Source: Streptomyces iakyrus (lineage in GTDB: Bacteria; Actinomycetota; Actinomycetes; Streptomycetales; Streptomycetaceae). Taken from it: a DNA stretch of 64,000 nucleotides. Positions 1 to 64,000 of this stretch are shown piece by piece (within the stretch, counting starts at the first letter, position 1; each line of letters starts with the position of its first letter). The DNA lies in assembly GCF_000717055.1 (NCBI RefSeq), contig NZ_JNXI01000001.1:1-64000 (forward strand), written 5' to 3'. The notes beneath the pieces were generated by a model. It was given only the letters and a program-made list of their open reading frames with translations, ran no database searches and was not told where the DNA came from. The translations under genes and the position numbers were made by a program.

Positions 1-76
1 ACCCGCTGAAACAGTTCCCACAGCCCGTCCGGAACCAGACGTCCCACCCACTCCATCGCGGCAGACAGCCTAGTGA

Positions 77-577
77 TCAAGCCAGTTGAGACGACCTCTT
101 AAGGAGCGACGTGAGGCGACGCCAGGCGTCCAGGACATCCCCGCCCGCGTCGATAACCTGCTCTGCCGTGGTGACGTCGCCCAGGGTCTCTCCGGCGCTC
201 CTCGCGGCGTCCAGGATCTCCGCCAGGCGGCCGTGGAGGTGCTCCAGGACGTCAGCGGACAGGGAGTCTCGCAGGAACTCCGCAGCCGCCTTCGTGACGT
301 CCTCCAGGCGACGCAGGGCGACTGCCTCCGCCTCCCACATGAGGGCGTCAGCGTGTGCCTTCGCGGCGTCCTTCGCGAACGTCGACAGCCACTTGCCGGT
401 GTCGGAGAACACCGCCACCGCCTCCGCCTGGACGTCCGCCAGAGCCTCCGCGGGCGCCTTCCCACGGGGGAGGTCCCGGCGGAGCTTCACAGCCGCCTCG
501 TGGTGCTCCTGCGCCTTCGCGACATCAGGCACGGTCGCCCACGCTGCCGTGAGTTCGGGGTTCGTACTGGCTCGCAT
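77..577 (-). CDS. Hypothetical helical protein of integrated element
   Basis: A 166-residue acidic, alanine-rich, cysteine-free protein with no signal peptide or membrane segment. It is predicted almost wholly alpha-helical, with long heptad-like stretches near residues 20-60 and 75-150. The ATG is preceded by a GAGAGG ribosome site. It lies two bases downstream of the frameshifted Cys-rich gene and on the same strand as the integrase, so it belongs to the integrated element at this end of the window. I do not recognise a family; phage genes of this look are often structural or scaffold-type, but nothing here proves that. Confident that it is coding, not of function. Confidence 0.6.
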   Translation of the reverse strand: MRASTNPELTAAWATVPDVAKAQEHHEAAVKLRRDLPRGKAPAEALADVQAEAVAVFSDTGKWLSTFAKDAAKAHADALMWEAEAVALRRLEDVTKAAAEFLRDSLSADVLEHLHGRLAEILDAARSAGETLGDVTTAEQVIDAGGDVLDAWRRLTSLLKRSSQLA

Positions 578-579
578 AT

Positions 580-907
580 CTACCTCTCTGGCGACACAAG
601 AAAGGCGACCGACCCATGTTGGTCAGTCGCCGTGTGGCGCTCTGTCGGCTGCCACTGGGGGGAGTTCTTCAGAGGCTCCGCGCGCTCCGCACGTCGCTGC
701 CGCACACGGGCGCGAATGGACTCTGCTGACGCCTCATAGCGAGCACGCTCAGCAGCGTTGACGCAGTCTCGGCAACGGCGCTTCAAGCCCTGCCGCCCTA
801 ACGCGTCCTTGTGGAAGTAGAGAGTCGTCCTCGGGAGTTGGCGCCCGCCCGCACCCGGGGCACGGATGGTGCTCACGCGGAGGCGTCGGGATGTCGCACA
901 TCGACAT
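580..907 (-). pseudogene. Frameshifted Cys-rich (CxxC...CxxC) phage-type protein
   Basis: Two reading frames must be joined to give a sensible product. The first, from the ATG at 907 (or 901), gives MCDIPTPPREHHPCPGCGR. The second gives QLPRTTLYFHKD then GLKRRCRDC, followed by a basic helical tail ending at 580. Together they form the CxxC...CxxC zinc ribbon with the LPRT..YFHKD..GLKRRCRDC pattern common in small actinophage and HNH-associated proteins. The frames meet near 855-860 in a G-rich run; removing one G restores the frame. Either the gene is inactive or this is a base-calling slip in a GC homopolymer. An alternative intact 110-residue frame beginning at 912 lacks the first zinc pair, so I prefer the frameshift reading. 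Confidence 0.6.
604..631 (-). terminator. Hairpin between two element genes
   Basis: Stem GCGAC(c)GACC pairs with GGTC(a)GTCGC around a six-base loop, with one mismatch. On the minus strand the stem is followed by a T-rich stretch. It overlaps the last codons of the frameshifted gene upstream of the 77-577 gene, so it may be an intrinsic terminator or attenuator between them. Confidence 0.5.
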
Positions 908-1166
908 GGCATCCTCCGGTCTGTCGATCTGGCGAATCAGGGGCAAATAGAAATGGCGCCACCCGCAGGCAGCGCCATGGAAGATTGTTTGAGGTCCGGG
1001 CGACGGAGCGTCGGCCGTGGAGGCTGCGGAGGAGAGAGCGCTACTCAGCACAGCCGGCTCGACGTCGCCCGGACCTAGCACCGCTGAGAGGGAAAAGCGG
1101 CGCAGCATGCGAGGGGCCACGGCCCACAGCTCGTGATTCCCGGAGTACGCCGCCGCAGACATGACG

Positions 1167-1199
1167 AAAGCCACCTCCAGACTGGCCGGAGGGGGCTTT
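1167..1199 (-). terminator. Terminator downstream of integrase
   Basis: AAAGCCACCTCC pairs with GGAGGGGGCTTT (one mismatch) around a nine-base loop. It lies 12 bases past the integrase stop codon and gives a TTT-ended arm on the minus strand. Between it and the Cys-rich gene (908-1166) I see no convincing gene. Confidence 0.75.
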
Positions 1200-1210
1200 G
1201 TCGTGCGCTG

Positions 1211-2875
1211 TCAGTTGGCCAACTCAGCCGCTAGGCCGTCATGCTCCGCGGCAGCGTCGGCGAAGAACTCGGCAGTCACGTCGAACGACACCCGCGACTC
1301 GTCGAGCTTCCGCCACCCTCCACGGGTGCCCCTCTTGACGCGGACGACGACCCCGCAGTCCAGAAGCAGTGAGCGGCGTTCCAGGTCGTCACTCGCCTCC
1401 CACGTCTGCGCGTAAGTGGTCGACAGCTCCTTTACAACGGTCTGCGGCTCTGTCTTCGGCCGGGCCTCCAGTTCGACCAAGCGAGCGTCCAGGATGTCGT
1501 GGAGCTCCTGCCATGCTGCGATGGCTGCACGAGACTTCTGCTTGCCACGCTCCGCCAGGTGCGCCTTGAACTCCACCTCTGCCTCCTCGATCTCCGGCGC
1601 AGGGTCGTAGCCAGGGATCGTGATGTGTTCCTGAACCCGGACGCCCCCGAGCCGGCGCAGGAACTCCCGCTCCACGTACTCCTCTGCCCACGTCTGCTTG
1701 ATCGACGAGGGGGCGGAGCATTGCATGCCGGGGCTGAAGGCCTGACACACGTAGTTCTGCGCCTTCGCCCGTCGTTGGAGGTACATGCGCCCGCCGCACC
1801 CGTCGCAGAGGAGCACGCCCAACAGGGGCGCGTTCGTGTCCTTGCGCTCGACGGGCTGTCGGGATCGAGCTTCGAACAGCGCGGAGACGTGGTCGAACTC
1901 CTCGCGGGTGAGGATCGGCTCGTCTGTGAAAGGCACGGGGACGCCGGTTTGCGTCTTACGGACTACCTGACCGTTGTACGTCTTCCACCCGAGCATGGCG
2001 TGATCAGTCAGCATCGCCTTAATGATCGCCCCCGTCCACCCTCGACGGTTTTGCGATGACTCTTCCTTCTCCGCCTCGTCCTCAGCGTCGTTGCTCAATT
2101 CTGCGTCGGCCGACGTTGCGGTCTGAGCCTGCCTGAGCTCCTGCCGCTTTTTCGCCCAGTAGCGCCGGGGCGTGAGAATGCCTTCCGCAGTCAATTCGAT
2201 GGCGATAGCCGTCGGAGACTTCCCCTTCCCCGCTACGCTGCCTTCGCCCTTCAGGTCTCGGATGATCCGCTGTATCACCGACACCGCATACTCGTCGGGC
2301 TTGAGCGTCCACCCTCCGGATTCCAGGCGCGCAGGCTCGTAGCCATACGGAGGCCGACCGCCCTTCCATCGGTTCTCCATCTGCCGAATGGCAGCGTGCG
2401 CACCCGTAACGCGCTCTTTCGTGCTGACGCGCTCGACTTGTGCGGCGAAAGCGAACAACATCATCATCAATTCCGCCATGGGATCCATGGGGTTGCGGAA
2501 GTCGAAGATGAGTCGGCCGGCGTTACCCACGCCCTCGTCGAAGACGAGCATCTTCCGATGCTCCTTCGCCCACTTCGCCAGGTCATGCATATCCGACATA
2601 GATGCGATGGCTCGGTCAAAGCGCCACCACACAATGGCGTCGTACTCGTCGGGACGCGCAAGCCACTTGCCCAGTTGCGGACGGTTGAACGGGCTGAACT
2701 TCAGCGCTGAGACGTCGAGGTCGACGGCTTCACGAAGGCCGTCTCCCTCCCCGAAGTCGATGTCCAATGCTGCCGCTGACTTGTCGCCCGCCTCCCTCTG
2801 ACGCTCCACGCTCGTGGTGGAGTCAGTGAGTACAGACAGACGGATAGCGCGCAGGCCGCGCAGTGGCTTCGCCAT
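1211..2875 (-). CDS. Large serine recombinase (integrase)
   Basis: A 554-residue large serine integrase that catalyses site-specific insertion and excision of the element. The N-terminal resolvase domain (about 8-150) carries the catalytic serine in IRLSV (S14) followed by TSVERQ, and WWRFDR at 83-88. A recombinase domain follows (about 165-345). A zinc ribbon has cysteines 357, 360, 377 and 386, and the C-terminal third contains a coiled coil (about 410-470). Length and order match phage/ICE integrases of the phiC31 type. It is the outermost element gene, next to chromosomal genes, as expected for an integrase beside its attachment site. No excisionase is visible within the window. Confidence 0.93.
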   Translation of the reverse strand: MAKPLRGLRAIRLSVLTDSTTSVERQREAGDKSAAALDIDFGEGDGLREAVDLDVSALKFSPFNRPQLGKWLARPDEYDAIVWWRFDRAIASMSDMHDLAKWAKEHRKMLVFDEGVGNAGRLIFDFRNPMDPMAELMMMLFAFAAQVERVSTKERVTGAHAAIRQMENRWKGGRPPYGYEPARLESGGWTLKPDEYAVSVIQRIIRDLKGEGSVAGKGKSPTAIAIELTAEGILTPRRYWAKKRQELRQAQTATSADAELSNDAEDEAEKEESSQNRRGWTGAIIKAMLTDHAMLGWKTYNGQVVRKTQTGVPVPFTDEPILTREEFDHVSALFEARSRQPVERKDTNAPLLGVLLCDGCGGRMYLQRRAKAQNYVCQAFSPGMQCSAPSSIKQTWAEEYVEREFLRRLGGVRVQEHITIPGYDPAPEIEEAEVEFKAHLAERGKQKSRAAIAAWQELHDILDARLVELEARPKTEPQTVVKELSTTYAQTWEASDDLERRSLLLDCGVVVRVKRGTRGGWRKLDESRVSFDVTAEFFADAAAEHDGLAAELAN

Positions 2876-3006
2876 GAGGCCCCCCTCTAAAGGGCAGCAT
2901 GGTACTGCACAGAGTTCGTAGTCGTGTACGTACTGCGGTCAGGAGCTGTACCGCTTCTGGCAGGGCTCGAACGAGTTCTGCTCGGCGGCTCCCTGACGGG
3001 CGCGGG
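2876..3006. other. Probable element-chromosome junction (att region)
   Basis: This 131-bp gap separates the integrase start from the first chromosomal gene, and composition changes across it from mixed GC to high GC. Serine integrases usually lie directly beside one att half-site, so attL or attR should fall here. Imperfect inverted repeats occur around 2950-2990, but without the other end or an empty site the core cannot be fixed. Confidence 0.4.
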
Positions 3007-3186
3007 TCAGCCGGCGACGGACTTCCGCTGCTTGGCGCGCTTGGCGTAGTACCAGCACATGTTGGACGACAGGCCCGCCAGCAGCACCCACACGATCCCG
3101 AGGAAGCTGCCCCGCGTGAAGGAGACCACGGCGGCGGCCACGGAGAGCACGCAGACGATCAGGGCGTAGAGGGCAAGGCGGGGCAT
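3007..3186 (-). CDS. Small conserved-looking membrane protein
   Basis: A 59-residue protein that reads cleanly as MPRLALYALIVCVLSVAAAV, a second hydrophobic stretch with MCWYY, and the basic tail AKRAKQRKSVAG. Two transmembrane helices (about 4-22 and 28-47) and a positive C-terminus suggest a small integral membrane protein with a cytoplasmic tail. It lies 74 bp downstream of the F420 reductase gene on the same strand and may share its transcript. Function unknown. It is the first chromosomal gene beside the integrated element, so insertion may have occurred just beyond its 3' end. Confidence 0.7.
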   Translation of the reverse strand: MPRLALYALIVCVLSVAAAVVSFTRGSFLGIVWVLLAGLSSNMCWYYAKRAKQRKSVAG

Positions 3187-3260
3187 CTCGGTCGACTCCT
3201 GTCGGGGGACACTTCGGGCACTGCTGGTGCCGTCCAGTGTCCCCCATGCCCGTCACCGGC

Positions 3261-3980
3261 TCACACGTCGGTGACGCGCAGGCCCGCGTGTGCCTTGTAC
3301 CGGCGGTTCACGGAGATCAGGTTCGCCACCAGCGACTCCACCTGGTGGGCGTTGCGCAGCCGTCCGGCGAAGATGCCGCGCATGCCGGGGATGCGGCCGG
3401 CGAGGGCCTGGACGATCTCGACGTCGGCGCGGACCTCGCCGAGCACCATCACGTCGGTGTCGATCTCGTCGATCTCCGGGTCCTGGAGCAGCACCGCCGA
3501 CAGGTGGTGGAAGGCGGCCGTGACGCGCGAGTCCGGCAGCAGGGCGGCGGCCTGCTCGGCGGCGCTGCCCTCCTCGGGCTTGAGGGCGTAGGCGCCCTTC
3601 TTGTCGAAGCCGAGCGGGTTGACGCAGTCGACGACGAGCTTGCCGGCCAGTTCCCCGCGCAGGGATTCGAGGGTCTTGCCGTGGCCGTCCCAGGGCACGG
3701 CGACGATCACGATGTCGCTGCGGCGGGCGGTCTCGGCGTTGTCGGCGCCCTCGACGCCGTGGCCGAGCTCCTCCGCGGCCGCTTGAGCGCGGTCGGCGGC
3801 ACGCGATCCGATGATCACCTTCTGGCCGGCCTTGGCGAGCCGGTAGGCCAGGCCCTTGCCCTGCGGCCCGGTCCCGCCGAGCACCCCCACCACGAGTCCG
3901 GAGACGTCGGGCAGGTCCCAGGGGTCCTTGGCGGGGGCCTTCTGGGCGTTGTCGGCGGCAGCACTGTCGGTAGAGGTCAT
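3261..3980 (-). CDS. npdG: NADPH-dependent F420 reductase
   Basis: A 239-residue F420:NADP oxidoreductase, which passes hydride between NADP(H) and coenzyme F420 in the cytoplasm. The Rossmann motif GVLGGTGPQGKGLA (about 31-44) is followed by GSR for the NADP phosphate, VAVPWDGH, and the conserved VDCVNPLGFD and HHLSAVLLQDP segments of the family. About 25 residues of low-complexity sequence precede the fold. Actinomycetes use F420H2 in antibiotic tailoring and redox defence. No other F420 gene is nearby. The sialidase gene lies 38 bp upstream on the same strand, so the two may be cotranscribed. Confidence 0.88.
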   Translation of the reverse strand: MTSTDSAAADNAQKAPAKDPWDLPDVSGLVVGVLGGTGPQGKGLAYRLAKAGQKVIIGSRAADRAQAAAEELGHGVEGADNAETARRSDIVIVAVPWDGHGKTLESLRGELAGKLVVDCVNPLGFDKKGAYALKPEEGSAAEQAAALLPDSRVTAAFHHLSAVLLQDPEIDEIDTDVMVLGEVRADVEIVQALAGRIPGMRGIFAGRLRNAHQVESLVANLISVNRRYKAHAGLRVTDV

Positions 3981-4018
3981 GGCCCCGACTCTACGACCGC
4001 GTCAGCGCGCCGGGAGGC

Positions 4019-5092
4019 TCAGGTCAGCTCCGTCACGGGCACCCGCCGGAAGGTGATCGTCTCGTAGGCGCCGAAGTCCCCGGTCTCGTAGAGCAGGCCC
4101 ACGGTGCCGGCGTCGACGCGCACGAGGTCCGAGTAGGCGGCGGGCAGGCCGTCCACGGTGTGCGCCGGGCGCCAGGTGGTGCCGGCGTCGGTGGAGGCGC
4201 GGATCGTCATCAGGGCGCGGAAGCCCGGGTCGGCGGGGCCGGAGTACAGGAGCAGGTCGGGGTCGCGCAGGTGCAGGACGGCGGCCTGGCAGACCGGGGC
4301 GGCGAGACCGGCCTGGGGGCGGAAGGGCTTCACCAGGGTCTGTCCGCCGTCGGCCGAGTGGGCGTCGGCGCGGGTGCCGGGTGAAGGCGAGTCGTTGCGG
4401 GTGTTGAGGTAGACGCGGCCGTCGGGGAGTTCGGCGGCGGTGGTCTCGTTGGCGTTGATGTAGCCGTCGGTGTTGTCGTCGACGTAGCCGATCCGCCAGG
4501 TGGTGCCCTCGTCGTCGCTGAGCAGGCAGTGGCCGCCGTTGTACTTGCCCTCGGTGCCGTTGTCGGTGCCGGTGGGCGGCAGGGAGTGGTTGGCGGGGAC
4601 GACGACCCGGCCGGTGCCCAGCTGGATCGCGTGGCCGGGGGTGGTGGCGTACCAGCGCCACTCGGGCCGCTTGGCCTGCTGGGTGATCTCCCTCGGCGCG
4701 GACCAGGTCCGGCCCTCGTCGTCGCTGTGCTGCACCCACACGCGGCGCCCGTCCGCCGCGCTCACCTTGCCGCGCCGGATGGCGTCCTCGGTGGCGAGGG
4801 CCGCGTTGCGCACGTGCACGAGGAGGACCCGGCCGGTGCCGAGGACGACGGGCGCGGGGTTGCCGGCGAGGGCGTCGCCGTTGCGGGCGGCGACCTGGAG
4901 CGGGCCCCAGGTGCGGCCGCCGTCCGTGGAGCGCTTCAGCACGATGTCGATGTTCCCGAAGTCGTCCCGGGAGCCGACCCGGCCTTCGCAGAAGGCGAGC
5001 AGGTCACCGGTGCCGGTGGCGACGACGGCGGGGATACGGAAACTGGCGTACCCCTCCTGTCCGGCGCGGAAGGGGACGCTGGTCTCGGTCAT
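4019..5092 (-). CDS. Sialidase family (BNR/Asp-box) protein
   Basis: A 357-residue six-bladed propeller glycosidase of the GH33 type, expected to release terminal sialic acid from glycans. The N-terminal F-R-I-P motif (R19) gives the first arginine of the carboxylate-binding triad and is followed by CEGRVGSRDDFGNIDIV, where the acid/base aspartate is expected. Asp boxes occur as STDGGRTWG, SDDEGRTWS, SDDEGTTWR and STDAGTTWR, with a degenerate SADGGQTLV. There is no signal peptide, so the enzyme appears cytoplasmic or needs another route out; many streptomycete sialidases are secreted. A divergent gene starts 118 bp away. Confidence 0.85.
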   Translation of the reverse strand: MTETSVPFRAGQEGYASFRIPAVVATGTGDLLAFCEGRVGSRDDFGNIDIVLKRSTDGGRTWGPLQVAARNGDALAGNPAPVVLGTGRVLLVHVRNAALATEDAIRRGKVSAADGRRVWVQHSDDEGRTWSAPREITQQAKRPEWRWYATTPGHAIQLGTGRVVVPANHSLPPTGTDNGTEGKYNGGHCLLSDDEGTTWRIGYVDDNTDGYINANETTAAELPDGRVYLNTRNDSPSPGTRADAHSADGGQTLVKPFRPQAGLAAPVCQAAVLHLRDPDLLLYSGPADPGFRALMTIRASTDAGTTWRPAHTVDGLPAAYSDLVRVDAGTVGLLYETGDFGAYETITFRRVPVTELT

Positions 5093-5210
5093 CGGCGGGT
5101 TCCTCCGGTCGTTCGACTGCGGTACGGGTGACCGGTCGGCCTACCCGGCCCGGGCGAATACGGGGTGAACCGCACGTCACGAGTGACCGTTCGGGGCAGG
5201 ATGCGCTCCC

Positions 5211-5813
5211 ATGGATGCGGTTCGGGTCGCTTTGCTGCGGGAAGTGCTCGCCGGGACGGAGTGGCTGGGGGCGACGCGGCGGTTCGCCGGGGCGCTGCGC
5301 GGCTCGGTGGTGTCGCACGGGGGCGGGCTGCTGCTGGTCGGCACGCCGGAGTACGAGCCGTGGCATCTCGCGGCGCACCTGGTGGACGAGGCGGCCTGGT
5401 CGGGCACTCCCGAGCTGGCCCCGACGCTGGTGCGGCACGACGCGCGCCCTTCGGATCCGGCACATCTGGCGGTCGGTCTGGGCCGGCTGGAGGCGGCCCG
5501 GCGGGGCGAGACGCTGCTGGTGGTCGCCCCCGCGACGCCCGCCGCACCGCTGGTGGAGCGGGTGTCCGACGCCCGTCGGGCGGGAGCGACGGTCCTGTCC
5601 CTCGGCCCCGGGCAGGGCGAGCTGCCGTCCGTGGCGCACGAGGTCCTGGCCGTGCCCGACGGTTCGGAACTGGACCTCGACACGGTGCAGCACCTGGTCA
5701 GCGCGGCGGCCGGGGAGAACGCCCTGCCGACCCCGCGCGGGCGGCGCCGCTTCCGGGACCGGGTGGCGCGCCTGGCGGAGCACCTGACGGCACCGCCGCC
5801 GGCCCGCTGGTGA
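5211..5813 (+). CDS. Conserved actinobacterial hypothetical (SIS-like fold?)
   Basis: A 200-residue soluble protein, divergent from the sialidase gene. The middle part shows alternating strands and helices (GETLLVVAP, GATVLSLGPGQGELPSVAHEVLAVPD) reminiscent of the sugar-isomerase (SIS) fold, but no catalytic motif is visible. The C-terminus is a basic helix ending LAEHL. No membrane or signal segments. The ATG at 5211 fits the codon pattern and no good ribosome site argues for another start. Function unknown; the SIS resemblance is an inference only. Confidence 0.65.
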   Translation: MDAVRVALLREVLAGTEWLGATRRFAGALRGSVVSHGGGLLLVGTPEYEPWHLAAHLVDEAAWSGTPELAPTLVRHDARPSDPAHLAVGLGRLEAARRGETLLVVAPATPAAPLVERVSDARRAGATVLSLGPGQGELPSVAHEVLAVPDGSELDLDTVQHLVSAAAGENALPTPRGRRRFRDRVARLAEHLTAPPPARW

Positions 5814-5845
5814 CGTCCGGGCGTCCTACGGTGAGCCTGAGCGAA

Positions 5846-5878
5846 CGCCCGGGTCCGCGGCTGTCGCGGGCCCGGGCG
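5846..5878. terminator. Bidirectional terminator
   Basis: A 14-bp GC-rich stem (CGCCCGGGTCCGCG with CGCGGGCCCGGGCG, one G-T pair) around a five-base loop. It sits between the convergent 5211 and 5891 genes. Confidence 0.75.
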
Positions 5879-5890
5879 TCGGAGGGGGGA

Positions 5891-6124
5891 TCAGCTCTCG
5901 TCGTCCCGGCTGCCCGCCGGGGCGTCGTGCCACTTGGGGTCGTTCTCCCACTGGAGGTTGCGCTCGCGGGCGGTCGCCATCGCGTGTTCGGCCTCCGTGC
6001 GGGAGGCGTACGGCCCGAACCGGTCCTTGTTGGGGCACTCCGGCCCCTCCTCGACCTTCTTGTGCTCCAGGCAGTAGTACCACTCACCCGGCTTGCCGAC
6101 CGTGCGCTTCTTGAACAGGGCCAT
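5891..6124 (-). CDS. Small conserved hypothetical protein
   Basis: A 77-residue soluble protein beginning [20 protein letters not shown], with [19 protein letters not shown] and a run [17 protein letters not shown]. The last stretch resembles an SPOR-like helix ([10 protein letters not shown]), and the two cysteines could pair. A GAGAGGAG ribosome site eight bases upstream fixes the ATG at 6124 rather than a longer frame. It is divergent from the methionine aminopeptidase gene, whose promoter lies in the 58-bp gap. Function not known. Confidence 0.75.
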
Positions 6125-6169
6125 GACCAGCTCCTCTCGCCATCGACATGTTCCCCCATGGCCGCTGGT

Positions 6170-6175
6170 TAGACT
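6170..6175 (+). promoter_or_regulatory. -10 box, leaderless promoter of map
   Basis: TAGACT, a good actinobacterial -10, ends seven bases before the ATG of the aminopeptidase gene. That puts the transcription start at or next to the A of ATG. No ribosome site precedes that ATG, which supports a leaderless message. A matching -35 at 17-18 bp spacing is not clear. Confidence 0.6.
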
Positions 6176-6182
6176 CGCTGGC

Positions 6183-7040
6183 ATGTCTGGCCAGTCGCTG
6201 CTCGTACCGGGGGAGCTGTCCCCCACCCGTCCCGTGCCCGGAAACATCCGCCGCCCCGAATACGTCGGCAAGCCCGCGCCGACGCCGTACACCGGACCGG
6301 AGGTGCAGACGCCCGAGACGATCGAGGCGATGCGCGTGGCCGGCCGGATCGCGGCCCGGGCGATGGCGGAGGCCGCGAAGCTGATCGCCCCCGGGGTGAC
6401 CACGGACGAGCTGGACAGGGTGGCGCACGAGTACATGTGCGACCACGGCGCCTACCCCTCGACGCTGGGCTACCGGGGCTTCCCGAAGTCGCTGTGCTCG
6501 TCGGTCAACGAGGTCATCTGCCACGGCATCCCGGACTCGACGGTGCTGCGCGACGGCGACATCGTCAACCTCGACGTGACGGCGTACATCGGCGGGGTGC
6601 ACGGCGACAACAACGCCACCTACCTGGTGGGTGACGTCGACGAGGAGTCGCGGCTGCTGGTGGAGCGGACCCGGGAGTCCCTGGAGCGGGCGATCAAGGC
6701 GGTGAAGCCGGGCCGGCAGATCAACATCATCGGCCGGGTCATCGAGTCGTACGCCAAGCGCTTCGGCTACGGGGTGGTCCGCGACTTCACCGGGCACGGC
6801 ATCAACTCGTCGTTCCACTCGGGCCTGATCATCCCGCACTACGACAGCCCGCACGCGACGACGGTCATCCAGCCCGGCATGACGTTCACGATCGAGCCGA
6901 TGCTGACGCTCGGGACGCACGAGTACGACATGTGGGACGACGGCTGGACGGTTGTCACGAAGGACCGGAAGCGGACGGCCCAGTTCGAGCACACGCTGGT
7001 GGTGACGGACTCGGGCGCGGAGATCCTCACGCTGCCGTAA
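6183..7040 (+). CDS. map: Type I methionine aminopeptidase
   Basis: A 285-residue cytosolic metalloprotease that removes initiator methionine from nascent proteins. The pita-bread fold is complete: metal ligands D131, D142, H205, E238 and E269 are in their expected contexts ([28 protein letters not shown]), and the substrate histidine is H114 in VICHGIPD. A roughly 40-residue N-terminal extension with several prolines is typical of actinobacterial paralogues and lacks the Zn-finger extension. The start was chosen by the -10 box directly before it. Streptomycetes usually carry more than one map gene, so this may be a paralogue. Confidence 0.95.
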
Positions 7041-7064
7041 CCCCGCCGCCCGCACACCGCCACC

Positions 7065-7101
7065 CGGCCCGTCCTCTCCTGCGAGGGCGGGCCGTTCCTT
7101 T
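7065..7101 (+). terminator. Terminator of map
   Basis: CGGCCCGTCCTC pairs with GAGGGCGGGCCG around a six-base loop and is followed by TTCCTTT, 25 bp after the map stop codon. Confidence 0.85.
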
Positions 7102-7145
7102 CACCCCGGGGTTTTTACCGACAGCCCGTCGGGAAAAGAACGCCC

Positions 7146-7793
7146 ATGGAATCCTTCTCCACGCTCCTTCGGACCACCTCTCGCGAGCAGCACGAGGAGG
7201 TCAGGGGCTCGGCCTTCATCGGCGACCTGCTGGGCCACAAGCTGGGGGTCGACGCGTTCGCGCGCTACACGGAGCAGCTGTGGTTCGTGTACGGCTCGCT
7301 GGAGGCCGGTGCCCGCCGGCTCGCCGCGGACCCGGTGGCCGGCCCCTTCGTCCGGCCGGAGCTGTTCCGCATGGCGGCCCTGGAGCAGGACCTGGAGTAC
7401 CTGCGCGGCCCCGGCTGGCGGAGCACGGTCAGCGCGCTGCCGGCCACCCTGGAGTACGCGGAGCGGATCACGGAGTGCACCCGCGACTGGCCGGCCGGCT
7501 ACATCGCCCACCACTACACCCGCTACCTCGGCGACCTGTCCGGCGGTCAGATCATCCGCGACACGGCCGAGAAGAACTGGGGCTTTTCGAAGAAGGGCGA
7601 CGGCGTCCGCTTCTACGTCTTCGAGGAGATCCCCAACCCGGCCGCCTTCAAGCGGACTTACGCGCAGCTGCTGGACGCGGTGCCCGGCGACGAGCTGGAG
7701 CGGCAGCGGGTCGTGGCCGAGTGCAAGCGGGCGTACGGGCTGAACAACGCGGTGTTCGAGGCGCTGGGCGAGGAGTTCCCCCTGACGGCGTGA
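7146..7793 (+). CDS. hmuO: Heme oxygenase (biliverdin-producing)
   Basis: A 215-residue all-helical heme oxygenase, which degrades heme to biliverdin, CO and iron. The proximal heme ligand is H16 in SREQHEEV. The distal helix motif YTRYLGDLSGGQ (124-135) has the flexible glycines that sit over heme. Length is normal for the HmuO/HO-1 type. There is no membrane anchor. No heme uptake gene is adjacent, but an iron-permease remnant with an iron box lies about 0.8 kb away, hinting at a former iron locus. No iron box is visible directly in front of this gene. Confidence 0.92.
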   Translation: MESFSTLLRTTSREQHEEVRGSAFIGDLLGHKLGVDAFARYTEQLWFVYGSLEAGARRLAADPVAGPFVRPELFRMAALEQDLEYLRGPGWRSTVSALPATLEYAERITECTRDWPAGYIAHHYTRYLGDLSGGQIIRDTAEKNWGFSKKGDGVRFYVFEEIPNPAAFKRTYAQLLDAVPGDELERQRVVAECKRAYGLNNAVFEALGEEFPLTA

Positions 7794-7827
7794 AGGGGCG
7801 GGGCAGATTCCTCTCGCACACTGTTCC

Positions 7828-7854
7828 ACCCGTACGGACGCGCTCCGTCCGGGT
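7828..7854. terminator. Hairpin between convergent genes
   Basis: ACCCG-t-ACGGA pairs with TCCGT-c-CGGGT around a five-base loop. It lies between the heme oxygenase and PhzF-like genes, its right end touching the stop codon of the latter. Confidence 0.5.
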
Positions 7855-8507
7855 CAGCGTTCGAGGTGGACCCGCCCGCCGACCTCGGTCCATCCGCCCG
7901 GCTGGGGCGCGGTCAGGATCTGGGAGCCCGCGCCCTGGGTGATGTTCAGGGCCCGGCCCAGCCGGTCGGTGAGCAGCAGGGCCGCGGCCCCGGTCGCCTC
8001 GTCCTCGTCGATGCCGTCGCCCCGGCCGGGGAAGGCCCGGGCCCGGATCCGCCCGGCGGGCTCGTCCTCCCACGCCCAGGCGTACACCCACTCCCCCGGC
8101 GGCGGCACGGCCAGGTCGTCGACCTCGGCGGCACTGCCGTACCGGCGCAGCGTCCGCGGGGGCACCCACTCCGCCCGGGCCTCGATCCAGCAGAACTCCC
8201 CGTCCTGCCGGGCGCCGACGACGCCCGCGGGCGTGACCAGTTCGGGCACGTCGAGCAGCCATGCCGTGCCGACGCAGGGGTGCCCGGCGAAGGGCAGCCG
8301 CAGCGTCGGGGTGTAGATGTCGATCACTCCGCGCTCGGGATCGTCGACGAACACGGTCTCGCTGAAGCCGACCTTCGCGGCGAACGCCTGCCGTTCGTCC
8401 CGCCCGGGCATCACGGATCCCTCACGCACGACCCCGAGTTCGTTGCCGTACCCGCCGTTCGGCCCGCAGAAGACGCGGAGCACGTCGTAGTCAGTCACGA
8501 GGAGCAT
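7854..8507 (-). CDS. PhzF-like epimerase/isomerase family protein
   Basis: A 217-residue member of the PhzF (diaminopimelate-epimerase-like) fold. Visible signatures are GFSETVFV, the half-site LPFAGHPCVGTAWLL with the conserved G-H-P, and DEATGAAA in the C-terminal half that binds the substrate carboxylate. It is shorter than the usual 260-300 residues, mainly in the N-terminal lobe, where the sequence begins directly at DYDVLRVFCG. The expected FxGNP is replaced by GPNGGYGNELG, so activity may be altered. A GTG start three codons in is also possible. Neighbours give no pathway; there are no phenazine genes here. Confidence 0.82.
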   Translation of the reverse strand: MLLVTDYDVLRVFCGPNGGYGNELGVVREGSVMPGRDERQAFAAKVGFSETVFVDDPERGVIDIYTPTLRLPFAGHPCVGTAWLLDVPELVTPAGVVGARQDGEFCWIEARAEWVPPRTLRRYGSAAEVDDLAVPPPGEWVYAWAWEDEPAGRIRARAFPGRGDGIDEDEATGAAALLLTDRLGRALNITQGAGSQILTAPQPGGWTEVGGRVHLER

Positions 8508-8580
8508 TCTCGCCGGTCAAGGACGCACGCCGGTGCGCCAGGGGGCGTGAGGCGACCTTTGACCTTCCCTTGACGCAACC

Positions 8581-8835
8581 ATGGGGGCGATTTTGAGCCA
8601 CTTAGGCCATCCTTATGCCGTCTTAGGTGAGCCTCACCACAAGGCCTTCGACATCTCCGGCACGATCCCTCCGGACAGCTGGTACGGCACGCTCCTCAAG
8701 GGCGTCTTCAACTTCCAGCCCGACCCCACCACACTCCAAGTCACGGTGTGGCTCCTGTACTTGATCCCGACCCTGGCCTTGTTCCTGGCACCGACCCGGA
8801 CCCCCGCAAAGGAGCCGGTACGCGACGGGGCGTGA
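8581..8835 (+). pseudogene. efeU: 3' remnant of iron permease efeU (FTR1)
   Basis: From about 8640 the frame reads KAFDISGTIPPDSWYGTLLK, then GVFNFQPDPTTLQV and a hydrophobic helix ending FLAPTR. This is the typical C-terminal tail of Streptomyces FTR1/EfeU high-affinity iron permeases. The other six membrane helices and both REGLE motifs are missing. Instead, a promoter region with an iron box runs straight into the tail, as if an internal deletion removed about 650 bp. efeO and efeB are absent downstream. The 84-codon frame starting at 8581 includes promoter DNA and is unlikely to be functional. Confidence 0.65.
8623..8641 (+). promoter_or_regulatory. Iron box (DmdR/IdeR-type operator)
   Basis: TTAGGTGAGCCTCACCACA has a perfect GGTGAG-C-CTCACC palindrome and closely matches the actinobacterial iron box TTAGGTTAGGCTAACCTAA. 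It lies immediately before the efeU tail, where the promoter of an efeUOB operon would have been. Confidence 0.7.
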
Positions 8836-9171
8836 AGCCGAGGCCGGGGCGTTCCGCAACCCGGCGGTGCGGGGCGCCGCCCCCAGCGGCACGCATGCCC
8901 GCAGGCGGCGCGGACCCGCACCCGCACCCGCGTACGGCGAGAAGGGGTCGTGTCGGGGGGTGTCCGCCCGCAGCGGTTGGCGCGTCAACGGACAGTCAGT
9001 CGGTGAAGGGGTCCATCGCGCCGTTCCGAGGACGGACACCCCCCGGCACGGCCCCGACCCACCACCCGGCGTCAGGCGAACCGGACGCGCACCCCCACCG
9101 CAACCCCCCGCCCAACCGCCGGAGGCACCCGGTAGGGTTCGCCTCCGGAAAGGGGAAGGTGAAGGTACCCG
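8836..9171. other. Gap without recognisable gene
   Basis: 336 bp between the efeU remnant and the next gene. Frames here are unconvincing and proline/arginine-rich. The only feature I can support is a candidate -10 box TAGGGT at 9133-9138, followed by a GGGGAAGG ribosome site for the gene at 9172. Confidence 0.5.
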
Positions 9172-10164
9172 ATGAGCAGGGATCGCGACCCTCGATCGCT
9201 CCGCAGGCCCGCCCGGAGCGCCCTCATAGCAACCTCGGTGACCGCTTTGTCACTGACGGCCAGTGGATGCGTCGTCGTGCACGGCGAACGTGAGATCCTC
9301 CCGTCCACGACCCGCGCCGAAGCCGCCAAGGCCCTCCAGGAGTTCACGGCCGCGTACAACGAGGCCGACAAGGCCTACGACGGCACCCTGGACGCCGACC
9401 ACACCACCGGCGCCCTCGCCGACATCGACTCGGCCCGCCTCAAGGCCGGGAAGGCGAACAACCCGGACGGCAACCCGAACCACACCCCGCTGACGCTGAC
9501 GGACGCGAAGTTCACCATCCCCAAGAAGGCCGGCTGGCCCCGCTGGTTCGTCGCCGACGCGGCCGGCAACAAGGGCGGCACCGCCCGCTGGCTGCTGGTG
9601 TTCACCCGCAGCAGCCTGGACGACCCGTTCCAGGTGGCGTACCTGACGCTCGTCGCCCCGGGCAAGGTCCCGCAGTTCAAGAAGGACGCCGACGGCTGGG
9701 CCGAGCCCGTCCCCGTGAACTCCACCGACCTGGCCACGGACCCCGGCGACCTGAGCCGGACGTACACGACGTATCTGAAGGACGGCGGAGAGACCTTCAC
9801 GGACGGCCCCCACACCAGCCAGTGGCGTGCCGCGCGCCAGAAGAACTCCAAGAAGCCGGGCATGGTCACCCAGTACATCGACGAGCCGCTGACGAACGGC
9901 GACTACGCCCCCCTGGCGCTGCGCACGGCGGACGGCGGGGCGCTCGTGTTCTTCACCACCCGCCACTTCGAGAAGCAGACCGCCTACGCGGGCACGTCCG
10001 TCCCCACCCCCAACAAGGACGTCCTCGCCCTGACGAAGGGCGAGATCAAGCAGTCCTTCATGATGGAGTTCGTCTCCAACGAGGTGGCGCTGGACCCCAA
10101 GGGCCGGGGCAAGGTGACGATCCTGGGCAGGATCCAGGGCCTGACGTCGGCGGAGGGCTCGTAG
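9172..10164 (+). CDS. Secreted lipoprotein, DUF8094-like
   Basis: A 330-residue exported protein. The N-terminus has arginines, a hydrophobic core and TASGC, giving a lipidation cysteine at C33, although the -3 residue is alanine rather than leucine. The mature part is a beta-rich domain with conserved-looking segments GWPRWFVADAAGN, RWLLVFTRSS and DYAPLALRTADGGALVFF, similar to streptomycete proteins annotated as DUF8094. Probably anchored outside the membrane; role unknown. It is convergent with the prim-pol gene, with six bases between the stops. Confidence 0.75.
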   Translation: MSRDRDPRSLRRPARSALIATSVTALSLTASGCVVVHGEREILPSTTRAEAAKALQEFTAAYNEADKAYDGTLDADHTTGALADIDSARLKAGKANNPDGNPNHTPLTLTDAKFTIPKKAGWPRWFVADAAGNKGGTARWLLVFTRSSLDDPFQVAYLTLVAPGKVPQFKKDADGWAEPVPVNSTDLATDPGDLSRTYTTYLKDGGETFTDGPHTSQWRAARQKNSKKPGMVTQYIDEPLTNGDYAPLALRTADGGALVFFTTRHFEKQTAYAGTSVPTPNKDVLALTKGEIKQSFMMEFVSNEVALDPKGRGKVTILGRIQGLTSAEGS

Positions 10165-10170
10165 CGGGCC

Positions 10171-10911
10171 TCAGTGCCGCAGGGGCCAGCCCGCCCCGGC
10201 GGAGTGGTCCGCGTCCTCACCGATGTAGCGCGCACAGACCTCCGTGAGCACCTCCAGCAGGCTCAGCGGATCCGGCAGCGCGTGCTCCGGCCCGCGCACC
10301 CACCGCACCGCCTGGTCCTCACCGGGCAGCCGCGCCGGCGGTACGAGGACGTAGGAGCCCCGGCAGTGCCAGCGCAGCCCGGGGTGCTCGTCCGCCGTCT
10401 CGGGGTGGCAGTCCAGTTCGCACGGCCACCACTCGTCCTCGTCCTCGGGCGTGCCGCGGGTGAGCGTGAAGAAGAGGAGGCGGCCGTCGTCGCTCTCGGC
10501 GACCGGACCGACCTCGATACCGGCGGCGAGCAGCCGCTCCAACGCGTCGCGACCGGCGTCGAGGGGCACGTCGAGGACGTCGTGCACCATGCCGGTCGCG
10601 GTGATGAAGTTGGCCTGGGGCTGGTGGCGGGCCCAGCGCTCGATCTGGCCGCGGTCGGTGGTCGACTGCGTCTGCCAGGCGAAGGACACCGGGTGCCGGG
10701 CGGGGGTGGGACAGCCGACCCGGTCGCAGGAGCAGCGGTACCCGTCCGCGGGGTGGGCCGCTGGCGCGAGGGGCAGTCCCGCCCCGGCGGCGGCGAGCAG
10801 CAGGGCCTCACGGCCGCCGTCCCCGGCGGTCTCCTTCGGCCGGCGCCCGGCGCGCAGCCACTGGGTGAGTTTGCCCTGCAGGCCGGTCCGGCCGCCGAAC
10901 TCCGCGCTCAT
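10171..10911 (-). CDS. Stand-alone prim-pol-like domain protein
   Basis: A 246-residue protein with the N-terminal fold of bifunctional DNA primase/polymerases (PF09250 type). AHPADGYRCSCDRVGCPTPARHP, WQTQSTTDRGQIERWARHQP, then NFITATGMVHDVLDVPLDAG follow the family order. The metal-binding aspartates would lie in DVLDVP (about 120-126). It ends without the helicase or primase C-terminal parts of plasmid and phage replicases. Related orphan proteins occur in many streptomycete chromosomes, so replication activity should not be assumed. It is divergent from the phosphodiesterase gene. Confidence 0.72.
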   Translation of the reverse strand: MSAEFGGRTGLQGKLTQWLRAGRRPKETAGDGGREALLLAAAGAGLPLAPAAHPADGYRCSCDRVGCPTPARHPVSFAWQTQSTTDRGQIERWARHQPQANFITATGMVHDVLDVPLDAGRDALERLLAAGIEVGPVAESDDGRLLFFTLTRGTPEDEDEWWPCELDCHPETADEHPGLRWHCRGSYVLVPPARLPGEDQAVRWVRGPEHALPDPLSLLEVLTEVCARYIGEDADHSAGAGWPLRH

Positions 10912-11093
10912 CTATCCCCTCGCCTCGCCGTCGTGCGGAACAGCATGCCTCATGGTCCCATCTTCCCGCGCACCGGGGGGCCAGTGCCCACCATCCAGGA
11001 CAGGAAGGGCGCAACGTACAGCGGGCGTCCGAAGGGAGAAGAAACGGCGAACGCCACTTCCCACCATGATCGGGTGTCATTGCCCGCTTTGCC

Positions 11094-11978
11094 ATGACAT
11101 GGCGTCCTACCGTGGTCGCCATGGTCACATGGATCGCGCTGACGGGTCTGGCCTCCGCGGCTTCCGTGGTCTCACTGACCCTCATGGGCCCCGGCGGCAG
11201 TGCCCCGGCCCCGCTGGAGTGGGGCGCGGGTCCGCTGACCGTGGCGGCCCTGCCCCGGATCACGTACGTCGCGCACCGCGGTGGCGCCCGTGAGGTCCCC
11301 GAGAACAGCATGGCGGGGCTGACGACGGCCTACGAGCGCGGGACGGCGCAGGTGCTGGACTTCGACACACGGCTGCTGCGCGACGGCACGCCGGTGGTGT
11401 TCCACGACGAGACCCTGAACCGCACCACCTACCTGGGCGGCGCGGTGGGAGGCCTGGACGCCCGGGAGTGGCGGGGCGTACGGCTGCGCCCGAAGGACTG
11501 GCTCCCGGGGAGCTGGCGGTCGGAGCGGCCGCCGACGGTCGCCGAGGTGCTGGATCGTTTCGGCGGGCGGATCGTGCTGATGCTGGAGGCGAAGGACCCG
11601 CGGAGCCTGGACCGGCTGGCCCGGCTGATCCGCGCCCGCGGCCTGACCCGCTCGGTGTTCGTGAACACCAACGACCCCGAGGTGGCCAGGCGCGTCCACC
11701 GCATGGGGCTGCTCTCCCAGTTGTGGCGCTCGGCGCAGCAGCTGCGCACGGACCGCCCGGAGCGCTGGCGGTCGTTCGTGGACCTGCTGGACGTGGACCA
11801 CCGGGCGCGCGACGCGGACCTGGTGCGGGCGGTGAACTCGGGGATCGCGCGGGTGTGGGCGCACACCGTGCTGACGGACGCGCAGCGGGACCGGGTGCTG
11901 GCGCTGGGCTGTTCCGGCGTGATCACGGACGCGCCGGGACGCCTGGCCCGGGCCGCTCAGCGCGGAGCCAGGCCGTGA
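11094..11978 (+). CDS. Glycerophosphodiester phosphodiesterase
   Basis: A 294-residue GDPD that hydrolyses glycerophosphodiesters to glycerol-3-phosphate and an alcohol. The TIM-barrel signature starts with VAHRGGAREVPENS (H61, R62, E70) and continues LDFDTRLLRDGTPVVFHDETLNRTT, supplying the second histidine. The usual E-x-D metal pair reads D-x-D, a conservative change. LMLEAKDP and the C-terminal VWAHTVLTD are also family segments. The N-terminus carries a hydrophobic stretch (8-30) acting as signal anchor or signal peptide, so the enzyme is probably extracytoplasmic. A later ATG at 11121 is an alternative start. The 3' end overlaps the convergent tetR gene by 22 bp. Confidence 0.88.
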   Translation: MTWRPTVVAMVTWIALTGLASAASVVSLTLMGPGGSAPAPLEWGAGPLTVAALPRITYVAHRGGAREVPENSMAGLTTAYERGTAQVLDFDTRLLRDGTPVVFHDETLNRTTYLGGAVGGLDAREWRGVRLRPKDWLPGSWRSERPPTVAEVLDRFGGRIVLMLEAKDPRSLDRLARLIRARGLTRSVFVNTNDPEVARRVHRMGLLSQLWRSAQQLRTDRPERWRSFVDLLDVDHRARDADLVRAVNSGIARVWAHTVLTDAQRDRVLALGCSGVITDAPGRLARAAQRGARP

Positions 11979-12598
11979 AGGGCGTAGTCCACGAGGGTGT
12001 CGGTGTACTCGTGGGAGATCGGGCCGGTGTGCTGGAGCCAGCGCTGGGCGAGCGGGGAGATGAAGAACTCCAGGGCGATGCGCGGGTCGATCTCGGGCCG
12101 CACCTGGCCGGCCTCCTGCGCGGCGCGCAGCCGGCCGATGTAGAGGTCGAGTGAGGGCTGCATCAGCTTGGCGACGAGCTCGCGCCCGAGCTGCTCGTTG
12201 ACGACGCCCTCGGCGGCCAGCGCGCGGGACGGCACATCGAATTTCGGGTCGCGCATCTGGTCGACGGTGGCGCGCAGGACGCTCTTGACGTCGGCGGCGA
12301 GGTCGCCGGTGTCCGGGAAGACGTACGGCTCCGGCCCGGCCTCCGGCACGGCCTGCTCGGCCAGGTCGAGGAACGCCTCCATCAGGACGTCCGCCTTGGA
12401 CGACCACCACCGGTAGATCGTCTGCTTGCCGACACCGGCGCGGGCGGCGATGCCCTCGATGGTGGTCTTGGGGTAGCCCACCTCGACGACGAGCGCGAGG
12501 GCTGCGTCGTAGATGGCGCGGCGGGACTTCTCGCTGCGCCGGGTGGAGTCGGGGGCGGGCTTGCCGGGGGCGGGCTGAACGGATTTCTGGGCGGCCAT
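11957..12598 (-). CDS. TetR family transcriptional regulator
   Basis: A 213-residue TetR regulator. After a 20-residue flexible lead, the helix-turn-helix reads RRAIYDAALALVVEVGYPKT, TIEGIAARAGVGKQTIYRWW, SSKADVLMEA (about 24-72). The remainder is an all-helical ligand/dimer domain resembling the TetR_C_16 group. Two palindromes (12622-12634 and 12657-12675) lie just upstream, in the gap shared with the divergent DUF6243-like gene. It therefore very likely represses itself and that neighbour. Confidence 0.93.
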   Translation of the reverse strand: MAAQKSVQPAPGKPAPDSTRRSEKSRRAIYDAALALVVEVGYPKTTIEGIAARAGVGKQTIYRWWSSKADVLMEAFLDLAEQAVPEAGPEPYVFPDTGDLAADVKSVLRATVDQMRDPKFDVPSRALAAEGVVNEQLGRELVAKLMQPSLDLYIGRLRAAQEAGQVRPEIDPRIALEFFISPLAQRWLQHTGPISHEYTDTLVDYALHGLAPR

Positions 12599-12621
12599 GC
12601 GTCGAATTTATCAGGTTGACA

Positions 12622-12634
12622 AGACGGAGCGTCT
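12622..12634. promoter_or_regulatory. Palindromic TetR operator, copy 1
   Basis: AGACG-GAG-CGTCT, immediately after a TTGACA hexamer (12616-12621) that could be the -35 box for the rightward gene. The core is the same as in the second copy 35 bp downstream. Confidence 0.6.
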
Positions 12635-12656
12635 CGCGGACAGTGGAGCAGTACGC

Positions 12657-12675
12657 ACGAGACGAACCGTCTCGT
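12657..12675. promoter_or_regulatory. Palindromic TetR operator, copy 2
   Basis: ACGAGACG-AAC-CGTCTCGT, a perfect 8-bp inverted repeat with a three-base centre. It shares the AGACGnnnCGTCT core with copy 1. Both lie between tetR and the divergent small gene. Confidence 0.7.
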
Positions 12676-12707
12676 CGCGACATGTGAAATCAGGGAAGGA
12701 GCCCGGG

Positions 12708-12914
12708 ATGACCCGAGGCGGAGCCGGAAACCTGCTGGGTGTCGGCGGATCGCGCAGGAACCTCGGCCGCAAGGCGCTGCGCGGCGGCGGCCGGGCCGGC
12801 CGGATCGGCGGCGGTCTCGACCCGCAGGCACAGAAGCGCGAACTGCTGCGCAAGCTCCAGGAGCAACGACAGCAGCGGGAAGGGCGGGAGGGCACGGCCG
12901 GCGAGGAGTCGTGA
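12708..12914 (+). CDS. DUF6243-like small basic protein
   Basis: A 68-residue protein starting MTRGGAGNLLGVGGSRRNLG, with a glycine/arginine-rich middle and a C-terminal helix QKRELLRKLQEQRQQREGRE. This layout matches streptomycete proteins annotated DUF6243. The GGAAGGAG site seven bases upstream fixes the ATG. The basic, partly disordered sequence suggests nucleic-acid or ribosome contact, but no function is established. It is divergent from tetR and behind two operators, so probably induced when the repressor is released. Confidence 0.8.
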   Translation: MTRGGAGNLLGVGGSRRNLGRKALRGGGRAGRIGGGLDPQAQKRELLRKLQEQRQQREGREGTAGEES

Positions 12915-13045
12915 GCCTCCCCCGCGCGAGGGAGACCGGACCCCCGCGCGCGGGATCCTCCCGGGACGTGCGGCGGATGTACTGAGGCGGTCGCGGCCCG
13001 CGACCGGCGCACACCGCCGCACGGACACCCGGGAGGACTCGGCTC

Positions 13046-14422
13046 ATGACCGCATGGACCAGACGACGGCTGCTCACCTCGGCGGCGGCCACGGCCCTCC
13101 CGGCAGCGGCCACGGCCCTCCCGGCGGCGGGCCTCGCCACCGCGGCGGCCCCGCCCGCGCGGGCGGCGGCAGCGACGGCCCGCTCCGCCGAAGCCGACGT
13201 GGCCGACGCCTTGAGGGCCCTGCCCGGAGTGCGTCTGATCGAGGAGCGGCAGGACGCCGAACCGGGGTACCGGCACTTCGTCCTGGGCCTGCGCCAGCCG
13301 GTCGACCACACGAACCCCGCCGCGGGCACCTTCGAACAGCGCCTCACCCTGCTCCACACCGCCGCCGACCGCCCCACCGTGCTGTTCAGCACGGGCTACC
13401 AGGCGGTCCTCACCCCCCGGCGGACCGAACCGGCCGTGCTGCTCGGCGCCAACCAGCTCCAGGTCGAACACCGTTACTTCGGCGCATCACGCCCCGCGGA
13501 CCCCGGTTACGCCCACCTCACGATCCGCCAGGCCGCCGACGACCACCACCGTGTCGTGCGGCTCTTCCGCCGGCTCTACCCCGGCGCGTGGATCTCCACC
13601 GGCGGCAGCAAGGGCGGCATGGCGAGCGTCTACCACCGCCGTTTCCATCCCCACGACGTCAACGGCACGCTGGTCTATTCGGCCCCGAACAACGCCGACG
13701 ACCGCGACGACTCCGCGTACCTCCGCTTCCTGGAGACGGTCGGCACCCCAGCGGCGCGGGAGGCCCTGAAGGCGGCCCAGCGGGCGATCCTGCTGCGCCG
13801 GGCCGGGCTGGTCGCCCGCTACGACGCCTGGGCGGCCGCCTCCGGCGACACCTTCCGGCTCGTGGGCGGCGCCGACAGGGCACTCGAAATCGCCGTCCTG
13901 CGTGCGCCGTTCATGTTCTGGCAGCGCGGTACACCGGCCGACATCGCGGCGATCCCCGGCCCCGGGGCGACGTCCGAGGAGCTGTACACCTGGCTGGACG
14001 ACACCGCGGGCCTGGCCCTGTACGCCGACACGACCGCCCGGAACTACATCCCGTACTGGTACCAGATCGGCACCCAACTGGGGTACGGCAGCTTCCCCAC
14101 CGCGCACCTAGCGGACCTGCTCCGCCACCCGGGCGCCGCCGAGCCGCGCAGTTTCGTCCCCCGGGACGTCCCCCTGCGCTTCGACCGGGCCGCCATGCCC
14201 GACATCGACCGCTGGGTCCGGCGGCGCGGCAGCCGGCTGCTGTTCGTCAACGGCACCCGGGACCCCGCCGTCGCCGAGCACTTCCGCCCCGGCGGCCCGG
14301 GCTCACGGCTGCTGTGGGCACCGGGCGCGAATCACGGCGCCGACATCGCGGACCTGTCCCCCGCCGACCGGGCCTCGGCGGAGGACACGCTGGTCCGCTG
14401 GGCGGGTCAGGAGCCGCTGTAG
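13046..14422 (+). CDS. Secreted S37-type serine aminopeptidase
   Basis: A 458-residue exported alpha/beta hydrolase of the PS-10/S37 peptidase family (secreted tripeptidyl or prolyl aminopeptidases). A twin-arginine-like signal (TRRRLLTSAAA) leads a long Ala/Pro signal region containing a repeated ATALPAA unit, with cleavage expected near ARA at 38-40. The nucleophile is S188 in STGGSKGGM. EHRYFGASRP gives the conserved oxyanion neighbourhood, and LFVNGTRDP with GANHG near the C-terminus supply the acid and histidine. Expected to trim N-terminal peptides from proteins outside the cell. No operon partner; the 131-bp gap upstream shows no clear promoter. Confidence 0.88.
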   Translation: MTAWTRRRLLTSAAATALPAAATALPAAGLATAAAPPARAAAATARSAEADVADALRALPGVRLIEERQDAEPGYRHFVLGLRQPVDHTNPAAGTFEQRLTLLHTAADRPTVLFSTGYQAVLTPRRTEPAVLLGANQLQVEHRYFGASRPADPGYAHLTIRQAADDHHRVVRLFRRLYPGAWISTGGSKGGMASVYHRRFHPHDVNGTLVYSAPNNADDRDDSAYLRFLETVGTPAAREALKAAQRAILLRRAGLVARYDAWAAASGDTFRLVGGADRALEIAVLRAPFMFWQRGTPADIAAIPGPGATSEELYTWLDDTAGLALYADTTARNYIPYWYQIGTQLGYGSFPTAHLADLLRHPGAAEPRSFVPRDVPLRFDRAAMPDIDRWVRRRGSRLLFVNGTRDPAVAEHFRPGGPGSRLLWAPGANHGADIADLSPADRASAEDTLVRWAGQEPL

Positions 14423-14492
14423 CCGACCTCGCGCCGAGGCGCGGGCCGGGGCAGGGCGCCGGTCTCCGTGCGGCGTGAACGGCGGCAGCTGC

Positions 14493-15476
14493 TCAGGAGG
14501 GCGGCCAGGCGTCTCCCCAGTCGGCGTCCCGTGCGGCCCTGTACAGGTCGCCGTGGCGCTTGGTGACGGTGGCGCGGCGCAGGGACGGTTCGCTCTCGCA
14601 CAGGTCCAGGAGGACCTGGCCCTTGCGGATCTGGGGGCGCCGGACGACCCGGTTGGCAGCCGGTTCGGCGGGGAAGCGGGCGGCGGCGACGTAGGCGAAC
14701 TTCTCGTCCTCGTAGGCGAGCGAGCCGCCCTTGACCTGGCGGTGCAGCGAGGAGCGGCTGACCCGGGCGGAGAAGTGGCACCAGTCCGTGCCGGGGGCGA
14801 TGGGGCAGGCGGCGCTGTGCGGGCAGGGGGCGGCGATGCGGAAACCGGCCGTGATCAGCCGGTCGCGCGCCTCGATGAGGCGGGCGTAGCCGTCGGGGGT
14901 GCCGGGTTCGACGATCACGACGGCCTGCGCGGCGGCCGCGGCGGCGTCGACGAGGGCGGTGCGGTCGGCGGCGGTCAGCTCGTTGAGGACGTAGGAGACG
15001 GTGACGAGGTCCGTGCTGTCGAGGGTGAGAGCCGCTCCGAGCCGGGAGCGCTGCCAGCGTACGTCCCGCAGTTCCGGGTTGGCCGCGGCGATCTCCCGCC
15101 CCAGGGCGAGCGCGGGCTCGGCCCAGTCGAGCACGGTGACGGGCCGCTCCCCGCCCCAGACCGCGTTCACGGCCCAGGCGGCGGCGCCCGTGCCCCCACC
15201 GAGGTCGGTGTGCCCGCCCGGCACCCACGCGGGCACGGCGTCCGCGAACGCCTCCAGCGCGGCGCGCACGGCCTCGAAGGTCGCGGGCATCCGGTAGGCG
15301 GCGTAGGCGGCGACGTCGGCCCGGTCCCGGAGGATGGGAGCGTCGGTCGGGGTGGCCCCCCGGTAGCTGGCGATCAGCCGCTCGACCGCCTGCGAGGCCT
15401 GCCGCGGCGGCAGCCCGTCGAGCAGACCGGCAAGAGCGGCACGGAGATTTTCGGCCGGGGGTGCGGGGGCGTTCAC
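14493..15476 (-). CDS. Rsm22-family rRNA methyltransferase-like protein
   Basis: A 327-residue protein of the Rsm22/MTT17 family, linked to small ribosomal subunit assembly and probably a SAM-dependent methyltransferase. The SAM-binding segment is GGHTDLGGGTGAAAWA (about 107-122), followed by VTVLDWAEPAL. A later cysteine cluster (CPHSAACPIAPGTDWCHF, about 219-236) matches the Fe-S or zinc site of the family. The usual VKGGSLAYEDEKFAYVAAAR block follows. Length is normal. It is convergent with the S37 peptidase gene. Confidence 0.85.
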   Translation of the reverse strand: MNAPAPPAENLRAALAGLLDGLPPRQASQAVERLIASYRGATPTDAPILRDRADVAAYAAYRMPATFEAVRAALEAFADAVPAWVPGGHTDLGGGTGAAAWAVNAVWGGERPVTVLDWAEPALALGREIAAANPELRDVRWQRSRLGAALTLDSTDLVTVSYVLNELTAADRTALVDAAAAAAQAVVIVEPGTPDGYARLIEARDRLITAGFRIAAPCPHSAACPIAPGTDWCHFSARVSRSSLHRQVKGGSLAYEDEKFAYVAAARFPAEPAANRVVRRPQIRKGQVLLDLCESEPSLRRATVTKRHGDLYRAARDADWGDAWPPS

Positions 15477-15561
15477 CCGGCGATTCTACGAGGCGGGCGG
15501 GGCGGGCGCGGCGCTCCCCGGACGCCCCCTGCTCGCTCCTGGCCGGAGCGGCCGGCAGAAG

Positions 15562-16686
15562 TCACCGCACCGCCCGAGCCACCCGTGACCCCGCTGCCGC
15601 CCTGGGTGCGCTGTCCGGGTGGCGGCGGCGGGGATGGACCGCGTTGGTGAGGAGGATCAGAAACGTGTCCGTGGCCGGGTCGAGGACGAGGGACGTGCCG
15701 GTGAAGCCCGTGTGGCCGGCCGCGCCGCGGCCCGCCAGGTCGCCCATGAACCAGGGCTGGTCGAGGGAGAAGCCGAGGCCGGGCGGTGTGAAGAGGAGCT
15801 CGACGAAGTCGGGGCCGAGGATGCGGGCGGGGCCGTGGGAGCCGCCGGCGAGGAGGGTGCGGCAGAACACCGCGAGGTCCCGGCCGGTGGAGAACAGGCC
15901 CGCGTGGCCGGCCACGCCCCCGAGGGCCCAGGCGTTCTCGTCGTGGACCTCGCCCCGCAGCATCCCCCGGTCCGCCTTGGCCCACGGGCGCCGCTGGTCC
16001 TCCGTCGCCGCGGCGCCCGGGCAGGGCCCGAAGTCCGTCGCCGTCATGCCCAGCGGCCGGGTGATGCCGTCGTGGACGAGGACGTCGAGGGTGCGGCCGG
16101 TGACGCGCTCCAGGACGTACTGGAGCAGGAGCATGTTGAGGTCGGAGTAGCGGTACGTGCCCGGTACGCCGACCGGCTGCTCCGCCTGGAGCGCGGCGAG
16201 CCGCTGCGCGTCGTCGGCGTAGTCGTAGAGGGGCAGTTCGGGCCGCAGCCCCGACGTGTGGGTGAGCAGCTGCCGCACCGTGATGCCGTGCCGGACGGCC
16301 GCCGTGAAGTCGGGCAGGTACGCCCCGACCTTCGCGTCGATGCCGAGCGTGCCGCGCTCGATCTGCTGCACGGCGGCCACGGACGTGAACAGTTTGGTCA
16401 GGGACGCCAGGTCGAAGGGCGTGCCGACGGTCATCGGGACCCGGTCCTCGGGGGGCAGTTCCACCCCGGCGTCGGCCTCCGGGTCGTAGGCCGCGTAGCG
16501 CACGGCCCACCCCGCGGCCTCCTCGACCGCGATCACCGGGCCGCGCCCGACGACCAGGACGGCTCCGGGCGCCCAGGGGCGCTGCCCGGTGGTCAGGACG
16601 TGGACCTCCCGGACGAGGTGACGCAGCTCCGCGGGGTCGAGTCCGGCCCGTTCCGGCGTGCCGTCGCGCAGTCTGGGTGCGCTCAG
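15562..16686 (-). CDS. Beta-lactamase-fold serine hydrolase, probable CTG start
   Basis: A 374-residue class-C-like serine hydrolase (esterase or peptidase family). The catalytic S95-x-x-K98 lies in DLASLTKLF, the Y180-x-D in YRYSDLN, and the third motif is H-T-G in GHTGFTGTS. There is no signal peptide. No ATG or GTG begins the conserved sequence. A CTG at 16686 overlaps the TGA of the upstream exporter gene as CTGA, ten bases after GGAGG, exactly where an ATGA-type coupled start is expected. The alternative is an in-frame GTG at 16740, giving 18 extra residues inside the exporter gene. Cotranscribed with the exporter, so both may serve resistance or detoxification. Confidence 0.85.
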   Translation of the reverse strand: MSAPRLRDGTPERAGLDPAELRHLVREVHVLTTGQRPWAPGAVLVVGRGPVIAVEEAAGWAVRYAAYDPEADAGVELPPEDRVPMTVGTPFDLASLTKLFTSVAAVQQIERGTLGIDAKVGAYLPDFTAAVRHGITVRQLLTHTSGLRPELPLYDYADDAQRLAALQAEQPVGVPGTYRYSDLNMLLLQYVLERVTGRTLDVLVHDGITRPLGMTATDFGPCPGAAATEDQRRPWAKADRGMLRGEVHDENAWALGGVAGHAGLFSTGRDLAVFCRTLLAGGSHGPARILGPDFVELLFTPPGLGFSLDQPWFMGDLAGRGAAGHTGFTGTSLVLDPATDTFLILLTNAVHPRRRHPDSAPRAAAGSRVARAVR

Positions 16687-18032
16687 CTGACTGCTCCCTC
16701 CACGCTCGGGCGGCTGCTCTCCTTCTTCCAGGGTCGGCACATTCCCATGAAGCAGGCAAGTGCCACCAGTGCGGCGGCCAGTTGGACGACGGCCATCGGG
16801 AGGGCGGTGTCCTCCCCGGCGACGCCGACGAGCGGGGAGGCGATCGCGCCGATGAGGAACGAGGTGGTGCCGAGCAGGGCCGATGCGGAGCCCGCGGCGT
16901 GCTTGGTGCGCATCAGGGCGAGGGCCTGGGTGTTGGGCAGGGTGATGCCCATCGCGGACATCAGCACGAACAGCGCGGCGGCGACGGGCACGAGCCCGAC
17001 CTCGCCGAAGACGCCCAGGGACATCAGCAGCAGCGCGGTCGCGGCGGTGATGACGATCGCGAGGCCGATGCCCAGCACCCGGTCGAGGCTGACCCGGCCG
17101 ACCAGGACCTTGCCGTTGATCTGGCCGACGAGGACCAGCCCGACGGAGTTGACGCCGAACAGCAGGCTGAACGTCTGCGGGGAGGCGCCGTAGATCTCCT
17201 GGATGACGAACGGGGAGGCCGAGATGTAGGCGAACAAGGACGCGAAGGCGAAGCCGCCGGCGAGGGTGTAGCCGGCGAAGGAGCGGTCGGCGAGCAGGCC
17301 GCGCATCGAGCGCAGGGCCTCGCCGACGCCGCCGCTGTGCCGATCGGCGGGCGCCAGCGTCTCGGGCAGCCGCGCCCACACCAGGACCCCGATCAGCACG
17401 CCGATGACCGTGAGGACGGCGAACACGCCCCGCCAGTCCGTGACGCGCAGGACCTGCCCGCCGATCAGCGGCGCCACGATGGGGGCGACCCCGGAGATCA
17501 GCATCAGGGTGGAGAAGAAGCGGGCCATGGCCATGCCGTCGTAGAGGTCGCGGACGACGGCCCGGGCGATCACGATGGCGGCCGCGCCCGCCAGGCCCTG
17601 GGCCAGCCGGAAGGCCACCAGCAGCTCGACGGTGGGGGCGAGCGCGCACAGGACGGTCGCGACGACGAAGACGGCGAGCCCGGCGAGCAGCGGACGGCGG
17701 CGCCCCCACCGGTCGCTCATCGGCCCGACCACGAGCTGCCCGAGCGCCATGCCGGCCAGGCAGGCCGTGAGGGTGAGCTGCACGGTCGCTGCGGGCGCGT
17801 GCAGGGAACGGGTGACCTCCGGCAGGGACGGGAGGTACATGTCCATCGCCAGCGGCGGCACGGCGGTCAGGCTTCCGAGGAGGAAGGTGACCAGGAGCCC
17901 GGTGCGGCGGTGCGGTGTGCGGTCGGGCCGCTCCGTCCCTGCTGCGGCCTCCTGCGCGGTGTCCGATGCCTCCTGCGCGGTCTTCGATGCCTCCTGTGCG
18001 GTCTTCGATATGGACGCCCCACCCTCGGGCAT
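16683..18032 (-). CDS. MFS drug exporter, Bcr/CflA family
   Basis: A 449-residue 12-helix major facilitator exporter of the Bcr/CflA (DHA1) type, driving drug/H+ antiport. Helix 1 contains the typical DMYLPSLPEV, and the loop 2-3 motif reads GPMSDRWGRRRPLL. The family RAVVRDLYDG segment in the helix 4-5 region is also present. The ATG at 18032 follows a GGGAGGGA ribosome site. The N-terminus carries an unusual extension made of a repeated TAQEAS unit before the first helix. It is translationally coupled to the serine hydrolase and divergent from the Gfo/Idh/MocA gene. Confidence 0.9.
   Translation of the reverse strand: MPEGGASISKTAQEASKTAQEASDTAQEAAAGTERPDRTPHRRTGLLVTFLLGSLTAVPPLAMDMYLPSLPEVTRSLHAPAATVQLTLTACLAGMALGQLVVGPMSDRWGRRRPLLAGLAVFVVATVLCALAPTVELLVAFRLAQGLAGAAAIVIARAVVRDLYDGMAMARFFSTLMLISGVAPIVAPLIGGQVLRVTDWRGVFAVLTVIGVLIGVLVWARLPETLAPADRHSGGVGEALRSMRGLLADRSFAGYTLAGGFAFASLFAYISASPFVIQEIYGASPQTFSLLFGVNSVGLVLVGQINGKVLVGRVSLDRVLGIGLAIVITAATALLLMSLGVFGEVGLVPVAAALFVLMSAMGITLPNTQALALMRTKHAAGSASALLGTTSFLIGAIASPLVGVAGEDTALPMAVVQLAAALVALACFMGMCRPWKKESSRPSVEGAVS
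17948..18010. repeat. Three 21-bp tandem repeats in the exporter 5' end
   Basis: Three near-identical 21-bp units starting at 17948, 17969 and 17990. Each encodes a seven-residue unit of the KTAQEAS type in the cytoplasmic N-terminal tail of the exporter. Copies differ at two or three positions. The in-frame period allows copy-number change without frameshift. Confidence 0.9.
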
Positions 18033-18117
18033 GAGTCCCTCCCTCTGCGTTCGATCGCCACCTATGCTCTCAGCTCGTACGCAGTGCTCGGGGTCACGAG
18101 GTGGAGGCGGGGCGGCA

Positions 18118-19140
18118 ATGACGGCGGACACGGTGCGGTGGGGGATCCTGGCGACCGGCGGGATAGCGGGCGCGTTCACCGCGGATCTGATCGACCTGCC
18201 GGACGCGGAGGTCGTGGCGGTGGCGTCCCGGTCGGAGGCGTCGGCGAAGACGTTCGCGGAGCGGTTCGGGATCCCCCGGGCCTACGGCGACTGGAACGCC
18301 CTCGCGCAGGACGAGGACATCGATGTCGTCTACGTCGCCACCCCGCACACGGCGCACCGGACCGCCGCCGGGCTGTGTCTGGCGGCCGGGCGGCACGTGC
18401 TGTGCGAGAAGCCCTTCACGCTGAACGTGCGCGAGGCGGAGGAACTCGTCGCGCTGGCGCGGGAGCACGACCGCTTCCTGATGGAGGCGATGTGGATGTA
18501 CTGCAACCCGCTGATCCGGCGGCTGAAGGCGCTCGTCGACGACGGCGTGATCGGCGAGGTGCGCAGCGTCCAGGCCGACTTCGGGCTGGCCGGCCCGTTC
18601 CCGCCCTCGCACCGGCTGCGCAACCCGGAGCTGGGCGGCGGCGCGCTGCTCGATCTGGGCGTGTATCCGGTGTCGTTCGCGCAGCTGCTGCTCGGGGAGC
18701 CGTCGGACGTCGTGGCGCGGGCGGTGCTCTCCGAGGAGGGCGTCGACCTCCAGACGGCGGCGGTGCTCTCCTTCGACAGCGGCGCGCTCGGCTCGGTGCA
18801 CTGCTCCATCGTGGGCGGTACGGCGACCTCCGCGTCGGTCACCGGCTCCAAGGGCCGGATCGACATCCCGCACGGGTTCTTCTTCCCGGACCGTTTCGTC
18901 CTGCACCGGGACGGCCGTGACGCCGAGGAGTTCACCGCCGACCCGGCGGACGGCCCGCGCAACAGCATGCGCCACGAGGCGCTGGAGGTCATGCGGGCGG
19001 TGCGCGCCGGCGAGACGGAGTCCCCGCTGGTGCCGCTGGACGGCACGCTGGCCGTGATGCGGACGCTCGACGCGATCCGCGAGCGCGTCGGCGTCCGCTA
19101 TCCCGACGAGACGGGCGAGCCGGAGCTCATGCCGGCCTGA
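18118..19140 (+). CDS. Gfo/Idh/MocA family oxidoreductase
   Basis: A 340-residue NAD(P)-dependent sugar-type dehydrogenase. The N-terminal Rossmann domain has WGILATGGIAGAFTADL (about 7-23), then VAVASRS, VYVATPH and the family lysine in HVLCEKPFTLN. The C-terminal beta-sheet domain contains the substrate region GGGALLDLGVYPV. A GGAGGCGGGG ribosome site precedes the ATG. The closest functional types are trans-dihydrodiol and myo-inositol-like dehydrogenases, but the substrate cannot be read from sequence. The SDR gene follows 51 bp later with its own -10 box. Confidence 0.88.
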   Translation: MTADTVRWGILATGGIAGAFTADLIDLPDAEVVAVASRSEASAKTFAERFGIPRAYGDWNALAQDEDIDVVYVATPHTAHRTAAGLCLAAGRHVLCEKPFTLNVREAEELVALAREHDRFLMEAMWMYCNPLIRRLKALVDDGVIGEVRSVQADFGLAGPFPPSHRLRNPELGGGALLDLGVYPVSFAQLLLGEPSDVVARAVLSEEGVDLQTAAVLSFDSGALGSVHCSIVGGTATSASVTGSKGRIDIPHGFFFPDRFVLHRDGRDAEEFTADPADGPRNSMRHEALEVMRAVRAGETESPLVPLDGTLAVMRTLDAIRERVGVRYPDETGEPELMPA

Positions 19141-19177
19141 CGCGCTCGTACCCCGGGGGGCCACCGTGAGGGTCCCG

Positions 19178-19183
19178 TACGCT
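19178..19183 (+). promoter_or_regulatory. -10 box, likely leaderless promoter of SDR gene
   Basis: TACGCT ends eight bases before the ATG at 19192 and no ribosome site intervenes, so transcription probably starts at the start codon. Confidence 0.45.
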
Positions 19184-19191
19184 GCGGGGCC

Positions 19192-19950
19192 ATGAATGCC
19201 AAGGAAAATGCGATCGCGGTGGTGACCGGGGCGGGTTCCGGCATCGGCCGGGCGGTCGCCGTGGAACTGCTGCGCTCGGGCTGGTCGGTGGCGCTGGCGG
19301 GCCGGCGCGTGGAGACACTGGAGGAGACGGCGGCCCGGGCATCCGGGGCCGCGTCCCTGGCGGTACGCACGGACGTCTCCCGCCCCGAGGACGTGAACGC
19401 CCTGTTCGCCGCGACCGTCGGGCGTTTCGGCCGGGTCGACCTGCTGTTCAACAACGCCGGCACGTTCGGCCCCGGCGGTGTCCCGGTCGAGGAACTGCCC
19501 TACGAGGCCTGGCGGCACGTGGTGGACACCAACCTCAACGGGGCGTTCCTGTGCGCGCAGGCGGCGTACCGGCAGATGAAGGAGCAGGACCCGCAGGGCG
19601 GCCGGATCATCAACAACGGCTCCATCTCCGCGCACACGCCCCGCCCGCAGTCGGTGGCCTACACGGCGACCAAGCACGCCCTGACCGGCCTGACGAAGTC
19701 CCTCTCCCTGGACGGCCGGCCGTACGGAATCGCCGTCGGGCAGATCGACATCGGCAACGCGGCCACCGACATGACGTCCCGTATGCAGACGGGAGCGCTC
19801 CAGGCGAATGGGGAAGTCGCCCCGGAACCCGTGATGGACGTCGCGGACGTGGCCCGCACGGTGCGGCACATGGCGGAGCTGCCGCTGGAGGCGAACGTGC
19901 AGTTCGCGACGGTGCTGGCGACGGCGATGCCGTACGTCGGACGCGGCTGA
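19192..19950 (+). CDS. Short-chain dehydrogenase/reductase
   Basis: A 252-residue classical SDR. The cofactor motif TGAGSGIG (about 12-19) is followed by a basic AGRR favouring NADP. NNAG, the catalytic serine in NGSISAH, and YTATK supplying tyrosine and lysine are all present. Substrate unknown. It lies 51 bp after the Gfo/Idh/MocA gene on the same strand, so the two could share a pathway despite the separate promoter candidate. Confidence 0.92.
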
Positions 19951-20103
19951 GCGCGCGACGCAATTCGTCAACTCGTCAACCTGCACAAACGGAATACCAA
20001 CGTCCGCCCCATTGCGGCCGGTAGGGGACTTATGCTCAACTCTCCTACACCAAAGCTTCACAGTTGGAGCAGACCGCTTCCGTCGGCCACATCCAGGGGG
20101 GAG

Positions 20104-20189
20104 GCGGCAGTCGTTCCACCGCACCGGGTGGGGGTGGACTCCGCGAGGGACCGCGGAGTACGCACCGGTGCGCGTGGAACGACTGCCGC
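20104..20189. terminator. Long nested hairpin downstream of SDR gene
   Basis: A 24-base left arm (20104-20127) is complementary to 20165-20189 with a single bulge. The loop contains a second stem, ACTCCGCG paired with CGCGGAGT. It lies between the convergent SDR and CocE-type genes and could terminate both. The arms are far longer than an ordinary terminator. The rest of the 306-bp gap shows no convincing gene; a 57-codon frame from 20032 runs through the hairpin. Confidence 0.6.
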
Positions 20190-20198
20190 ACAGGCCGG

Positions 20199-20275
20199 AC
20201 GGTGACCGCGGTACGGACGGCCACCGCGGTACAGGCGGTCATCGCCGTGCAGACGGTCATCGCAGTACGGACGGT
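20199..20275. repeat. 18-bp tandem repeats (about 4 copies)
   Basis: Imperfect 18-bp units start at 20199, 20217, 20235 and 20253, with part of a fifth. They share the pattern ACGGTSAYCGCRGTACRG. The array crosses the stop codon of the CocE-type gene (20257), so the repeat contributes its last codons and 3' flank. Confidence 0.85.
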
Positions 20276-22194
20276 CCCCCTTCCACCCAGATCCTCACGT
20301 GGGACGGACGCCCCGCGTCCATGTGGACCGTGTTGGTGGCCGAGACCGTACGGCGGGCCGTCGCCTCCGGTTCGCCCGTGTTGCTGTTGACGTCGAAGCG
20401 GGGGAAATTGCTCGACGAGACGTCCAGACGGATGCGGTGGCCGGCGGCGAAGAGGTTGGCCGTGTCGGGGGCCGTCACCTCTATCTCGTACACCTCGCCC
20501 GGTACGAGCAGCTCCGGGTGTTCCCGTGAGCGGTGGAAGCGGCAGCGCACTATGCCGTCGGTGAGATTCATGGCGAAGCCGTGCGGATAGTCCGCGTTGG
20601 GCGGGTGGACGTCTATGAGTTTGATGGTGAAGTCGGTGTCCGGAGCCGAGGTGGAGATGTGGAGTGTCGCCGAGACCGGACCGGCGAGGACCACGTCCCG
20701 TTCCAGTGGTGGTGTGGTCAGGGTGATCACATCGGGGCGGGAGTCCAGGGGCAGGTAGGGGGCGTGGGCGCCGTGGATGCGGGCGTCCGGGGCGTTCTGG
20801 TCGAATGCGCCGCCCGACATCACCGGTTCGCCCGAAGTGACTTGGCCGCCCATGGTGGGGACCGGGTGGCGTGGGTCGAAGTCGTAGGTCACCGAGGCAG
20901 TGGGTGTGGTGGGCGGGGCGGTGGACAGACCGCCGTCGGCGCTGAAGTAGAGGACCACCGGTGCGGTCGACGCCGGCGGCCAGCGCGTGTCCGCGCGCCA
21001 CGTACCGCCGTGACGCATCCTGCCCGCCGCGTTCCGCCTGCCGTCGCCTCCGCCCATGAGGAAGTACTGCACGACCGGGAGGTCGTCCCCGTCCGTCACC
21101 TCCCGTCCGAGCGCTCTGTCGAACCAGCGGCGGCGGAAGTCCAGGTACGAGGGCGCCAGGTTGCCGTCGAGTGTCGAGCGCGGGCCGAAGTCCACGTCCC
21201 CCGCGTGCGTCTCGCAGCGGTGACCGTGTGTCCAGGGCCCCATGACCAGGTAGGAGGGGGCCGACTTCCGTTCCCGCAGCGCGGTGAAGTTCTCGATCGT
21301 GGAGCGGACGTAGGGGTCGTACCAGCTGCCCATGTGCAGGCTCGGCGCGTCCGGGAAACGGTGGTAGAAGCCACGGCCGTAGATCGCCGGGGCGCGGTAG
21401 TAGTCACCGAAGGCGTCCTGTCGCCACTGTTCCAGTAGATAGGCCTCGTACGCCGGCAGGTGGCGCAGAGGTGTGCAGCCGGGGCGCCACGGCATCGCGC
21501 CGAACCAGCCCGCCACGTCCACCCGCAGCAGCGCCTCCGTCAGCACCGGGTCCGCCGCCGCCTCCGGGCTGTGCAGTGCGTGGCGCAGCGCCCAGGTCAC
21601 CTGTTTCAGCTCGAAGGCGCCGCCCATCCGCAGTCCCGCGTCGTAGGCGGAGGAGAAGCCGCCCGAGTCCTGGAACATGGCCGCCAGACCCTCGGGCCCT
21701 TCGGCCGCCGCGGCCGACTGGCAGTGCGCCGAGTAGGAGACCCCGGTCATCACCACCCGGCCGTCGCACCAGGGCCGGTTCCTGATCCAGGCGATGGTGT
21801 CCGCACCGTCCGGGCCCTCACTCAGATACTTCACGAACGTTCCCTCGGAGTCGCCGCGCCCCCGGCAGTCCTGCCGTACGACGTGGTAGCCCGCGTCAGT
21901 GAAGTGGCGGGCGATGTCCTCCGGACGCGGGAGCGGCGCGTCGGCGCGGTCCTGGTCCGAGCCCCGCTGGGCGCGCCGGCCGTACGGGGTGCGCTCGAGG
22001 AGCACCGGGAGTGCGGTCGCCTCCGGCGTGGGCGAGGCCGAGTACAGGTCGGCGGCGAGCGCGACTCCGTCCCGCGTCGGGACGCGCAGGGTGTGGCGCC
22101 ACAGGGCGCCGTCCTGAAGGGGTTCCGGCCCATCGGGGCGGGCGGCGGTGTCGGGGGGCACATCGTACGAGGTCACGTCCGTGACGCTAGGCAT
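20257..22194 (-). CDS. CocE/NonD family hydrolase (X-Pro peptidase-like)
   Basis: A 645-residue alpha/beta hydrolase of the CocE/S15 family. The N-terminal LRVPTRDGVALAADLY is typical. The nucleophile sits in MTGVSYSAH (G-x-S-Y-x), QDCRGRGDSEG gives the oxyanion tyrosine/Asp region, and MGSWYDPYV and MGPWTHG supply the acid and histidine. A C-terminal jelly-roll domain (about 430-645) is complete. No signal peptide, so cytoplasmic. Members cleave acyl esters, beta-lactam esters or X-Pro peptides. It is divergent from an AbgT-type importer, so it might hydrolyse what that transporter brings in; this is inference. Confidence 0.9.
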   Translation of the reverse strand: MPSVTDVTSYDVPPDTAARPDGPEPLQDGALWRHTLRVPTRDGVALAADLYSASPTPEATALPVLLERTPYGRRAQRGSDQDRADAPLPRPEDIARHFTDAGYHVVRQDCRGRGDSEGTFVKYLSEGPDGADTIAWIRNRPWCDGRVVMTGVSYSAHCQSAAAAEGPEGLAAMFQDSGGFSSAYDAGLRMGGAFELKQVTWALRHALHSPEAAADPVLTEALLRVDVAGWFGAMPWRPGCTPLRHLPAYEAYLLEQWRQDAFGDYYRAPAIYGRGFYHRFPDAPSLHMGSWYDPYVRSTIENFTALRERKSAPSYLVMGPWTHGHRCETHAGDVDFGPRSTLDGNLAPSYLDFRRRWFDRALGREVTDGDDLPVVQYFLMGGGDGRRNAAGRMRHGGTWRADTRWPPASTAPVVLYFSADGGLSTAPPTTPTASVTYDFDPRHPVPTMGGQVTSGEPVMSGGAFDQNAPDARIHGAHAPYLPLDSRPDVITLTTPPLERDVVLAGPVSATLHISTSAPDTDFTIKLIDVHPPNADYPHGFAMNLTDGIVRCRFHRSREHPELLVPGEVYEIEVTAPDTANLFAAGHRIRLDVSSSNFPRFDVNSNTGEPEATARRTVSATNTVHMDAGRPSHVRIWVEGGPSVLR

Positions 22195-22294
22195 GCGCCC
22201 GGCTCAGGGGCGATCACTTGACGTCATGAGGTCAACTGTGGCTCCGGACGGTGACGGGGGCGGTTCCGGGCCCTACTGTGCAGCGCAAGCCGGA

Positions 22295-22377
22295 CCTCCC
22301 GTCCCGCTTTCTCCTTTTCCTCCCCTTCCTGCCCTTCGCCCGTCTCCTCCCGCCCCTTTTCTTCCTCCCCCGCCCTC
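22295..22377. other. Adenine-free pyrimidine tract before abgT-like gene
   Basis: 83 bp with no adenine and only seven guanines on the plus strand, ending just before the AGGAGG ribosome site of the transporter gene. It would form an unstructured pyrimidine leader in the mRNA. Mirror-type sequences like this can form triplex DNA. Confidence 0.8.
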
Positions 22378-22390
22378 ACAGGAGGCCGCC

Positions 22391-23965
22391 ATGAGCACAC
22401 CCATCCGTCACACCCCGGAGGTGCAGGGCCCCGAGCCCGGCGAGGAGGGACGTGGTTCCCGGCTTCTCGACCTGGTGGAGCGTGCGGGGAACGCGTTGCC
22501 GCATCCGTTCTGGCTGTTCTGGATCCTGTGCGGCGGCGTCGCCGTCCTCAGCTGGGCGTTGCACGCGTCCGGGCTGCGGGTCGAGGATCCGTCCTCGGGT
22601 GACCTGGTGGGCGTGCGCAGCGCGCTGTCGGCGGATGCCGTGCGGGACCTCGTCACGGGCGCCGAGGAATCCTTCGTCACCTTCGGGCCGCTCGGTGTGG
22701 TGCTGATGGTGATGCTCGGCGTGGCGGTCGCCGAGCGCTCCGGGCTCTTCGAGGCGCTGGCCCGCCGCATGCTCTCGGGGCTTTCCCCGCGTTCGGTCGT
22801 CCTGGGGGTGGCGCTGGGCGGCGTGCTGGGGAAGTTCCTGTCGGACTCCGCCTACGTGGTCCTGATTCCGCTGGGGGCGGTGGCCTTCCGTGCCGTGGGC
22901 CGCTCCCCCATGCTCGGCATGATCGTCGCGTTCGTCTCTATCAACGCCGCGGGCGACGCCAACCCCCTGATCGCCCCGGGGGACGCGTTGTTCGCCTCCG
23001 TGGCCACGGAGGCCGCGCAGCTGGTCGACAAGGACGTGGTGGTCCGTGCGACGGACAACATGTACTTCACCACCGTCTCGGCGTTCGTCCTGGCCGGCAC
23101 CATCGCCCTGGTCGTGGACAAGATCCTCGCCAAGCGTGAGCACCGGCTGATCCCCGACGCGGACCTGGAGGCGGCCGCGGCCGGACGAACCGTCGCGACC
23201 GGAACCGACGACACCACCGAGCGCCGGGCACTGAAGCTGACCGGCGTGGCCGTGCTCGGCTACGCCGCGCTGATCGTGCTCGCGATGCTGCCGGACTCGT
23301 CACCACTGCGCGGCGAGGGCGGAGCCATCGTGGAGTCCACCTTCATGAACGCCATCGCCGTCTTCCTCACCGTCTTCTTCCTGCTCACCGGCACCGTCTA
23401 CGGGCGTCTCACCGGACGGATCAGCGGGAGCCGCGCGATACCGGAGTTCATGGCGGACGGAGTGCGCTCCATCGCACCGCTGCTGGTGCTCTTCTTCGCC
23501 GTGTCCCAGTTCCTCGCCCTGTTCAAGTGGACCAACATCGCCACGGTCGTCGCGGTCGAGGGCGCGGACTTCCTCAAGCGGCTGGGTGCGCCAACACTGC
23601 TGCTGTTCACGCTGCTGATCGTCGCGGTCGCGCTGATGAACCTGCTCATCACCTCCGGCTCCGCCCTGTGGACGCTGGTCGCCCCGGCACTGGTGCCGAT
23701 GCTGATGCTGCTCGGCACCAGCCCGGCCACGACCATGGCGCTCTACCGCATCGCCGACTCCTGCACGAACTCCATCACCCCGATGAGCACCTCGTTCATG
23801 CTCTGCGTCGGCTATCTCCAGACGCTGCGCCGCAAGGCCGGCATCGGCACGCTGGTCTCCTTCACCCTGCCCGTCGCCATGATCATGCTGGCGGTGTGGG
23901 TGCTGCTGTTCTTCGCCTGGTACCTGCTGGGCATTCCGCTCGGCCCCGGGGCGCCGGTGCGGTAG
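22391..23965 (+). CDS. AbgT family transporter
   Basis: A 524-residue inner-membrane protein with about 12-13 hydrophobic segments. It is related to p-aminobenzoyl-glutamate transporters, some of which export sulfonamides. Family segments are LPHPFWLFWILCG at the first helix, KFLSDSAYVVLIPLGA, SINAAGDANPLIAPGDALF, and near the C-terminus NLLITSGSALWTLVAPALVPM and DSCTNSITPMSTSF, which form the two re-entrant substrate loops. The AGGAGG site four bases before the ATG fixes the start. It is followed 20 bp later by an ArsR-like regulator. Confidence 0.92.
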   Translation: MSTPIRHTPEVQGPEPGEEGRGSRLLDLVERAGNALPHPFWLFWILCGGVAVLSWALHASGLRVEDPSSGDLVGVRSALSADAVRDLVTGAEESFVTFGPLGVVLMVMLGVAVAERSGLFEALARRMLSGLSPRSVVLGVALGGVLGKFLSDSAYVVLIPLGAVAFRAVGRSPMLGMIVAFVSINAAGDANPLIAPGDALFASVATEAAQLVDKDVVVRATDNMYFTTVSAFVLAGTIALVVDKILAKREHRLIPDADLEAAAAGRTVATGTDDTTERRALKLTGVAVLGYAALIVLAMLPDSSPLRGEGGAIVESTFMNAIAVFLTVFFLLTGTVYGRLTGRISGSRAIPEFMADGVRSIAPLLVLFFAVSQFLALFKWTNIATVVAVEGADFLKRLGAPTLLLFTLLIVAVALMNLLITSGSALWTLVAPALVPMLMLLGTSPATTMALYRIADSCTNSITPMSTSFMLCVGYLQTLRRKAGIGTLVSFTLPVAMIMLAVWVLLFFAWYLLGIPLGPGAPVR

Positions 23966-23985
23966 TTCCGCCGTACGGTGACAGC

Positions 23986-25080
23986 GTGAGCATCGTCCTC
24001 GACCTCGGAGGACTCGGCCCCGCGGATCTCGCGGCCGGGTCCTCCCCGCTGTCGGAACTGATGGCGAGCCTGCATGTGCTCGCCGAACCCGAGCACCACC
24101 CCGAGGCCGCCGGCTGGGCGGCCCACGCCACCCCGGCGGCCCCCGAGCTGCGCGACGAGCTGACCTTCTTCGCCCCGCTCTGGGCCCGCTTCCGCTGCCG
24201 CCTGTTCTTCCCCCGTACCCTGCCGCTCGCGGCGAACCTGGACGAGGAACTGACCGCGATCGAGGCGCTGCCGACCGAGGAGTTCCTGGACCTGGTGGCA
24301 CCCGGAGTCCTCGGCACCACGGCGCTGCCCGTGCCACCGGCCCGGGAGCTGCGCGCCGGCACCTGGGCCGCGGAGGACTTCGCCCGCAGCTGTCTGCGCC
24401 GCTCCTACGCCCGAGGGGAACTGGCGCGACACCTGGTGGCGGCCCCGCTCGAGCTGCGGGACAGGCTGCTGGCGGTGCTGCGGGCCGCCGACGCGGCGTT
24501 CTTCGCGGAGGACTGGCGAAGCCTGCGGCCGGTCCTGGAGGAGCACGCGCGGGAAGTCCGCCGCAGACTGGCGGTCCGCTCCCCTACCGACGTGCTCAGT
24601 GAGTTGCTGCCGACGGCGGCCCGGGTGGTCGGGCCGGGGGAACGCGTCCGGCTGGACAAGTTGCAGACCGACGAGGTGAAGGTGGCCCCGCGGCCCCTCG
24701 TCCTGGTGCCGTCCGCCCGGGTGTGGCCCCACCTCACGGTCAAACACGAGCACCCGTCGTGCGTGGCGGTGCAGTACCCGGTGCCCGCCGCGACCCCGGG
24801 CGGCCAGCTGACCCTGCGCGATCTCCAGGACCGCCTGATGGCGCTGACCTCACCGGCCCGGATGGAGCTGTGCCGTCATCTGATGGGCGAGCCCATCACG
24901 ACCTCGGAGCTCGCCGCTCGGCTGGGCTCCAGCGAACCGCAGGTCTCCCGTGCCCTCAGGACCCTGCGTGAAGCGGGGCTGGTGCGCTCGACGCGCGAGG
25001 GCAAGCTGGTGCGGCACCGTCTCGCGACGGATGTGATCCGGCGGCTGGGGCATGACGTACTGGCGACGGTGGCGCGGTGA
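23986..25080 (+). CDS. DUF5937/ArsR-type winged-helix regulator
   Basis: A 364-residue protein. The long N-terminal part (1-280) starts VLDLGGLGPADLAAGSSPLSELMASLHVLAEPEHHP, the hallmark of the DUF5937 group of streptomycete regulators. The C-terminus (about 285-360) is an ArsR winged helix: RLMALTSPARMELCRHLMG, TTSELAARLGSSEPQVSRALR, TLREAGLVRSTREGKLVRHRL. No metal-binding cysteines are seen. A GTG at 23986 fits the codon pattern. Probably cotranscribed with the AbgT-type transporter and a candidate regulator of it and of the divergent hydrolase. Confidence 0.85.
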   Translation: MSIVLDLGGLGPADLAAGSSPLSELMASLHVLAEPEHHPEAAGWAAHATPAAPELRDELTFFAPLWARFRCRLFFPRTLPLAANLDEELTAIEALPTEEFLDLVAPGVLGTTALPVPPARELRAGTWAAEDFARSCLRRSYARGELARHLVAAPLELRDRLLAVLRAADAAFFAEDWRSLRPVLEEHAREVRRRLAVRSPTDVLSELLPTAARVVGPGERVRLDKLQTDEVKVAPRPLVLVPSARVWPHLTVKHEHPSCVAVQYPVPAATPGGQLTLRDLQDRLMALTSPARMELCRHLMGEPITTSELAARLGSSEPQVSRALRTLREAGLVRSTREGKLVRHRLATDVIRRLGHDVLATVAR

Positions 25081-25101
25081 ATCGCCCGGTCCGGGCGGGG
25101 T

Positions 25102-25428
25102 TCAGGCCTGCCCGGTCTCGAAGCGGCTGATCCGGCCGTCCTCGTCCACGGTGAAGCTCCACCGGGTGCGCATCTCTCCCCAGGTGTCGTTGCTGTAGCG
25201 GGCGATGAGGGAACGGCCGCCGTTGGACTCGTTGTCGACCTCCATGTGGCCGTGGGTGGAGAAGATCTCCCGGTCCACCCAGTCGGCGAGGTCCCGGTCG
25301 GAGCCGTCGTCCGCCATGGTCGCGCCCGGCGCGAGGAGCGCCATGAAGCTCTCGCGGTCGTGGTTGTTCACGGCGGCCACGAAGGCCCGGACGGCCGGAT
25401 CGCTCAGGCGCGTGATCTGAATCGTCAT
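25102..25428 (-). CDS. NTF2-like (SnoaL fold) small protein
   Basis: A 108-residue cone-shaped NTF2-fold protein. MTIQITRLSDPAVRAFVAAV, NNHDRESFMALLAPGATMAD, DLADWVDREIF and a C-terminal beta sheet ending in RISRFETGQA match SnoaL-like proteins. These act as enzymes or ligand binders in many contexts. No catalytic residue can be assigned. The start is fixed by homology to the fold rather than the longer frame upstream. Confidence 0.82.
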   Translation of the reverse strand: MTIQITRLSDPAVRAFVAAVNNHDRESFMALLAPGATMADDGSDRDLADWVDREIFSTHGHMEVDNESNGGRSLIARYSNDTWGEMRTRWSFTVDEDGRISRFETGQA

Positions 25429-25600
25429 GCGAGCCAGCCTCGTACCGGCCACCCCCGCCCGCCACCCGTGCCACCCGAACGGCGTCCCGGACGGGTCCGC
25501 CGGGTGTCGCGGGGTGTGAGGGATGCGACGGTGGAAATGCGAAGAGGAGAGTTCCTCTGTTCCTGCTGGCTGTTTCCTGCTGTCTGCTCCGGGAGTCGAC

Positions 25601-26158
25601 GTGAAGCGTACCGACCGACGTGATCTGGGCCTGCTGCTGCTCCGGCTGGGGGCGGGCGGTGTGCTGGTGGCGCACGGCACGCAGAAGCTGTTCGGCTGGT
25701 TCGGCGGACACGGCATCGAGGGCACCGGCCAGTTCATGGAGTCCGTCGGCTACTCCCCCGGCAAGCAGAGCGCGACGGCGGCGGGCCTCGCGGAGACCGG
25801 CGGCGGCACGCTGCTGGCCCTGGGCCTGGCCACCCCGGCCGCGGGCGCGGCGGCGGCCGGCGCGATGGCGGGCGCGGCGGCGGTGCACGCCCCGAACGGC
25901 TTCTTCAACCAGGGCGGCGGCTACGAGTACGCCGCGACGCTCGGCCTGACGGCAGCGGGCCTGGCCATCACCGGCCCGGGCCGCCTCTCCCTGGACCATC
26001 TGCTCGGCCACGCGGTGAACCGCGGCTGGATGATCCCGGCGGCCTTCGCGGCGACGGCGGCGGGTACGGCGGTGGTGGTGGGGGCCAGGGCGAGGCGCCT
26101 GCGGAAGGCGAAGGAGGGGGAGCAGGAGGCGTTGTTCGAGGAGGAGTACATGGAGTAG
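25601..26158 (+). CDS. DoxX family membrane protein
   Basis: A 185-residue DoxX/SURF4-type protein. Helix 1 contains LGLLLLRLGAGGVLVAHGTQ, followed by KLFGWFGGHGIEGTGQFMESVG, the conserved cytoplasmic loop. Three more helices follow (about 55-75, 78-95, 110-130), with an added C-terminal helix (about 140-162) and an acidic cytoplasmic tail. Relatives take part in redox or thiosulfate-linked membrane complexes in mycobacteria. GGGAG precedes the GTG start at 25601. Confidence 0.88.
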   Translation: MKRTDRRDLGLLLLRLGAGGVLVAHGTQKLFGWFGGHGIEGTGQFMESVGYSPGKQSATAAGLAETGGGTLLALGLATPAAGAAAAGAMAGAAAVHAPNGFFNQGGGYEYAATLGLTAAGLAITGPGRLSLDHLLGHAVNRGWMIPAAFAATAAGTAVVVGARARRLRKAKEGEQEALFEEEYME

Positions 26159-26215
26159 GGGGCGGGGGCCGGGACTGGAGGCCGTTGTCAGTCCCGCATG
26201 GCAGGCTGCGCGCCC

Positions 26216-26581
26216 ATGAACGAACAGCCCCCCGCCCCTGAGCTCTGGTCCACCATCGACGCCTTGCACGAGTGGCTCGACACCAACCGCCCGGTCGAGG
26301 GCCGCGAGGGCCTCCTTCTGCGCATCCTGAAACTGTCGGAGGAGGTCGGCGAGGTCTCACAGGCGGTGATCGGAGCGACGGGGCAGAACCCGCGCAAGGG
26401 CGTCACGCACACGTGGGAGGACGTGGAGGCGGAGTTGTGCGACGTCGTCATCACGGCGCTGCTGGCGTTGCGGACGCTCACGCCGGAGGCGCGAGAGGTC
26501 TTGGCACGGCACCTGGAGCGGGTGACACGACGGGCCACGGCGCACTCGGCACCGGCGGACGTTCCTCGTCAGTCGCTCTGA
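26216..26581 (+). CDS. MazG-like nucleotide pyrophosphohydrolase
   Basis: A 121-residue all-alpha MazG-like protein expected to hydrolyse nucleoside triphosphates to monophosphates. The metal site is formed by LSEEVGEVSQA (E-x-x-E) and EDVEAELCDVVITALLAL (E...D). The ATG at 26216 is preceded at eight bases by CAGGCT, a plausible -10 box, which favours a leaderless start over the ATG at 26198. It is convergent with the mce-associated gene. Likely a house-cleaning enzyme. Confidence 0.85.
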   Translation: MNEQPPAPELWSTIDALHEWLDTNRPVEGREGLLLRILKLSEEVGEVSQAVIGATGQNPRKGVTHTWEDVEAELCDVVITALLALRTLTPEAREVLARHLERVTRRATAHSAPADVPRQSL

Positions 26582-26620
26582 TCCCGGACCGGTGTCATCG
26601 ACGGGTTCCCGGTCCTGCCG

Positions 26621-27403
26621 TCACAGCGCGTCCACCGCGCTCACCTTCCACTCGCCACCCGTACGGTCCATCGTCATCCGCACCCGGTTCTGGTCCACGC
26701 GGGACCCCGACACCTGAGTGCTCTCGGTGACCTGGTTGACGAACAGCAGGACGACGACCTTGTCGGGGGAGGCCGAGACGACGGAAGCGGCCGGGGCGCC
26801 GCCGGAGCCGGGGGCGGCGACCCTTGCCTTCACGATGCCGTGGTACTTCTCGGCCGTCGGGGCGACCACGGTCTTCGTGGTCTTGCCGTACTCGTCCCGG
26901 AAGTCGCCGGTCAGGTGGGCGCGGGCCCTCGAGAAGTCCTTCTCCAGGTGACGGTAGTCGTACGACAGGACGACTGGCGCCGCCTTCCGCGCGGCCGCGA
27001 GTGCCTCGGTCCGGGCGGTCTCCGTCAGGCGGCCCTCGCGGTACTGCCATCCCAGGGCGGCGAGCGCGGCCAGGCCGACGACGAGCAGGACGGCCAGGAC
27101 CGCGGTGAGCAGCTTGCCATGCCCGCCGGGACCGGGGTCGCTCCGCTCTTGCGGCCCGTCCTCCTCGAACGACTCCGCCGACGGCTCCGGCGGGTCGTCC
27201 CAGCCGTGCTTCGGGGCCTGGACGAGGACGGTGCGTCCGGCGAGTGGCCGCTCGGCCCGGCGCGGGGCCCTCTCGTCGATGGACGTCGCGGCCCCAGCTT
27301 CGCGGTGGCCGCGCTCCGCGCGCTTCGCCGCCGCGCGGGCGGCCGCCGTCATGGTGCGGCGGGTGCCGGGACCGGGGGCGCGGCCGGTGGTCGTCTTCGG
27401 CAT
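26621..27403 (-). CDS. Mce-associated membrane protein (distal)
   Basis: A 260-residue single-pass protein: a long basic/acidic cytoplasmic N-terminus (1-97), a helix LLTAVLAVLLVVGLAALAAL (about 98-118), then an extracytoplasmic NTF2-like domain. AARKAAPVVLSYDYRHLEKD and FRDEYGKTTKTVVAPTAEKY match Mce-associated (Mam) proteins, which stabilise Mce complexes in the envelope. It is the last gene of the mce operon, 48 bp after the other Mam gene. The C-terminal WKVSAVDAL closes the domain normally. Confidence 0.85.
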   Translation of the reverse strand: MPKTTTGRAPGPGTRRTMTAAARAAAKRAERGHREAGAATSIDERAPRRAERPLAGRTVLVQAPKHGWDDPPEPSAESFEEDGPQERSDPGPGGHGKLLTAVLAVLLVVGLAALAALGWQYREGRLTETARTEALAAARKAAPVVLSYDYRHLEKDFSRARAHLTGDFRDEYGKTTKTVVAPTAEKYHGIVKARVAAPGSGGAPAASVVSASPDKVVVLLFVNQVTESTQVSGSRVDQNRVRMTMDRTGGEWKVSAVDAL

Positions 27404-27451
27404 GGTGGTACTCCTCGTCGGTGCTTGTCGGTAGGCGGATCGGCCCGTGGA

Positions 27452-27940
27452 TCAGCCGACGAACTCGACGTCGGACGTCAGCCAGCGGCCGTCCTTGTGT
27501 ACGAGGTCGAGCTGGAGCCGGTACGTGCGCGCCTCTCCCCCGGGCACGGCGGTGTTGGTCACCTTGCTGTCGGCGACCACCAGCACACGGGCCGAGTTCT
27601 CGTCGGAGCGGACGATGCCCGCCTCCAGGATCTGGCCCTCCGACACGGACTTGTTCTGGGCGACGAGCTTCGTCAACTGCTCCGTCTGGGCGGTGAACTG
27701 CCTCTTGAACTCGCCGGTCGCGCCCGCCAGTACGTTCGCGCTGTCGCGGTCGTAGTGCCGGTAGTCGAGGGAGGTGAAGTTGAGGGCCGACTGGCGGGCG
27801 GCGGCCAGAATGCCCTGGCGTCGCTGGTCCGCCTCCCGCTGTTCGTAGAGGCCGAAGGCCAGCCAGAGCGCCACTACCGTGGTGCTGACGGTCGCCGCGA
27901 CGAGTCCCGCTGTCTTCACTCGGGGTCGTCCCTGCCTCAT
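27452..27940 (-). CDS. Mce-associated membrane protein (proximal)
   Basis: A 162-residue single-pass protein with a short basic N-terminus, a helix LVAATVSTTVVALWLAFGLY (about 13-32) and an external NTF2-like domain (AARQSALNFTSLDYRHYDRD, FKRQFTAQTEQLTKLV, DGRWLTSDVEFVG). It is a shorter relative of the next gene. ATGA overlap with mceF fixes the start at 27940 and shows translational coupling. Confidence 0.87.
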   Translation of the reverse strand: MRQGRPRVKTAGLVAATVSTTVVALWLAFGLYEQREADQRRQGILAAARQSALNFTSLDYRHYDRDSANVLAGATGEFKRQFTAQTEQLTKLVAQNKSVSEGQILEAGIVRSDENSARVLVVADSKVTNTAVPGGEARTYRLQLDLVHKDGRWLTSDVEFVG

Positions 27941-29214
27941 GCCATGGGGCCGACGAGCAGCCATTGCCACGACTCCTTTCCGAACACGGCCTGCTGGCCG
28001 CCCGCCGAGCCGATCTCGACGTTCCTTCCGTCCGGGCCGGTCGTGGTGCCGGTCTCCGGGTCGTACGGGGTGACGTAGGTCGCCTGGTTCGCGCCCACGC
28101 CGGGGCTCGACGCGCCCGGGGCGTTCTGCGCGCCCCGTACCGACGACTGGCTGCCGCGCGGGAGCGTGCAGCGGGCGCCGGTGTTCGCCTCGCGTGTGCT
28201 GGTGTCCGCGGGGTCGCGGCGTGCCGTGCCGTACCCCTGGGTGCAAGCCGGTGGGTCGTCGGCGTTCAGCACCAGGCCGAAGTGGGTGGTGCCGTCGCCC
28301 GGGACGACCGTGTAACTGCCCGCGACCATCAGCGGGAAGGTGACCAGGGCCTGCTCCACGCCGGGGAGGCGGGCCACCGTGACCTGGCCGCCGCTGATCA
28401 GGTTGGCCAGCAGGACCGACAGCTCCGGCCCGGCCGACTTCAGCAGCGAGTTCAGCTCCTGCGCCGCCGGCCGCGCGTTGCCGATCAGCTTGCGCAGGTC
28501 CCCGTCGCTGGCCTTCAACTGGGCTGAGAGCGCCGCCAGATCGCGAGAGAACGACTTGATCGACGAGCCCTGGTCGGCCTGTGTCTTCAGGACCTTCCGT
28601 GAGTCCTCGATCAGGGCGATCGTCTCCGGCAGTGCCTCGGTCGCCGACTCGACCAGGGTGTTGCCCGAGTCCACCAGGCGCCCCAGGTTCGGGCCGGTGC
28701 CGGCGAACGCCTTGCCCAGCTCGTCGACGGTGACGAGCAGGTCGTCCTTGCCGACCGAGTTCACCAGGCGGTCCAGGCTGAGGACCATGTCCGTCGTCGA
28801 CAGCGGCACCCGTGTGCTCTCGCGCGGGATCGTGCTGCCCTCCAGCAGATACGGGCCGCGGGAGGCCCGGGGCTGGAGATCGACGTACTGCTCGCCCACC
28901 GCCGAGCGGTTCGCCACCACCGCCAGCGTGTCCGCGGGGATGCGCGGCGCACCGTCCTCGATGTCGAGCGTGACCGAGACCCCGTCCGGGCCGGCCAGGC
29001 TCAGTGCACCGACCTTGCCCACCGGCACCCCGCGGTAGGTGACCTCGGCACCGGGGAACACGCCCCCGGAGTCGGCGAAGTCGGCCCGCACGGTGTAGCC
29101 GCGGTCGAGGACCTCGTCCACCAAGCCCGTGTACTCGGCGCCGACGTACGACACGCCCACGGCGGTGAGGGTGGCGAAGGCGATCAGTTGTGCCTTGACC
29201 GTACGGGTGATCAC
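27937..29214 (-). CDS. mceF: MCE family protein, MceF position
   Basis: A 425-residue MCE subunit with an N-terminal anchor (about 8-27) and an MlaD/MCE beta-barrel (about 38-115, YTVRADFADSGGVFPGAEVTYRGVPVGKV). Long helices (about 150-270) form the lipid-conducting needle. The last 120 residues are glycine/proline/serine-rich and end in an unusual Trp-rich FGKESWQWLLVGPMA. A GTG start overlaps the mceE stop as GTGA. In the assembled hexamer the six Mce proteins form a tunnel from the cell surface to the YrbE permeases. Confidence 0.9.
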   Translation of the reverse strand: MITRTVKAQLIAFATLTAVGVSYVGAEYTGLVDEVLDRGYTVRADFADSGGVFPGAEVTYRGVPVGKVGALSLAGPDGVSVTLDIEDGAPRIPADTLAVVANRSAVGEQYVDLQPRASRGPYLLEGSTIPRESTRVPLSTTDMVLSLDRLVNSVGKDDLLVTVDELGKAFAGTGPNLGRLVDSGNTLVESATEALPETIALIEDSRKVLKTQADQGSSIKSFSRDLAALSAQLKASDGDLRKLIGNARPAAQELNSLLKSAGPELSVLLANLISGGQVTVARLPGVEQALVTFPLMVAGSYTVVPGDGTTHFGLVLNADDPPACTQGYGTARRDPADTSTREANTGARCTLPRGSQSSVRGAQNAPGASSPGVGANQATYVTPYDPETGTTTGPDGRNVEIGSAGGQQAVFGKESWQWLLVGPMA

Positions 29215-30518
29215 GGCTGGACCCCCTTCAGCAGCAGCTCGGCGAGTTCGAGGTTGATCCCCTCGGGCCAGTCATCCCCGGTGCGGTGCCCGCCGGAGCC
29301 GTAGCCGGCGGTGCACACCGGCGGGCACAGCGGGTCGTCGTCGCCGCCCGAGGGGGCCGACGGGCGCGACGGCACGGTCGGACTGCTCGGCAGCGCGGTG
29401 GGCTTCGGTACGCCCGGCACGTCCGGGAGATCCGGTGCGTCCGGCAGGTCGGGGGGCTCGGGAAGCCCGGGAAGCTCGGGCACCCGGGGGTCCCCGCCGT
29501 TCCCGCCGCCCGGCTCGTCCGTCAGGTTGCCGTAGATGCCGGCCAGATCAAGGTCCGCCGTGATGTGCAGGTTGACGTAGTCACCCTTGATGGCGTCCAC
29601 CACGTTGCGCGGGAACGGGTAGGTCGTCAGCAGCTCCAGGGAGTTGGGCAGGTCGCTGCCCGCCTTGTTGAGCTGGTGCAGGATCGGCCGGAGCTTCCTG
29701 AGGTTGGCGACCGTGTCGTCGTGCGAGGCGTTGACCACCTTGGTGCCGGTCTTGCCCAGCTTGGACAGGGCGGTGAGCATCCTCGTCAGGTCGCGGCGCT
29801 GGTCGGCCAGGACCTTCAGGGCGGGCGGCATCGTGTCGACGGCCTCGGCGATCGTCGTCTTCTCCTTGCCCAGCCGTCTGGCCAGCCGGTCCACGGCCTT
29901 CAGCGCGCGGACGATGTCCCGGCGCTGGTCGTCCAGGCCGCCGATGAAGGTGTCGAGCTCCTTGAGCAGGGACTTGACCCGGTTCTCCCGGCCTTCCAGG
30001 GCCTTGTTCAGCTCCGTGGTGATCGTCTTGAGCTGGGCCACGCCACCGCCGTTGAGCAGGGCGGACAGCGCGGACAGCACCTCCTCGACCTCCGGGTTGC
30101 GGCCGCTGCGGGACAGGGGGATCACGTCGCCGTCGCGGAGCCGGCCGACCGGCGTGCCTTCCGGCGGCGCGGCCAGCGCCACGTACTTCTCGCCGAGCAT
30201 GCTGGTCTGCCGCAGCCCGGCCACGGCGTTGGCGGGCAGCTTCACCGAGTCGGCGACCCGGAGGCGGACCCTCGCGTGCCAGCCCTCCAGCTCCACCTTC
30301 TCCACCGCGCCCACGGTGACGTTGTCGACTTTGACCGACGACTGCGGAACCAGGTCCAGGACGTCGCGGAACTCGACGGTGACGTGGTAGGCGCGGCCGT
30401 CGGCGGCGGCTCCGCCGGGGAGCGGGACGTCGTACCAGCCGTTGAACTCGCAGCCGGACAGGAGCACCGTTGCGACGGCCGTCCACGTGACGGCCCCGCT
30501 CTTGCGCGGGGGCCTCAT
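29211..30518 (-). CDS. mceE: MCE family lipoprotein, MceE position
   Basis: A 435-residue MCE subunit anchored by lipid. The lipobox LLSGC places the cysteine at C23, as in mycobacterial MceE/LprK. The MCE domain (about 45-125) includes VKVDNVTVGAVEKVELEG, followed by the helical needle (about 150-300). After residue 330 comes a striking (D/E)(L/A/V)P-rich tail of about 60 residues, then CPPVCTAGYG. ATGA and GTGA overlaps join it to both neighbours. The Pro-rich tail resembles the tail of the sigma factor encoded upstream. Confidence 0.9.
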   Translation of the reverse strand: MRPPRKSGAVTWTAVATVLLSGCEFNGWYDVPLPGGAAADGRAYHVTVEFRDVLDLVPQSSVKVDNVTVGAVEKVELEGWHARVRLRVADSVKLPANAVAGLRQTSMLGEKYVALAAPPEGTPVGRLRDGDVIPLSRSGRNPEVEEVLSALSALLNGGGVAQLKTITTELNKALEGRENRVKSLLKELDTFIGGLDDQRRDIVRALKAVDRLARRLGKEKTTIAEAVDTMPPALKVLADQRRDLTRMLTALSKLGKTGTKVVNASHDDTVANLRKLRPILHQLNKAGSDLPNSLELLTTYPFPRNVVDAIKGDYVNLHITADLDLAGIYGNLTDEPGGGNGGDPRVPELPGLPEPPDLPDAPDLPDVPGVPKPTALPSSPTVPSRPSAPSGGDDDPLCPPVCTAGYGSGGHRTGDDWPEGINLELAELLLKGVQP

Positions 30519-31630
30519 GCGCTCGCCCCCAGGATTCCGCCGAGGGTGCGGTCGACCGTGCCGGTGCCCGACGTGCCCTGGGGCACTTCGGGCAGGGAGT
30601 CGAAGAGGTCCCTCAGGTCCCCGCAGTCGGCCTTCTCCCCGGTCGTCTTCAGGATCGAGCACAGCAGTGCGGCCGGGTCCTGCGGATGGTCCGGGTTGTT
30701 GCGGGTGTCGAGGGTGCCGGCGGACGGGTTGTAGGCGTTGTGCAGGTTCGACATGCCCGTCGGCGCGACCTCCAGCAGTTCCTCCAGCGCCGCCCGTTGG
30801 GTGACGAGCACCTTGGTCACCTTGCTCAGGCCCTCCACGTTCGACGTCAGCGACTTCTTGTTCTTCTTCACGAAGGCGGACACGTCACCGAGGGCCGTGC
30901 CGAGGTGTTTCAGCGCCGCCGCCAGGTCCTTGCGCTCGCCCGCGAGTTGTCCGGCAACCTTGGCGAGGCTGCTGTTGAACGACCGCACGCTCTTGTCGTC
31001 CGCCGCCAGCGCCGCCGTGAACACCTGAAGGTTGCGGACCGTGCCGAACAGGTCCGTGCGGCCGTCGGACAGGGTCGTGACCGCCTCCGAGAGGTCCTTC
31101 ACCGTCCGGTGCAGGTTCTCGCCCTGGCCGTCGAGGTTGTCGGCGCTGACGCCGAGCAGCCGTGACAGGGCGCCGTCCTTGTTGGCGCCCGTGGGTCCCA
31201 GCGCCTCGGCCGTGGTGTGCAGGCTGTCGAAGACACGGTCCAGTTCTACCGGCACGGCCGTGCGCGACTCGGGGATCTCGTCCCCGTCCCGCAGGACCGG
31301 GCCGCTCCGGTACACCGGCAGCAGCTGCACGTAACGGTCGCTGACCACCGAGGAGTTGATGATCGCGGCCTGTGCGTCCGCCGGGACCTTCCGGTCCGCG
31401 TCGTACTCCAGCTCCACCCGCACCCGGCCGCCCTCCGGCGTGATCTTCTTGACCTCGCCGATCCGCACACCCAGGACGCGGACGTCCGAGCCCGGGTAGA
31501 TGCCGACGGTGCGCGGGAAGTAAGCCGTGACGCGGGCCGGCTCGGTCCGCGGCCACAGGACGTACGTGAGCGCGGCGACCAGGGTCAGGGCGGTCAGCAG
31601 GGCCGCGCCCTTCTTCCAACGGTTGCTCAC
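30515..31630 (-). CDS. mceD: MCE family protein, MceD position
   Basis: A 371-residue MCE subunit with an anchor helix (about 10-28), an MCE domain (VTAYFPRTVGIYPGSDVRVLGVRIGEVKKI, about 34-64 and on to 115) and a coiled helical region (about 150-290). The C-terminus NAYNPSAGTLDTRNN with a single cysteine in ALLCSIL resembles the MceD C-terminal patch. It overlaps mceC and mceE by 4 bp each. Confidence 0.9.
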   Translation of the reverse strand: MSNRWKKGAALLTALTLVAALTYVLWPRTEPARVTAYFPRTVGIYPGSDVRVLGVRIGEVKKITPEGGRVRVELEYDADRKVPADAQAAIINSSVVSDRYVQLLPVYRSGPVLRDGDEIPESRTAVPVELDRVFDSLHTTAEALGPTGANKDGALSRLLGVSADNLDGQGENLHRTVKDLSEAVTTLSDGRTDLFGTVRNLQVFTAALAADDKSVRSFNSSLAKVAGQLAGERKDLAAALKHLGTALGDVSAFVKKNKKSLTSNVEGLSKVTKVLVTQRAALEELLEVAPTGMSNLHNAYNPSAGTLDTRNNPDHPQDPAALLCSILKTTGEKADCGDLRDLFDSLPEVPQGTSGTGTVDRTLGGILGASA

Positions 31631-32787
31631 TGCGCGCCCCCCGTCCGCGTCCGCGGCACCACCGGGGCGGCGACCAGGTTCTGGACGTAGGAGTCGAACC
31701 AGCGGCCGTTGCCGAGGGTGTTGGTGAAGACCCGCACGTAGGGCGCCAGGAGCTCGATGCTCCGGTCGAGGCCGGCTTGGTTGCGTTCGAGCATCTTCAC
31801 GACGGTGTTGAGGCCCTTGAGCGCGGGCCCGATCTCCTTGTCGTTGTCCTGGACCAGGCCGGAGAGCTGGATGCCGAGCGCGGCGGAGGTCTTCAGCAGC
31901 TTGTGGATCGCCGCACGCCGCTTGCTGATCTCCTTGAACAGCTTGTCGCCGTCCTCGACCAGGGCGGTGAAGTCGCCCGACCGGTCGGCGAGTACTCCCG
32001 TCACGCCTCTCGCGTGGTCGAGGAGCTCCTTGAGGGCCTTGTCGCGCGAGGCCACCGTCCGGGAGATCTTCGACAGGCCCTTGATGGACGCCCGTACCTC
32101 TTGCGGTGAGTCCTCGAAGGTGGTGGAGATGGTGTCCAGGGCCTTGGCCAGCCGGTCGGTGTCGACCTTCTCCGTCGTGGTGGTGAGATCGCTGAACGCC
32201 TGCACGACGTCGTACGCGGGGACGGTCCGCTCCAGCGGGATCTCGCTGCCGGGCTCCAGCCGGCCCCGCCCCCTGGGGTGCAGGGCGAGGTACTTGGCGC
32301 CGAGGATCGTCTTGACCCGGATCGACGCGCCGGTCCCGGTGCCGAACGCCGGCTCGTCCTTGATCTTGAAGATGACCTTCACGTGGTCGCCGTCCAAGTC
32401 GACCTCCTCGACCTTGCCGACCTTGACCCCGGCGATGCGCACCTCGTCACCCGGCTTGAGACCGCCCGCCTCCGCGAAGGCGGCGCTGTACGTCTCGCCG
32501 TCGCCGATCACCGGCAGGCGGTCGGCGTTGAACGCGGCCACGGCCAGCAGCGCGAGGACGGTGAGTCCGACGGCGCCGATGACGAGGGGATTGCGTTCGC
32601 GGAAGGGCCCGAGGTGCGGACGGCGCAGCCGTATCCTCGGCAGCTTCGGCGGGTCGACGCGGACCTTCATCAACGGCTGTGGACGCGGCTTGCGGCGGGC
32701 CCGGATACGCGGGAGCCTCAGGCTCGGCAGCTTCGGCGGTTCCACGCGCACCTTGAACAGCGGCTCCGGGCGGCGCTTGCGGCTCAT
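31627..32787 (-). CDS. mceC: MCE family protein, MceC position, duplicated N-terminal tail
   Basis: A 386-residue MCE subunit. Unlike the others it has a 65-residue basic cytoplasmic tail before the anchor helix (about 66-86). The tail contains an internal duplication, PLFKVRVEPPKLP at 9-21 and PLMKVRVDPPKLP at 38-50, each followed by an R-L-R rich stretch. The MCE domain (YSAAFAEAGGLKPGDEVRIAGVKVGKVEEV, then to about 175) and helical needle follow. The basic tail could contact the cytoplasmic ATPase or membrane phospholipids; that is inference. The start is fixed by ATGA overlap with mceB. Confidence 0.9.
   Translation of the reverse strand: MSRKRRPEPLFKVRVEPPKLPSLRLPRIRARRKPRPQPLMKVRVDPPKLPRIRLRRPHLGPFRERNPLVIGAVGLTVLALLAVAAFNADRLPVIGDGETYSAAFAEAGGLKPGDEVRIAGVKVGKVEEVDLDGDHVKVIFKIKDEPAFGTGTGASIRVKTILGAKYLALHPRGRGRLEPGSEIPLERTVPAYDVVQAFSDLTTTTEKVDTDRLAKALDTISTTFEDSPQEVRASIKGLSKISRTVASRDKALKELLDHARGVTGVLADRSGDFTALVEDGDKLFKEISKRRAAIHKLLKTSAALGIQLSGLVQDNDKEIGPALKGLNTVVKMLERNQAGLDRSIELLAPYVRVFTNTLGNGRWFDSYVQNLVAAPVVPRTRTGGAQ
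32616..32763. repeat. Internal duplication in mceC N-terminus
   Basis: Two diverged copies of a roughly 60-87 bp unit encode the repeated KVRV(E/D)PPKLP tail. The DNA similarity is plain (shared CTCGGCAGCTTCGGCGG on the plus strand), but copies differ at several third positions, so the event is not recent. Confidence 0.8.
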
Positions 32788-33821
32788 GCCCCGCACCTCG
32801 CCCTCGCCACGTGCATCTCGGGCGTGAGCACCTGCTTCGTCTTCGGCAGCACGATCCGGCCGTCGAAGTCGCACAGATAGAAGTTGAACCACGAGCCGTA
32901 GGACGCCGTCCCCGTCAGCTCGCCCAGCTTGTTCGGCAGCCTCTTCAGCACGCCCTCCACGGTCTTCTCGTTGTCGTTCAGCGTCCCGGTGAGGTCGGTC
33001 AGTTCCGCGATGTCGTCCTTGAGCGGCGGGCGCGCGTCCTTCAGCAGGCCCGAGGTGGCCTCCGTCAGGTCGCCGATGCTCACCAGCGACTTCCCGATGG
33101 GCTTGCGGTCGGCGGACAGGCCGGAGATGACCCGGCGCAGCTGCTTGAGCAGGCCGGAGAAGCGGGCGCCGCGCTTGTCGAGCGTCTTCAGCACGGTGTT
33201 GAGGTTGTCGATCACCGAGCCGATCAGCTTGTCGCGGCCGGCCAGTGTCGTGGTGAGCGATGCCGTGTGCGTCAGCAGGCTGTTGACGGTGCCGCCCTCT
33301 CCCTGGAGGGTCTTGATGATCTCGGTGGCCAGCTGGTTGACGTCCTTCGGGCTGAGCGCGGCGAACAGCGGCTTGAAGCCGTTCAGCAGCGCGTTCAGGT
33401 CGAGGGCAGGCTGGGTGCGCGCGAGCGGGATCGTGCCGCCGGGGCGCAGCCGGGTGCTGTCGCCGGCGCCCTCGGTCAACGCGACGTAGCGCTGACCGAC
33501 CAGGTTGCGGTAGCGGATGACGGCGCCGGTGCTGGTGAGCAGGGGCCGGTCCCGGCTGACCGTGAAGGTGACCTCGGCCAGCGTCCGGTCCTTGATCCGG
33601 ATGCCCGCGACCTCGCCGACCCGCACTCCGGCCACCCGGATGTCGTCACCCTCCTCCAGCCCGGTGACGTCGCTGAAGACCGCGCGGTACTCGTGCTCGG
33701 GAGTGAAGGAGATGTTCACGATGGTCGCGGCGAGCAGGGCTGTCGCCACCACCGTCACCAGCGCGAACAGACTGAACTTGATCAGCGGCGCGGCCGTCTG
33801 CCGGGCACCTTGGGTGCTCAT
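32784..33821 (-). CDS. mceB: MCE family protein, MceB position
   Basis: A 345-residue MCE subunit with anchor helix (about 14-36), MCE domain (YRAVFSDVTGLEEGDDIRVAGVRVGEVAGI and on to about 125), a helical needle, and the short C-terminal domain YGSWFNFYLCDFDGRIVLP typical of MceB, with two further C-terminal cysteine residues. Four-base overlaps with mceA and mceC on either side. Confidence 0.92.
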   Translation of the reverse strand: MSTQGARQTAAPLIKFSLFALVTVVATALLAATIVNISFTPEHEYRAVFSDVTGLEEGDDIRVAGVRVGEVAGIRIKDRTLAEVTFTVSRDRPLLTSTGAVIRYRNLVGQRYVALTEGAGDSTRLRPGGTIPLARTQPALDLNALLNGFKPLFAALSPKDVNQLATEIIKTLQGEGGTVNSLLTHTASLTTTLAGRDKLIGSVIDNLNTVLKTLDKRGARFSGLLKQLRRVISGLSADRKPIGKSLVSIGDLTEATSGLLKDARPPLKDDIAELTDLTGTLNDNEKTVEGVLKRLPNKLGELTGTASYGSWFNFYLCDFDGRIVLPKTKQVLTPEMHVARARCGA

Positions 33822-35071
33822 GCGACGCTCACCGCCGTCCCGCGCGCCATCGGCCCGAACAGCAGCGTCGCGACCGGCGGCACCTCGTCGGCGGGCACGC
33901 CCAGCACCGGCGCCACGAGCGAGCCGACGGCCCGCTGCTCGGCCCGGGTGGCGGAGACGCCGAGCGGACCGCCCGAGGCCGTACCCGGCTTCTCGGTACC
34001 GTCATCGAGGTGGGCGTCGGGCGCCGGCACCGGAGGATGCGGCAGATCACGGCAGTTCGGACCCGACCGCTCGCCGTAGCGCGGTTCCTCACCCGGTTCG
34101 TACGCACCCCGCGGCCGTACGACCTCCAGCGTGATGTGCATCTTCCCGCCCCGGAACGCCTCCTCGGACGCCTTCTCCTGCCGGACCAGGCCGGCCAGCA
34201 GGCAGGGGTACTGGGGCGAGTAGCGGGCGAACAGCTCCAGCGTGGGCCGGGAGACCCGGCCGAGGGTGATCAGCCGGTCGCCATTGGCGTCGAGGAAGTC
34301 CTCGGCGGTGCCCGCGACGGTCGCCGTGGTCGTCAGAGCCGCCGCCAGCCGGTCCTTCTGCTCGACGATCGTGCGGCTGGTGGTGACGGTGTTGCGCAGG
34401 ATCTCCATCAGGTCGGGCGCCGCGTCGCCGTAGACCTCGGCGACGTCGGCGAAGCGTGCGATGTCCTCTTTCAGGGACGGCAGGTGCGGATTGAGGCGGC
34501 GCAGGTAGGCCTCCACTCGCGTGAGGTTGTCGCCGATCCGGTCGCCGCGTCCCTCCAGGGCGGTGGCGAACGCGGAGAGCGTGGCGTTGAGCTTGCCGGG
34601 CTGGACCGTCCGCAGCAGGGGCAGCAGGTCGTTCATCAGCTGCTGGACCTCGATGCCGACGCGGGTGCGGTCCTGGGTGATGACGTCACCGGCGCGGATG
34701 GGCCGGGCCGATGAGCCGCGCGGTGCGACCAGGTCGACGTACTTCTCACCGAACAGCGTCTTGGGCAGCAGGCGCGCGTGCACGTCGGAGGGGATCTCGG
34801 CGACGTGCTCCGGCTTCAGCGCGATGTCGAGCGTCGCCTTCGTCCCGTCGGCCCGCACCTCGCGCACCTCGCCGACCAGCAGCCCGCGCAGTTTGACGTC
34901 GGCGCGCGGATCGAGCTGGTTGCCGAGGCGGTCGGCCTCCAGCGTGATCCGCACGACCGGTGTGAACACCTGGCGGTAGACGGCGACGGACAGGGACAGC
35001 AGCAGGGCGAGTACGGCGATGAAGACGACGCCGTACAACCGCAGTCTCAGCACTCTCATCCGGCGGCTCAC
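33818..35071 (-). CDS. mceA: MCE family protein, MceA position
   Basis: A 417-residue MCE subunit. GTG at 35071 overlaps the permease stop as GTGA; an ATG four codons on is possible but breaks the overlap pattern. Anchor helix (about 9-30), MCE domain (VRITLEADRLGNQLDPRADVKLRGLLVGEVREV), helical needle, then FARYSPQYPCLLAGL, the C-terminal signature of MceA proteins. The final 90 residues are acidic and proline-rich with a cysteine in GPNCRDLP. First of the six MCE genes. Confidence 0.92.
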   Translation of the reverse strand: MSRRMRVLRLRLYGVVFIAVLALLLSLSVAVYRQVFTPVVRITLEADRLGNQLDPRADVKLRGLLVGEVREVRADGTKATLDIALKPEHVAEIPSDVHARLLPKTLFGEKYVDLVAPRGSSARPIRAGDVITQDRTRVGIEVQQLMNDLLPLLRTVQPGKLNATLSAFATALEGRGDRIGDNLTRVEAYLRRLNPHLPSLKEDIARFADVAEVYGDAAPDLMEILRNTVTTSRTIVEQKDRLAAALTTTATVAGTAEDFLDANGDRLITLGRVSRPTLELFARYSPQYPCLLAGLVRQEKASEEAFRGGKMHITLEVVRPRGAYEPGEEPRYGERSGPNCRDLPHPPVPAPDAHLDDGTEKPGTASGGPLGVSATRAEQRAVGSLVAPVLGVPADEVPPVATLLFGPMARGTAVSVA

Positions 35072-35871
35072 CCCGCTATCCGTACGGTCGTGCTGGCGCC
35101 CCAGATGGCCAGCGACAGGAAGAAGTCCAGGACGTTGATCGCCACGATCGAGGTCCGCACCGCACGGCCCACCGCGACGCCGACCCCCGCCGGGCCGCCG
35201 CTCGCGTAGTAGCCGTAGAAGCAGTGCACCAGGATGATCAGGACGGCGAAGACCAGCACCTTCCCGAAGGACCACAGCACGTCCACCGGGGGCAGGTACT
35301 GCTGGAAGTAGTGGTCGTACGTGCCCGTGGACTGCCCGTAGTAGCCGGTGGTGATGGTGCGGGCGGCCAGGTACGAGGAGAGCAGGCCGATCACGTACAG
35401 CGGGACGACGGCCACGAACCCGGCGATCATCCGGGTCGTCACGAGGAACGGCAGCGAGGGCACGCCCATGACCTCCAGCGCGTCGGTCTCCTCGCTGATC
35501 CGCATCGCGCCCAACTGGGCGGTGAACCCGGCGCCGACGGTCGCGGAGAGGGCGAGCCCGGCCACCAGCGGGGCGATCTCACGGGTGTTGAAGTACGCCG
35601 ACAGGAACGCCACGAAGTTGGAGGTGCCGAGCTGGTTGAGCGCGGCGTACCCCTGCAACCCCACTTCCGTGCCGGTGAAGAACGACAGGAAGGCGATCAC
35701 TCCGACCGTGCCGCCCACGACGGCGAGCGCGCCCCGGCCGAAGCTCACCTCGGCGAGCAACCGCAGGATCTCCTTCTTGTAGCGGCGCAGGGTGCGGCCG
35801 GTCCAGACCAGCGACCGCCCGTAGAAGGACAGCTGTGCTCCCAGCTCCTCCAGGCCTTTCAACAGCGCCAT
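35068..35871 (-). CDS. yrbEB: YrbE-type permease B (MlaE family)
   Basis: A 267-residue integral membrane permease of the MlaE family with an N-terminal interfacial helix and five membrane helices. Conserved MlaE segments are GFTAQLGAMRISEETDALEVMGV and GFVAVVPLYVIGLLSSYLAA. It pairs with permease A to form the membrane channel fed by the ATPase and crowned by the MCE hexamer. It begins three bases after the permease A stop and overlaps mceA. Confidence 0.93.
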   Translation of the reverse strand: MALLKGLEELGAQLSFYGRSLVWTGRTLRRYKKEILRLLAEVSFGRGALAVVGGTVGVIAFLSFFTGTEVGLQGYAALNQLGTSNFVAFLSAYFNTREIAPLVAGLALSATVGAGFTAQLGAMRISEETDALEVMGVPSLPFLVTTRMIAGFVAVVPLYVIGLLSSYLAARTITTGYYGQSTGTYDHYFQQYLPPVDVLWSFGKVLVFAVLIILVHCFYGYYASGGPAGVGVAVGRAVRTSIVAINVLDFFLSLAIWGASTTVRIAG

Positions 35872-35874
35872 GCC

Positions 35875-36645
35875 TCAGCCCCTCTGGGGAACGACTTGGA
35901 AGTACACGGCGGTCATCACGAAGTTCGTCACGAACAGCAACATGAAAGTGATCACCACCGACTGGTTCACCGCGTCGCCCACACCCTTGGGCCCGCCCTT
36001 CGCGGTCAGCCCCTTGTAGGAGGCGACGATCCCGGCGATCGCACCGAACACCAGCGCCTTGACCTCGGCCGCCCACAGGTCGGAGAGCTGGGCGAGCGTG
36101 GTGAAGGAGGCCAGGTAGGCGCCGGGAGTGCCGTTCTGGAGGACGACGTTGAAGAAGTAGCCGCCCGCCACGCCGACCACCGACACCAGGCCGTTGAGCA
36201 GCACCGCCACCAGCATCGACGCCAGCACGCGGGGAACGACCAGCCGGTGGATGGGGTCGATGCCCAGCACCTGCATCGCGTCGATCTCGTCGCGGATCTT
36301 CCGGGCCCCGAGGTCGGCGCAGATCGCCGTGCCGCCGGCGCCCGCGATCAGCAGCGCGGTCACGATCGGCGAGGCCTCGCGCAGCACGGCGAGCACGGAG
36401 GCGGCCCCGGCGAAGGACTGGGCGCCCAGCTGCCGGGTCAGACTGCCGATCTGGAGCGCGATGACCGCCCCGAACGGGATGGAGACCAGGGCCGTCGGCA
36501 GGATCGTCACGCTCGCGACGAACCACGCCTGCTGGATGAACTCCCGCGCCTGGAAGGGCCGTCGGGGGATCGTCCGGACGACGTCCAGCGCCATCGCGAA
36601 GAGGCTGCCGGAGTGCCGCAGCGCCCCGGCCGGTGACAGGCTCAT
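35875..36645 (-). CDS. yrbEA: YrbE-type permease A (MlaE family)
   Basis: A 256-residue MlaE-family permease. SITRQLG-like and GGTAICADLGARKIRDEIDAMQVLGIDPIHRLVVPRVLA segments include the coupling helix that contacts the ATPase. Its first codons lie in a 50-bp tandem duplication, and its ATG overlaps the stop of a 17-codon ORF as ATGA rather than the stop of the ATPase gene, which is 46 bp away. Confidence 0.93.
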   Translation of the reverse strand: MSLSPAGALRHSGSLFAMALDVVRTIPRRPFQAREFIQQAWFVASVTILPTALVSIPFGAVIALQIGSLTRQLGAQSFAGAASVLAVLREASPIVTALLIAGAGGTAICADLGARKIRDEIDAMQVLGIDPIHRLVVPRVLASMLVAVLLNGLVSVVGVAGGYFFNVVLQNGTPGAYLASFTTLAQLSDLWAAEVKALVFGAIAGIVASYKGLTAKGGPKGVGDAVNQSVVITFMLLFVTNFVMTAVYFQVVPQRG

Positions 36646-36726
36646 GCGCCGGCCACCTCCTTGTGGTGGAGCTGGGCGGCCGGTGACAGGCTCATGCGCC
36701 GGCCACCTCCTTCTGGTGGAGCTCGG
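36627..36726. repeat. 50-bp tandem duplication at ATPase/permease junction
   Basis: Two adjacent 50-bp copies (36627-36676 and 36677-36726) differ at only two positions. The right copy supplies the end of the ATPase gene and the left copy the start of the permease gene. Each copy contains the same TCAT junction and GGAGG-type ribosome site. Confidence 0.95.
36642..36695 (-). CDS. 17-codon coupling ORF created by duplication
   Basis: The duplication leaves a complete 17-codon reading frame whose ATG overlaps the TGA of the ATPase gene (ATGA at 36692-36695) and whose own TGA overlaps the ATG of permease A (ATGA at 36642-36645). Its product begins like the permease (MSLSP) and ends like the ATPase (KEVAGA). 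It carries a good ribosome site in front. It may simply relay ribosomes from one gene to the next. Translation is not proven. Confidence 0.55.
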   Translation of the reverse strand: MSLSPAAQLHHKEVAGA

Positions 36727-37621
36727 CCTCGCGCCGTGCGATCGCCTGCCAGCGGGGCGGCCGGGTGATGCCCGGTCCCGGCAGCAGGCGGGGAGTCAGC
36801 TGCTGTACGCGCGCGCTGTCGTCGATCTGCGCGAGCTCTTGCTCGACCTGCGCCGCGTCCTTCTCCTCCGCCATGCCGATCGGGCCCTGCATCCGGCCGT
36901 TCAGGAACTGCCGTACGACGGGCTCGTCGCTGCTCAGCAGCTCCGCGCGCGGCCCGAACATCACCAGCTCGCGGCGGAACAGCAGCCCGATGTTGTCCGG
37001 CACCTGGCGGGCGGAGGCGATGTCGTGCGTGACGATCAGGAAGGTCGCGTCGATCTGCGCGTTGAGGTCGACGATGAGCTGGTTGAGGTAGGCGACGCGG
37101 ACGGGGTCGAGGCCGGAGTCGGGCTCGTCGAAGAGGATGATCTCCGGGTCGAGCACGAGCGCCCGGGCGAGCCCCGCCCGCTTGCGCATCCCGCCGGAGA
37201 TCTCACCGGGCAGCTTCCCCTCCGCGCCGATCAGCCCGACCATGTCCATCTTCTCCAGCACGATGCGCCGGATCTCGCTCTCGGACTTACGGGTGTGCTC
37301 GCGCAGCGGGAAGGCGATGTTGTCGTACAGGTTCATCGAGCCGAACAGCGCGCCGTCCTGGAACAACACGCCGAACAGCTTGCGCACCTCGTACAGGTCG
37401 TGCTCGCGGAGCTTGGTGATGTCCCGGCCCTGGATCGTGATCGAGCCGCGCTCCGGCTTCAGCAGTCCGACGAGCGTCTTGAGGAACACGGACTTGCCCG
37501 TGCCCGAGGGGCCGAGCATGACCGAGACCTCCCCGGCTGGCAGTGTCAGCGAGACGTCCTGCCAGATGACCTGGTGACCGAAGGACTTGGTCAGTCCTTC
37601 CACACAGATCTCGACACCCAT
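36692..37621 (-). CDS. mceG: Mce transporter ATPase (MlaF/MceG-like)
   Basis: A 309-residue ABC ATPase powering lipid uptake by the Mce/YrbE complex. Walker A GPSGTGKS, Q-loop GVLFQDGALFGS, signature SGGMRKRAGLARAL, Walker B IILFDEPDSGLDP and H-loop VTHD are all present. The C-terminal 50-residue extension after the ABC core resembles the MceG tail. The ATG at 37621 has an AAGGGTGG site six bases upstream; a GTG at 37630 is the alternative. First gene of the operon, behind a promoter-like element at 37669-37702. Confidence 0.93.
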   Translation of the reverse strand: MGVEICVEGLTKSFGHQVIWQDVSLTLPAGEVSVMLGPSGTGKSVFLKTLVGLLKPERGSITIQGRDITKLREHDLYEVRKLFGVLFQDGALFGSMNLYDNIAFPLREHTRKSESEIRRIVLEKMDMVGLIGAEGKLPGEISGGMRKRAGLARALVLDPEIILFDEPDSGLDPVRVAYLNQLIVDLNAQIDATFLIVTHDIASARQVPDNIGLLFRRELVMFGPRAELLSSDEPVVRQFLNGRMQGPIGMAEEKDAAQVEQELAQIDDSARVQQLTPRLLPGPGITRPPRWQAIARREAELHQKEVAGA

Positions 37622-37668
37622 CCGGTCCACCCTTCAGCCCGCGCCTTCGTCGGTGAGCAGCTCTGACA

Positions 37669-37702
37669 TCTGCTCTACGGGGAGGGGCGGGGGGTCCGTC
37701 GC
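37669..37702 (-). promoter_or_regulatory. Shared 34-bp promoter element, mce operon copy
   Basis: Identical at 31 of 34 positions to 40197-40230, which lies before the lytic transglycosylase gene. Both sit 30-50 bases upstream of a start codon, on the same strand. On the minus strand the core reads GACGGACCCCCC, a C-rich spacer, then CCCCGTAGAGCAGA. An A7 tract lies 13-19 bp further upstream of this copy. Probably the promoter of the mce operon, possibly read by the ECF sigma factor encoded between the two copies. Confidence 0.65.
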
Positions 37703-37779
37703 TCGGGTGGCGGATTTTTTTCGGGCGGGTTGCGGGCGCGCTCTCGGGTCGGTTCCAGGCAGCGCTTGCGGGCGGGGCC

Positions 37780-37873
37780 GGGCAGCGCTACCGGACAGGT
37801 TTTCCGGCAGCACTTCCGGGCGGGCCGGGCAGCGCTACCGGACAGGTTTTCCGGCAGCACTTCCGGGCGGGCC
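37780..37873. repeat. 47-bp tandem repeats, two perfect copies
   Basis: Units 37780-37826 and 37827-37873 are identical, flanked by degenerate partial copies (about 37755-37779 and 37874-37912). Each contains a GGCAGCGCTACC core and CCGGACAGGTTTTCCGG. The array fills most of the gap between the sigma factor gene and the mce promoter element. Confidence 0.9.
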
Positions 37874-37905
37874 GGGCAGCGCTACCGGGCAGGTTTCTGG
37901 CAGCG

Positions 37906-39021
37906 CTACGGAAGCGGGCTCGCCGTGAGCTCGGGGAACGGGGAGGTGGACGGCGCGTCGGATGTCTCAGGAGCTTCCGGGACGGCCGTGGCCGCCGTGT
38001 CCGTCGGAACGGCGGAGAGCTCCACCGGCAAATCGGGTACGTCGGATACCCGCGGGGCCTCCGGCGCGGACAGCCCGGGCAGCGGGGCCTCCGGGACCTC
38101 AGGAAGGTCCGGGACATCCGGAACGCCCGGAACATCCGGGACCTGCGCGACGGCCGGGACCTCCGGCAATGACGGCACGGACAGCGGGAGGAACGATTCG
38201 CCGCCGACGGAATCGGCCGCTGGGCGCTCGGCCGCCGCAGCCGTGGGCTCATTCCCCCGGGGTGTACGGCCCCCGCTACCACCGTCCGGCCGTACCGCCT
38301 CCGCACCCGGAGAGGCGACGACGGGCCGAGGCACCGCCCCGCCCCCGCCTCCGCTGCCGTCGAGGGCGTACGGCAGCACGAACCCCGCCACCGCCAAGGA
38401 CGCCGCCGTCGAGGCGACCGCCACGGCCTGTGCCCTGCCGACCCCGCGCGGCCGCCTCCATCCGATCAGGAACAGCGCGCACCCGAGCGTGGCGGCCAGC
38501 GACTGCCGCAGCGTCCGCCGGGCCCGGGCCAGCAGCGACTCGACGGTCCGGTAGCTCAGCCCCATCCGGACGGCGACCTGGCCGACGTCCAGGTCCTGCG
38601 ACTTCAGCCGCAGCGCCTCGGCCTGCCGCGCGGGCAGCTCACCACTGCGCACCGCCAGCCACTTCGCCTCGGCCCGGTCGCACACCGCCTCCTCGACGGG
38701 CACCGGACCGGGGGCGATGAGCGTCGGGCTGGTCCGCACCTCGGCCTCGCGGTTCACCTGCCGGTAGCGGTCGACGCACAGGCGCATCGTCACCGTCGTC
38801 AGCCAGGCCGCGAGCCGTTCCTCGTCCAGGTCGGGCCGCTCGGCGGCGCGCAGCATCGCCTCATGCACCGCGTCCTCGGCGTCCTCCGGGCTCATCGACC
38901 GGCGCCGGGCCACCTTGAGCAGGTGCTCACGGTGGCTCCACATGCGCCGCCACCGCTCGTCGGCCGCGGTCACCTCCGCAGGTGTCTCTGCGGGCATGTC
39001 CGCAGGCGTGTCCGTCGCCAT
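37906..39021 (-). CDS. ECF sigma factor with membrane anchor and external tail
   Basis: A 371-residue ECF sigma factor. Region 2 lies at about 26-90 (EDAEDAVHEAMLRAAE, AWLTTVTMRLCVDRYRQ) and region 4 at about 128-178 (LPARQAEALRLKSQDL, VAVRMGLSYRTVESLLARAR). Unlike a normal ECF factor (about 180-200 residues), it continues through a hydrophobic segment (196-220) into a 150-residue proline-rich tail with PDVPGVPDVPDLPEVPEAP. The tail should lie outside the membrane and no separate anti-sigma gene is adjacent, so membrane tethering may itself control activity. ATG 39021 has a GAAGGGG site; a GTG at 39045 is possible. It follows the transglycosylase gene by 54 bp. Confidence 0.88.
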   Translation of the reverse strand: MATDTPADMPAETPAEVTAADERWRRMWSHREHLLKVARRRSMSPEDAEDAVHEAMLRAAERPDLDEERLAAWLTTVTMRLCVDRYRQVNREAEVRTSPTLIAPGPVPVEEAVCDRAEAKWLAVRSGELPARQAEALRLKSQDLDVGQVAVRMGLSYRTVESLLARARRTLRQSLAATLGCALFLIGWRRPRGVGRAQAVAVASTAASLAVAGFVLPYALDGSGGGGGAVPRPVVASPGAEAVRPDGGSGGRTPRGNEPTAAAAERPAADSVGGESFLPLSVPSLPEVPAVAQVPDVPGVPDVPDLPEVPEAPLPGLSAPEAPRVSDVPDLPVELSAVPTDTAATAVPEAPETSDAPSTSPFPELTASPLP

Positions 39022-39075
39022 GAGGGCCCCTTCGCGCTCACCCACCGGTCTCGTGCTGTCCGGCGGGGGGCGACA

Positions 39076-40164
39076 TTACCGCCCAGTATCGGCGGTTGTG
39101 GAGGGGGAGACGGTCATCGAGTCCGCGCTGTTACTGGTGAGTGGGGCGGTGCTGGGCAGCAGGTTCTCGCCGGGGAGCTCCATGTCGGGGGCGGGGGCGG
39201 GGAGTTGCGGCTCGTCCGGGTTCTCGGGTTCGGTGGCCGGGCCGGTTCCGGCCGGGGCCGGAGAGACGGGGGTCGACGGAGTACGGGACGGCGTGGCAGT
39301 CGGCCGGGCGGAGGGTGTCCGCGACGGCTTGGGTGTGGCGGCCGGCCGCGACGGCTCCGGGTGCGCGGAGGAGGACCCGGCGGAGGAGGACTCTGAGGAC
39401 CCGTCCGGCACCACCCGGTGCCCTTCCAGGAAGTACGCGTACCAGGCCCTGACCGTGCGCAGATAGGCCGCCGAGTGGTTGTAGCCGAGGATCGCCCGGT
39501 CCAGCTGGGCGGGGACGGAGAGGTCCCGGCCACCGGCACACAGATACCGTCCGGCGGCGAGTGCCGCGTCGAAGACGTTGTTCGGATCCGTACGCCCGTC
39601 GCCGTTGCCGTCCGCACCCCAGCGGGCCCAGGTCGACGGGATGAACTGCATCGGCCCGACCGCACGGTCGTACGCCGTGTCCCCGTCGTGGACACCGCCG
39701 TCGGTGTCCCGGATCAGCGCGAAGGCCACGCCGTCCAGCCGCGGCCCGAGGATCGGCGCCACGGTCGTACCGTCCGACGTCACCCTTCCGCCCCGCGCCT
39801 GCCCCGACTCCACCTGCCCGATCGCCGCCAGCAGCTGCCAGCGCAGCCGACAGCCGGGCGCCTCACGCGCGAGCCGGTCCTCGGCGCTCCGGTAGGCGGC
39901 GAGGACACTCGCCGGCAGTGCGCCGCCCACCTCCACGGCCGCCGCCCCGCCACCCGCGTGCTTCCGGGCCCGCAGCGGCGGAAGCTCCGTGCGGTACGGG
40001 GCGTCGCCGGACACGCTCGGTCCGTGCTCGGCCGGTGCCTGAGCGGGCTCCGGTACGGAGGCCCGCGCCGGGATCACCCCCGGCGCCTGCGACGCGGTGA
40101 GCGCCGCCATCGCCACCACGGCGGCCGCCGTACCTCTGACACGCCTGCCTCTGTGCCCTGCCAC
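39076..40164 (-). CDS. Secreted lytic transglycosylase (SLT/MltB type)
   Basis: A 362-residue exported peptidoglycan lytic transglycosylase. A basic N-terminus and hydrophobic stretch give a signal peptide (cleavage near ARA at 33-35). The lysozyme-like domain (about 84-245) has the catalytic E119 in AAIGQVESGQ, GPMQFIPSTW and an EF-hand-like loop DGNGDGRTDPNN. The last 110 residues are Ser/Thr/Pro-rich, as in wall-spanning linkers. The GTG start follows GGAGGGG. It is the first gene behind the shared promoter element at 40197-40230 and leads into the sigma factor gene. Confidence 0.92.
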   Translation of the reverse strand: MAGHRGRRVRGTAAAVVAMAALTASQAPGVIPARASVPEPAQAPAEHGPSVSGDAPYRTELPPLRARKHAGGGAAAVEVGGALPASVLAAYRSAEDRLAREAPGCRLRWQLLAAIGQVESGQARGGRVTSDGTTVAPILGPRLDGVAFALIRDTDGGVHDGDTAYDRAVGPMQFIPSTWARWGADGNGDGRTDPNNVFDAALAAGRYLCAGGRDLSVPAQLDRAILGYNHSAAYLRTVRAWYAYFLEGHRVVPDGSSESSSAGSSSAHPEPSRPAATPKPSRTPSARPTATPSRTPSTPVSPAPAGTGPATEPENPDEPQLPAPAPDMELPGENLLPSTAPLTSNSADSMTVSPSTTADTGR

Positions 40165-40196
40165 GTCCTGTTCCCCTCCCGGTGAGCTTCCTGTCG

Positions 40197-40230
40197 TCTG
40201 CTCTACGGGGGAGGGTGGGGGGTCCGTCGC
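40197..40230 (-). promoter_or_regulatory. Shared 34-bp promoter element, transglycosylase copy
   Basis: Near-identical to 37669-37702 (three differences). Weaker similarity (CGGTGAGC) extends downstream toward the start codon in both. It lies 32 bp before the GTG of the transglycosylase gene. Confidence 0.65.
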
Positions 40231-40668
40231 GGGAATTGCGTACGGTGCCTACGGGGTTCCGGTACCTCGATCGTCTGGAGAAGTCCAGGGGCAGACGAGT
40301 CGGGCTGTACGCCGGGGAGAGTCATCGCAGCGCTATGACTTGCGTAAACATTCCAATTGACCGCGCCCACGGCTACTCTGACGGCTACGCAAGCGCAGGT
40401 AGGCCCCCTCATCGGAAGTCGCGAGGACGGGGCAAGACGCGGCACGGTTCCCCGTTTACGGAATCAGCCTTCGTGCAGGGGTCGCGGACCTCCACGCCTG
40501 CTGCAGATCGGCAGGACTAGCCGCCGTCGTTCCCAAGCATTCCGGGCCGGGAGGCCTCATCGCCATCGGGGCTTCAGGGTCCGCTCGATGTGCTCAGGTT
40601 GTCGGCCGGATCGGCTAGCTTGTTGCGGAGCCGCTTCGACAGCTCCCGACCGAAGGACAGACACAGAC
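40231..40668. other. Intergenic region upstream of kinase
   Basis: 438 bp between divergent genes with lower GC near 40320-40390. An open frame from 40357 into the kinase exists, but its residues are arginine-rich and unlike the kinase family, so I treat it as non-coding. No clear RNA gene or terminator. A GAAGGACAG site precedes the kinase GTG. Confidence 0.5.
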
Positions 40669-41937
40669 GTGCAGACCACGCCCCTCAGCCCCGAGGATCC
40701 GGCACAGATCGGCGGCTTCGAGCTGCTGGGCCGGATCGGCCAGGGCGGCATGGGACAGGTGTACCTGGGCGAGTCTCCAGGCGGTGAGCCGGCCGCGGTG
40801 AAGATCATCAAGACGTCGGTCGTCGATTCGACCGCCCGGCTGCGCTTCGCGCAAGAGATCGACATCCTGAAGACAGTCTGGGGCGCGCGGATCGCGCAAC
40901 TCCTCGACGCGGACGCGGACGCGGAACAGCCCTGGCTGGCCACCGAATACGTCGAGGGACCGGACCTCGGCAAACATGTGGTGACCCATGGCCCGCTGCC
41001 CGCGCTCCTCGTCCTGTCGCTCGGCGCCACCCTCGCCGAGGGCCTGGGTTATGTGCACAAGCAGGGACTGCTGCACCGGGACCTGAAGCCCGCGAACATC
41101 CTGCTCGGCCCTAACGGCCCCAAGATCATCGACTTCGGCCTCGCGGTTTTCGCCGAGTCGAGCGCTTCCCTCACCGCCGCCAACACGGTCGTGGGCACCC
41201 CGTCGTGCATGCCGCCCGAGCAGGCCAACGGCGTGAAGCCGCTGACGAGCGCCGTCGACGTGTACGCACTGGGTACGGTTCTGCTGTTCGCCGCGACGGG
41301 CCACCTGCCGTACCACGCGAACAACATCCACGTGCTGTTCCACATGGTGACCGATCCGACGACCGCCCCCGATCTGACGGGAGCGCCACCCGAGCTGGTC
41401 CCCCTCCTGACGGCCATGCTGTCCCACCACGCTCAGGACCGGCCCACGATCACCGAGGTCGTCCAGCAGTGCCGTGGCCTGGTCGAGGCGCAGGGGCTGA
41501 AGCTCGCGCAGGCACGCCGGCGTCTCACCACCTACACGGCCGCGCCCCCTCAGGATTTCCCGACGCTGCTACCGGCGCCGCCGGAAAGCGCCCTTCCTGC
41601 TCCCGTCCCTGCCATGTCCTACCCGGCAGCCACGCCGCGTCGTGACGAACCGTCGACCGTACCCACGGTCGTGGACGGGCCCGCTCCGGATACCCAGCCC
41701 ACCATGGATCTCGCCGCGCCACAGCAGACGGCGCAGGCCGAGCCACCCGCTCAATCGGCGCCAACGGCCCCGGTGCCTCCGAACGCGGAGCACCAGCAGA
41801 GCGCTCCGAACGAGGACGTGCCACGGCGGGCCCGCCCCACCGGTCGGACCCCGGCTCGTTCCCTGCGCCATTCCGCCCAGGCCCGCCGCACCGCCCAGCA
41901 GCTGCGCGAGGCGTACGCGGCGCGCGCCGCGTTCTGA
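40669..41937 (+). CDS. Soluble Ser/Thr protein kinase
   Basis: A 422-residue Hanks-type kinase. The glycine loop is GRIGQGGMGQV, catalytic lysine K45 in AAVKII, HRDLKPANIL (H136, D138) and DFG at 155-157. GTPSCMPPEQ forms the P+1 region. After residue 275 the protein is a proline/alanine-rich linker ending in a basic helix RHSAQARRTAQQLREAYAAR. There is no membrane helix or PASTA domain, so it is cytoplasmic. It lies 209 bp before the helicase on the same strand, so a role with the defence genes is possible but unproven. Confidence 0.9.
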   Translation: MQTTPLSPEDPAQIGGFELLGRIGQGGMGQVYLGESPGGEPAAVKIIKTSVVDSTARLRFAQEIDILKTVWGARIAQLLDADADAEQPWLATEYVEGPDLGKHVVTHGPLPALLVLSLGATLAEGLGYVHKQGLLHRDLKPANILLGPNGPKIIDFGLAVFAESSASLTAANTVVGTPSCMPPEQANGVKPLTSAVDVYALGTVLLFAATGHLPYHANNIHVLFHMVTDPTTAPDLTGAPPELVPLLTAMLSHHAQDRPTITEVVQQCRGLVEAQGLKLAQARRRLTTYTAAPPQDFPTLLPAPPESALPAPVPAMSYPAATPRRDEPSTVPTVVDGPAPDTQPTMDLAAPQQTAQAEPPAQSAPTAPVPPNAEHQQSAPNEDVPRRARPTGRTPARSLRHSAQARRTAQQLREAYAARAAF

Positions 41938-42146
41938 CCACATCCCGCGCACCTCTGCAGGTGCCTCCCCCCGGCACGCCCTCACCGCGCACCATTGACC
42001 TGCGGGTCTGCCCCGGTGAGGGTGGTTCACGCGCTTTACCGCCCATACGGCACAGTGGAGCGGTACAACAGCGTGAGCGGCAGGTCTGCGCGAGCCGGGA
42101 GCCGGCCGCGATAACAGCACAGCATGACGGACATGGGAGGCAGCGG

Positions 42147-45059
42147 GTGACCGCCCAGCAGAGCAGCACCGCACCGGTGGACCCTCGCCCCGACGGGGAG
42201 GACCAGTTCCCGGCAGGCGCGCAGGTCTTCGTGCGCGACGAGGTGTGGCTCGTGCGGAACTCCGTGCGCACCGAGCACGACGGCGCGAAGGTCGACGTCG
42301 TCGGCGTGTCCGACTTCGTACGGGACCAGGAAGCCGTGTTCTTCACCGGCCTGGACACGATCGAGCTGATCGACCCCCGCCGTACGAAGCTGGTCCGGGA
42401 CGAGTCGTCGAACTTCCGCCGCTCCCGTCTCTTCCTGGAGGCGGTCCTGCGCAAGACCGCACTCCCCCAGTCCGAGCGCCGACTGGCCCTCGCCGACTCG
42501 TTCCTCCTCGACTCCCTGCCCTACCAGCGCCGCCCCGCCGAGCTGGCCCTGTCGGGCCGCAACCTGCGCCCGCGGCTGCTGATCGCCGACGTCGTGGGGC
42601 TCGGCAAGACCCTGGAGATCGGTCTGACGCTTGCCGAGCTAATCCGTCGGGGGCGCGGTGAGCGCATCCTGGTGGTCACGCCGCAGCACGTCCTGGAGCA
42701 GTTCCAGCACGAGCTGTGGACCCGGTTCGCGATTCCTCTCGTACGGCTGGACTCGGTCGGCATCGAGCGGATCCAGCGGGAGATCCCGGCGGGCCGGAAC
42801 CCGTTCACGTACTTCAAGCGGGTCATCGTCTCGATCGACACCCTGAAGAACACCGACCAGTACAAGCACCACCTGGAGCGCATCAACTGGGACGCGGTCG
42901 TCATCGACGAGTCGCACAACCTGATCAACCGCGGCTCCCTGCGCAACCAGCTCGCGCAGATCCTCGCTCCGCGCACGGACGCCCTGATCCTGGCCTCGGC
43001 GACCCCGCACAACGGTGACGCGAAGTCGTTCGCGGAGCTGATCGGCCTCCTCGACCCGGCGGCGATCCGCGACCCGGAGCACTACCGCGCCGAGGACATC
43101 GAGCACCTCTTCATCCGCCGTACGAAGATCAGCCCCGAGGTCCGCGAGCAGATGAAGGGCCAGTGGGCGGACCGGGGCCCCTCGCAGTCAGTACGGTGTG
43201 CGGCGACACCCGCCGAGGAGAAGATCTTCGAGGAGCTGGCGGCCGTCTGGCTGCCCGGAGAGAACGGCACCTCGGTGAGCGGTGTCCCCCTCTTCCCGTA
43301 CACGCTGCTCAAGTCGTTCCTGTCCTCGCACGCCGCCCTGAAGGCGACGGTCAGCGCACGTATCAAGACGCTGGAGAAGAAGAACGAACCGACGGCGACC
43401 CGCGCCGAACTCGCCGCGCTGCGCACGCTCCAGGAGCTGGTGGCACCGATGACGGAGGCGGACTCGGCGAAGTTCGCTGCGCTGGTCGAGCAGCTGAAGG
43501 CGATCGGTGTCGGCCCCAAGTCGGACATGCGGGTTGTGGTCTTCTCCGAGCGGGTGCAGACCCTGGAGTGGCTGCGTACAGCGCTCCCGGCGGCACTCGG
43601 TTTCCGGGGCCGGGCGGCCGAGGAGTCGACACGGGTGATGCACGGCGGCCTGTCGGACGAGCAGCAGATGCAGTGCGTGGAGGACTTCGGCCTGGCGGAC
43701 ACGCCCGTACGCGTGCTGCTGACCGGCGATGTGGCGTCCGAGGGCGTCAACCTGCACCGCCAGTGCCACCAGCTGATCCACTACGACGTGCCGTGGTCGC
43801 TGATCCGCATCGAGCAGCGCAACGGCCGTATCGATCGGTACGGGCAGGCGCACCAGCCGCAGTTCCGCGCGCTGATCCTCACCAGCGAGGTGGAGGGCGC
43901 CAAGGACGACACGGTGGTGGCAGAGCGCCTGCTGGACCGGGAGGACCAGGCACACCGGGCGCTGGGCACGGCCGAAGCGGTGACGGGCCTGTACCGGGCG
44001 GAGGCCGAGGAGAAGTCCCTCATCCAGGATCTGTTGCGTGGCCGTACGGTGGACGAGTCGCTGGACGCGCACCGGGCGGAGGCCGAGGCGGACGCGGCCA
44101 TGGACGATTTCCTGGCGGACTTCTTCGGTTCGGTGGGTGACGCCGGACCGGGCGCGGAGAACGCCGATCCACAGAACACCGAAGGAAAGGGCGCCGGCAC
44201 GTCCGCACCGGGCAACGCGGCGGTACCCCGGCTGTTCACGTCGACCGCCGAGTTCCTCGACGAGGCGCTGAGCGAGGTGTTCCCCGACGCGACCACCAGC
44301 CTGGACCTGCACCGCGACACCGAGTCGGGCCTGCTGTCGTTCCGCCCGCCCACCGACCTGGTGCACCGCCTCAAGGCGCTCCCGCTGGACTACGTACGCG
44401 AACAGCGCCTGCGCGAACGGCTGTTGGTGACCTTCAACCGCCGGCTCGCCGAGCACTCCCTGAAGCGGGCCCGCGAGTCGTCCACGTCCAGCTGGCCGGA
44501 GATCTCCCTGCTTACGGATCTGCATCCGGTGGTGGAGTGGCTCACGGACAAGGTCCTGGTACGCCTGGGCCGGCAGGAGGCGCTGATCATAACGGCGGAC
44601 GTGCCCGAGCCCACGTACCTCGTGCAGGGCGTCTACTCCAACGCGCTGGGCCGTCCGACCGTCGTCAAGTGGATGGGCGTGACGCGGGGCGGCACGGTCG
44701 AGGACGACATGGTCGGCCTGCTGCGCCGCTCCGGAGTCGGACCGACCATGGCCAACCCGATGCGCCACAGCGAACCGGCGACGGCGCTGGAGGCCGGCAT
44801 TCCCGACGCCCTGGCCGCCGCCGAGCAATTCCTCGACCGGCACCGCGACGCCTGGGACGAGCCGCTGCGCAAGCCGATCGACGACTACAAGGCCCGCCTG
44901 GGCGACTGGGAACAGCCCACCCTCGCCGGGGAGCGGACGAAGAAGTCGCTCGCCTCGCTCGCGGACTCGCTGCTGACCACCGGCCGCCCCCTGATGCGGG
45001 TCCTCGCCGTCCTGGTCCCCGACCCGGAAGCGCCCGCGCGTCCGCCATCCACGGCCTGA
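42147..45059 (+). CDS. SNF2-family helicase, DrmD-like
   Basis: A 970-residue SNF2/RapA-type ATPase. The N-terminal domain (GAQVFVRDEVWLVRNSV) precedes motif I DVVGLGKT (GLGKT 151-155), motif II VVIDESHN (DESH 254-257), motif III ASATPHNGD, and motif VI QRNGRIDRYGQ (557-567), diagnostic of SNF2 translocases. The C-terminal 350 residues include an acidic linker (about 660-700). Size and motifs resemble DrmD, the helicase of class 1 DISARM, and the next gene is a DrmMI-like methylase in the same order. GTG at 42147 follows GGGAGG. A weak promoter TTGACC-17-GAGGGT lies at 41995-42023. No drmA, drmB or drmC is present. Confidence 0.87.
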   Translation: MTAQQSSTAPVDPRPDGEDQFPAGAQVFVRDEVWLVRNSVRTEHDGAKVDVVGVSDFVRDQEAVFFTGLDTIELIDPRRTKLVRDESSNFRRSRLFLEAVLRKTALPQSERRLALADSFLLDSLPYQRRPAELALSGRNLRPRLLIADVVGLGKTLEIGLTLAELIRRGRGERILVVTPQHVLEQFQHELWTRFAIPLVRLDSVGIERIQREIPAGRNPFTYFKRVIVSIDTLKNTDQYKHHLERINWDAVVIDESHNLINRGSLRNQLAQILAPRTDALILASATPHNGDAKSFAELIGLLDPAAIRDPEHYRAEDIEHLFIRRTKISPEVREQMKGQWADRGPSQSVRCAATPAEEKIFEELAAVWLPGENGTSVSGVPLFPYTLLKSFLSSHAALKATVSARIKTLEKKNEPTATRAELAALRTLQELVAPMTEADSAKFAALVEQLKAIGVGPKSDMRVVVFSERVQTLEWLRTALPAALGFRGRAAEESTRVMHGGLSDEQQMQCVEDFGLADTPVRVLLTGDVASEGVNLHRQCHQLIHYDVPWSLIRIEQRNGRIDRYGQAHQPQFRALILTSEVEGAKDDTVVAERLLDREDQAHRALGTAEAVTGLYRAEAEEKSLIQDLLRGRTVDESLDAHRAEAEADAAMDDFLADFFGSVGDAGPGAENADPQNTEGKGAGTSAPGNAAVPRLFTSTAEFLDEALSEVFPDATTSLDLHRDTESGLLSFRPPTDLVHRLKALPLDYVREQRLRERLLVTFNRRLAEHSLKRARESSTSSWPEISLLTDLHPVVEWLTDKVLVRLGRQEALIITADVPEPTYLVQGVYSNALGRPTVVKWMGVTRGGTVEDDMVGLLRRSGVGPTMANPMRHSEPATALEAGIPDALAAAEQFLDRHRDAWDEPLRKPIDDYKARLGDWEQPTLAGERTKKSLASLADSLLTTGRPLMRVLAVLVPDPEAPARPPSTA

Positions 45060-45141
45060 GCCCACACCCGCCCACGGCCCGGCCCGCCGCCCCGTCGCCG
45101 CCAGACCTCCCGACCTGAGATTCCCTGAGAAGAGACCGGAC

Positions 45142-48100
45142 ATGACGTACGACTCCCTGGTCAACCGAGGAGACTACTTCTCGGCGCACTACCTCGCCGA
45201 GGTGCTGCCCAAGGACCTCAAGTCGGGCCTGCTGGCCGCCTGGAAGCAGCGCGAGGACGAGGCGAGGGCGGAGGCCGAGCGGGCGGCCGCGGCGGGAGCC
45301 GACGGAACGGCCGAAGCGGTGCCGGGAGAACCGGACGCCGACGCCCTGCCGGTCACCCCGCGCGCGGGCCTGCGTGAGCTGCGCCGCCGCTACTTCCGGG
45401 CCCGTCCCTCCTTCGCGCTCCCCGAGGACGACGAGGACGGCACGGCGGCCGCCCAGGACACCGAGGACGACTCGGCGACATACGACTCCCCTGCCTGGTG
45501 CGAGCGGGTCCGCGCCCTGAACGCGGAGGTGCTGCGCGCGCTCGGCTACGACGCCAAGCCGCGCACGATGACGGTCACGCGCGCCGACCAGCCCTACGAG
45601 GTCCGGGTCGCGCACGCCGAGAAGGGCCTGGTCGCGGTCGACTGCGGCTGGGCCGCCGAACCGGACGCCGCCCTCGACCCGGAGGGCCCCGGCCGCCTCC
45701 TGGAGCCGGTTCCGCTGGACGGCCGCAACACCGTGCCTACGGGCTCGAAGCTCGCCTCGTTCCTCTTCGCCTGCGAGGACGCGCCCCGTTACGTGCTGCT
45801 GCTCGTCGGCGGGGTCGTCGTCCTCGCGGACCGGATGGTGTGGGGCGAGGGCCGCTACCTCGCGGTCTCCCTCGACGCGGCCCTCCAGCGCAACGACACC
45901 AAGGCGGGCGGCGAACTCGACACGATCGCCGCCCTGTTCGGCGCGGACTCGCTGCGCACGCCGGAAGAGGGCGGCGAGAACCCCCTCGCGGAACTCGTCG
46001 GCAAGTCCACCAAGCACGCGGTGGGCGTCTCCAGCGAGCTGCGCGACGGTCTGCGGCTCAGCGTCGAGCTGATCGCGGGCGAGGTCCTGGCCCGGCTGCG
46101 CGAGCAGGGCGTACGCCCCGAGGACATCGGCGAACTGCCCGACCTCGGCAAGCAGTTGACCCGCGAGTCTCTCCGCTACCTCTACCGCGTCCTGTTCCTT
46201 CTCTACGCGGAGGCCCGCCCCGAGCTGGGCATCCTGCCCGCCGACTATCCCGAGTACCAGCAGGGCTACGGCCTCGGCCGCCTCGGCGAACTGATCGCCG
46301 AACGGGACCTCGTCGACGAGAAGTCCCGGCAGGGCACGTACCTGTACGAGTCACTGGACCTGCTCTTCCGCAAGGTGCAGGAGGGCTACCGCTCGCGGCG
46401 GACGCACGGCCCCGCGGGGGCGGAAGCGGACGGCGTGGAGGCCGCCCCCAAGGCCAGCGAGGACGTGGGCCTGCGTTTCGAGCCGCTGCACTCCAAGCTG
46501 TTCGAACCGGAGTCGATCCGGCTGATCGGCCTCGGCACGATCCCGCACCCCCACGACGACACCGACGACGATGACGACGAGGCCGGCCTTGAGGGCTCGG
46601 GCGGCGTCCTGGACACCCGGCTGCGGAACGCCACGCTTTACAAGGTGCTGCGCCTGCTGATGATCACGCGCGGCAAGAAGGGCGAGCGCGGCGGCTTCAT
46701 CTCGTACGCCCAGCTCGGCATCAACCAGCTCGGGGCCGTGTACGAGGGCCTGATGTCGTACAGCGGGTTCATCGCGGGCGACGAGGAGCTGTACGAGGTC
46801 GCGAAGAACGGCGACCCGAAGGACGGTTCCTGGCTCATCCCGAAGTCGAAGGTCGACGACTATCCGGGCAACGTGTTCGTGTACCGCCGCGACGAGGAGA
46901 CCGGCGAGGACGTCCGCGTCAAGTACGCCCCCGGCTCGTTCGTCTACCGCCTGTCCGGCCGCGACCGCCAGACCTCCGCCTCGTACTACACCCCCGAGTC
47001 CCTGACCAAGGTCACGGTCCAACTGGCCCTCCAGCACCGCCTGGACCAGGACGGTACGACGACCGAGGCGCGCGAGCTGCTCGACTGGAAGATCTGCGAG
47101 CCGGCGCTCGGGTCCGGGGCCTTCCTCAACGAGGCCATCAACCAGGTCGCGGCGGAGTACCTGCGCCGCCGCCAGGAGGAGCTGGGCACGCCGATCGACA
47201 CGGAGAAGTACGCCGTCGAGTTCCAGAAGGCGAAGGCGTACGTCGCCCTGCACAACTCCTATGGCGTCGACCTCAACGAGACGGCCGTGGAGCTGGCGGA
47301 GGTGTCGCTGTGGCTCAACACCATGCACCCCGGCATGGAGGCCCCGTGGTTCGGCCTGCACCTGCGACGCGGCAACTCCCTGATCGGCGGCCGCCGTGAG
47401 GTGTACCCGCCGGAGAAGCTGAAGAAGGCGGCCTGGCTGGGGACAACCCCGGAACGCTTCCCCCTGACGGAGGCCGCGAACGGCCTCCCGGTGACGGTGA
47501 CCGAGCGCACCACCCGAAGCGGCTCGGTGCAGCGGGTCACCGAGAACGCCGTGCACCATTTCCTCCTCCCCGCGAAGGAGTGGGGCGCGGTCGCCGCAGA
47601 GAAGGAGGCGAAGGCGCTGGCCCCGGAGGCGGCGCGGGCGCTGGGCAACTGGCGCAAGATGATCACGCGCACGCCAACTGCCAAGCAGGCGGAGCGACTT
47701 CAGGCAGCGGCCCGGAGGGTCGAGTTCCTGTGGGGGCTGGTTGTACGGCGCCTGGAGATCTCCGAGCGGGACATCTCGCGCCGGATCGACGTGTGGGGCG
47801 CGGAGGACGGCTGGCTGCGGTCGCCTGAGGTCGCGGTGCAGCGGGACAAGGTCGTCGCTGATTTGACGGCTCCGGACACTCCCTACTGGCGCCTGAAGAC
47901 GCTGATGGACGCGTGGTGCGCGTTGTGGTTCTGGCCGGTGCAGGAGGCCGGGCTGCTGGACGGTACGGCAGCGGTGTACGAGCGGGGGGCTGAGGAAATT
48001 CCCTCGGGTGCAGTGGCGGAGGGGCTGCGGGCTGCGGACGAGTCCGGGGTGCTGATGTCCTGGGAGACGGAGGATCTGTTCGGCGAGATCACGGGGGGCG

Positions 48101-50388
48101 GCGAGCTGACGGCGGCCTCGGTGGAGCGCCGACGGACGGGGCGGCGCAAGGAGGCCATCGGGGGCACGCGCAAGCGGGCAGTGGTTCCGCTGGCGGGGCT
48201 GGACGACTGGCTGGAGTTCGCGGAGGCGTTGGTCGGCACGGAGGATGTTCCGGCTGACTCGCTGGTGGCGGAGTTCGGGTCGCTGGCGGAGCTTGAGCCT
48301 TATGAGGATGCGCTGCCGGACCTGATGGGGATGGAGCATTTCCAGCAGCTCGAGCTGCGGTTCCCTTGGGCTGGGGTTGCGAGGGATGTGGCGCGGGCGC
48401 AGGGGTTCTTCCACTGGGAGTTGGACTTCGCGCAGGTGTTCGCCAAGGGCGGGTATGACTTGCAGGTGGGGAATCCGCCTTGGGTGAGGCCTGACTGGCA
48501 GGAGGATTTGGTTTTTGCGGAACTTGAGCCTTGGTTCAAATTGAGCGAGAAGCCGACCGCGGAGGAATGGCGGCTCCGCAAGGAGCAGACCCTTGCCAGT
48601 GGAAGGCAACATCCTGCGTTCGTGCTCAGCGAACTGGCCACAACTACTGGCATGGTCGCGACACTCGGAAGCCCTGCAACATATCCATTGCTCGTAGGTA
48701 CACGGGGCGATCTCTACCGAGCGTTCATGGCACAGGTTTGGCGCCACCTTGGCCCAACTGGACGAGGAGGGCTAATCCACCCAGACACTCATTTCGGCGG
48801 CGTACATGAAGGTGGCATCAGGGAGTCCGCATATCGCCATTTGCGCGTGCACGCGCACTTCATGAATTCTGCTAACTGGGCTTTCGAAGATCTGGGTCGC
48901 ACGCAAGAATTTGGAGTTCACATCTACGGTTCGGACGGAGAACCGAATTTCCTGCACCTCAGTGAACTCCGTGGCGCTGACGTACTACCAGCTTCACTGG
49001 CCCACGACGGGCGTGGAGAGGTACCCGGAATCAAACACAACGGAACCTGGGACGTTCGCCCCCACCTCAATCGAGTGGTGCACGTCAACAATGCGCTGCT
49101 GTCCGGATGGCAGCGCCTCACTGGATTCGAAGGGCCCCTTTCACAGACCCCTTTGCTTTATCCGGTCCTGAGAATGGAACAGGGCGCAATCGAGGCAATT
49201 TCCGCCCACACTCCGCGCCTTTCCTCTTTTGAGCCCATGATCACCATCGGGTTCCTCGAAACCAACGCCAAGAAAGATGGCCTGATCCGCTGGAACACCC
49301 AAGCTCCACAAGAACTTGCTGACGTGATCCTACAAGGACCTCATATCTCGGTTTCTCATCCGTTCTCGAAGGAACCCAGAATTCCCTGCAAAAGTCATCG
49401 AGACTGGAATCCCGTCTCGCCAGAGAAAATGTCCGTTGACTACGTTCCGGTAACCAACTACGTCCGGTCCACCAATCGAGAAACCTACCTGACTGCACAG
49501 AGTTCATGGCTCGGGAAACCAGCCACCTCATACTTTCGCTTGGCGTGGAGGGCGATGATCCCGTTTATCACCGAGCGCAGTCTCTTCGCCGCTCTAATTC
49601 CGCCAGGCCCCGCACATGTCCACACAGTGCAGTCCATGGCTATGGCTGACAATCGCCTCACCGCCCTCAATGCCGGCTTCTGGGCGGCTTTGCCTTTCGA
49701 CTACCTCCTGCGCATTACTGGCCGCTCTCACCTGCAGGTTGCTGAGGCTCGCAAAATGCCCGCCCCGGACCCGAAACACCCTCTCGCCCCCGCCCTACTC
49801 CTCCGAACCCTTCGCCTCAATGCCTTGACCGCTCACTATTCACCCCTGTGGGAGGAACTCTACGACCCCCGCTGGGCGGGCTACGAACAGTGGGCCAACC
49901 CTGGCTGGCCGAACCTTGCCCCACTTACCGTCGGCCTTACCCCTACCTGGTCATGCAACATGGCCCTCCGCACCGAGTACGAGCGTCGCGCCGCCCTTGT
50001 CGAACTCGACGCGCTCGTCTCAGTCTGGCTAGGCATCAGCGCCGACCAGCTTGTCGCCATCTACAAAACCCGCTTCCCGATCCTCCACGACTACGAAGCT
50101 GAAACCTACTTCGACGCCAACGGACGGAAAATCGCGGCCAACTACAACACATTCGGCCACGGCCAAACTAAGCAGGATTATCTCGACCTCGTTACCCATT
50201 TGGAAGACCCAGAGAATACCCCACCTGCGGTCCGCTACAGTGCCCCCTTCTATAAGGCCGACCGCGAAGCCGAGATGCGCGCTGCCCATGCCTACTTCCA
50301 AGCTCGCCTCGACGCCGAGATCGCCGCAGGCCGCTGGGCCCCGCCCGAACTCGCGCCCCACCTCACTGAAACAGCGGCGAAAGTCTGA
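45142..50388 (+). CDS. Giant N6-adenine methylase/RM protein, DrmMI-like
   Basis: A 1748-residue Eco57I/PglX-like protein expected to methylate adenine and perhaps mark or restrict DNA with the helicase. A helical N-terminal part (1-600) includes acidic linkers. The methylase core begins ASYYTPESLTK, has motif I EPALGSGAF (653-661) and FGVDLNETAV-like YGVDLNETAVELAEVSLWLNT, and motif IV NPPW at 1111-1114, about 450 residues later. No PD-(D/E)xK nuclease motif is obvious. The specificity region (about 1115-1748) has much lower GC than the rest. It follows the helicase by 82 bp on the same strand. Alternatives are BREX PglX or type IIG enzymes; the paired SNF2 helicase favours DISARM-like. Confidence 0.87.
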   Translation: MTYDSLVNRGDYFSAHYLAEVLPKDLKSGLLAAWKQREDEARAEAERAAAAGADGTAEAVPGEPDADALPVTPRAGLRELRRRYFRARPSFALPEDDEDGTAAAQDTEDDSATYDSPAWCERVRALNAEVLRALGYDAKPRTMTVTRADQPYEVRVAHAEKGLVAVDCGWAAEPDAALDPEGPGRLLEPVPLDGRNTVPTGSKLASFLFACEDAPRYVLLLVGGVVVLADRMVWGEGRYLAVSLDAALQRNDTKAGGELDTIAALFGADSLRTPEEGGENPLAELVGKSTKHAVGVSSELRDGLRLSVELIAGEVLARLREQGVRPEDIGELPDLGKQLTRESLRYLYRVLFLLYAEARPELGILPADYPEYQQGYGLGRLGELIAERDLVDEKSRQGTYLYESLDLLFRKVQEGYRSRRTHGPAGAEADGVEAAPKASEDVGLRFEPLHSKLFEPESIRLIGLGTIPHPHDDTDDDDDEAGLEGSGGVLDTRLRNATLYKVLRLLMITRGKKGERGGFISYAQLGINQLGAVYEGLMSYSGFIAGDEELYEVAKNGDPKDGSWLIPKSKVDDYPGNVFVYRRDEETGEDVRVKYAPGSFVYRLSGRDRQTSASYYTPESLTKVTVQLALQHRLDQDGTTTEARELLDWKICEPALGSGAFLNEAINQVAAEYLRRRQEELGTPIDTEKYAVEFQKAKAYVALHNSYGVDLNETAVELAEVSLWLNTMHPGMEAPWFGLHLRRGNSLIGGRREVYPPEKLKKAAWLGTTPERFPLTEAANGLPVTVTERTTRSGSVQRVTENAVHHFLLPAKEWGAVAAEKEAKALAPEAARALGNWRKMITRTPTAKQAERLQAAARRVEFLWGLVVRRLEISERDISRRIDVWGAEDGWLRSPEVAVQRDKVVADLTAPDTPYWRLKTLMDAWCALWFWPVQEAGLLDGTAAVYERGAEEIPSGAVAEGLRAADESGVLMSWETEDLFGEITGGGELTAASVERRRTGRRKEAIGGTRKRAVVPLAGLDDWLEFAEALVGTEDVPADSLVAEFGSLAELEPYEDALPDLMGMEHFQQLELRFPWAGVARDVARAQGFFHWELDFAQVFAKGGYDLQVGNPPWVRPDWQEDLVFAELEPWFKLSEKPTAEEWRLRKEQTLASGRQHPAFVLSELATTTGMVATLGSPATYPLLVGTRGDLYRAFMAQVWRHLGPTGRGGLIHPDTHFGGVHEGGIRESAYRHLRVHAHFMNSANWAFEDLGRTQEFGVHIYGSDGEPNFLHLSELRGADVLPASLAHDGRGEVPGIKHNGTWDVRPHLNRVVHVNNALLSGWQRLTGFEGPLSQTPLLYPVLRMEQGAIEAISAHTPRLSSFEPMITIGFLETNAKKDGLIRWNTQAPQELADVILQGPHISVSHPFSKEPRIPCKSHRDWNPVSPEKMSVDYVPVTNYVRSTNRETYLTAQSSWLGKPATSYFRLAWRAMIPFITERSLFAALIPPGPAHVHTVQSMAMADNRLTALNAGFWAALPFDYLLRITGRSHLQVAEARKMPAPDPKHPLAPALLLRTLRLNALTAHYSPLWEELYDPRWAGYEQWANPGWPNLAPLTVGLTPTWSCNMALRTEYERRAALVELDALVSVWLGISADQLVAIYKTRFPILHDYEAETYFDANGRKIAANYNTFGHGQTKQDYLDLVTHLEDPENTPPAVRYSAPFYKADREAEMRAAHAYFQARLDAEIAAGRWAPPELAPHLTETAAKV

Positions 50389-50448
50389 CCGTCAACACCC
50401 AACGGCACACCACACCTGCTACACCTCACTGCGGCCCAGCCCACCCGA

Positions 50449-50454
50449 TAGGTT
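50449..50454 (+). promoter_or_regulatory. -10 box, likely leaderless promoter of ATPase gene
   Basis: TAGGTT ends six bases before the ATG at 50461, with no ribosome site between, so the ATPase/TOPRIM pair is probably transcribed separately from the methylase. Confidence 0.5.
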
Positions 50455-50460
50455 CCGTCC

Positions 50461-51690
50461 ATGCCAGGACAGTTGCTCGAACTGCACGTGGAGAATTTCC
50501 GCAGCCTGCGGGACGTGACGATCCCGTTAGGTCCGCTGACGGTCCTCGTCGGTGCGAACGGTGTCGGCAAGTCGAACGTCCTCAAGGTCTTCGACCTGCT
50601 CGCCGACATCATCCGCACCGATCTCGAACCCGCCCTCGAAAGCCGGGGAGGGTTCGACGAGGTCGCGTTCTGGGGCGGGCCCAAGCCGCCGACCACCCTC
50701 CGGATCCGGCTCAAGGCCACCTGGACCACCCACTCCAGCCCCAACGCCCCCGACGAATACGATCTCAAGGTCCGTCGCTACTCGGCCCCTAGCGCCAAGG
50801 GCCGTGACCTCTACCGACTCACCCGCAGCGAGAGCTTCCAGTTCAAGCGGACCAAGGGGCGCGGCCGTCGCATCACCGTGTCGGGCGAGCGCGCCACAGT
50901 GATCGATACACGCCCCAGTAGCGAGCTTGAGGACAGCAGCGAGTTCGGTATTCAACGGTTCAGCAGTGGCCTGTCCACACTGCCTCGGCTGGCAAGTACC
51001 GAGGGCGGTTTTGAAGTAGGGATGGTGGCGGACCGGCTGTCATCATTCCGCGTCTTCGACGTGGATGTGGATGCGGCCCGTCAGCCGTCCCGCCTGAATC
51101 GCGACTACGCCTATCTGTCGTCCAGTGCCGACAACCTGGCCGTCTTCCTGAACTTCCTCAGCGAGGATTCCGCCCTCTGGGAACGGCTTCTGGACGACGC
51201 TCGTTCCGTGCTTCCACAACTTGAGGACATCCAGTTCGAGGCGGTCGGCGGTCCTGCCGCTCAAACTGCTGTCCAACTGGTGGAACGCGGCCTGCGTCGG
51301 CCCACCCCTCTGGCTGACGCTTCCTACGGAACCGTACGACTCCTCGGTCTCCTGGCTCTGCTCTACGATCCCGCGCCCCCTGCACTGACCTGTATCGAGG
51401 AGATCGACCACGGTCTGCACCCCCAGGCATTGAATCTGATCGTCAATCGACTGCGCGAGGCGAGCGCGCTCACTCAGTTCATCGTCGCCACCCACTCCCC
51501 CGCTCTCGCGGATCGCCTTTTGCCCGAGGAAATCGTGATCTGTGAGCGTGACGACGACGGTGCCTCCCTCATCCCCGCCATCACCACGGGTGACGTACGC
51601 GCGATCGTCGAGGAGAGCGGAGACCTGCCGCTCGGTGAGCTGTGGTTCTCAGGTGTTCTCGGAGGCGACCTGACGGGAGACGAGCTGTAG
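50461..51690 (+). CDS. AAA ATPase, OLD/RecF-like (AAA_21 type)
   Basis: A 409-residue ABC-type ATPase. ELHVENFRSLRDVTIPLGP precedes Walker A GANGVGKS (31-38). The coiled-coil or clamp region lies in the middle, followed by the signature-like DASYGTVRLLGLLALLY, Walker B CIEEIDHGLHP (E313/E314, D316) and the switch histidine in ATHSPALADRL. This is the architecture of the ATPase half of OLD, Gabija and PARIS-type nucleases, but without a fused TOPRIM domain. The next gene, starting inside its stop codon, supplies a TOPRIM-like protein. Confidence 0.9.
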   Translation: MPGQLLELHVENFRSLRDVTIPLGPLTVLVGANGVGKSNVLKVFDLLADIIRTDLEPALESRGGFDEVAFWGGPKPPTTLRIRLKATWTTHSSPNAPDEYDLKVRRYSAPSAKGRDLYRLTRSESFQFKRTKGRGRRITVSGERATVIDTRPSSELEDSSEFGIQRFSSGLSTLPRLASTEGGFEVGMVADRLSSFRVFDVDVDAARQPSRLNRDYAYLSSSADNLAVFLNFLSEDSALWERLLDDARSVLPQLEDIQFEAVGGPAAQTAVQLVERGLRRPTPLADASYGTVRLLGLLALLYDPAPPALTCIEEIDHGLHPQALNLIVNRLREASALTQFIVATHSPALADRLLPEEIVICERDDDGASLIPAITTGDVRAIVEESGDLPLGELWFSGVLGGDLTGDEL

Positions 51691-52364
51691 TGGCCGTGAG
51701 CAGAGGCCCCCTGGGGCGTGGCGTCATCGTGCTGGCCGGCGAGGACTCCAACGACTGCCGGATCGTCGCCGAGATCATCAAGCAGCACCATCCAGATCTG
51801 GGCAACGCCCGCCTGGTCGAGATCAGCGACAAAACCCGCCTCAAGACGGCCACCGGGCCTGACCTCGCGGCCCGCGTCCGCACCATCGTCGGCAAAGCGA
51901 AGGGCCGCGCGCTCCGGGCGAAGGGCCCACTCGTCGGCCTGGTGATCCACGAAGACTTGGACGGCTACACGGACGGCGAGTACACCCGTGTCCGCGCGAA
52001 CGTCGCCGGAGCACTCTCCCGCGAGAGCCCATGCAACTCGGCGTTGGCGCTTGCCGCTTGGGAGTCGGAAGCCTGGCTCTTACTCTTTCCGGACGCCTTC
52101 CCGGCCGTCCGGCCCAACTGGAAGGTTCCCGCGCAGCTCCAAGGCCGCGACACCGGAACCATCAAGAGCCCGAAGGAAGACCTGAAGCGCAAGCTCGGTT
52201 CCCCGGCGTTCCGGGAGTGCGACGGGCCCAAGGTCGCCGAGCAGGCCCGATCGCTTGGGCTATTGGCCTCGGGCCCGACCGGCACCAACCGCTCCTACAA
52301 GGACTTCGTCCACGAACTCGGCCAGTGGTCCGCAGTTTCCGTCCCAAGTCCGCGCCGTAAGTGA
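51690..52364 (+). CDS. TOPRIM/DUF4276-like partner of ATPase
   Basis: A 224-residue protein with a TOPRIM-like layout: the conserved glutamate in VLAGEDSND (E18), then VIHEDLDGYTDGE (E88, D89, D91) for the D-x-D motif, and WESEAWLLL (125-132), typical of DUF4276 proteins found beside AAA_21 ATPases. It probably binds Mg2+ and cuts or nicks nucleic acid under ATPase control. The GTG start overlaps the ATPase stop by one base (TAGTG), showing tight coupling. A shared two-gene defence unit is likely but inferred. Confidence 0.75.
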   Translation: MAVSRGPLGRGVIVLAGEDSNDCRIVAEIIKQHHPDLGNARLVEISDKTRLKTATGPDLAARVRTIVGKAKGRALRAKGPLVGLVIHEDLDGYTDGEYTRVRANVAGALSRESPCNSALALAAWESEAWLLLFPDAFPAVRPNWKVPAQLQGRDTGTIKSPKEDLKRKLGSPAFRECDGPKVAEQARSLGLLASGPTGTNRSYKDFVHELGQWSAVSVPSPRRK

Positions 52365-52389
52365 GCCGTTCAAAACTCGGCCCTACAGC

Positions 52390-52602
52390 TCAGTTGATCT
52401 GGTCTGCGGCGTACCCAACAAACGTTGCCCAGGCATCCGGGCCAACAGCCAGTCCAGCGTGGGCCGTGTCCTTGGAGTCCCGCACGTGGATCGAGTGAGG
52501 GCAGGTGGCCACCTCTACGCACTCCCCGCCAGCTCCACTGCTGTAGCTGCTCTTGATCCAAACAAGATCAGGTACAGCACCTTCAGGCATCGCGGTCGTC
52601 AT
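52390..52602 (-). CDS. DUF397 domain protein
   Basis: A 70-residue DUF397 protein: DLVWIKSSYSSGAGGECVEVA, then HVRDSKDTAHAGLAVGPDAWATF. Such proteins almost always follow an XRE/DUF5753 regulator in streptomycetes and act as its partner, in some cases (Scr1-type pairs) resembling toxin-antitoxin or developmental switches. ATGA overlap with the regulator gene. Confidence 0.93.
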   Translation of the reverse strand: MTTAMPEGAVPDLVWIKSSYSSGAGGECVEVATCPHSIHVRDSKDTAHAGLAVGPDAWATFVGYAADQIN

Positions 52603-53483
52603 GTCGCTCCAAGAAGCTTCTCTACAAAGGTCAGCGAATCGTGAGGAGTCATCCCCTGTGCTCGCAGGATGCCGTACTGCTCCTCGAACTCGCGAACTGC
52701 ACGTCGCTCCGTATGCAGGCGGCTGTCCTGATGCGCCTCCACGTAAGCGATCCTGCGCCCTTCCCTCGTCTCAATCAAGGTGAAGGGCCCGCCAAGCGCC
52801 GCGTGTGACTCGCGGCACGTCGGCATCACCTGGATCTCCACGTTCCTCGACTGACCAACCAAGAGAATTTGCTCCAGTTGTCCCTGCATCACAGAGGGGC
52901 CTCCGAGAGGTCGGCGGAGCATGGTCTCTTCGATAACGAAGCTGATTGTGGGCATGGGCCGCCGGAAGAGGATCTCCTGCCGGACGAGGCGAGCAGCAAC
53001 CCGTTGCTCGATGGTGTCGTCATCCAGCAAAGGACGCCACATCCCGAACACTGCCCGCGCGTACTCCTTCGTCTGCAACAACCCCGGTACAGCCTGGTTC
53101 GCGTACACATGCAGCTCAACCGCCTCAGCCTCCAACCGCGCCGCATCCCGAAAGAACGCCGGGAACTGCGCCCGCGCCACCTCCTCCTTCATCTCCTGGA
53201 GAACCCCGCCCGCATCAAGCAGCCCGTCCGCCACATCGATGAACCGAGGCGGCGGTACCCGCCTCCCCTGTTCGAACGCCGCGATGGTGGACGCCGAGTA
53301 GCCGGTCCGCGAACCGAACTCGGCCCGCTCCAGCCCCGCCCGCAGCCGGAAGCGTTTCAACTGCCGTCCGAACACCCGGAGGATGCCCGAGTCCGGCTCG
53401 GGCGGCCCCGGAGACTCCGTCCCGACGTCAGAGCCCATGCCCGCAGCCGCGGTTCCGTCCGGCTCCCCTGCCAGTTCGCTCAC
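52599..53483 (-). CDS. XRE/DUF5753 transcriptional regulator
   Basis: A 294-residue regulator. The HTH lies at about 38-95 (FGRQLKRFRLRAGLERAEFGS, TGYSASTIAAFEQGRRVPPP) and the DUF5753 domain covers the rest (LEAEAVELHVYANQAVPGLL, QTKEYARAVF, GGPFTLIE, VREFEEQYGILRAQ). I chose the GTG at 53483 because GGAGGT lies upstream; longer starts reach 53513 (TTG) and a shorter ATG lies 15 codons further. Forms a bicistron with the DUF397 gene. Confidence 0.9.
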   Translation of the reverse strand: MSELAGEPDGTAAAGMGSDVGTESPGPPEPDSGILRVFGRQLKRFRLRAGLERAEFGSRTGYSASTIAAFEQGRRVPPPRFIDVADGLLDAGGVLQEMKEEVARAQFPAFFRDAARLEAEAVELHVYANQAVPGLLQTKEYARAVFGMWRPLLDDDTIEQRVAARLVRQEILFRRPMPTISFVIEETMLRRPLGGPSVMQGQLEQILLVGQSRNVEIQVMPTCRESHAALGGPFTLIETREGRRIAYVEAHQDSRLHTERRAVREFEEQYGILRAQGMTPHDSLTFVEKLLGAT

Positions 53484-53582
53484 CCGCCCGCTCACCTCCA
53501 CCGCCCGTACCAATCAACGAACACCGTAGAAAGCACACGCTGACCACGCCGCCGAACCTCGAAAGTTCACCCGCACAAGCGT

Positions 53583-54575
53583 TCAGGCGGCCGAGTGGAC
53601 CGCTCCGGCCGTGCGGCGGTCATGGCTTTCCCTGCACTCGCGGCACAATGCGCGCGGATCATGCGTACGGATCGCGCGTTCGCAGCCGTCGCAGGTAACC
53701 AGCGGCGCCCGCTGTGCTGCGGGCGTCGCCGCCGTCGCCGTACGGAGAGGCGCCGTCGGCAATGGCGGCGGGAGAAGAGTCGTCAGGCGGTATTCGACGA
53801 AGCTCGCCGGGTGGCGGATGGGGTCGGCCTCGGGCGGCAGGCCCGCGGTGAGCATGCGGGTGATCTGGTCCGGCGTCGCGGCACGGCCGAGCCAGGTCTC
53901 GACGGCGGGCACGAGCCGCGCGACGTCCCGTTCGGACAGCAACAGCCGGGTGTCGACGAGCCGTAGACGCGCGAGCAGGTCAGCCGCCGGGCCGGTGGGC
54001 ACCGTGACGGGTTCGGAAGCGGCACTTCTCGTACGTGCGGAAGCCGGCACCGAGACCTCCGCCGCCACCGGAACGGCCACCGGCCCAGGTACAGACGGAA
54101 CCTCAGGTTCAGGCCCGGCAGCCGCCCCAGGATTAACGGCCTCCAAGCTGCCGCCCGCCACCGAGGCGCGTACAACAGCCCTCGGATGATCGAGAAAGAA
54201 CGTACGCGTGGCGATCCGGCCACCCCCGAGCGGCACCCGGCGACGCACGAGGTACCCGGCCTCCTCCAGCTCCCTCAACGCCCTGCCGATCGTCACCTCG
54301 CCCTCCGGGAAGCGCAGGGTCAGCGCCTTGATGGTGACCGAGGCGCCATCGGGCAGGGACTGGATGTGGACGCCGATGCCGATCGCCGTGGCGGAGAGGC
54401 GGGGATGCTGGGCGAGGTGGTTACCGACGACGGTGTAGCGCTCGGTGTGGCGGTGCCGTACGTGGAGGACTCCGGCGCGGGGCGCGTCCGGCGGGAGTTC
54501 CGGAGGCGCGGGCGGCGATTGCCGCTCGGGCAACGGGGACGCGGGCACGGCCGCGTTAGACTGCGGATCAGCCAT
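53583..54575 (-). CDS. Winged-helix DNA-binding protein with C-terminal zinc finger
   Basis: A 330-residue protein. Residues about 30-145 form a helix-turn-helix unit of the replication-initiator/GntR-like kind: HTERYTVVGNHLAQHPRLSA, TIKALTLRFPEGEVTIGRAL, RELEEAGYLVRRRVPLGGGR. A proline/alanine-rich linker follows, then a helical domain (LLLSERDVARLVPAVETWLG) and a C-terminal CDGCERAIRTHDPRALCRECRE zinc finger. Many streptomycete accessory regions carry one; role unknown, probably transcription. The ATG at 54575 was chosen by the start of conserved-looking sequence. Confidence 0.78.
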   Translation of the reverse strand: MADPQSNAAVPASPLPERQSPPAPPELPPDAPRAGVLHVRHRHTERYTVVGNHLAQHPRLSATAIGIGVHIQSLPDGASVTIKALTLRFPEGEVTIGRALRELEEAGYLVRRRVPLGGGRIATRTFFLDHPRAVVRASVAGGSLEAVNPGAAAGPEPEVPSVPGPVAVPVAAEVSVPASARTRSAASEPVTVPTGPAADLLARLRLVDTRLLLSERDVARLVPAVETWLGRAATPDQITRMLTAGLPPEADPIRHPASFVEYRLTTLLPPPLPTAPLRTATAATPAAQRAPLVTCDGCERAIRTHDPRALCRECRESHDRRTAGAVHSAA

Positions 54576-54910
54576 TGGGAAGGGCGAATCTTCCTGTGTG
54601 GTCAGGCCCTCGCCGGGATTGCCGTCCTGCCGGGGGCCGTTCTCTGTTTGCGGTTGTGTGCGGCGACCGTACCCCACCCGCCCGACGAGCCGACGCCCCC
54701 ATCACTCGAACGAGTGGCGCCCCAACTCGCGGGCGAACAAGCCGGGTTTGGTGGGGTTGGTAGTTTCCCCAAGGACTTTCAAGAACATCGCGCACCACCG
54801 CGTCGCGGCATCCCGTGCCCCGGTGCCGACCTGGGGAGACAGTCGGCCACTGGGCCGCCCGGCTGCCCCTCGACAGCTGCCGTCTCTGGCCTCGGCGCCC
54901 ATGCAACCCG
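54576..54910. other. Intergenic region with palindrome
   Basis: 335 bp without a convincing gene. A perfect CACTCG-AA-CGAGTG palindrome lies at 54703-54716 and could be an operator for the zinc-finger HTH protein. Nothing else recognisable. Confidence 0.4.
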
Positions 54911-55178
54911 TCAACTTGGGTTCAGGGCAGACCTGGCCGCGTTGATCACGTTCTGGACGTCGGCCCGTACACCACCGACTCGCGCAGGGTGCGCCAGACC
55001 TTCGCGTACAAGGCGATGTTGTCGGCGTCGTCCAACCACATCTCGGCGTGCCAGTCCTCGGCATGCCGACGTGGCCGCTCGCCTGACACAAGCACTTCAG
55101 CCAGGGAGCGGGGAATGCGGCAGAGGCGGAGGAGCTGCCAGAGGGCATGTTGGCCACCGACACCCAGAGGAACAAGCC
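54911..55178 (-). pseudogene. C-terminal remnant of DUF5753-type regulator
   Basis: On the minus strand one frame reads RLVPLGV ... HAEMWLDDADNIALYAKVWRTLRESVVYG, then breaks into a stop. A second frame continues DVQNVINAARSALNPS to a stop at 54911. Joined, they resemble the last 80-90 residues of XRE/DUF5753-type regulators (VVPLG..., ...IALYxxVWxxLRESAVYG, ...VIxAARxAL). No helix-turn-helix part remains upstream. The frame changes near 54965. So a truncated, frameshifted gene remnant within the island. Confidence 0.5.
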
Positions 55179-55307
55179 GGGTCCACCGGACGGCTGCGCG
55201 CCTCCGCCTCGTGGATTCGGGCTCGACCACAGGGCGTCGAACCGTAGACTTCGGCGGCGAACGCCGACGAGGTATGGCCGTCGCGCGCTCTTGGGGGAGG
55301 ACATCAC

Positions 55308-57089
55308 ATGCAGAACCCTTCGGACTCATCGGACTCGATGGAGATCGCCGATCCTGAGGAGAACGGCCGGAGCGATACCGCCGACTCACCTGTCGTGGAC
55401 GATCCGACACCCGACTCGGACATCGACTCAGGGACGGCATCGACGGTCCTGGTGGAGGTGCTGCCAGGGGTTGCTGTCGTCTGCGGCGCTGAGGTTCCGG
55501 CGGAACTCAGGCCCGATCTGCTCGACTTCGGGATCGTGTCGGCCGCCGACCGCAAGCAGATCTCCACAGTCCTGGCCGCGATCGGGAACACGGCGACCGT
55601 GGCCGGCAATCTAGGAAACGCATTCGCCAGCGTGCAGGGGCTCTACAGGCTCAGCGCCGCGACACAGGCCTGGCTGAATGCCGGTGCAACGCTCGCCGTC
55701 AAGGACGGCGCGAACCTCGGAGCGGTGTTCGCCAACGGAAAGATTGTCCACCAGGCCCGCCTCCTCCCTGTGGCTTCCGTGAGCGCGGCGCAGAACGCCG
55801 CCTCGATCGGGCCCGCGCTGGCCATGGTCGGTCTTCAGATGCAGCTGAATGAGGTCACGGACCTCGTCAGGACCAACATCGCGCTGACGAGCCAGGTACT
55901 CACAGCCATTCGCAACGAGCAGTGGACCGAACTGACGGGGCTCGTCGCCACCATCGATCGCGCGATCGACCAGGCGCGGGAGATCGAATCGGTCCCCGCC
56001 TCCTTGTGGGACAACGTCGCGGGTAGTGAAGCGTCGCTGCGTAAACAGCTCGACCTGTACCGGCTGAACGTCCGTGGCCACGTCGGGCAGATCGACCGCG
56101 CCGACGCGAGTCGCCGCCGCGAGTATCTCCAGATGAACGCCGAGGCGATCGTCTTCGACGCCAACGCCCTGTTGTCCTCCCTCAAGGCATGGACCGGGTA
56201 TCAGACACTCCGCGCCGGCAGGGCTAGAGCCGCTGGACGCGAAGACGCTGACGAGGCACGGCTCGTCGAGGTCATCGCGCGCGACACTCGCGCGGAGCTC
56301 GACTCCGCTCTCACCGAGGCGACGAGCCTCGCCGACTCGCTGACGCGGGAGCTGCGCATCATCGCCGAGCTCCCCGGACGCGACACACTGCCACTGCCGG
56401 GGAAGCGGAAAGAGTCGATCGCAGCCCGCCAAGCCTCGGCCCGTCTTCTGGAGGCGATCGAGCCGCTTACCGATGCTCTCCTTCCGCCGGCCCCTCCGCT
56501 GGAGGCTCCGGGCGTCGTCTGCGCACCCACATCGCTGGATCTCGAGCCGCACCTTCGCATCCTGCGATGGTTCCTCGAGGACGGTGAGACCCTGCGTGTC
56601 CTCGGCTTCCCCGATCAGCTCGATGCTCTCGGTCCCATTTCCGCGATCTTCGGCGGAGCGAAGGAGAAGCTGACCGCCGGGTGGGACAAGATGGCGGCAA
56701 AGACGCTGGTCGCCGTCACGGATCGCCGCATCATCACCGCCAAGTCGAACGCGTTCCTTGAACAAGGCGAGATCCGTCAAGTCATCCCGATCGACCAAGT
56801 GCGATACGTCCGGACAGCGACCACCCAGGACAAGAACGCGCGCTTGGCGATCGACCTCATCACACGCGACGAGAACATCCGGTGGCTCTTCCAGGCAGAC
56901 ATGGACGCCACTCAAGTGGACGCGCTCGCCGCCGTGCTCGCCGAGTCGATGAAGATCCCTGACGCGGAACGCGATGAGCTGCAACGGCGGCGCCACGTGC
57001 CCATCGAGGCGGGTGAGAAGATCGAGACCACGAGCACAAGGTCTACGAAATCAACTGGGTCCGAGGCCACTGCCGACGATGCCGAGTAG
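55308..57089 (+). CDS. Helical protein with C-terminal PH-like domain
   Basis: A 593-residue soluble protein of unknown role. An acidic, disordered start (1-45) is followed by a long helical middle (about 85-400) with an Ala/Leu-rich stretch NGKIVHQARLLPVASVSAAQ and coiled-coil-like segments (RRREYLQMNAEAIVFDANALL). Residues about 462-548 look like a bacterial PH/YokE-like domain (TLVAVTDRRIITAKSNAFLE, IPIDQVRYVRT). There is no transmembrane helix. A GGGGGAGG site precedes the ATG. It lies 100 bp before the Hsp70 operon on the same strand. PH-like domains often target membranes or assemblies in phage-response genes. Confidence 0.7.
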   Translation: MQNPSDSSDSMEIADPEENGRSDTADSPVVDDPTPDSDIDSGTASTVLVEVLPGVAVVCGAEVPAELRPDLLDFGIVSAADRKQISTVLAAIGNTATVAGNLGNAFASVQGLYRLSAATQAWLNAGATLAVKDGANLGAVFANGKIVHQARLLPVASVSAAQNAASIGPALAMVGLQMQLNEVTDLVRTNIALTSQVLTAIRNEQWTELTGLVATIDRAIDQAREIESVPASLWDNVAGSEASLRKQLDLYRLNVRGHVGQIDRADASRRREYLQMNAEAIVFDANALLSSLKAWTGYQTLRAGRARAAGREDADEARLVEVIARDTRAELDSALTEATSLADSLTRELRIIAELPGRDTLPLPGKRKESIAARQASARLLEAIEPLTDALLPPAPPLEAPGVVCAPTSLDLEPHLRILRWFLEDGETLRVLGFPDQLDALGPISAIFGGAKEKLTAGWDKMAAKTLVAVTDRRIITAKSNAFLEQGEIRQVIPIDQVRYVRTATTQDKNARLAIDLITRDENIRWLFQADMDATQVDALAAVLAESMKIPDAERDELQRRRHVPIEAGEKIETTSTRSTKSTGSEATADDAE

Positions 57090-57189
57090 CTACCGAGCCA
57101 GTCGACCGTGGTTGTATCCGCTCATCATCCATGGTCACGAAACGTGCGAGACGATATGGATTGTCAGACGGCGCGGATAATCTGTCGGG

Positions 57190-58893
57190 GTGTACGACAC
57201 GACGGACCCGGTAGCCGCTCGTCAGGCGGCGAAAGCCGCTGAAAAAGAACGCCTGCGGCGTGCGCGTGAACGCCGGGAGAGGCAAGGCTCCTCAGGCGTG
57301 AGCGGTTTCGTCCAGCGCAAGTGGCGCTGGCTCGGCGTCGGAGGCAGCGACGCAGTCGAAGCCGTGCAGGCCATGCTCACGGAGGCAACAGCCGCCGTTG
57401 GCATGCCGCAGGCAGAGCGGGCAGTCCTCACGCAGGCCCTCGAAGGCGATCCGGACCGCGAGAGCCTACTGCCCGCAGTGCAAGCGGGGTTGTTGCTCCT
57501 GCCGCCGGAGTCGGTCCTGGGCCATCTGCGAAGCCTCTGGGCCAACGGCGTGCGGTGGCTCAACGAGGCGGGCCTGGAGCGGTGCAGGGTGTTGTGTTCG
57601 ACAGCGCCCAGCCTGGATCTTGTCAGCAAGCGTTCCCAGGCGATCTCGGGCGGCCCCGCCTTCAGCCTCTTCGCAACCGCGGCCACGCGCGGCGCGATAC
57701 CTGTGCCGAACCGCTTTCTCGACGATCTTCTCGCTTGGGCGCCGCTGTCCGTCATCGACGATCTGATCGACCACGGTGGCCTCATGCCCGAGGACGCACC
57801 CTGGACAAGACGGGACGCGGAGGAGGGCCTTTATCTGCGGGCGCGTCTCACCCCCGCCAACATCACCGGTGAGCAGGCCGAACGTCTCGCGTGGCAGGCC
57901 TATCTACGCCGGCAGTCGTTCCTCTGCGGAGAGACCCTTGTCCGACAGGAACCGGACGATGTGTGGGACCTGCTGTACGACGTCGTGATGGACGGCGACG
58001 TGACGGCCATGAACGCACTCGACGCGGCCCTGCCCCGGACTCAGCAGATCGAGCTACGCAACCTCAAGTCCGGTGCGTTGTCCGGCCAGTGGCCGCCGAG
58101 TATGACCGAGGACCGGGGGCTCTGGCTGCTGATGGCCACCCTGTGGCGCCCCGGGAGTCTTGTCGACGCCGGACGCAGTCCGTTCTACGCTCTCGTAGCC
58201 CTGAACCGCGCCTATGACCTCGTGAAGGCCGGTGATCTGGATGCGGCAGCACAACAGGCCTACTCCCTCACCCGGGGCAGCGTGAGCAACCGCAAGGTTC
58301 CCGCCGAGCTGGCACAGGAGGCCCTCGCCCTCGCGGCGTACGTGGCCGTGGCGCAGAGCGAACAGCACGATTCGCCCGCCGGACGGGACAGGCTTCTCGA
58401 CTCCGCCGAGGAGTACGCCGGTAAGGCCGCCGCGCAGGGAGGAGCCGTCGCCGAACGCAACCTCCGGCTCTTTCGCGCCTGGCGGGGGACGAGAAGGAAT
58501 GACCGTGGGCCGTTCAACAATCCCTTCCTCGACATCGGCCTCGATCACGGAGCCGACGGGTGGGAGGAACGCTGCCGGGACATCTTCCGGGAGCGCGAAG
58601 GTGACGCCAAAGCGCAGTCGGACTTGAACATGGCCGAGGAACGCATTCGGGGCGCGCTGCGCGGCGAGGCGGGCTGGGACGTCTTCTACCAGTTGCCGCT
58701 CGACCCGTCGCGATACGTCATGCCCTGTCAGGTGCCGAACCATCTGGTGCCCTCGGTGGAGGCCCTGCCACGCCATACTCCGGTCACCAGTGGCGGCGAG
58801 CTGGAAGCCATCCGTGCCCGTGCCGCCGTCGAGCTGCTCGAAGACTTCCGGACCACTGCCCCACGCCTCGACCGCCACAGTTCCGCGCCGTAG
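57190..58893 (+). CDS. Helical-repeat protein with J-domain-like tail (Hsp70 operon)
   Basis: A 567-residue soluble protein starting from a GTG, with a strongly basic charged helix (AAKAAEKERLRRARERRERQ) at the N-terminus. The middle (about 55-440) is a helical array with TPR-like units (AQQAYSLTRGSVSNR, ALALAAYVAVAQ). Near 455-505 NPFLDIGLDHGADGWEERCR, DIFREREGDAKAQSDLNMAEERI follows the pattern of a J domain (NPYxxLGL...GA...), but the HPD tripeptide that stimulates Hsp70 is missing. First gene of the operon, 42 bp before the next. The J-like reading is an inference. Confidence 0.75.
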   Translation: MYDTTDPVAARQAAKAAEKERLRRARERRERQGSSGVSGFVQRKWRWLGVGGSDAVEAVQAMLTEATAAVGMPQAERAVLTQALEGDPDRESLLPAVQAGLLLLPPESVLGHLRSLWANGVRWLNEAGLERCRVLCSTAPSLDLVSKRSQAISGGPAFSLFATAATRGAIPVPNRFLDDLLAWAPLSVIDDLIDHGGLMPEDAPWTRRDAEEGLYLRARLTPANITGEQAERLAWQAYLRRQSFLCGETLVRQEPDDVWDLLYDVVMDGDVTAMNALDAALPRTQQIELRNLKSGALSGQWPPSMTEDRGLWLLMATLWRPGSLVDAGRSPFYALVALNRAYDLVKAGDLDAAAQQAYSLTRGSVSNRKVPAELAQEALALAAYVAVAQSEQHDSPAGRDRLLDSAEEYAGKAAAQGGAVAERNLRLFRAWRGTRRNDRGPFNNPFLDIGLDHGADGWEERCRDIFREREGDAKAQSDLNMAEERIRGALRGEAGWDVFYQLPLDPSRYVMPCQVPNHLVPSVEALPRHTPVTSGGELEAIRARAAVELLEDFRTTAPRLDRHSSAP

Positions 58894-58935
58894 TCCTGAC
58901 CAACCGTCCGAGCCGAACGAAGCCGAGCAGCACTG

Positions 58936-59568
58936 ATGCCTTCGAAGAAGAAGACTCCGAAGAGACAGCGAGCACACCGCCCGTGTCCCGCGTGCGGCCA
59001 GACGCAACCCGGGACGCAGGGCGCGCCGTCACCGCACAAACCCGGAGGTCTGAAACGCCGCCGGGCGCGGCACACGGACACCGAGGTCAAGCCCGCGGAG
59101 ACCGGTGTCGTCGAAGCTCCTCCTGGTCCTGATCCGATCGACGCGATGACGGTCATCAAAGGGGTGGCGGCCCGCGTGCCGGAGGCTCTGGAGGCCGCCG
59201 GGGCCGACGAGGTGCCCCCGGCCGGCGCGCTCACCGCGGCGGTGCGCAGGGCGGTCCTGGACGAGTTCCGCACCCGCGCCCAGTTTGCCGGTCGTCTCGC
59301 CGAGATCGACGCGCTGCTCTGGTCCCGGGCGGGAGACAGCCGCGAGACCGTCGAGGGCGCGATGACGGCGCACCTGCGGGAACTGCGGCTGCTGCGGGTG
59401 ACAGAGCCCGAGGAGAGCGACCGGTTCGTGGTGACGGAGGGCAAGGGAGACGCCTTCGAACTGCTGAGTCCGGCGTACGTGGATGAGTTGACAGGAAAGG
59501 TCATTCTCGCAGGGCAGCTCCGGCGCATCGCCGGGCCCGCGGGTGTGAGGGCGGGGGAGGAAGCATGA
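58936..59568 (+). CDS. Zn-ribbon protein with GrpE-like C-terminus
   Basis: A 210-residue protein. The N-terminus has KKKTPKRQRAHRPCPACGQ (one CxxC, so at most half a zinc ribbon), then a low-complexity linker. From about 75, helices (LTAAVRRAVLDEFRTRAQFA, GRLAEIDALLWSRAG, VEGAMTAHLRELRLLRV) are followed by a short beta region GKGDAFELLSPAYVDELTGKVILAGQLRRI, the order and spacing of GrpE nucleotide exchange factors. This would recycle ADP on the Hsp70 encoded next, with which it shares an ATGA overlap. Assignment as GrpE-like is tentative. Confidence 0.7.
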   Translation: MPSKKKTPKRQRAHRPCPACGQTQPGTQGAPSPHKPGGLKRRRARHTDTEVKPAETGVVEAPPGPDPIDAMTVIKGVAARVPEALEAAGADEVPPAGALTAAVRRAVLDEFRTRAQFAGRLAEIDALLWSRAGDSRETVEGAMTAHLRELRLLRVTEPEESDRFVVTEGKGDAFELLSPAYVDELTGKVILAGQLRRIAGPAGVRAGEEA

Positions 59569-61637
59569 CGGCTGCCGGAATCGACTTCGGGACCACCAAC
59601 TCGGTCGCCGCCCAGTGGAACGGCGAATACGTCGAGTTGCTGGAGATCGGCGGACAGGGCCTGGACGCCAACTGGAGGCGCGAGGGATTCGAGCTGCTCT
59701 ACCCGTCAGTCGTCGGCACGAGTTCCCTGCGGCCGGGCACCCTGTTCGGCTGGGAGGCGAAACTCCGTTCCGAGCGGGCCGTAGAGGCGTGCAAGCGGAT
59801 GCTGCGCGAGGAGCCGTTCGTCAAACTGGGCGGTGAACGCTTCGCCGCGACCACCGCTGCCGCCGGGGTCTTCCACGCCATCGCGGGGGCGGCGGAGGAG
59901 GAGGCCGCTACCGAGATCCGCGAGGCCGTCATCACTGTGCCCGCCAACGCGACCGGCGCGGCCCGTTTCCGGACCCGCGAGGCCGCCCGTGCCGCGGGCA
60001 TCACGGTCCGCACCCTGCTGAACGAGCCGACGGCGGCGGCGATCGCATACGCGCACGAGATGGAGATCGACGGCGAGTTTCTGGTCTTCGACTGGGGTGG
60101 CGGCACGATGGACGCTACTCTCCTCCTTCACGACGACGGGTTCTTCGACGAGAAGGCGAGCCGGGGCGTCAACCGCCTCGGCGGCCTGGAGATCGACGCC
60201 CGGCTCCGCCGGATGGTCCTCGACCAGGCGCCCGCCCGCGGGCGTTGGAGCGATTCCGAGAAGCGGATGTTCGCCCTGGAGATCGAGCGGGCCAAAATCC
60301 TCCTCTCCCACCAGGGATCGGTCCGCATCCAAACGCCCGACGACGTCACCGTCGAGATCGGGCAGGACGAGTTCTCCGAGGCCATCCAGGACCTCATCAA
60401 CCGGGCCCTCGATCCGGTTGAGGAATGCCTGGAGCAGGCTCGGATCGACCCGCAGGACCTCACCGCGGTACTGATGATCGGCGGCAGCAGCCAGATCCCC
60501 GCAGTGCGCGCCGCGGTTTCGGAGGCACTCGACTGCGAACTTGTGGACACCTCCCTGTGCGACCCGATGACCGCGGTCGCCGAGGGAGCGGCGATCAGCG
60601 CCGCCGCCATGGACGGCGAGCTGAAGAGCATCATCCGGGTGGTCAACACGCACGCCCTGGGCACGATCACCAAGGACCGCGAGGGCAGGCGGAAGTTCAG
60701 CGCCCTCATCGACCGCAACCAGCGCCTTCCGCAGCAGCGCGTGAAGTCGTACGAGCCGACGAAGGACAACGTCTCCCAACTGACTGTCGAGGTCTGGGAG
60801 GGAGACCCGGACCGCGAGGTCGGCCATCCGGACAACGTCAAACTGACCGAACTCGTTCTGACCTACCCCCGACACTGCACAGCCGAGGACGGTGTCTTCG
60901 ACCTGGAGTACACCTACAGCAAGGAAGGCCTGCTGACCGTCCGGGCGACCCTGCAGAAGACCGGCGAGGTCGTCCTCGACGGCGAAGTGAAGGTATTCGG
61001 GGACGGGAACGTCCTGCCGGAGGTGAAGAAGGAGCTCGACCGGCTGCTCGCCCTCGCCCCGGCCTCCCGGCCCGCGACCACCCCGACCCATCCCCAGCAG
61101 GTCCGGCCCCAAGGCCAGGGCAGCAACGGGGCGCCCAAGCCCGCCCCGCCTCGCTCCGCGCCCCAGTCCGCCGGCGCGAACACGGCCGCGCCGCCGCTCG
61201 TGATCGACGGATCCAACCTCGCCTGGAACGGACGCCCGCCGCGTGCAGCGGGCGGAAAGCCGAGCTTCGCGGCATTGCAGGCCGCTGTCCGATCGCTGCG
61301 GTTCAAGCACCCCGATCGCGACATCCACGTGGTGGTCGACGCCACCCTGCGCCACGACGTATCCGCCGAGGAGAGGCCCCTCGTGGAGGCAGCCATCGCC
61401 GACGGCACCGTCGTACAGCCTCCGGCCGGGACCGAGGGACGGGGCGACGCCCTGGTGATCAGCATCGCCGAGGAGGTCAGCGGAGTCATCATCTCGAACG
61501 ACAACTTCGCGCCCTTCCAGAAGGCGAATCCGTGGCTGCGGGTCGCTGGACGGGTCATGGGGGCGACTCAGTCACAGGGTGTGTGGGTGTTCAACCGCCG
61601 CGTACCCAATCCGGCGCCGTCTGCCCAGCGACGGTGA
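59565..61637 (+). CDS. Hsp70 (DnaK-like) fused to NYN ribonuclease domain
   Basis: A 690-residue fusion. Residues 1-380 form an Hsp70 ATPase: IDFGTTNSV (6-14), VITVPANATGAARFRTREAA, NEPTAAAIAYA, VFDWGGGTMDA (about 173-183), MIGGSSQIP (about 302-310). A shortened substrate-binding domain follows (about 385-490, TLQKTGEVVLDGEVKVFG). After a Pro/Gln linker, 544-680 match Zc3h12a-like NYN ribonucleases: VIDGSN (D548, N551), D592 in VVVDATLRHD, D628 in GRGDALVIS, and D646 in SNDNF. All four acidic positions expected for the NYN active site are present. The start overlaps the GrpE-like gene as ATGA. Confidence 0.9.
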   Translation: MTAAGIDFGTTNSVAAQWNGEYVELLEIGGQGLDANWRREGFELLYPSVVGTSSLRPGTLFGWEAKLRSERAVEACKRMLREEPFVKLGGERFAATTAAAGVFHAIAGAAEEEAATEIREAVITVPANATGAARFRTREAARAAGITVRTLLNEPTAAAIAYAHEMEIDGEFLVFDWGGGTMDATLLLHDDGFFDEKASRGVNRLGGLEIDARLRRMVLDQAPARGRWSDSEKRMFALEIERAKILLSHQGSVRIQTPDDVTVEIGQDEFSEAIQDLINRALDPVEECLEQARIDPQDLTAVLMIGGSSQIPAVRAAVSEALDCELVDTSLCDPMTAVAEGAAISAAAMDGELKSIIRVVNTHALGTITKDREGRRKFSALIDRNQRLPQQRVKSYEPTKDNVSQLTVEVWEGDPDREVGHPDNVKLTELVLTYPRHCTAEDGVFDLEYTYSKEGLLTVRATLQKTGEVVLDGEVKVFGDGNVLPEVKKELDRLLALAPASRPATTPTHPQQVRPQGQGSNGAPKPAPPRSAPQSAGANTAAPPLVIDGSNLAWNGRPPRAAGGKPSFAALQAAVRSLRFKHPDRDIHVVVDATLRHDVSAEERPLVEAAIADGTVVQPPAGTEGRGDALVISIAEEVSGVIISNDNFAPFQKANPWLRVAGRVMGATQSQGVWVFNRRVPNPAPSAQRR

Positions 61638-61763
61638 CACGCTCGGGGCGGATCCGCGCGGACGAGAACACGTCTAGGCAGACAGAGACATGGAGATCCG
61701 CGCCCTGGCGCCGACGTTCGCAAGCGTCGTCCGGGGCGGCCGGACAGCGATGGGGGATCGCCA

Positions 61764-62504
61764 GTGGAGAGCATGAGGTTGTCAGTCGTCGCGGTAGTCG
61801 CGTTGCTTCTCGCCACCGGCTGCTCGGCTCAGCCGCGCACCGGCCAGGCGCAGAGCGACGTCTGTCCGCCCGTCGCGTCCGACGTCTCAGCTACTCCCAC
61901 GCGCGCTTCCGGGCCCGTACGCCAGGTCGAGCTGAGCGACGTGCGGTGCTCGGACGAGGACTCGGGCATGAGCTCCGTGGACATCACGGTGAAGAACACC
62001 GGCACGGGCGAAGCCAACTACTACGTCACCGTCGAGTTCCTCGACTCCGAGCAGCACTCGCTCGCCACTGAGCACACCTACTTCGGCCACGTGAGCGCCT
62101 CGGCGACCATGTCGAGGACGGCCTACGGGGTACTGCCGACCGACGGCCGCGGGCTGGCCGTCCGCCTCGTCGAGGTGAAGCGTGAGTCCGTTCCGACGAA
62201 AGCCCCCGCAAGTGCTCTGGACACCGCGGTGGACCTCTTCGTGGAACAGGGCCTCGTACCGGCCGGCACTCCGTACGGGGATTGCCCTGACACCGCACCC
62301 CAGGCCTATTGGATCGGTGACCGAGGAAACTGCTGGACCGCCGTCAACACCTTGCCGCCACTGCCCGCCACATCAGCTCCACCTCCCACCCTCGCAGTTC
62401 CGACGCCCACGGCCGCGCTCCCCGGGACCGTTTGCCGCGACGGCTGGGTCTCCGGCTCCACCGGCCGCGGAATCTGCTCCCACCATGGGGGCATCGGCCG
62501 CTGA
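61764..62504 (+). CDS. Lipoprotein with C-terminal Cys-rich domain
   Basis: A 246-residue secreted lipoprotein: lipobox LATGC gives C20, then a beta-rich domain with QVELSDVRCSDEDSGMSSVD resembling FxLYD/DUF4352-type folds. The C-terminus CRDGWVSGSTGRGICSHHGG resembles the DUF3761 ending found in streptomycete surface proteins. GTG at 61764 and ATG at 61773 are both possible starts. It lies 126 bp after the Hsp70 operon; no functional link is apparent. Confidence 0.75.
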   Translation: MESMRLSVVAVVALLLATGCSAQPRTGQAQSDVCPPVASDVSATPTRASGPVRQVELSDVRCSDEDSGMSSVDITVKNTGTGEANYYVTVEFLDSEQHSLATEHTYFGHVSASATMSRTAYGVLPTDGRGLAVRLVEVKRESVPTKAPASALDTAVDLFVEQGLVPAGTPYGDCPDTAPQAYWIGDRGNCWTAVNTLPPLPATSAPPPTLAVPTPTAALPGTVCRDGWVSGSTGRGICSHHGGIGR

Positions 62505-62613
62505 GTTCGGCCGGGGCTACGGGTGGAATGCAGGGCGCTGGCCGTAGTCGATCAGCTACTGTACGGGCACGTTCGATTCGTGGGCGGTTTCTACGTATGC
62601 GGAGGCGTACATC

Positions 62614-63840
62614 TTGGTCGGCAGCGCTCCCGTGCCGGAGCCGGAACAGTCGCCGGACGTTCCCTCCGTCAAGCAAACGGCACATCAGGCGGACGAGCCA
62701 TCGGTCGAGTTCACCGACACCGGACGCAGTACCGGTATCGAAGCCGAGGACATCGGTGAATCCGGACGGACGCCCTTCGACCCGGAGCTCATCGAGGTCC
62801 ATCCCCGCAACCCGACGGTCGACCTCGTCATCCAGCGGCTGAAGCGGGGCCTGATCGACCTCCAACCCGACTTCCAGCGGAAGTCCGGTATCTGGAACGA
62901 GAGGGCGCAGAGCCGACTGATCGAGTCGCTCCTGCTACGTATCGCGCTGCCTACGCTCTACGTGGCAGAGGAGGACGACGAGTCCTGGTCCGTGGTCGAC
63001 GGAGTTCAACGGCTCACCACCATCGTCAGATTCGTCAAGCCCGATGTCTCCGGTCTGGAGCCGCTTCAATTGGGGGGCCTGGAGTACCTCACCCAGTTCG
63101 ACGGCAGCCGCTTTGAGGACCTGCCCGGTCGGATGCAGACCCGCATCCTGGAAACCGAGCTCTCTGTGCTGGTGATCCGGCGGGGAACGCCCGAAGAGGC
63201 CAAGTTCAACATTTTCGCGCGGATCAACACCGGTGGCCAGCCGCTCACCCGGCAGGAACTGCGACACGCGCTGATCCCCGGTTCCGCGCGCAAGCTGCTG
63301 GCCACACTGGCTGAGAGCGAGTTCTTCTTGTCGGCGACGGCTCGCAGCGTCTCCCCCGCCCGCATGGCAGAGCGGGAACTGTGTCTGCGCTTCCTCGCGT
63401 TCGCGATGACTCCGCCCGAGCGGTACGTCACGCAGGACTTCGACGGCTTCCTCCGCAAAGCCATGCACCGCATCAACGCCCTGCCGATTGAAGTGCTGAT
63501 AGGACTGGAGCGGCGTTTCTATCTCACGATGGTGGACTGCAGACGGATCTTCGGAGACCAGGCGTTCCGCAAACAGTTCAGCGGAGTCAGCCGCCGGTAT
63601 CCCATCAACAAGGCACTGTTCGAGACGCAATCGGTGATCGTGGAGCGGTGCACGTCCAAGGAGATCGACATCCTGTGCGAGCGGGCACCGGTTCTCCAGA
63701 AGAAGTTCCAGAAACTGATGGACGACCCTGCCTTCTACGACGCCATCTCCTCCGGCACCGGCGATGCCAACAAAATCAACTACCGCTTCCAGTCCATGAA
63801 AGAGCTGTTCCGCGAGGTGTTGGAGTCCCCGGATGCTTGA
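62614..63840 (+). CDS. DUF262 (GmrSD-type) nuclease-like protein
   Basis: A 408-residue protein of the DUF262/GmrS-N family. RGLIDLQPDFQRKSGIWNERAQSRLIESLLLRIALP, VVDGVQRLTTI (the D-G-x-Q-R-L motif) and FNIFARINTGGQPLTRQELRHAL are all family landmarks. DUF262 domains are ParB/Srx-like and occur in modification-dependent GmrSD enzymes and in stand-alone defence genes. The HNH C-terminal domain (DUF1524) of GmrSD is missing. The TTG start follows GGAGG. It overlaps the next ATPase gene by 8 bp. Confidence 0.88.
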   Translation: MVGSAPVPEPEQSPDVPSVKQTAHQADEPSVEFTDTGRSTGIEAEDIGESGRTPFDPELIEVHPRNPTVDLVIQRLKRGLIDLQPDFQRKSGIWNERAQSRLIESLLLRIALPTLYVAEEDDESWSVVDGVQRLTTIVRFVKPDVSGLEPLQLGGLEYLTQFDGSRFEDLPGRMQTRILETELSVLVIRRGTPEEAKFNIFARINTGGQPLTRQELRHALIPGSARKLLATLAESEFFLSATARSVSPARMAERELCLRFLAFAMTPPERYVTQDFDGFLRKAMHRINALPIEVLIGLERRFYLTMVDCRRIFGDQAFRKQFSGVSRRYPINKALFETQSVIVERCTSKEIDILCERAPVLQKKFQKLMDDPAFYDAISSGTGDANKINYRFQSMKELFREVLESPDA

Positions 63841-64000
63841 GTCGCTCACTCTCACCAACTTCAAGGCGTTCGCCCACCAGGAACTCCGCCTGGCCCCCTT
63901 CACCCTGCTGACCGGACTCAACTCCTCCGGCAAGAGCTCCGTACTCCAGTCCCTGGCCCTGCTGCGGCAGTCGTACGAGTCGGGAGACCTCGCACCCGTG
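63833..64000 (+). CDS. AAA ATPase, partial (DUF3696-like)
   Basis: The first 56 codons of an ABC-type AAA ATPase that runs off the window: MLESLTLTNFKAFAHQELRL, then Walker A GLNSSGKSS. ATPases of this form (often with DUF3696) follow DUF262 genes in putative anti-phage pairs. The start overlaps the DUF262 gene by 8 bp. Confidence 0.85.
   Translation, partial: MLESLTLTNFKAFAHQELRLAPFTLLTGLNSSGKSSVLQSLALLRQSYESGDLAPV

What the first reader, a model, noticed from the sequence alone, without database searches (positions are those of the whole stretch)
57190..61637. Candidate novel system: Hsp70 fused to an NYN ribonuclease, with J-like and GrpE-like partners
Seen: three tightly linked genes, the last two overlapping by ATGA, encode (a) a large helical protein with a J-domain-like tail lacking HPD, (b) a CxxC protein whose C-terminus follows the GrpE order, and (c) an Hsp70 ATPase whose C-terminus carries a complete NYN active site (D548, D592, D628, D646). 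Known: Hsp70 works with J proteins and GrpE; NYN domains of the Zc3h12a type cut RNA. Inference: this is a chaperone-gated ribonuclease in which Hsp70 ATP cycling, steered by dedicated co-chaperones, unleashes RNA cleavage, possibly on sensing misfolded phage proteins. I know of no described defence system with this architecture.
Basis: partly seen in the sequence, partly recalled or inferred. Interest (0 to 1): 0.88.

Follow-up and report, generated by a model that had tools for sequence, protein, structure and literature searches.

The report
Hsp70-ribonuclease module with rewired co-chaperones
Some soil bacteria (Streptomyces and relatives) carry a three-gene cassette in which a protein-folding machine (Hsp70) is fused to a predicted RNA-cutting domain and travels with its own altered helper proteins, often next to antiviral genes, which suggests a folding machine turned into an infection-triggered RNA cutter.

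Summary
A (57190-58893), B (58936-59568) and C (59565-61637) lie in a row; B and C overlap by ATGA. C is an Hsp70 with an intact ATPase site, no DnaK-like lid, and a C-terminal Zc3h12a-type NYN domain with invariant acidic residues. B has a GrpE-like fold that Pfam misses. A is a TPR-like superhelix ending in a J-like domain without HPD. The DnaK arginine that contacts HPD is also lost in all 51 C rows, so the J-Hsp70 contact looks rewired.

All 50 loci from a species-wide scan keep A-B-C order. Eleven lack NYN and sit directly behind DruE of Druantia type IV; eight follow a UvrD-like helicase; five follow a DpdE-like helicase and methylase. So this is a conserved chaperone cassette, repeatedly joined to defence genes, with NYN as built-in effector in 38 copies.

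Defence, and RNA cutting gated by the Hsp70 cycle, remain inferred: nothing was tested with phage or RNA. A split version in other actinobacteria suggests that the set has, or had, another role. Related ideas are in print (Hsp70/GrpE conflict systems, CoCoNuTs); my searches listed no description of this cassette.

The parts
57190..58893 (+). gene A: 567-aa all-alpha TPR/HEAT-like superhelix with HPD-less J-like tail; proposed sensor/adaptor
58135..58494 (+). TPR-like segment of A (residues 316-435), the least conserved of five parts of A in the window's clade (mean identity 0.59)
58507..58719 (+). J-like tail of A (residues 440-510), N444, P445 and G450 in 51 of 51 rows, HPD lost
   Evidence: hhalign against 29 J domains, 0 of 200 and 0 of 150 shuffles as good; loop residues
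58936..59568 (+). gene B: GrpE-like nucleotide-exchange factor with variable N-terminus (single CPxCG)
59200..59535 (+). GrpE-like fold of B (residues 89-200: long helix, short helix, six-strand beta part)
59565..59568 (+). ATGA overlap of B stop and C start
   Evidence: sequence; exactly 4 nt in 42 of 50 related loci
59565..61637 (+). gene C: Hsp70-NYN fusion, 690 aa
   Evidence: Pfam HSP70 + RNase_Zc3h12a
59565..60614 (+). Hsp70 nucleotide-binding domain of C (about residues 1-350), catalytic residues intact
   Evidence: 51 of 51 rows
60615..60998 (+). substrate-binding beta domain of C (about residues 351-478), DnaK-like helical lid absent, interdomain linker changed
   Evidence: alignment with three DnaK of the same genome; LLLD in 0 of 51 rows
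61062..61190 (+). Pro/Ala-rich variable linker (residues 500-542)
   Evidence: mean identity 0.44 in the window's clade
61191..61550 (+). NYN (Zc3h12a-type) domain, D548, N551, D592, D628, D646

Best explanation
A-B-C is a defence-linked chaperone cassette in which Hsp70 cycling controls an RNA-cutting effector. Proposed cycle: the TPR-like superhelix A recognises an infection-related client (a phage protein, a stalled complex, or a partner helicase product) and delivers it to C through its HPD-less J-like tail. ATP hydrolysis clamps C on the client. Because the helical lid is missing and the NYN sits on a flexible linker beyond the SBD, clamping or clustering of C brings NYN domains together or exposes them, and RNA is cut. 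B, the dedicated GrpE-like factor, exchanges nucleotide and resets C. In relatives the same A-B-Hsp70 triad is docked on Druantia type IV, DpdE-like helicase/methylase or UvrD-like helicase operons; in the 11 loci with DruE directly upstream the NYN is absent. SHOWN here: gene structure, domain assignments, residue conservation, co-occurrence, gene neighbourhoods. INFERRED: every biochemical step, the client, and the antiphage role.
For: Fusion and active sites: Pfam; ATPase residues D7, T10, K77, E154, D176, T181, D183 in 51 of 51 rows and NYN residues in 38 of 38. Partners: GrpE fold of B; J-like tail of A. Matched rewiring: HPD lost in A, while the DnaK R167-equivalent (R in 3 of 3 other Hsp70s of this genome) is T/A/M/S in 51 of 51 C rows and the linker motif LLLD is in 3 of 3 references and 0 of 51 C rows. 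Tight operon: 50 of 50 loci with A-B-C in order on one strand, B-C overlap exactly 4 nt in 42 of 50. Patchy distribution: A in 11 and B in 12 of 200 family genomes. Defence linkage: 11 of 50 directly behind DruE, 8 behind a UvrD-like helicase, 5 behind DpdE-like helicase plus methylase, 8 (those 5 among them) with LeoBC- and LeoA-like GTPases directly downstream; a complete DruF-DruL-DruE-A-B-Hsp70 set in another family; the window copy shares its island with HEC-01A/B and an NsnA-like gene. A is less conserved than C within the window's clade (parts of A 0.59-0.76, NBD 0.87, NYN 0.85), as expected of a sensor.
Against: No phage, RNA or binding experiment. 26 of 50 loci, the window's close kin among them, have no helicase or methylase of these classes directly upstream. 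A split version (long body protein, Hsp70 without NYN, separate HPD-less J-like protein, GrpE-like protein seen in two of three) lies in shared surroundings in two genomes of one genus (L189, L190), which looks like a resident chromosomal function. 5 of 9 genomes with full-length DruE4 lack the triad beside it. J and GrpE assignments rest on remote comparison; the model of B is of middling confidence (mean pLDDT 68.5), Foldseek alone gave only a weak GrpE hit (E 1.2), and adding remote relatives lowered the GrpE profile score (Prob 80 to 50). The N-terminus of B (0.50) varies more than any part of A.
Confidence: 0.5

Rival explanations
1. Stress or RNA quality-control system, not defence: the Hsp70 binds aggregated or ribosome-stalled nascent chains and the NYN degrades the associated mRNA; defence genes are neighbours because the cassette travels in variable islands.
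For: Split version in shared surroundings in two genomes of one genus; 26 of 50 loci have no helicase or methylase of the three classes directly upstream; Hsp70 and GrpE are proteostasis proteins (established knowledge).
Against: Patchy distribution (11 of 200); 24 of 50 loci have a helicase or methylase of defence type directly upstream on the same strand, overlapping or within 180 bp; the genome already holds other Hsp70, GrpE and J genes.
Confidence: 0.25
2. The triad is an assembly or licensing chaperone for large defence helicases (DruE, DpdE-like, UvrD-like); the NYN is a secondary add-on or a fail-safe toxin.
For: DruE adjoins or overlaps A in 11 of 11 NYN-less loci (gap +2 to -4 nt), and three helicase/methylase classes recur; a DruE-like helicase downstream in L187, an independent arrangement.
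Against: 26 of 50 loci have no such gene directly upstream; 5 of 9 full-length DruE4 genes do without the triad; NYN residues are strictly kept.
Confidence: 0.2
3. C is a lid-less Hsp70 whose SBD binds RNA or ribosomes, so that Hsp70 is the targeting part for the NYN and A/B act only as ATPase regulators.
For: Published suggestion of RNA-binding Hsp70 modules in CoCoNuTs (PMC11090510, passages); DnaK-like lid absent here.
Against: In CoCoNuTs the authors expect very weak ATP hydrolysis; here the ATPase residues are invariant and a dedicated GrpE-like factor is kept in 50 of 50 loci, which points to real cycling.
Confidence: 0.15

Closest known systems
GAP1-N2 GTPase-centred conflict systems with HSP70, GrpE and DnaJ- or TPR-fused proteins (Kaur et al. 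2020, PMC7159879; passages seen)
   Same: Predicted conflict systems, mainly of actinobacteria and firmicutes, that pair Hsp70 with its own GrpE and with a J- or TPR-bearing protein.
   Different: Those are built round a GTPase and an FNIII protein; none was found among the eight window genes scanned. The word NYN does not occur in that paper's main text. Here the Hsp70 itself carries a nuclease-type domain and the J-like domain lacks HPD.
CoCoNuT systems with Hsp70 NBD/SBD fused to McrB or McrC homologues (PMC11090510; passages seen)
   Same: Hsp70 joined to nuclease defence machinery, RNA proposed as target.
   Different: No McrB/McrC match in C; the authors expect very inefficient ATP hydrolysis there, here the ATPase residues are intact; the words GrpE, DnaJ and NYN do not occur in that paper's main text.
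Druantia type IV (DruE, DruF, DruL; PMC8565338, passages)
   Same: In 11 of 50 relatives, and in L188 and L173, the A-B-Hsp70 triad follows DruE directly.
   Different: No PADLOC model matched A, and B only once and weakly (PifA, E 0.002, a remote copy); 5 of 9 DruE4 genomes lack the triad; the window copy has no Druantia core beside it.
PADLOC candidate PDC-M61 (M61B model)
   Same: C and two relatives scanned match M61B weakly over part of the Hsp70 (E 8e-6, 22.8 bits for C).
   Different: Weak partial match, as expected between distant Hsp70-type ATPases; no NYN in the matched stretch. What PDC-M61 is was not looked up.
Zc3h12a/Regnase-type NYN ribonucleases
   Same: Pfam match above cut-off and the four acidic residues.
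   Different: Fused to Hsp70 instead of a zinc finger or other RNA-binding part (family biology recalled).
CmdTAC (PMC11618068, abstract) and bNACHT25 with host DnaJ (PMC12169576, abstract)
   Same: Chaperones or co-chaperones as phage sensors upstream of an effector.
   Different: CmdC is a chaperone in a toxin-antitoxin complex and bNACHT25 uses the host's DnaJ; neither abstract describes an Hsp70-nuclease fusion.

Membership tests
Hsp70 | Pfam HSP70 above cut-off | tested here: met
   196 bits against 20.6
Hsp70 | ATPase catalytic residues | tested here: met
   51 of 51 rows
Hsp70 | helical lid (SBD-alpha) as in DnaK | tested here: not met
   Pfam match ends at model position 489 of 599; in the seven family rows displayed a short helix and a Pro-rich linker follow SBD-beta; at most 75 residues separate SBD-beta and NYN start in any of 51 rows
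Hsp70 | canonical J contact (R167-equivalent, LLLD linker) | tested here: not met
   R167-equivalent T/A/M/S in 51 of 51; LLLD in 0 of 51; E. coli numbering recalled
Zc3h12a-type NYN RNase | Pfam RNase_Zc3h12a above cut-off | tested here: met
   29.3 bits against 23
Zc3h12a-type NYN RNase | four acidic active-site residues | tested here: met
   38 of 38 rows that reach the domain
Zc3h12a-type NYN RNase | RNA cleavage | not testable with these tools
   needs enzyme assay
GrpE | match to Pfam GrpE model | tested here: not met
   GrpE not among the families matched by the 35 members at E 10; PF01025 finds only two other genes in this genome
GrpE | GrpE fold (long helix plus beta part) | tested here: met
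GrpE | nucleotide exchange on its Hsp70 | not testable with these tools
   needs biochemistry
J domain | HPD motif | tested here: not met
   0 of 50 rows with sequence at the loop (one row, L039, has none); D472 kept in 46 of 51
J domain | profile similarity over helices I-III | tested here: met
   Prob 85, E 6e-6, 0 of 150 shuffles
J domain | J fold by structure comparison | tested here: inconclusive
   whole-protein model of A compared, list filled by TPR proteins; tail not folded alone
Druantia type IV | DruE, DruF and DruL beside the genes | tested here: not met
   no Dru match among the nine window genes scanned; met only in relatives
GAP1-N2 GTPase-centred system | GAP1-N2 GTPase gene in the set | tested here: inconclusive
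   eight window genes scanned, no GTPase domain by Pfam; GAP1-N2 itself may lack a model
CoCoNuT | McrB-like GTPase or McrC homologue fused to or beside Hsp70 | tested here: not met
   no such Pfam match in A, B, C or the five neighbours scanned

The most novel reading that the evidence does not exclude
An antiphage system in which a complete, dedicated and rewired Hsp70 machine (TPR/J-like adaptor, GrpE-like exchanger, lid-less Hsp70) acts as an ATP-driven client sensor that switches a fused RNase, and which is a portable sensing cassette for several helicase-type defence systems as well.
Probability: 0.35. Interest if true: 0.9.

Novelty: new variant of a known kind. Interest (0 to 1): 0.75.

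Why it matters
If true, the ATP cycle of Hsp70 is used as an infection switch, with the J and GrpE contacts rebuilt so that it does not cross-talk with the housekeeping DnaK system. It would give a direct, testable link between protein-folding surveillance and RNA degradation in bacterial immunity, and would add a chaperone layer to Druantia type IV, which in the PADLOC passages read is defined by DruE, DruF and DruL alone.

Tried and rejected
Upstream gene 55308-57089 as a fourth component: rejected, detected in only one of the 50 relatives (L039) and in G107. Direct PDB sequence search for A and B: nothing significant. Foldseek for A: no clear fold; no J domain among the 50 VIA rows listed for the whole-protein model of A, so the J claim rests on profiles only. 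Phage origin: five IMG/VR loci with 27-29% Hsp70 matches that stop by residue 437, no NYN. Protein kinase-NYN fusion P0343 as effector swap: its middle reads, by eye, like a helicase fragment, so it may be a rearrangement; not used as evidence. P0347 and P0309 (NYN without full Hsp70) look by eye like deletions; not used. The reverse claim that Druantia IV needs the triad: rejected (5 of 9 without). Seven weak NYN matches (21-26 bits) of the 16 genomes were left out of the count of 9. One empty tail (L191) dropped from the second hhalign set. Enlarging the B set lowered the GrpE score (Prob 80 to 50, still 0 of 150 shuffles). The genome-contig scan used one peptide pattern from the J-like tail, so the 50 loci are biased towards copies with that motif. 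The 200-genome surveys with A1 and A2 missed G103, which has the triad behind DruE, so their counts are lower bounds.
Full report
What is there. The three reading frames exist as described. A and B are 42 bp apart and B and C overlap by ATGA. C matches Pfam HSP70 (1e-57) and RNase_Zc3h12a (8e-7, above its cut-off); A and B match nothing in Pfam or NCBIfam at a useful level. The own genome has three further Hsp70-type genes, two GrpE genes and three J domains above cut-off, so this is an additional set.

Protein C. Aligned with the three other Hsp70 proteins of the genome, the ATPase residues are kept in all 51 rows (window plus 50 relatives). Three things are changed: the arginine that in DnaK contacts the J-domain HPD (R167, E. 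coli numbering recalled) is R in 3 of 3 references but T, A, M or S in 51 of 51; the hydrophobic linker DVLLLDVTPLSLG reads SIIRV-VNTHALG in the window, and LLLD is found in 3 of 3 references and 0 of 51 C rows; and the DnaK-like helical lid is missing. A variable Pro/Ala-rich linker (mean identity 0.44 in the window's clade) leads to the NYN (0.85). D548, N551, D592, D628 and D646 are invariant in the 38 rows that reach the domain; L061 ends before it through a broken frame.

Co-occurrence. A scan of 84,980 species genomes with A gave 53 stretches, 50 confirmed loci, all found through one peptide pattern in the J-like tail. All 50 hold A, B and C in order on one strand. B and C overlap by exactly 4 nt in 42; in the other 8 the codon computed as first is not a start and lies one codon earlier. 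In a draw of 200 family genomes A was found in 11, B in 12 and a strong NYN in 9; the 11 with A have B beside it, and the 9 with NYN have B (in G021 the NYN lies on another contig; in G034 no A was found). One further genome, G103, was missed by these searches and has the triad. In 394 genomes of the class, 10 matched A, among them three full copies in two other families and three with essentially the J-like tail only. The class-wide search for B did not complete.

Neighbourhoods. NYN is present in 38 of 50 loci, one is cut by a contig end, 11 lack it. All 11 without NYN have DruE directly upstream, gap +2 to -4 nt, and 10 of these 11 have DruF further up; PADLOC calls the L027 copy DruE4 (2171 bits) and the L078 copy DruF4. 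L188, in another family, has DruF, DruL (6e-93), DruE, A, B, Hsp70. Eight loci have a 1173- to 1345-aa UvrD-like helicase 83-150 bp upstream; five have a DpdE-like helicase and then a methylase upstream; eight, those five among them, have a LeoBC-like and a LeoA-like GTPase downstream, the first at most 6 bp away or overlapping in seven and 774 bp away in L061 (one member of each class was scanned with PADLOC, the others were found by similarity to it). L187 has a DruE-like helicase downstream of an NYN copy. So 24 of 50 have a defence-type helicase or methylase directly upstream and 26 do not; three of those 26 have the Leo-like pair downstream. In the window the cassette shares its island with HEC-01A/B (50461-52364) and an NsnA-like gene (62614-63840). 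Nine of 200 family genomes have full-length DruE4; four carry the triad behind it, five do not.

Split version. L189-L191 hold a long protein with only weak similarity to the body of A (E 2e-5 to 9e-4 in L191, L189 and, by the A6 profile, L190), an Hsp70 without NYN, and the J-like protein; a GrpE-like gene was detected in L190 and L191, not in L189. L189 and L190 share their surroundings.

Tree. On the Hsp70 part the NYN-less DruE group is one clade (100/100); NYN copies occupy the rest, Nocardiopsis included, whose place next to the DruE group may be a long-branch effect. Whether NYN was gained or lost cannot be settled.

Mechanism. The best reading is a chaperone cassette that senses a client and drives an effector: NYN in C where present, helicase-nuclease neighbours where it is not. 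A is the likeliest sensor, because it is the large helical repeat protein of the set and less conserved than C; the N-terminus of B varies more still. Published parallels for chaperones as sensors: CmdC detecting capsid and freeing an mRNA-modifying toxin (PMC11618068, abstract) and host DnaJ needed by bNACHT25 (PMC12169576, abstract). Rivals are RNA or protein quality control without defence, a folding aid for large defence helicases, and RNA-binding Hsp70 as a targeting part. The split version speaks for an origin, or a second life, outside defence.

Known or new. Kaur et al. describe GAP1-N2 GTPase systems with HSP70, GrpE and DnaJ- or TPR-fused partners (PMC7159879, passages), and CoCoNuTs join Hsp70 to McrB/McrC (PMC11090510, passages). 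Druantia with GrpE gave 0 papers. The other searches listed nothing that, by title and start of abstract, describes this cassette: Druantia/Hsp70/Streptomyces/anti-phage (9 of 9 listed), Hsp70/NYN domain/conflict systems (20 of 23), Zc3h12a/Hsp70/Streptomyces (10 of 847), antiphage/chaperone/GrpE/defense system (25 of 228), NYN domain/DnaK/toxin/bacteria (12 of 1,957), NYN/DnaK/phage defense/Streptomyces (6 of 6), GrpE/conflict systems/Hsp70/TPR (12 of 105), Hsp70/GrpE/defense island/Actinobacteria (10 of 33). The lists were capped and many subscription papers are not held, so absence is not shown. I therefore file it as a new variant of a known kind, with a fair chance that it is more than that.

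Noticed in passing
window 50461-52364: HEC-01A/HEC-01B pair (PADLOC 1e-197 and 3e-87), a candidate defence system upstream of the cassette.
   Followed up: no
window 40357-50388: Protein kinase, DrmD-like SNF2 helicase and type IIG-like methylase in a row, on the same strand.
   Followed up: partly
window 62614-63840: NsnA-like protein with GmrSD_N domain (PADLOC 8e-130).
   Followed up: no
window 55308-57089: 593-aa protein without any family match, 100 bp upstream of A; also before A in L039 and G107.
   Followed up: partly
L187 (G252): DruE-like helicase directly downstream of an NYN copy and a 1105-aa protein without family match upstream.
   Followed up: partly
L189, L190, L191: Split version: long protein weakly similar to the body of A, Hsp70 without NYN, then a separate HPD-less J-like protein; GrpE-like gene detected in L190 and L191 only; surroundings shared between L189 and L190.
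   Followed up: partly
P0343: Protein kinase domain joined to the same NYN domain; may be a rearrangement through a helicase gene.
   Followed up: no
L056, L057, L059, L060, L061, L062, L064, L067: LeoBC- and LeoA-like dynamin-type GTPases just downstream of the cassette.
   Followed up: partly
G000:C1:71409-74495: Open frame of 2372 aa with weak DruE matches, just outside the window.
   Followed up: no
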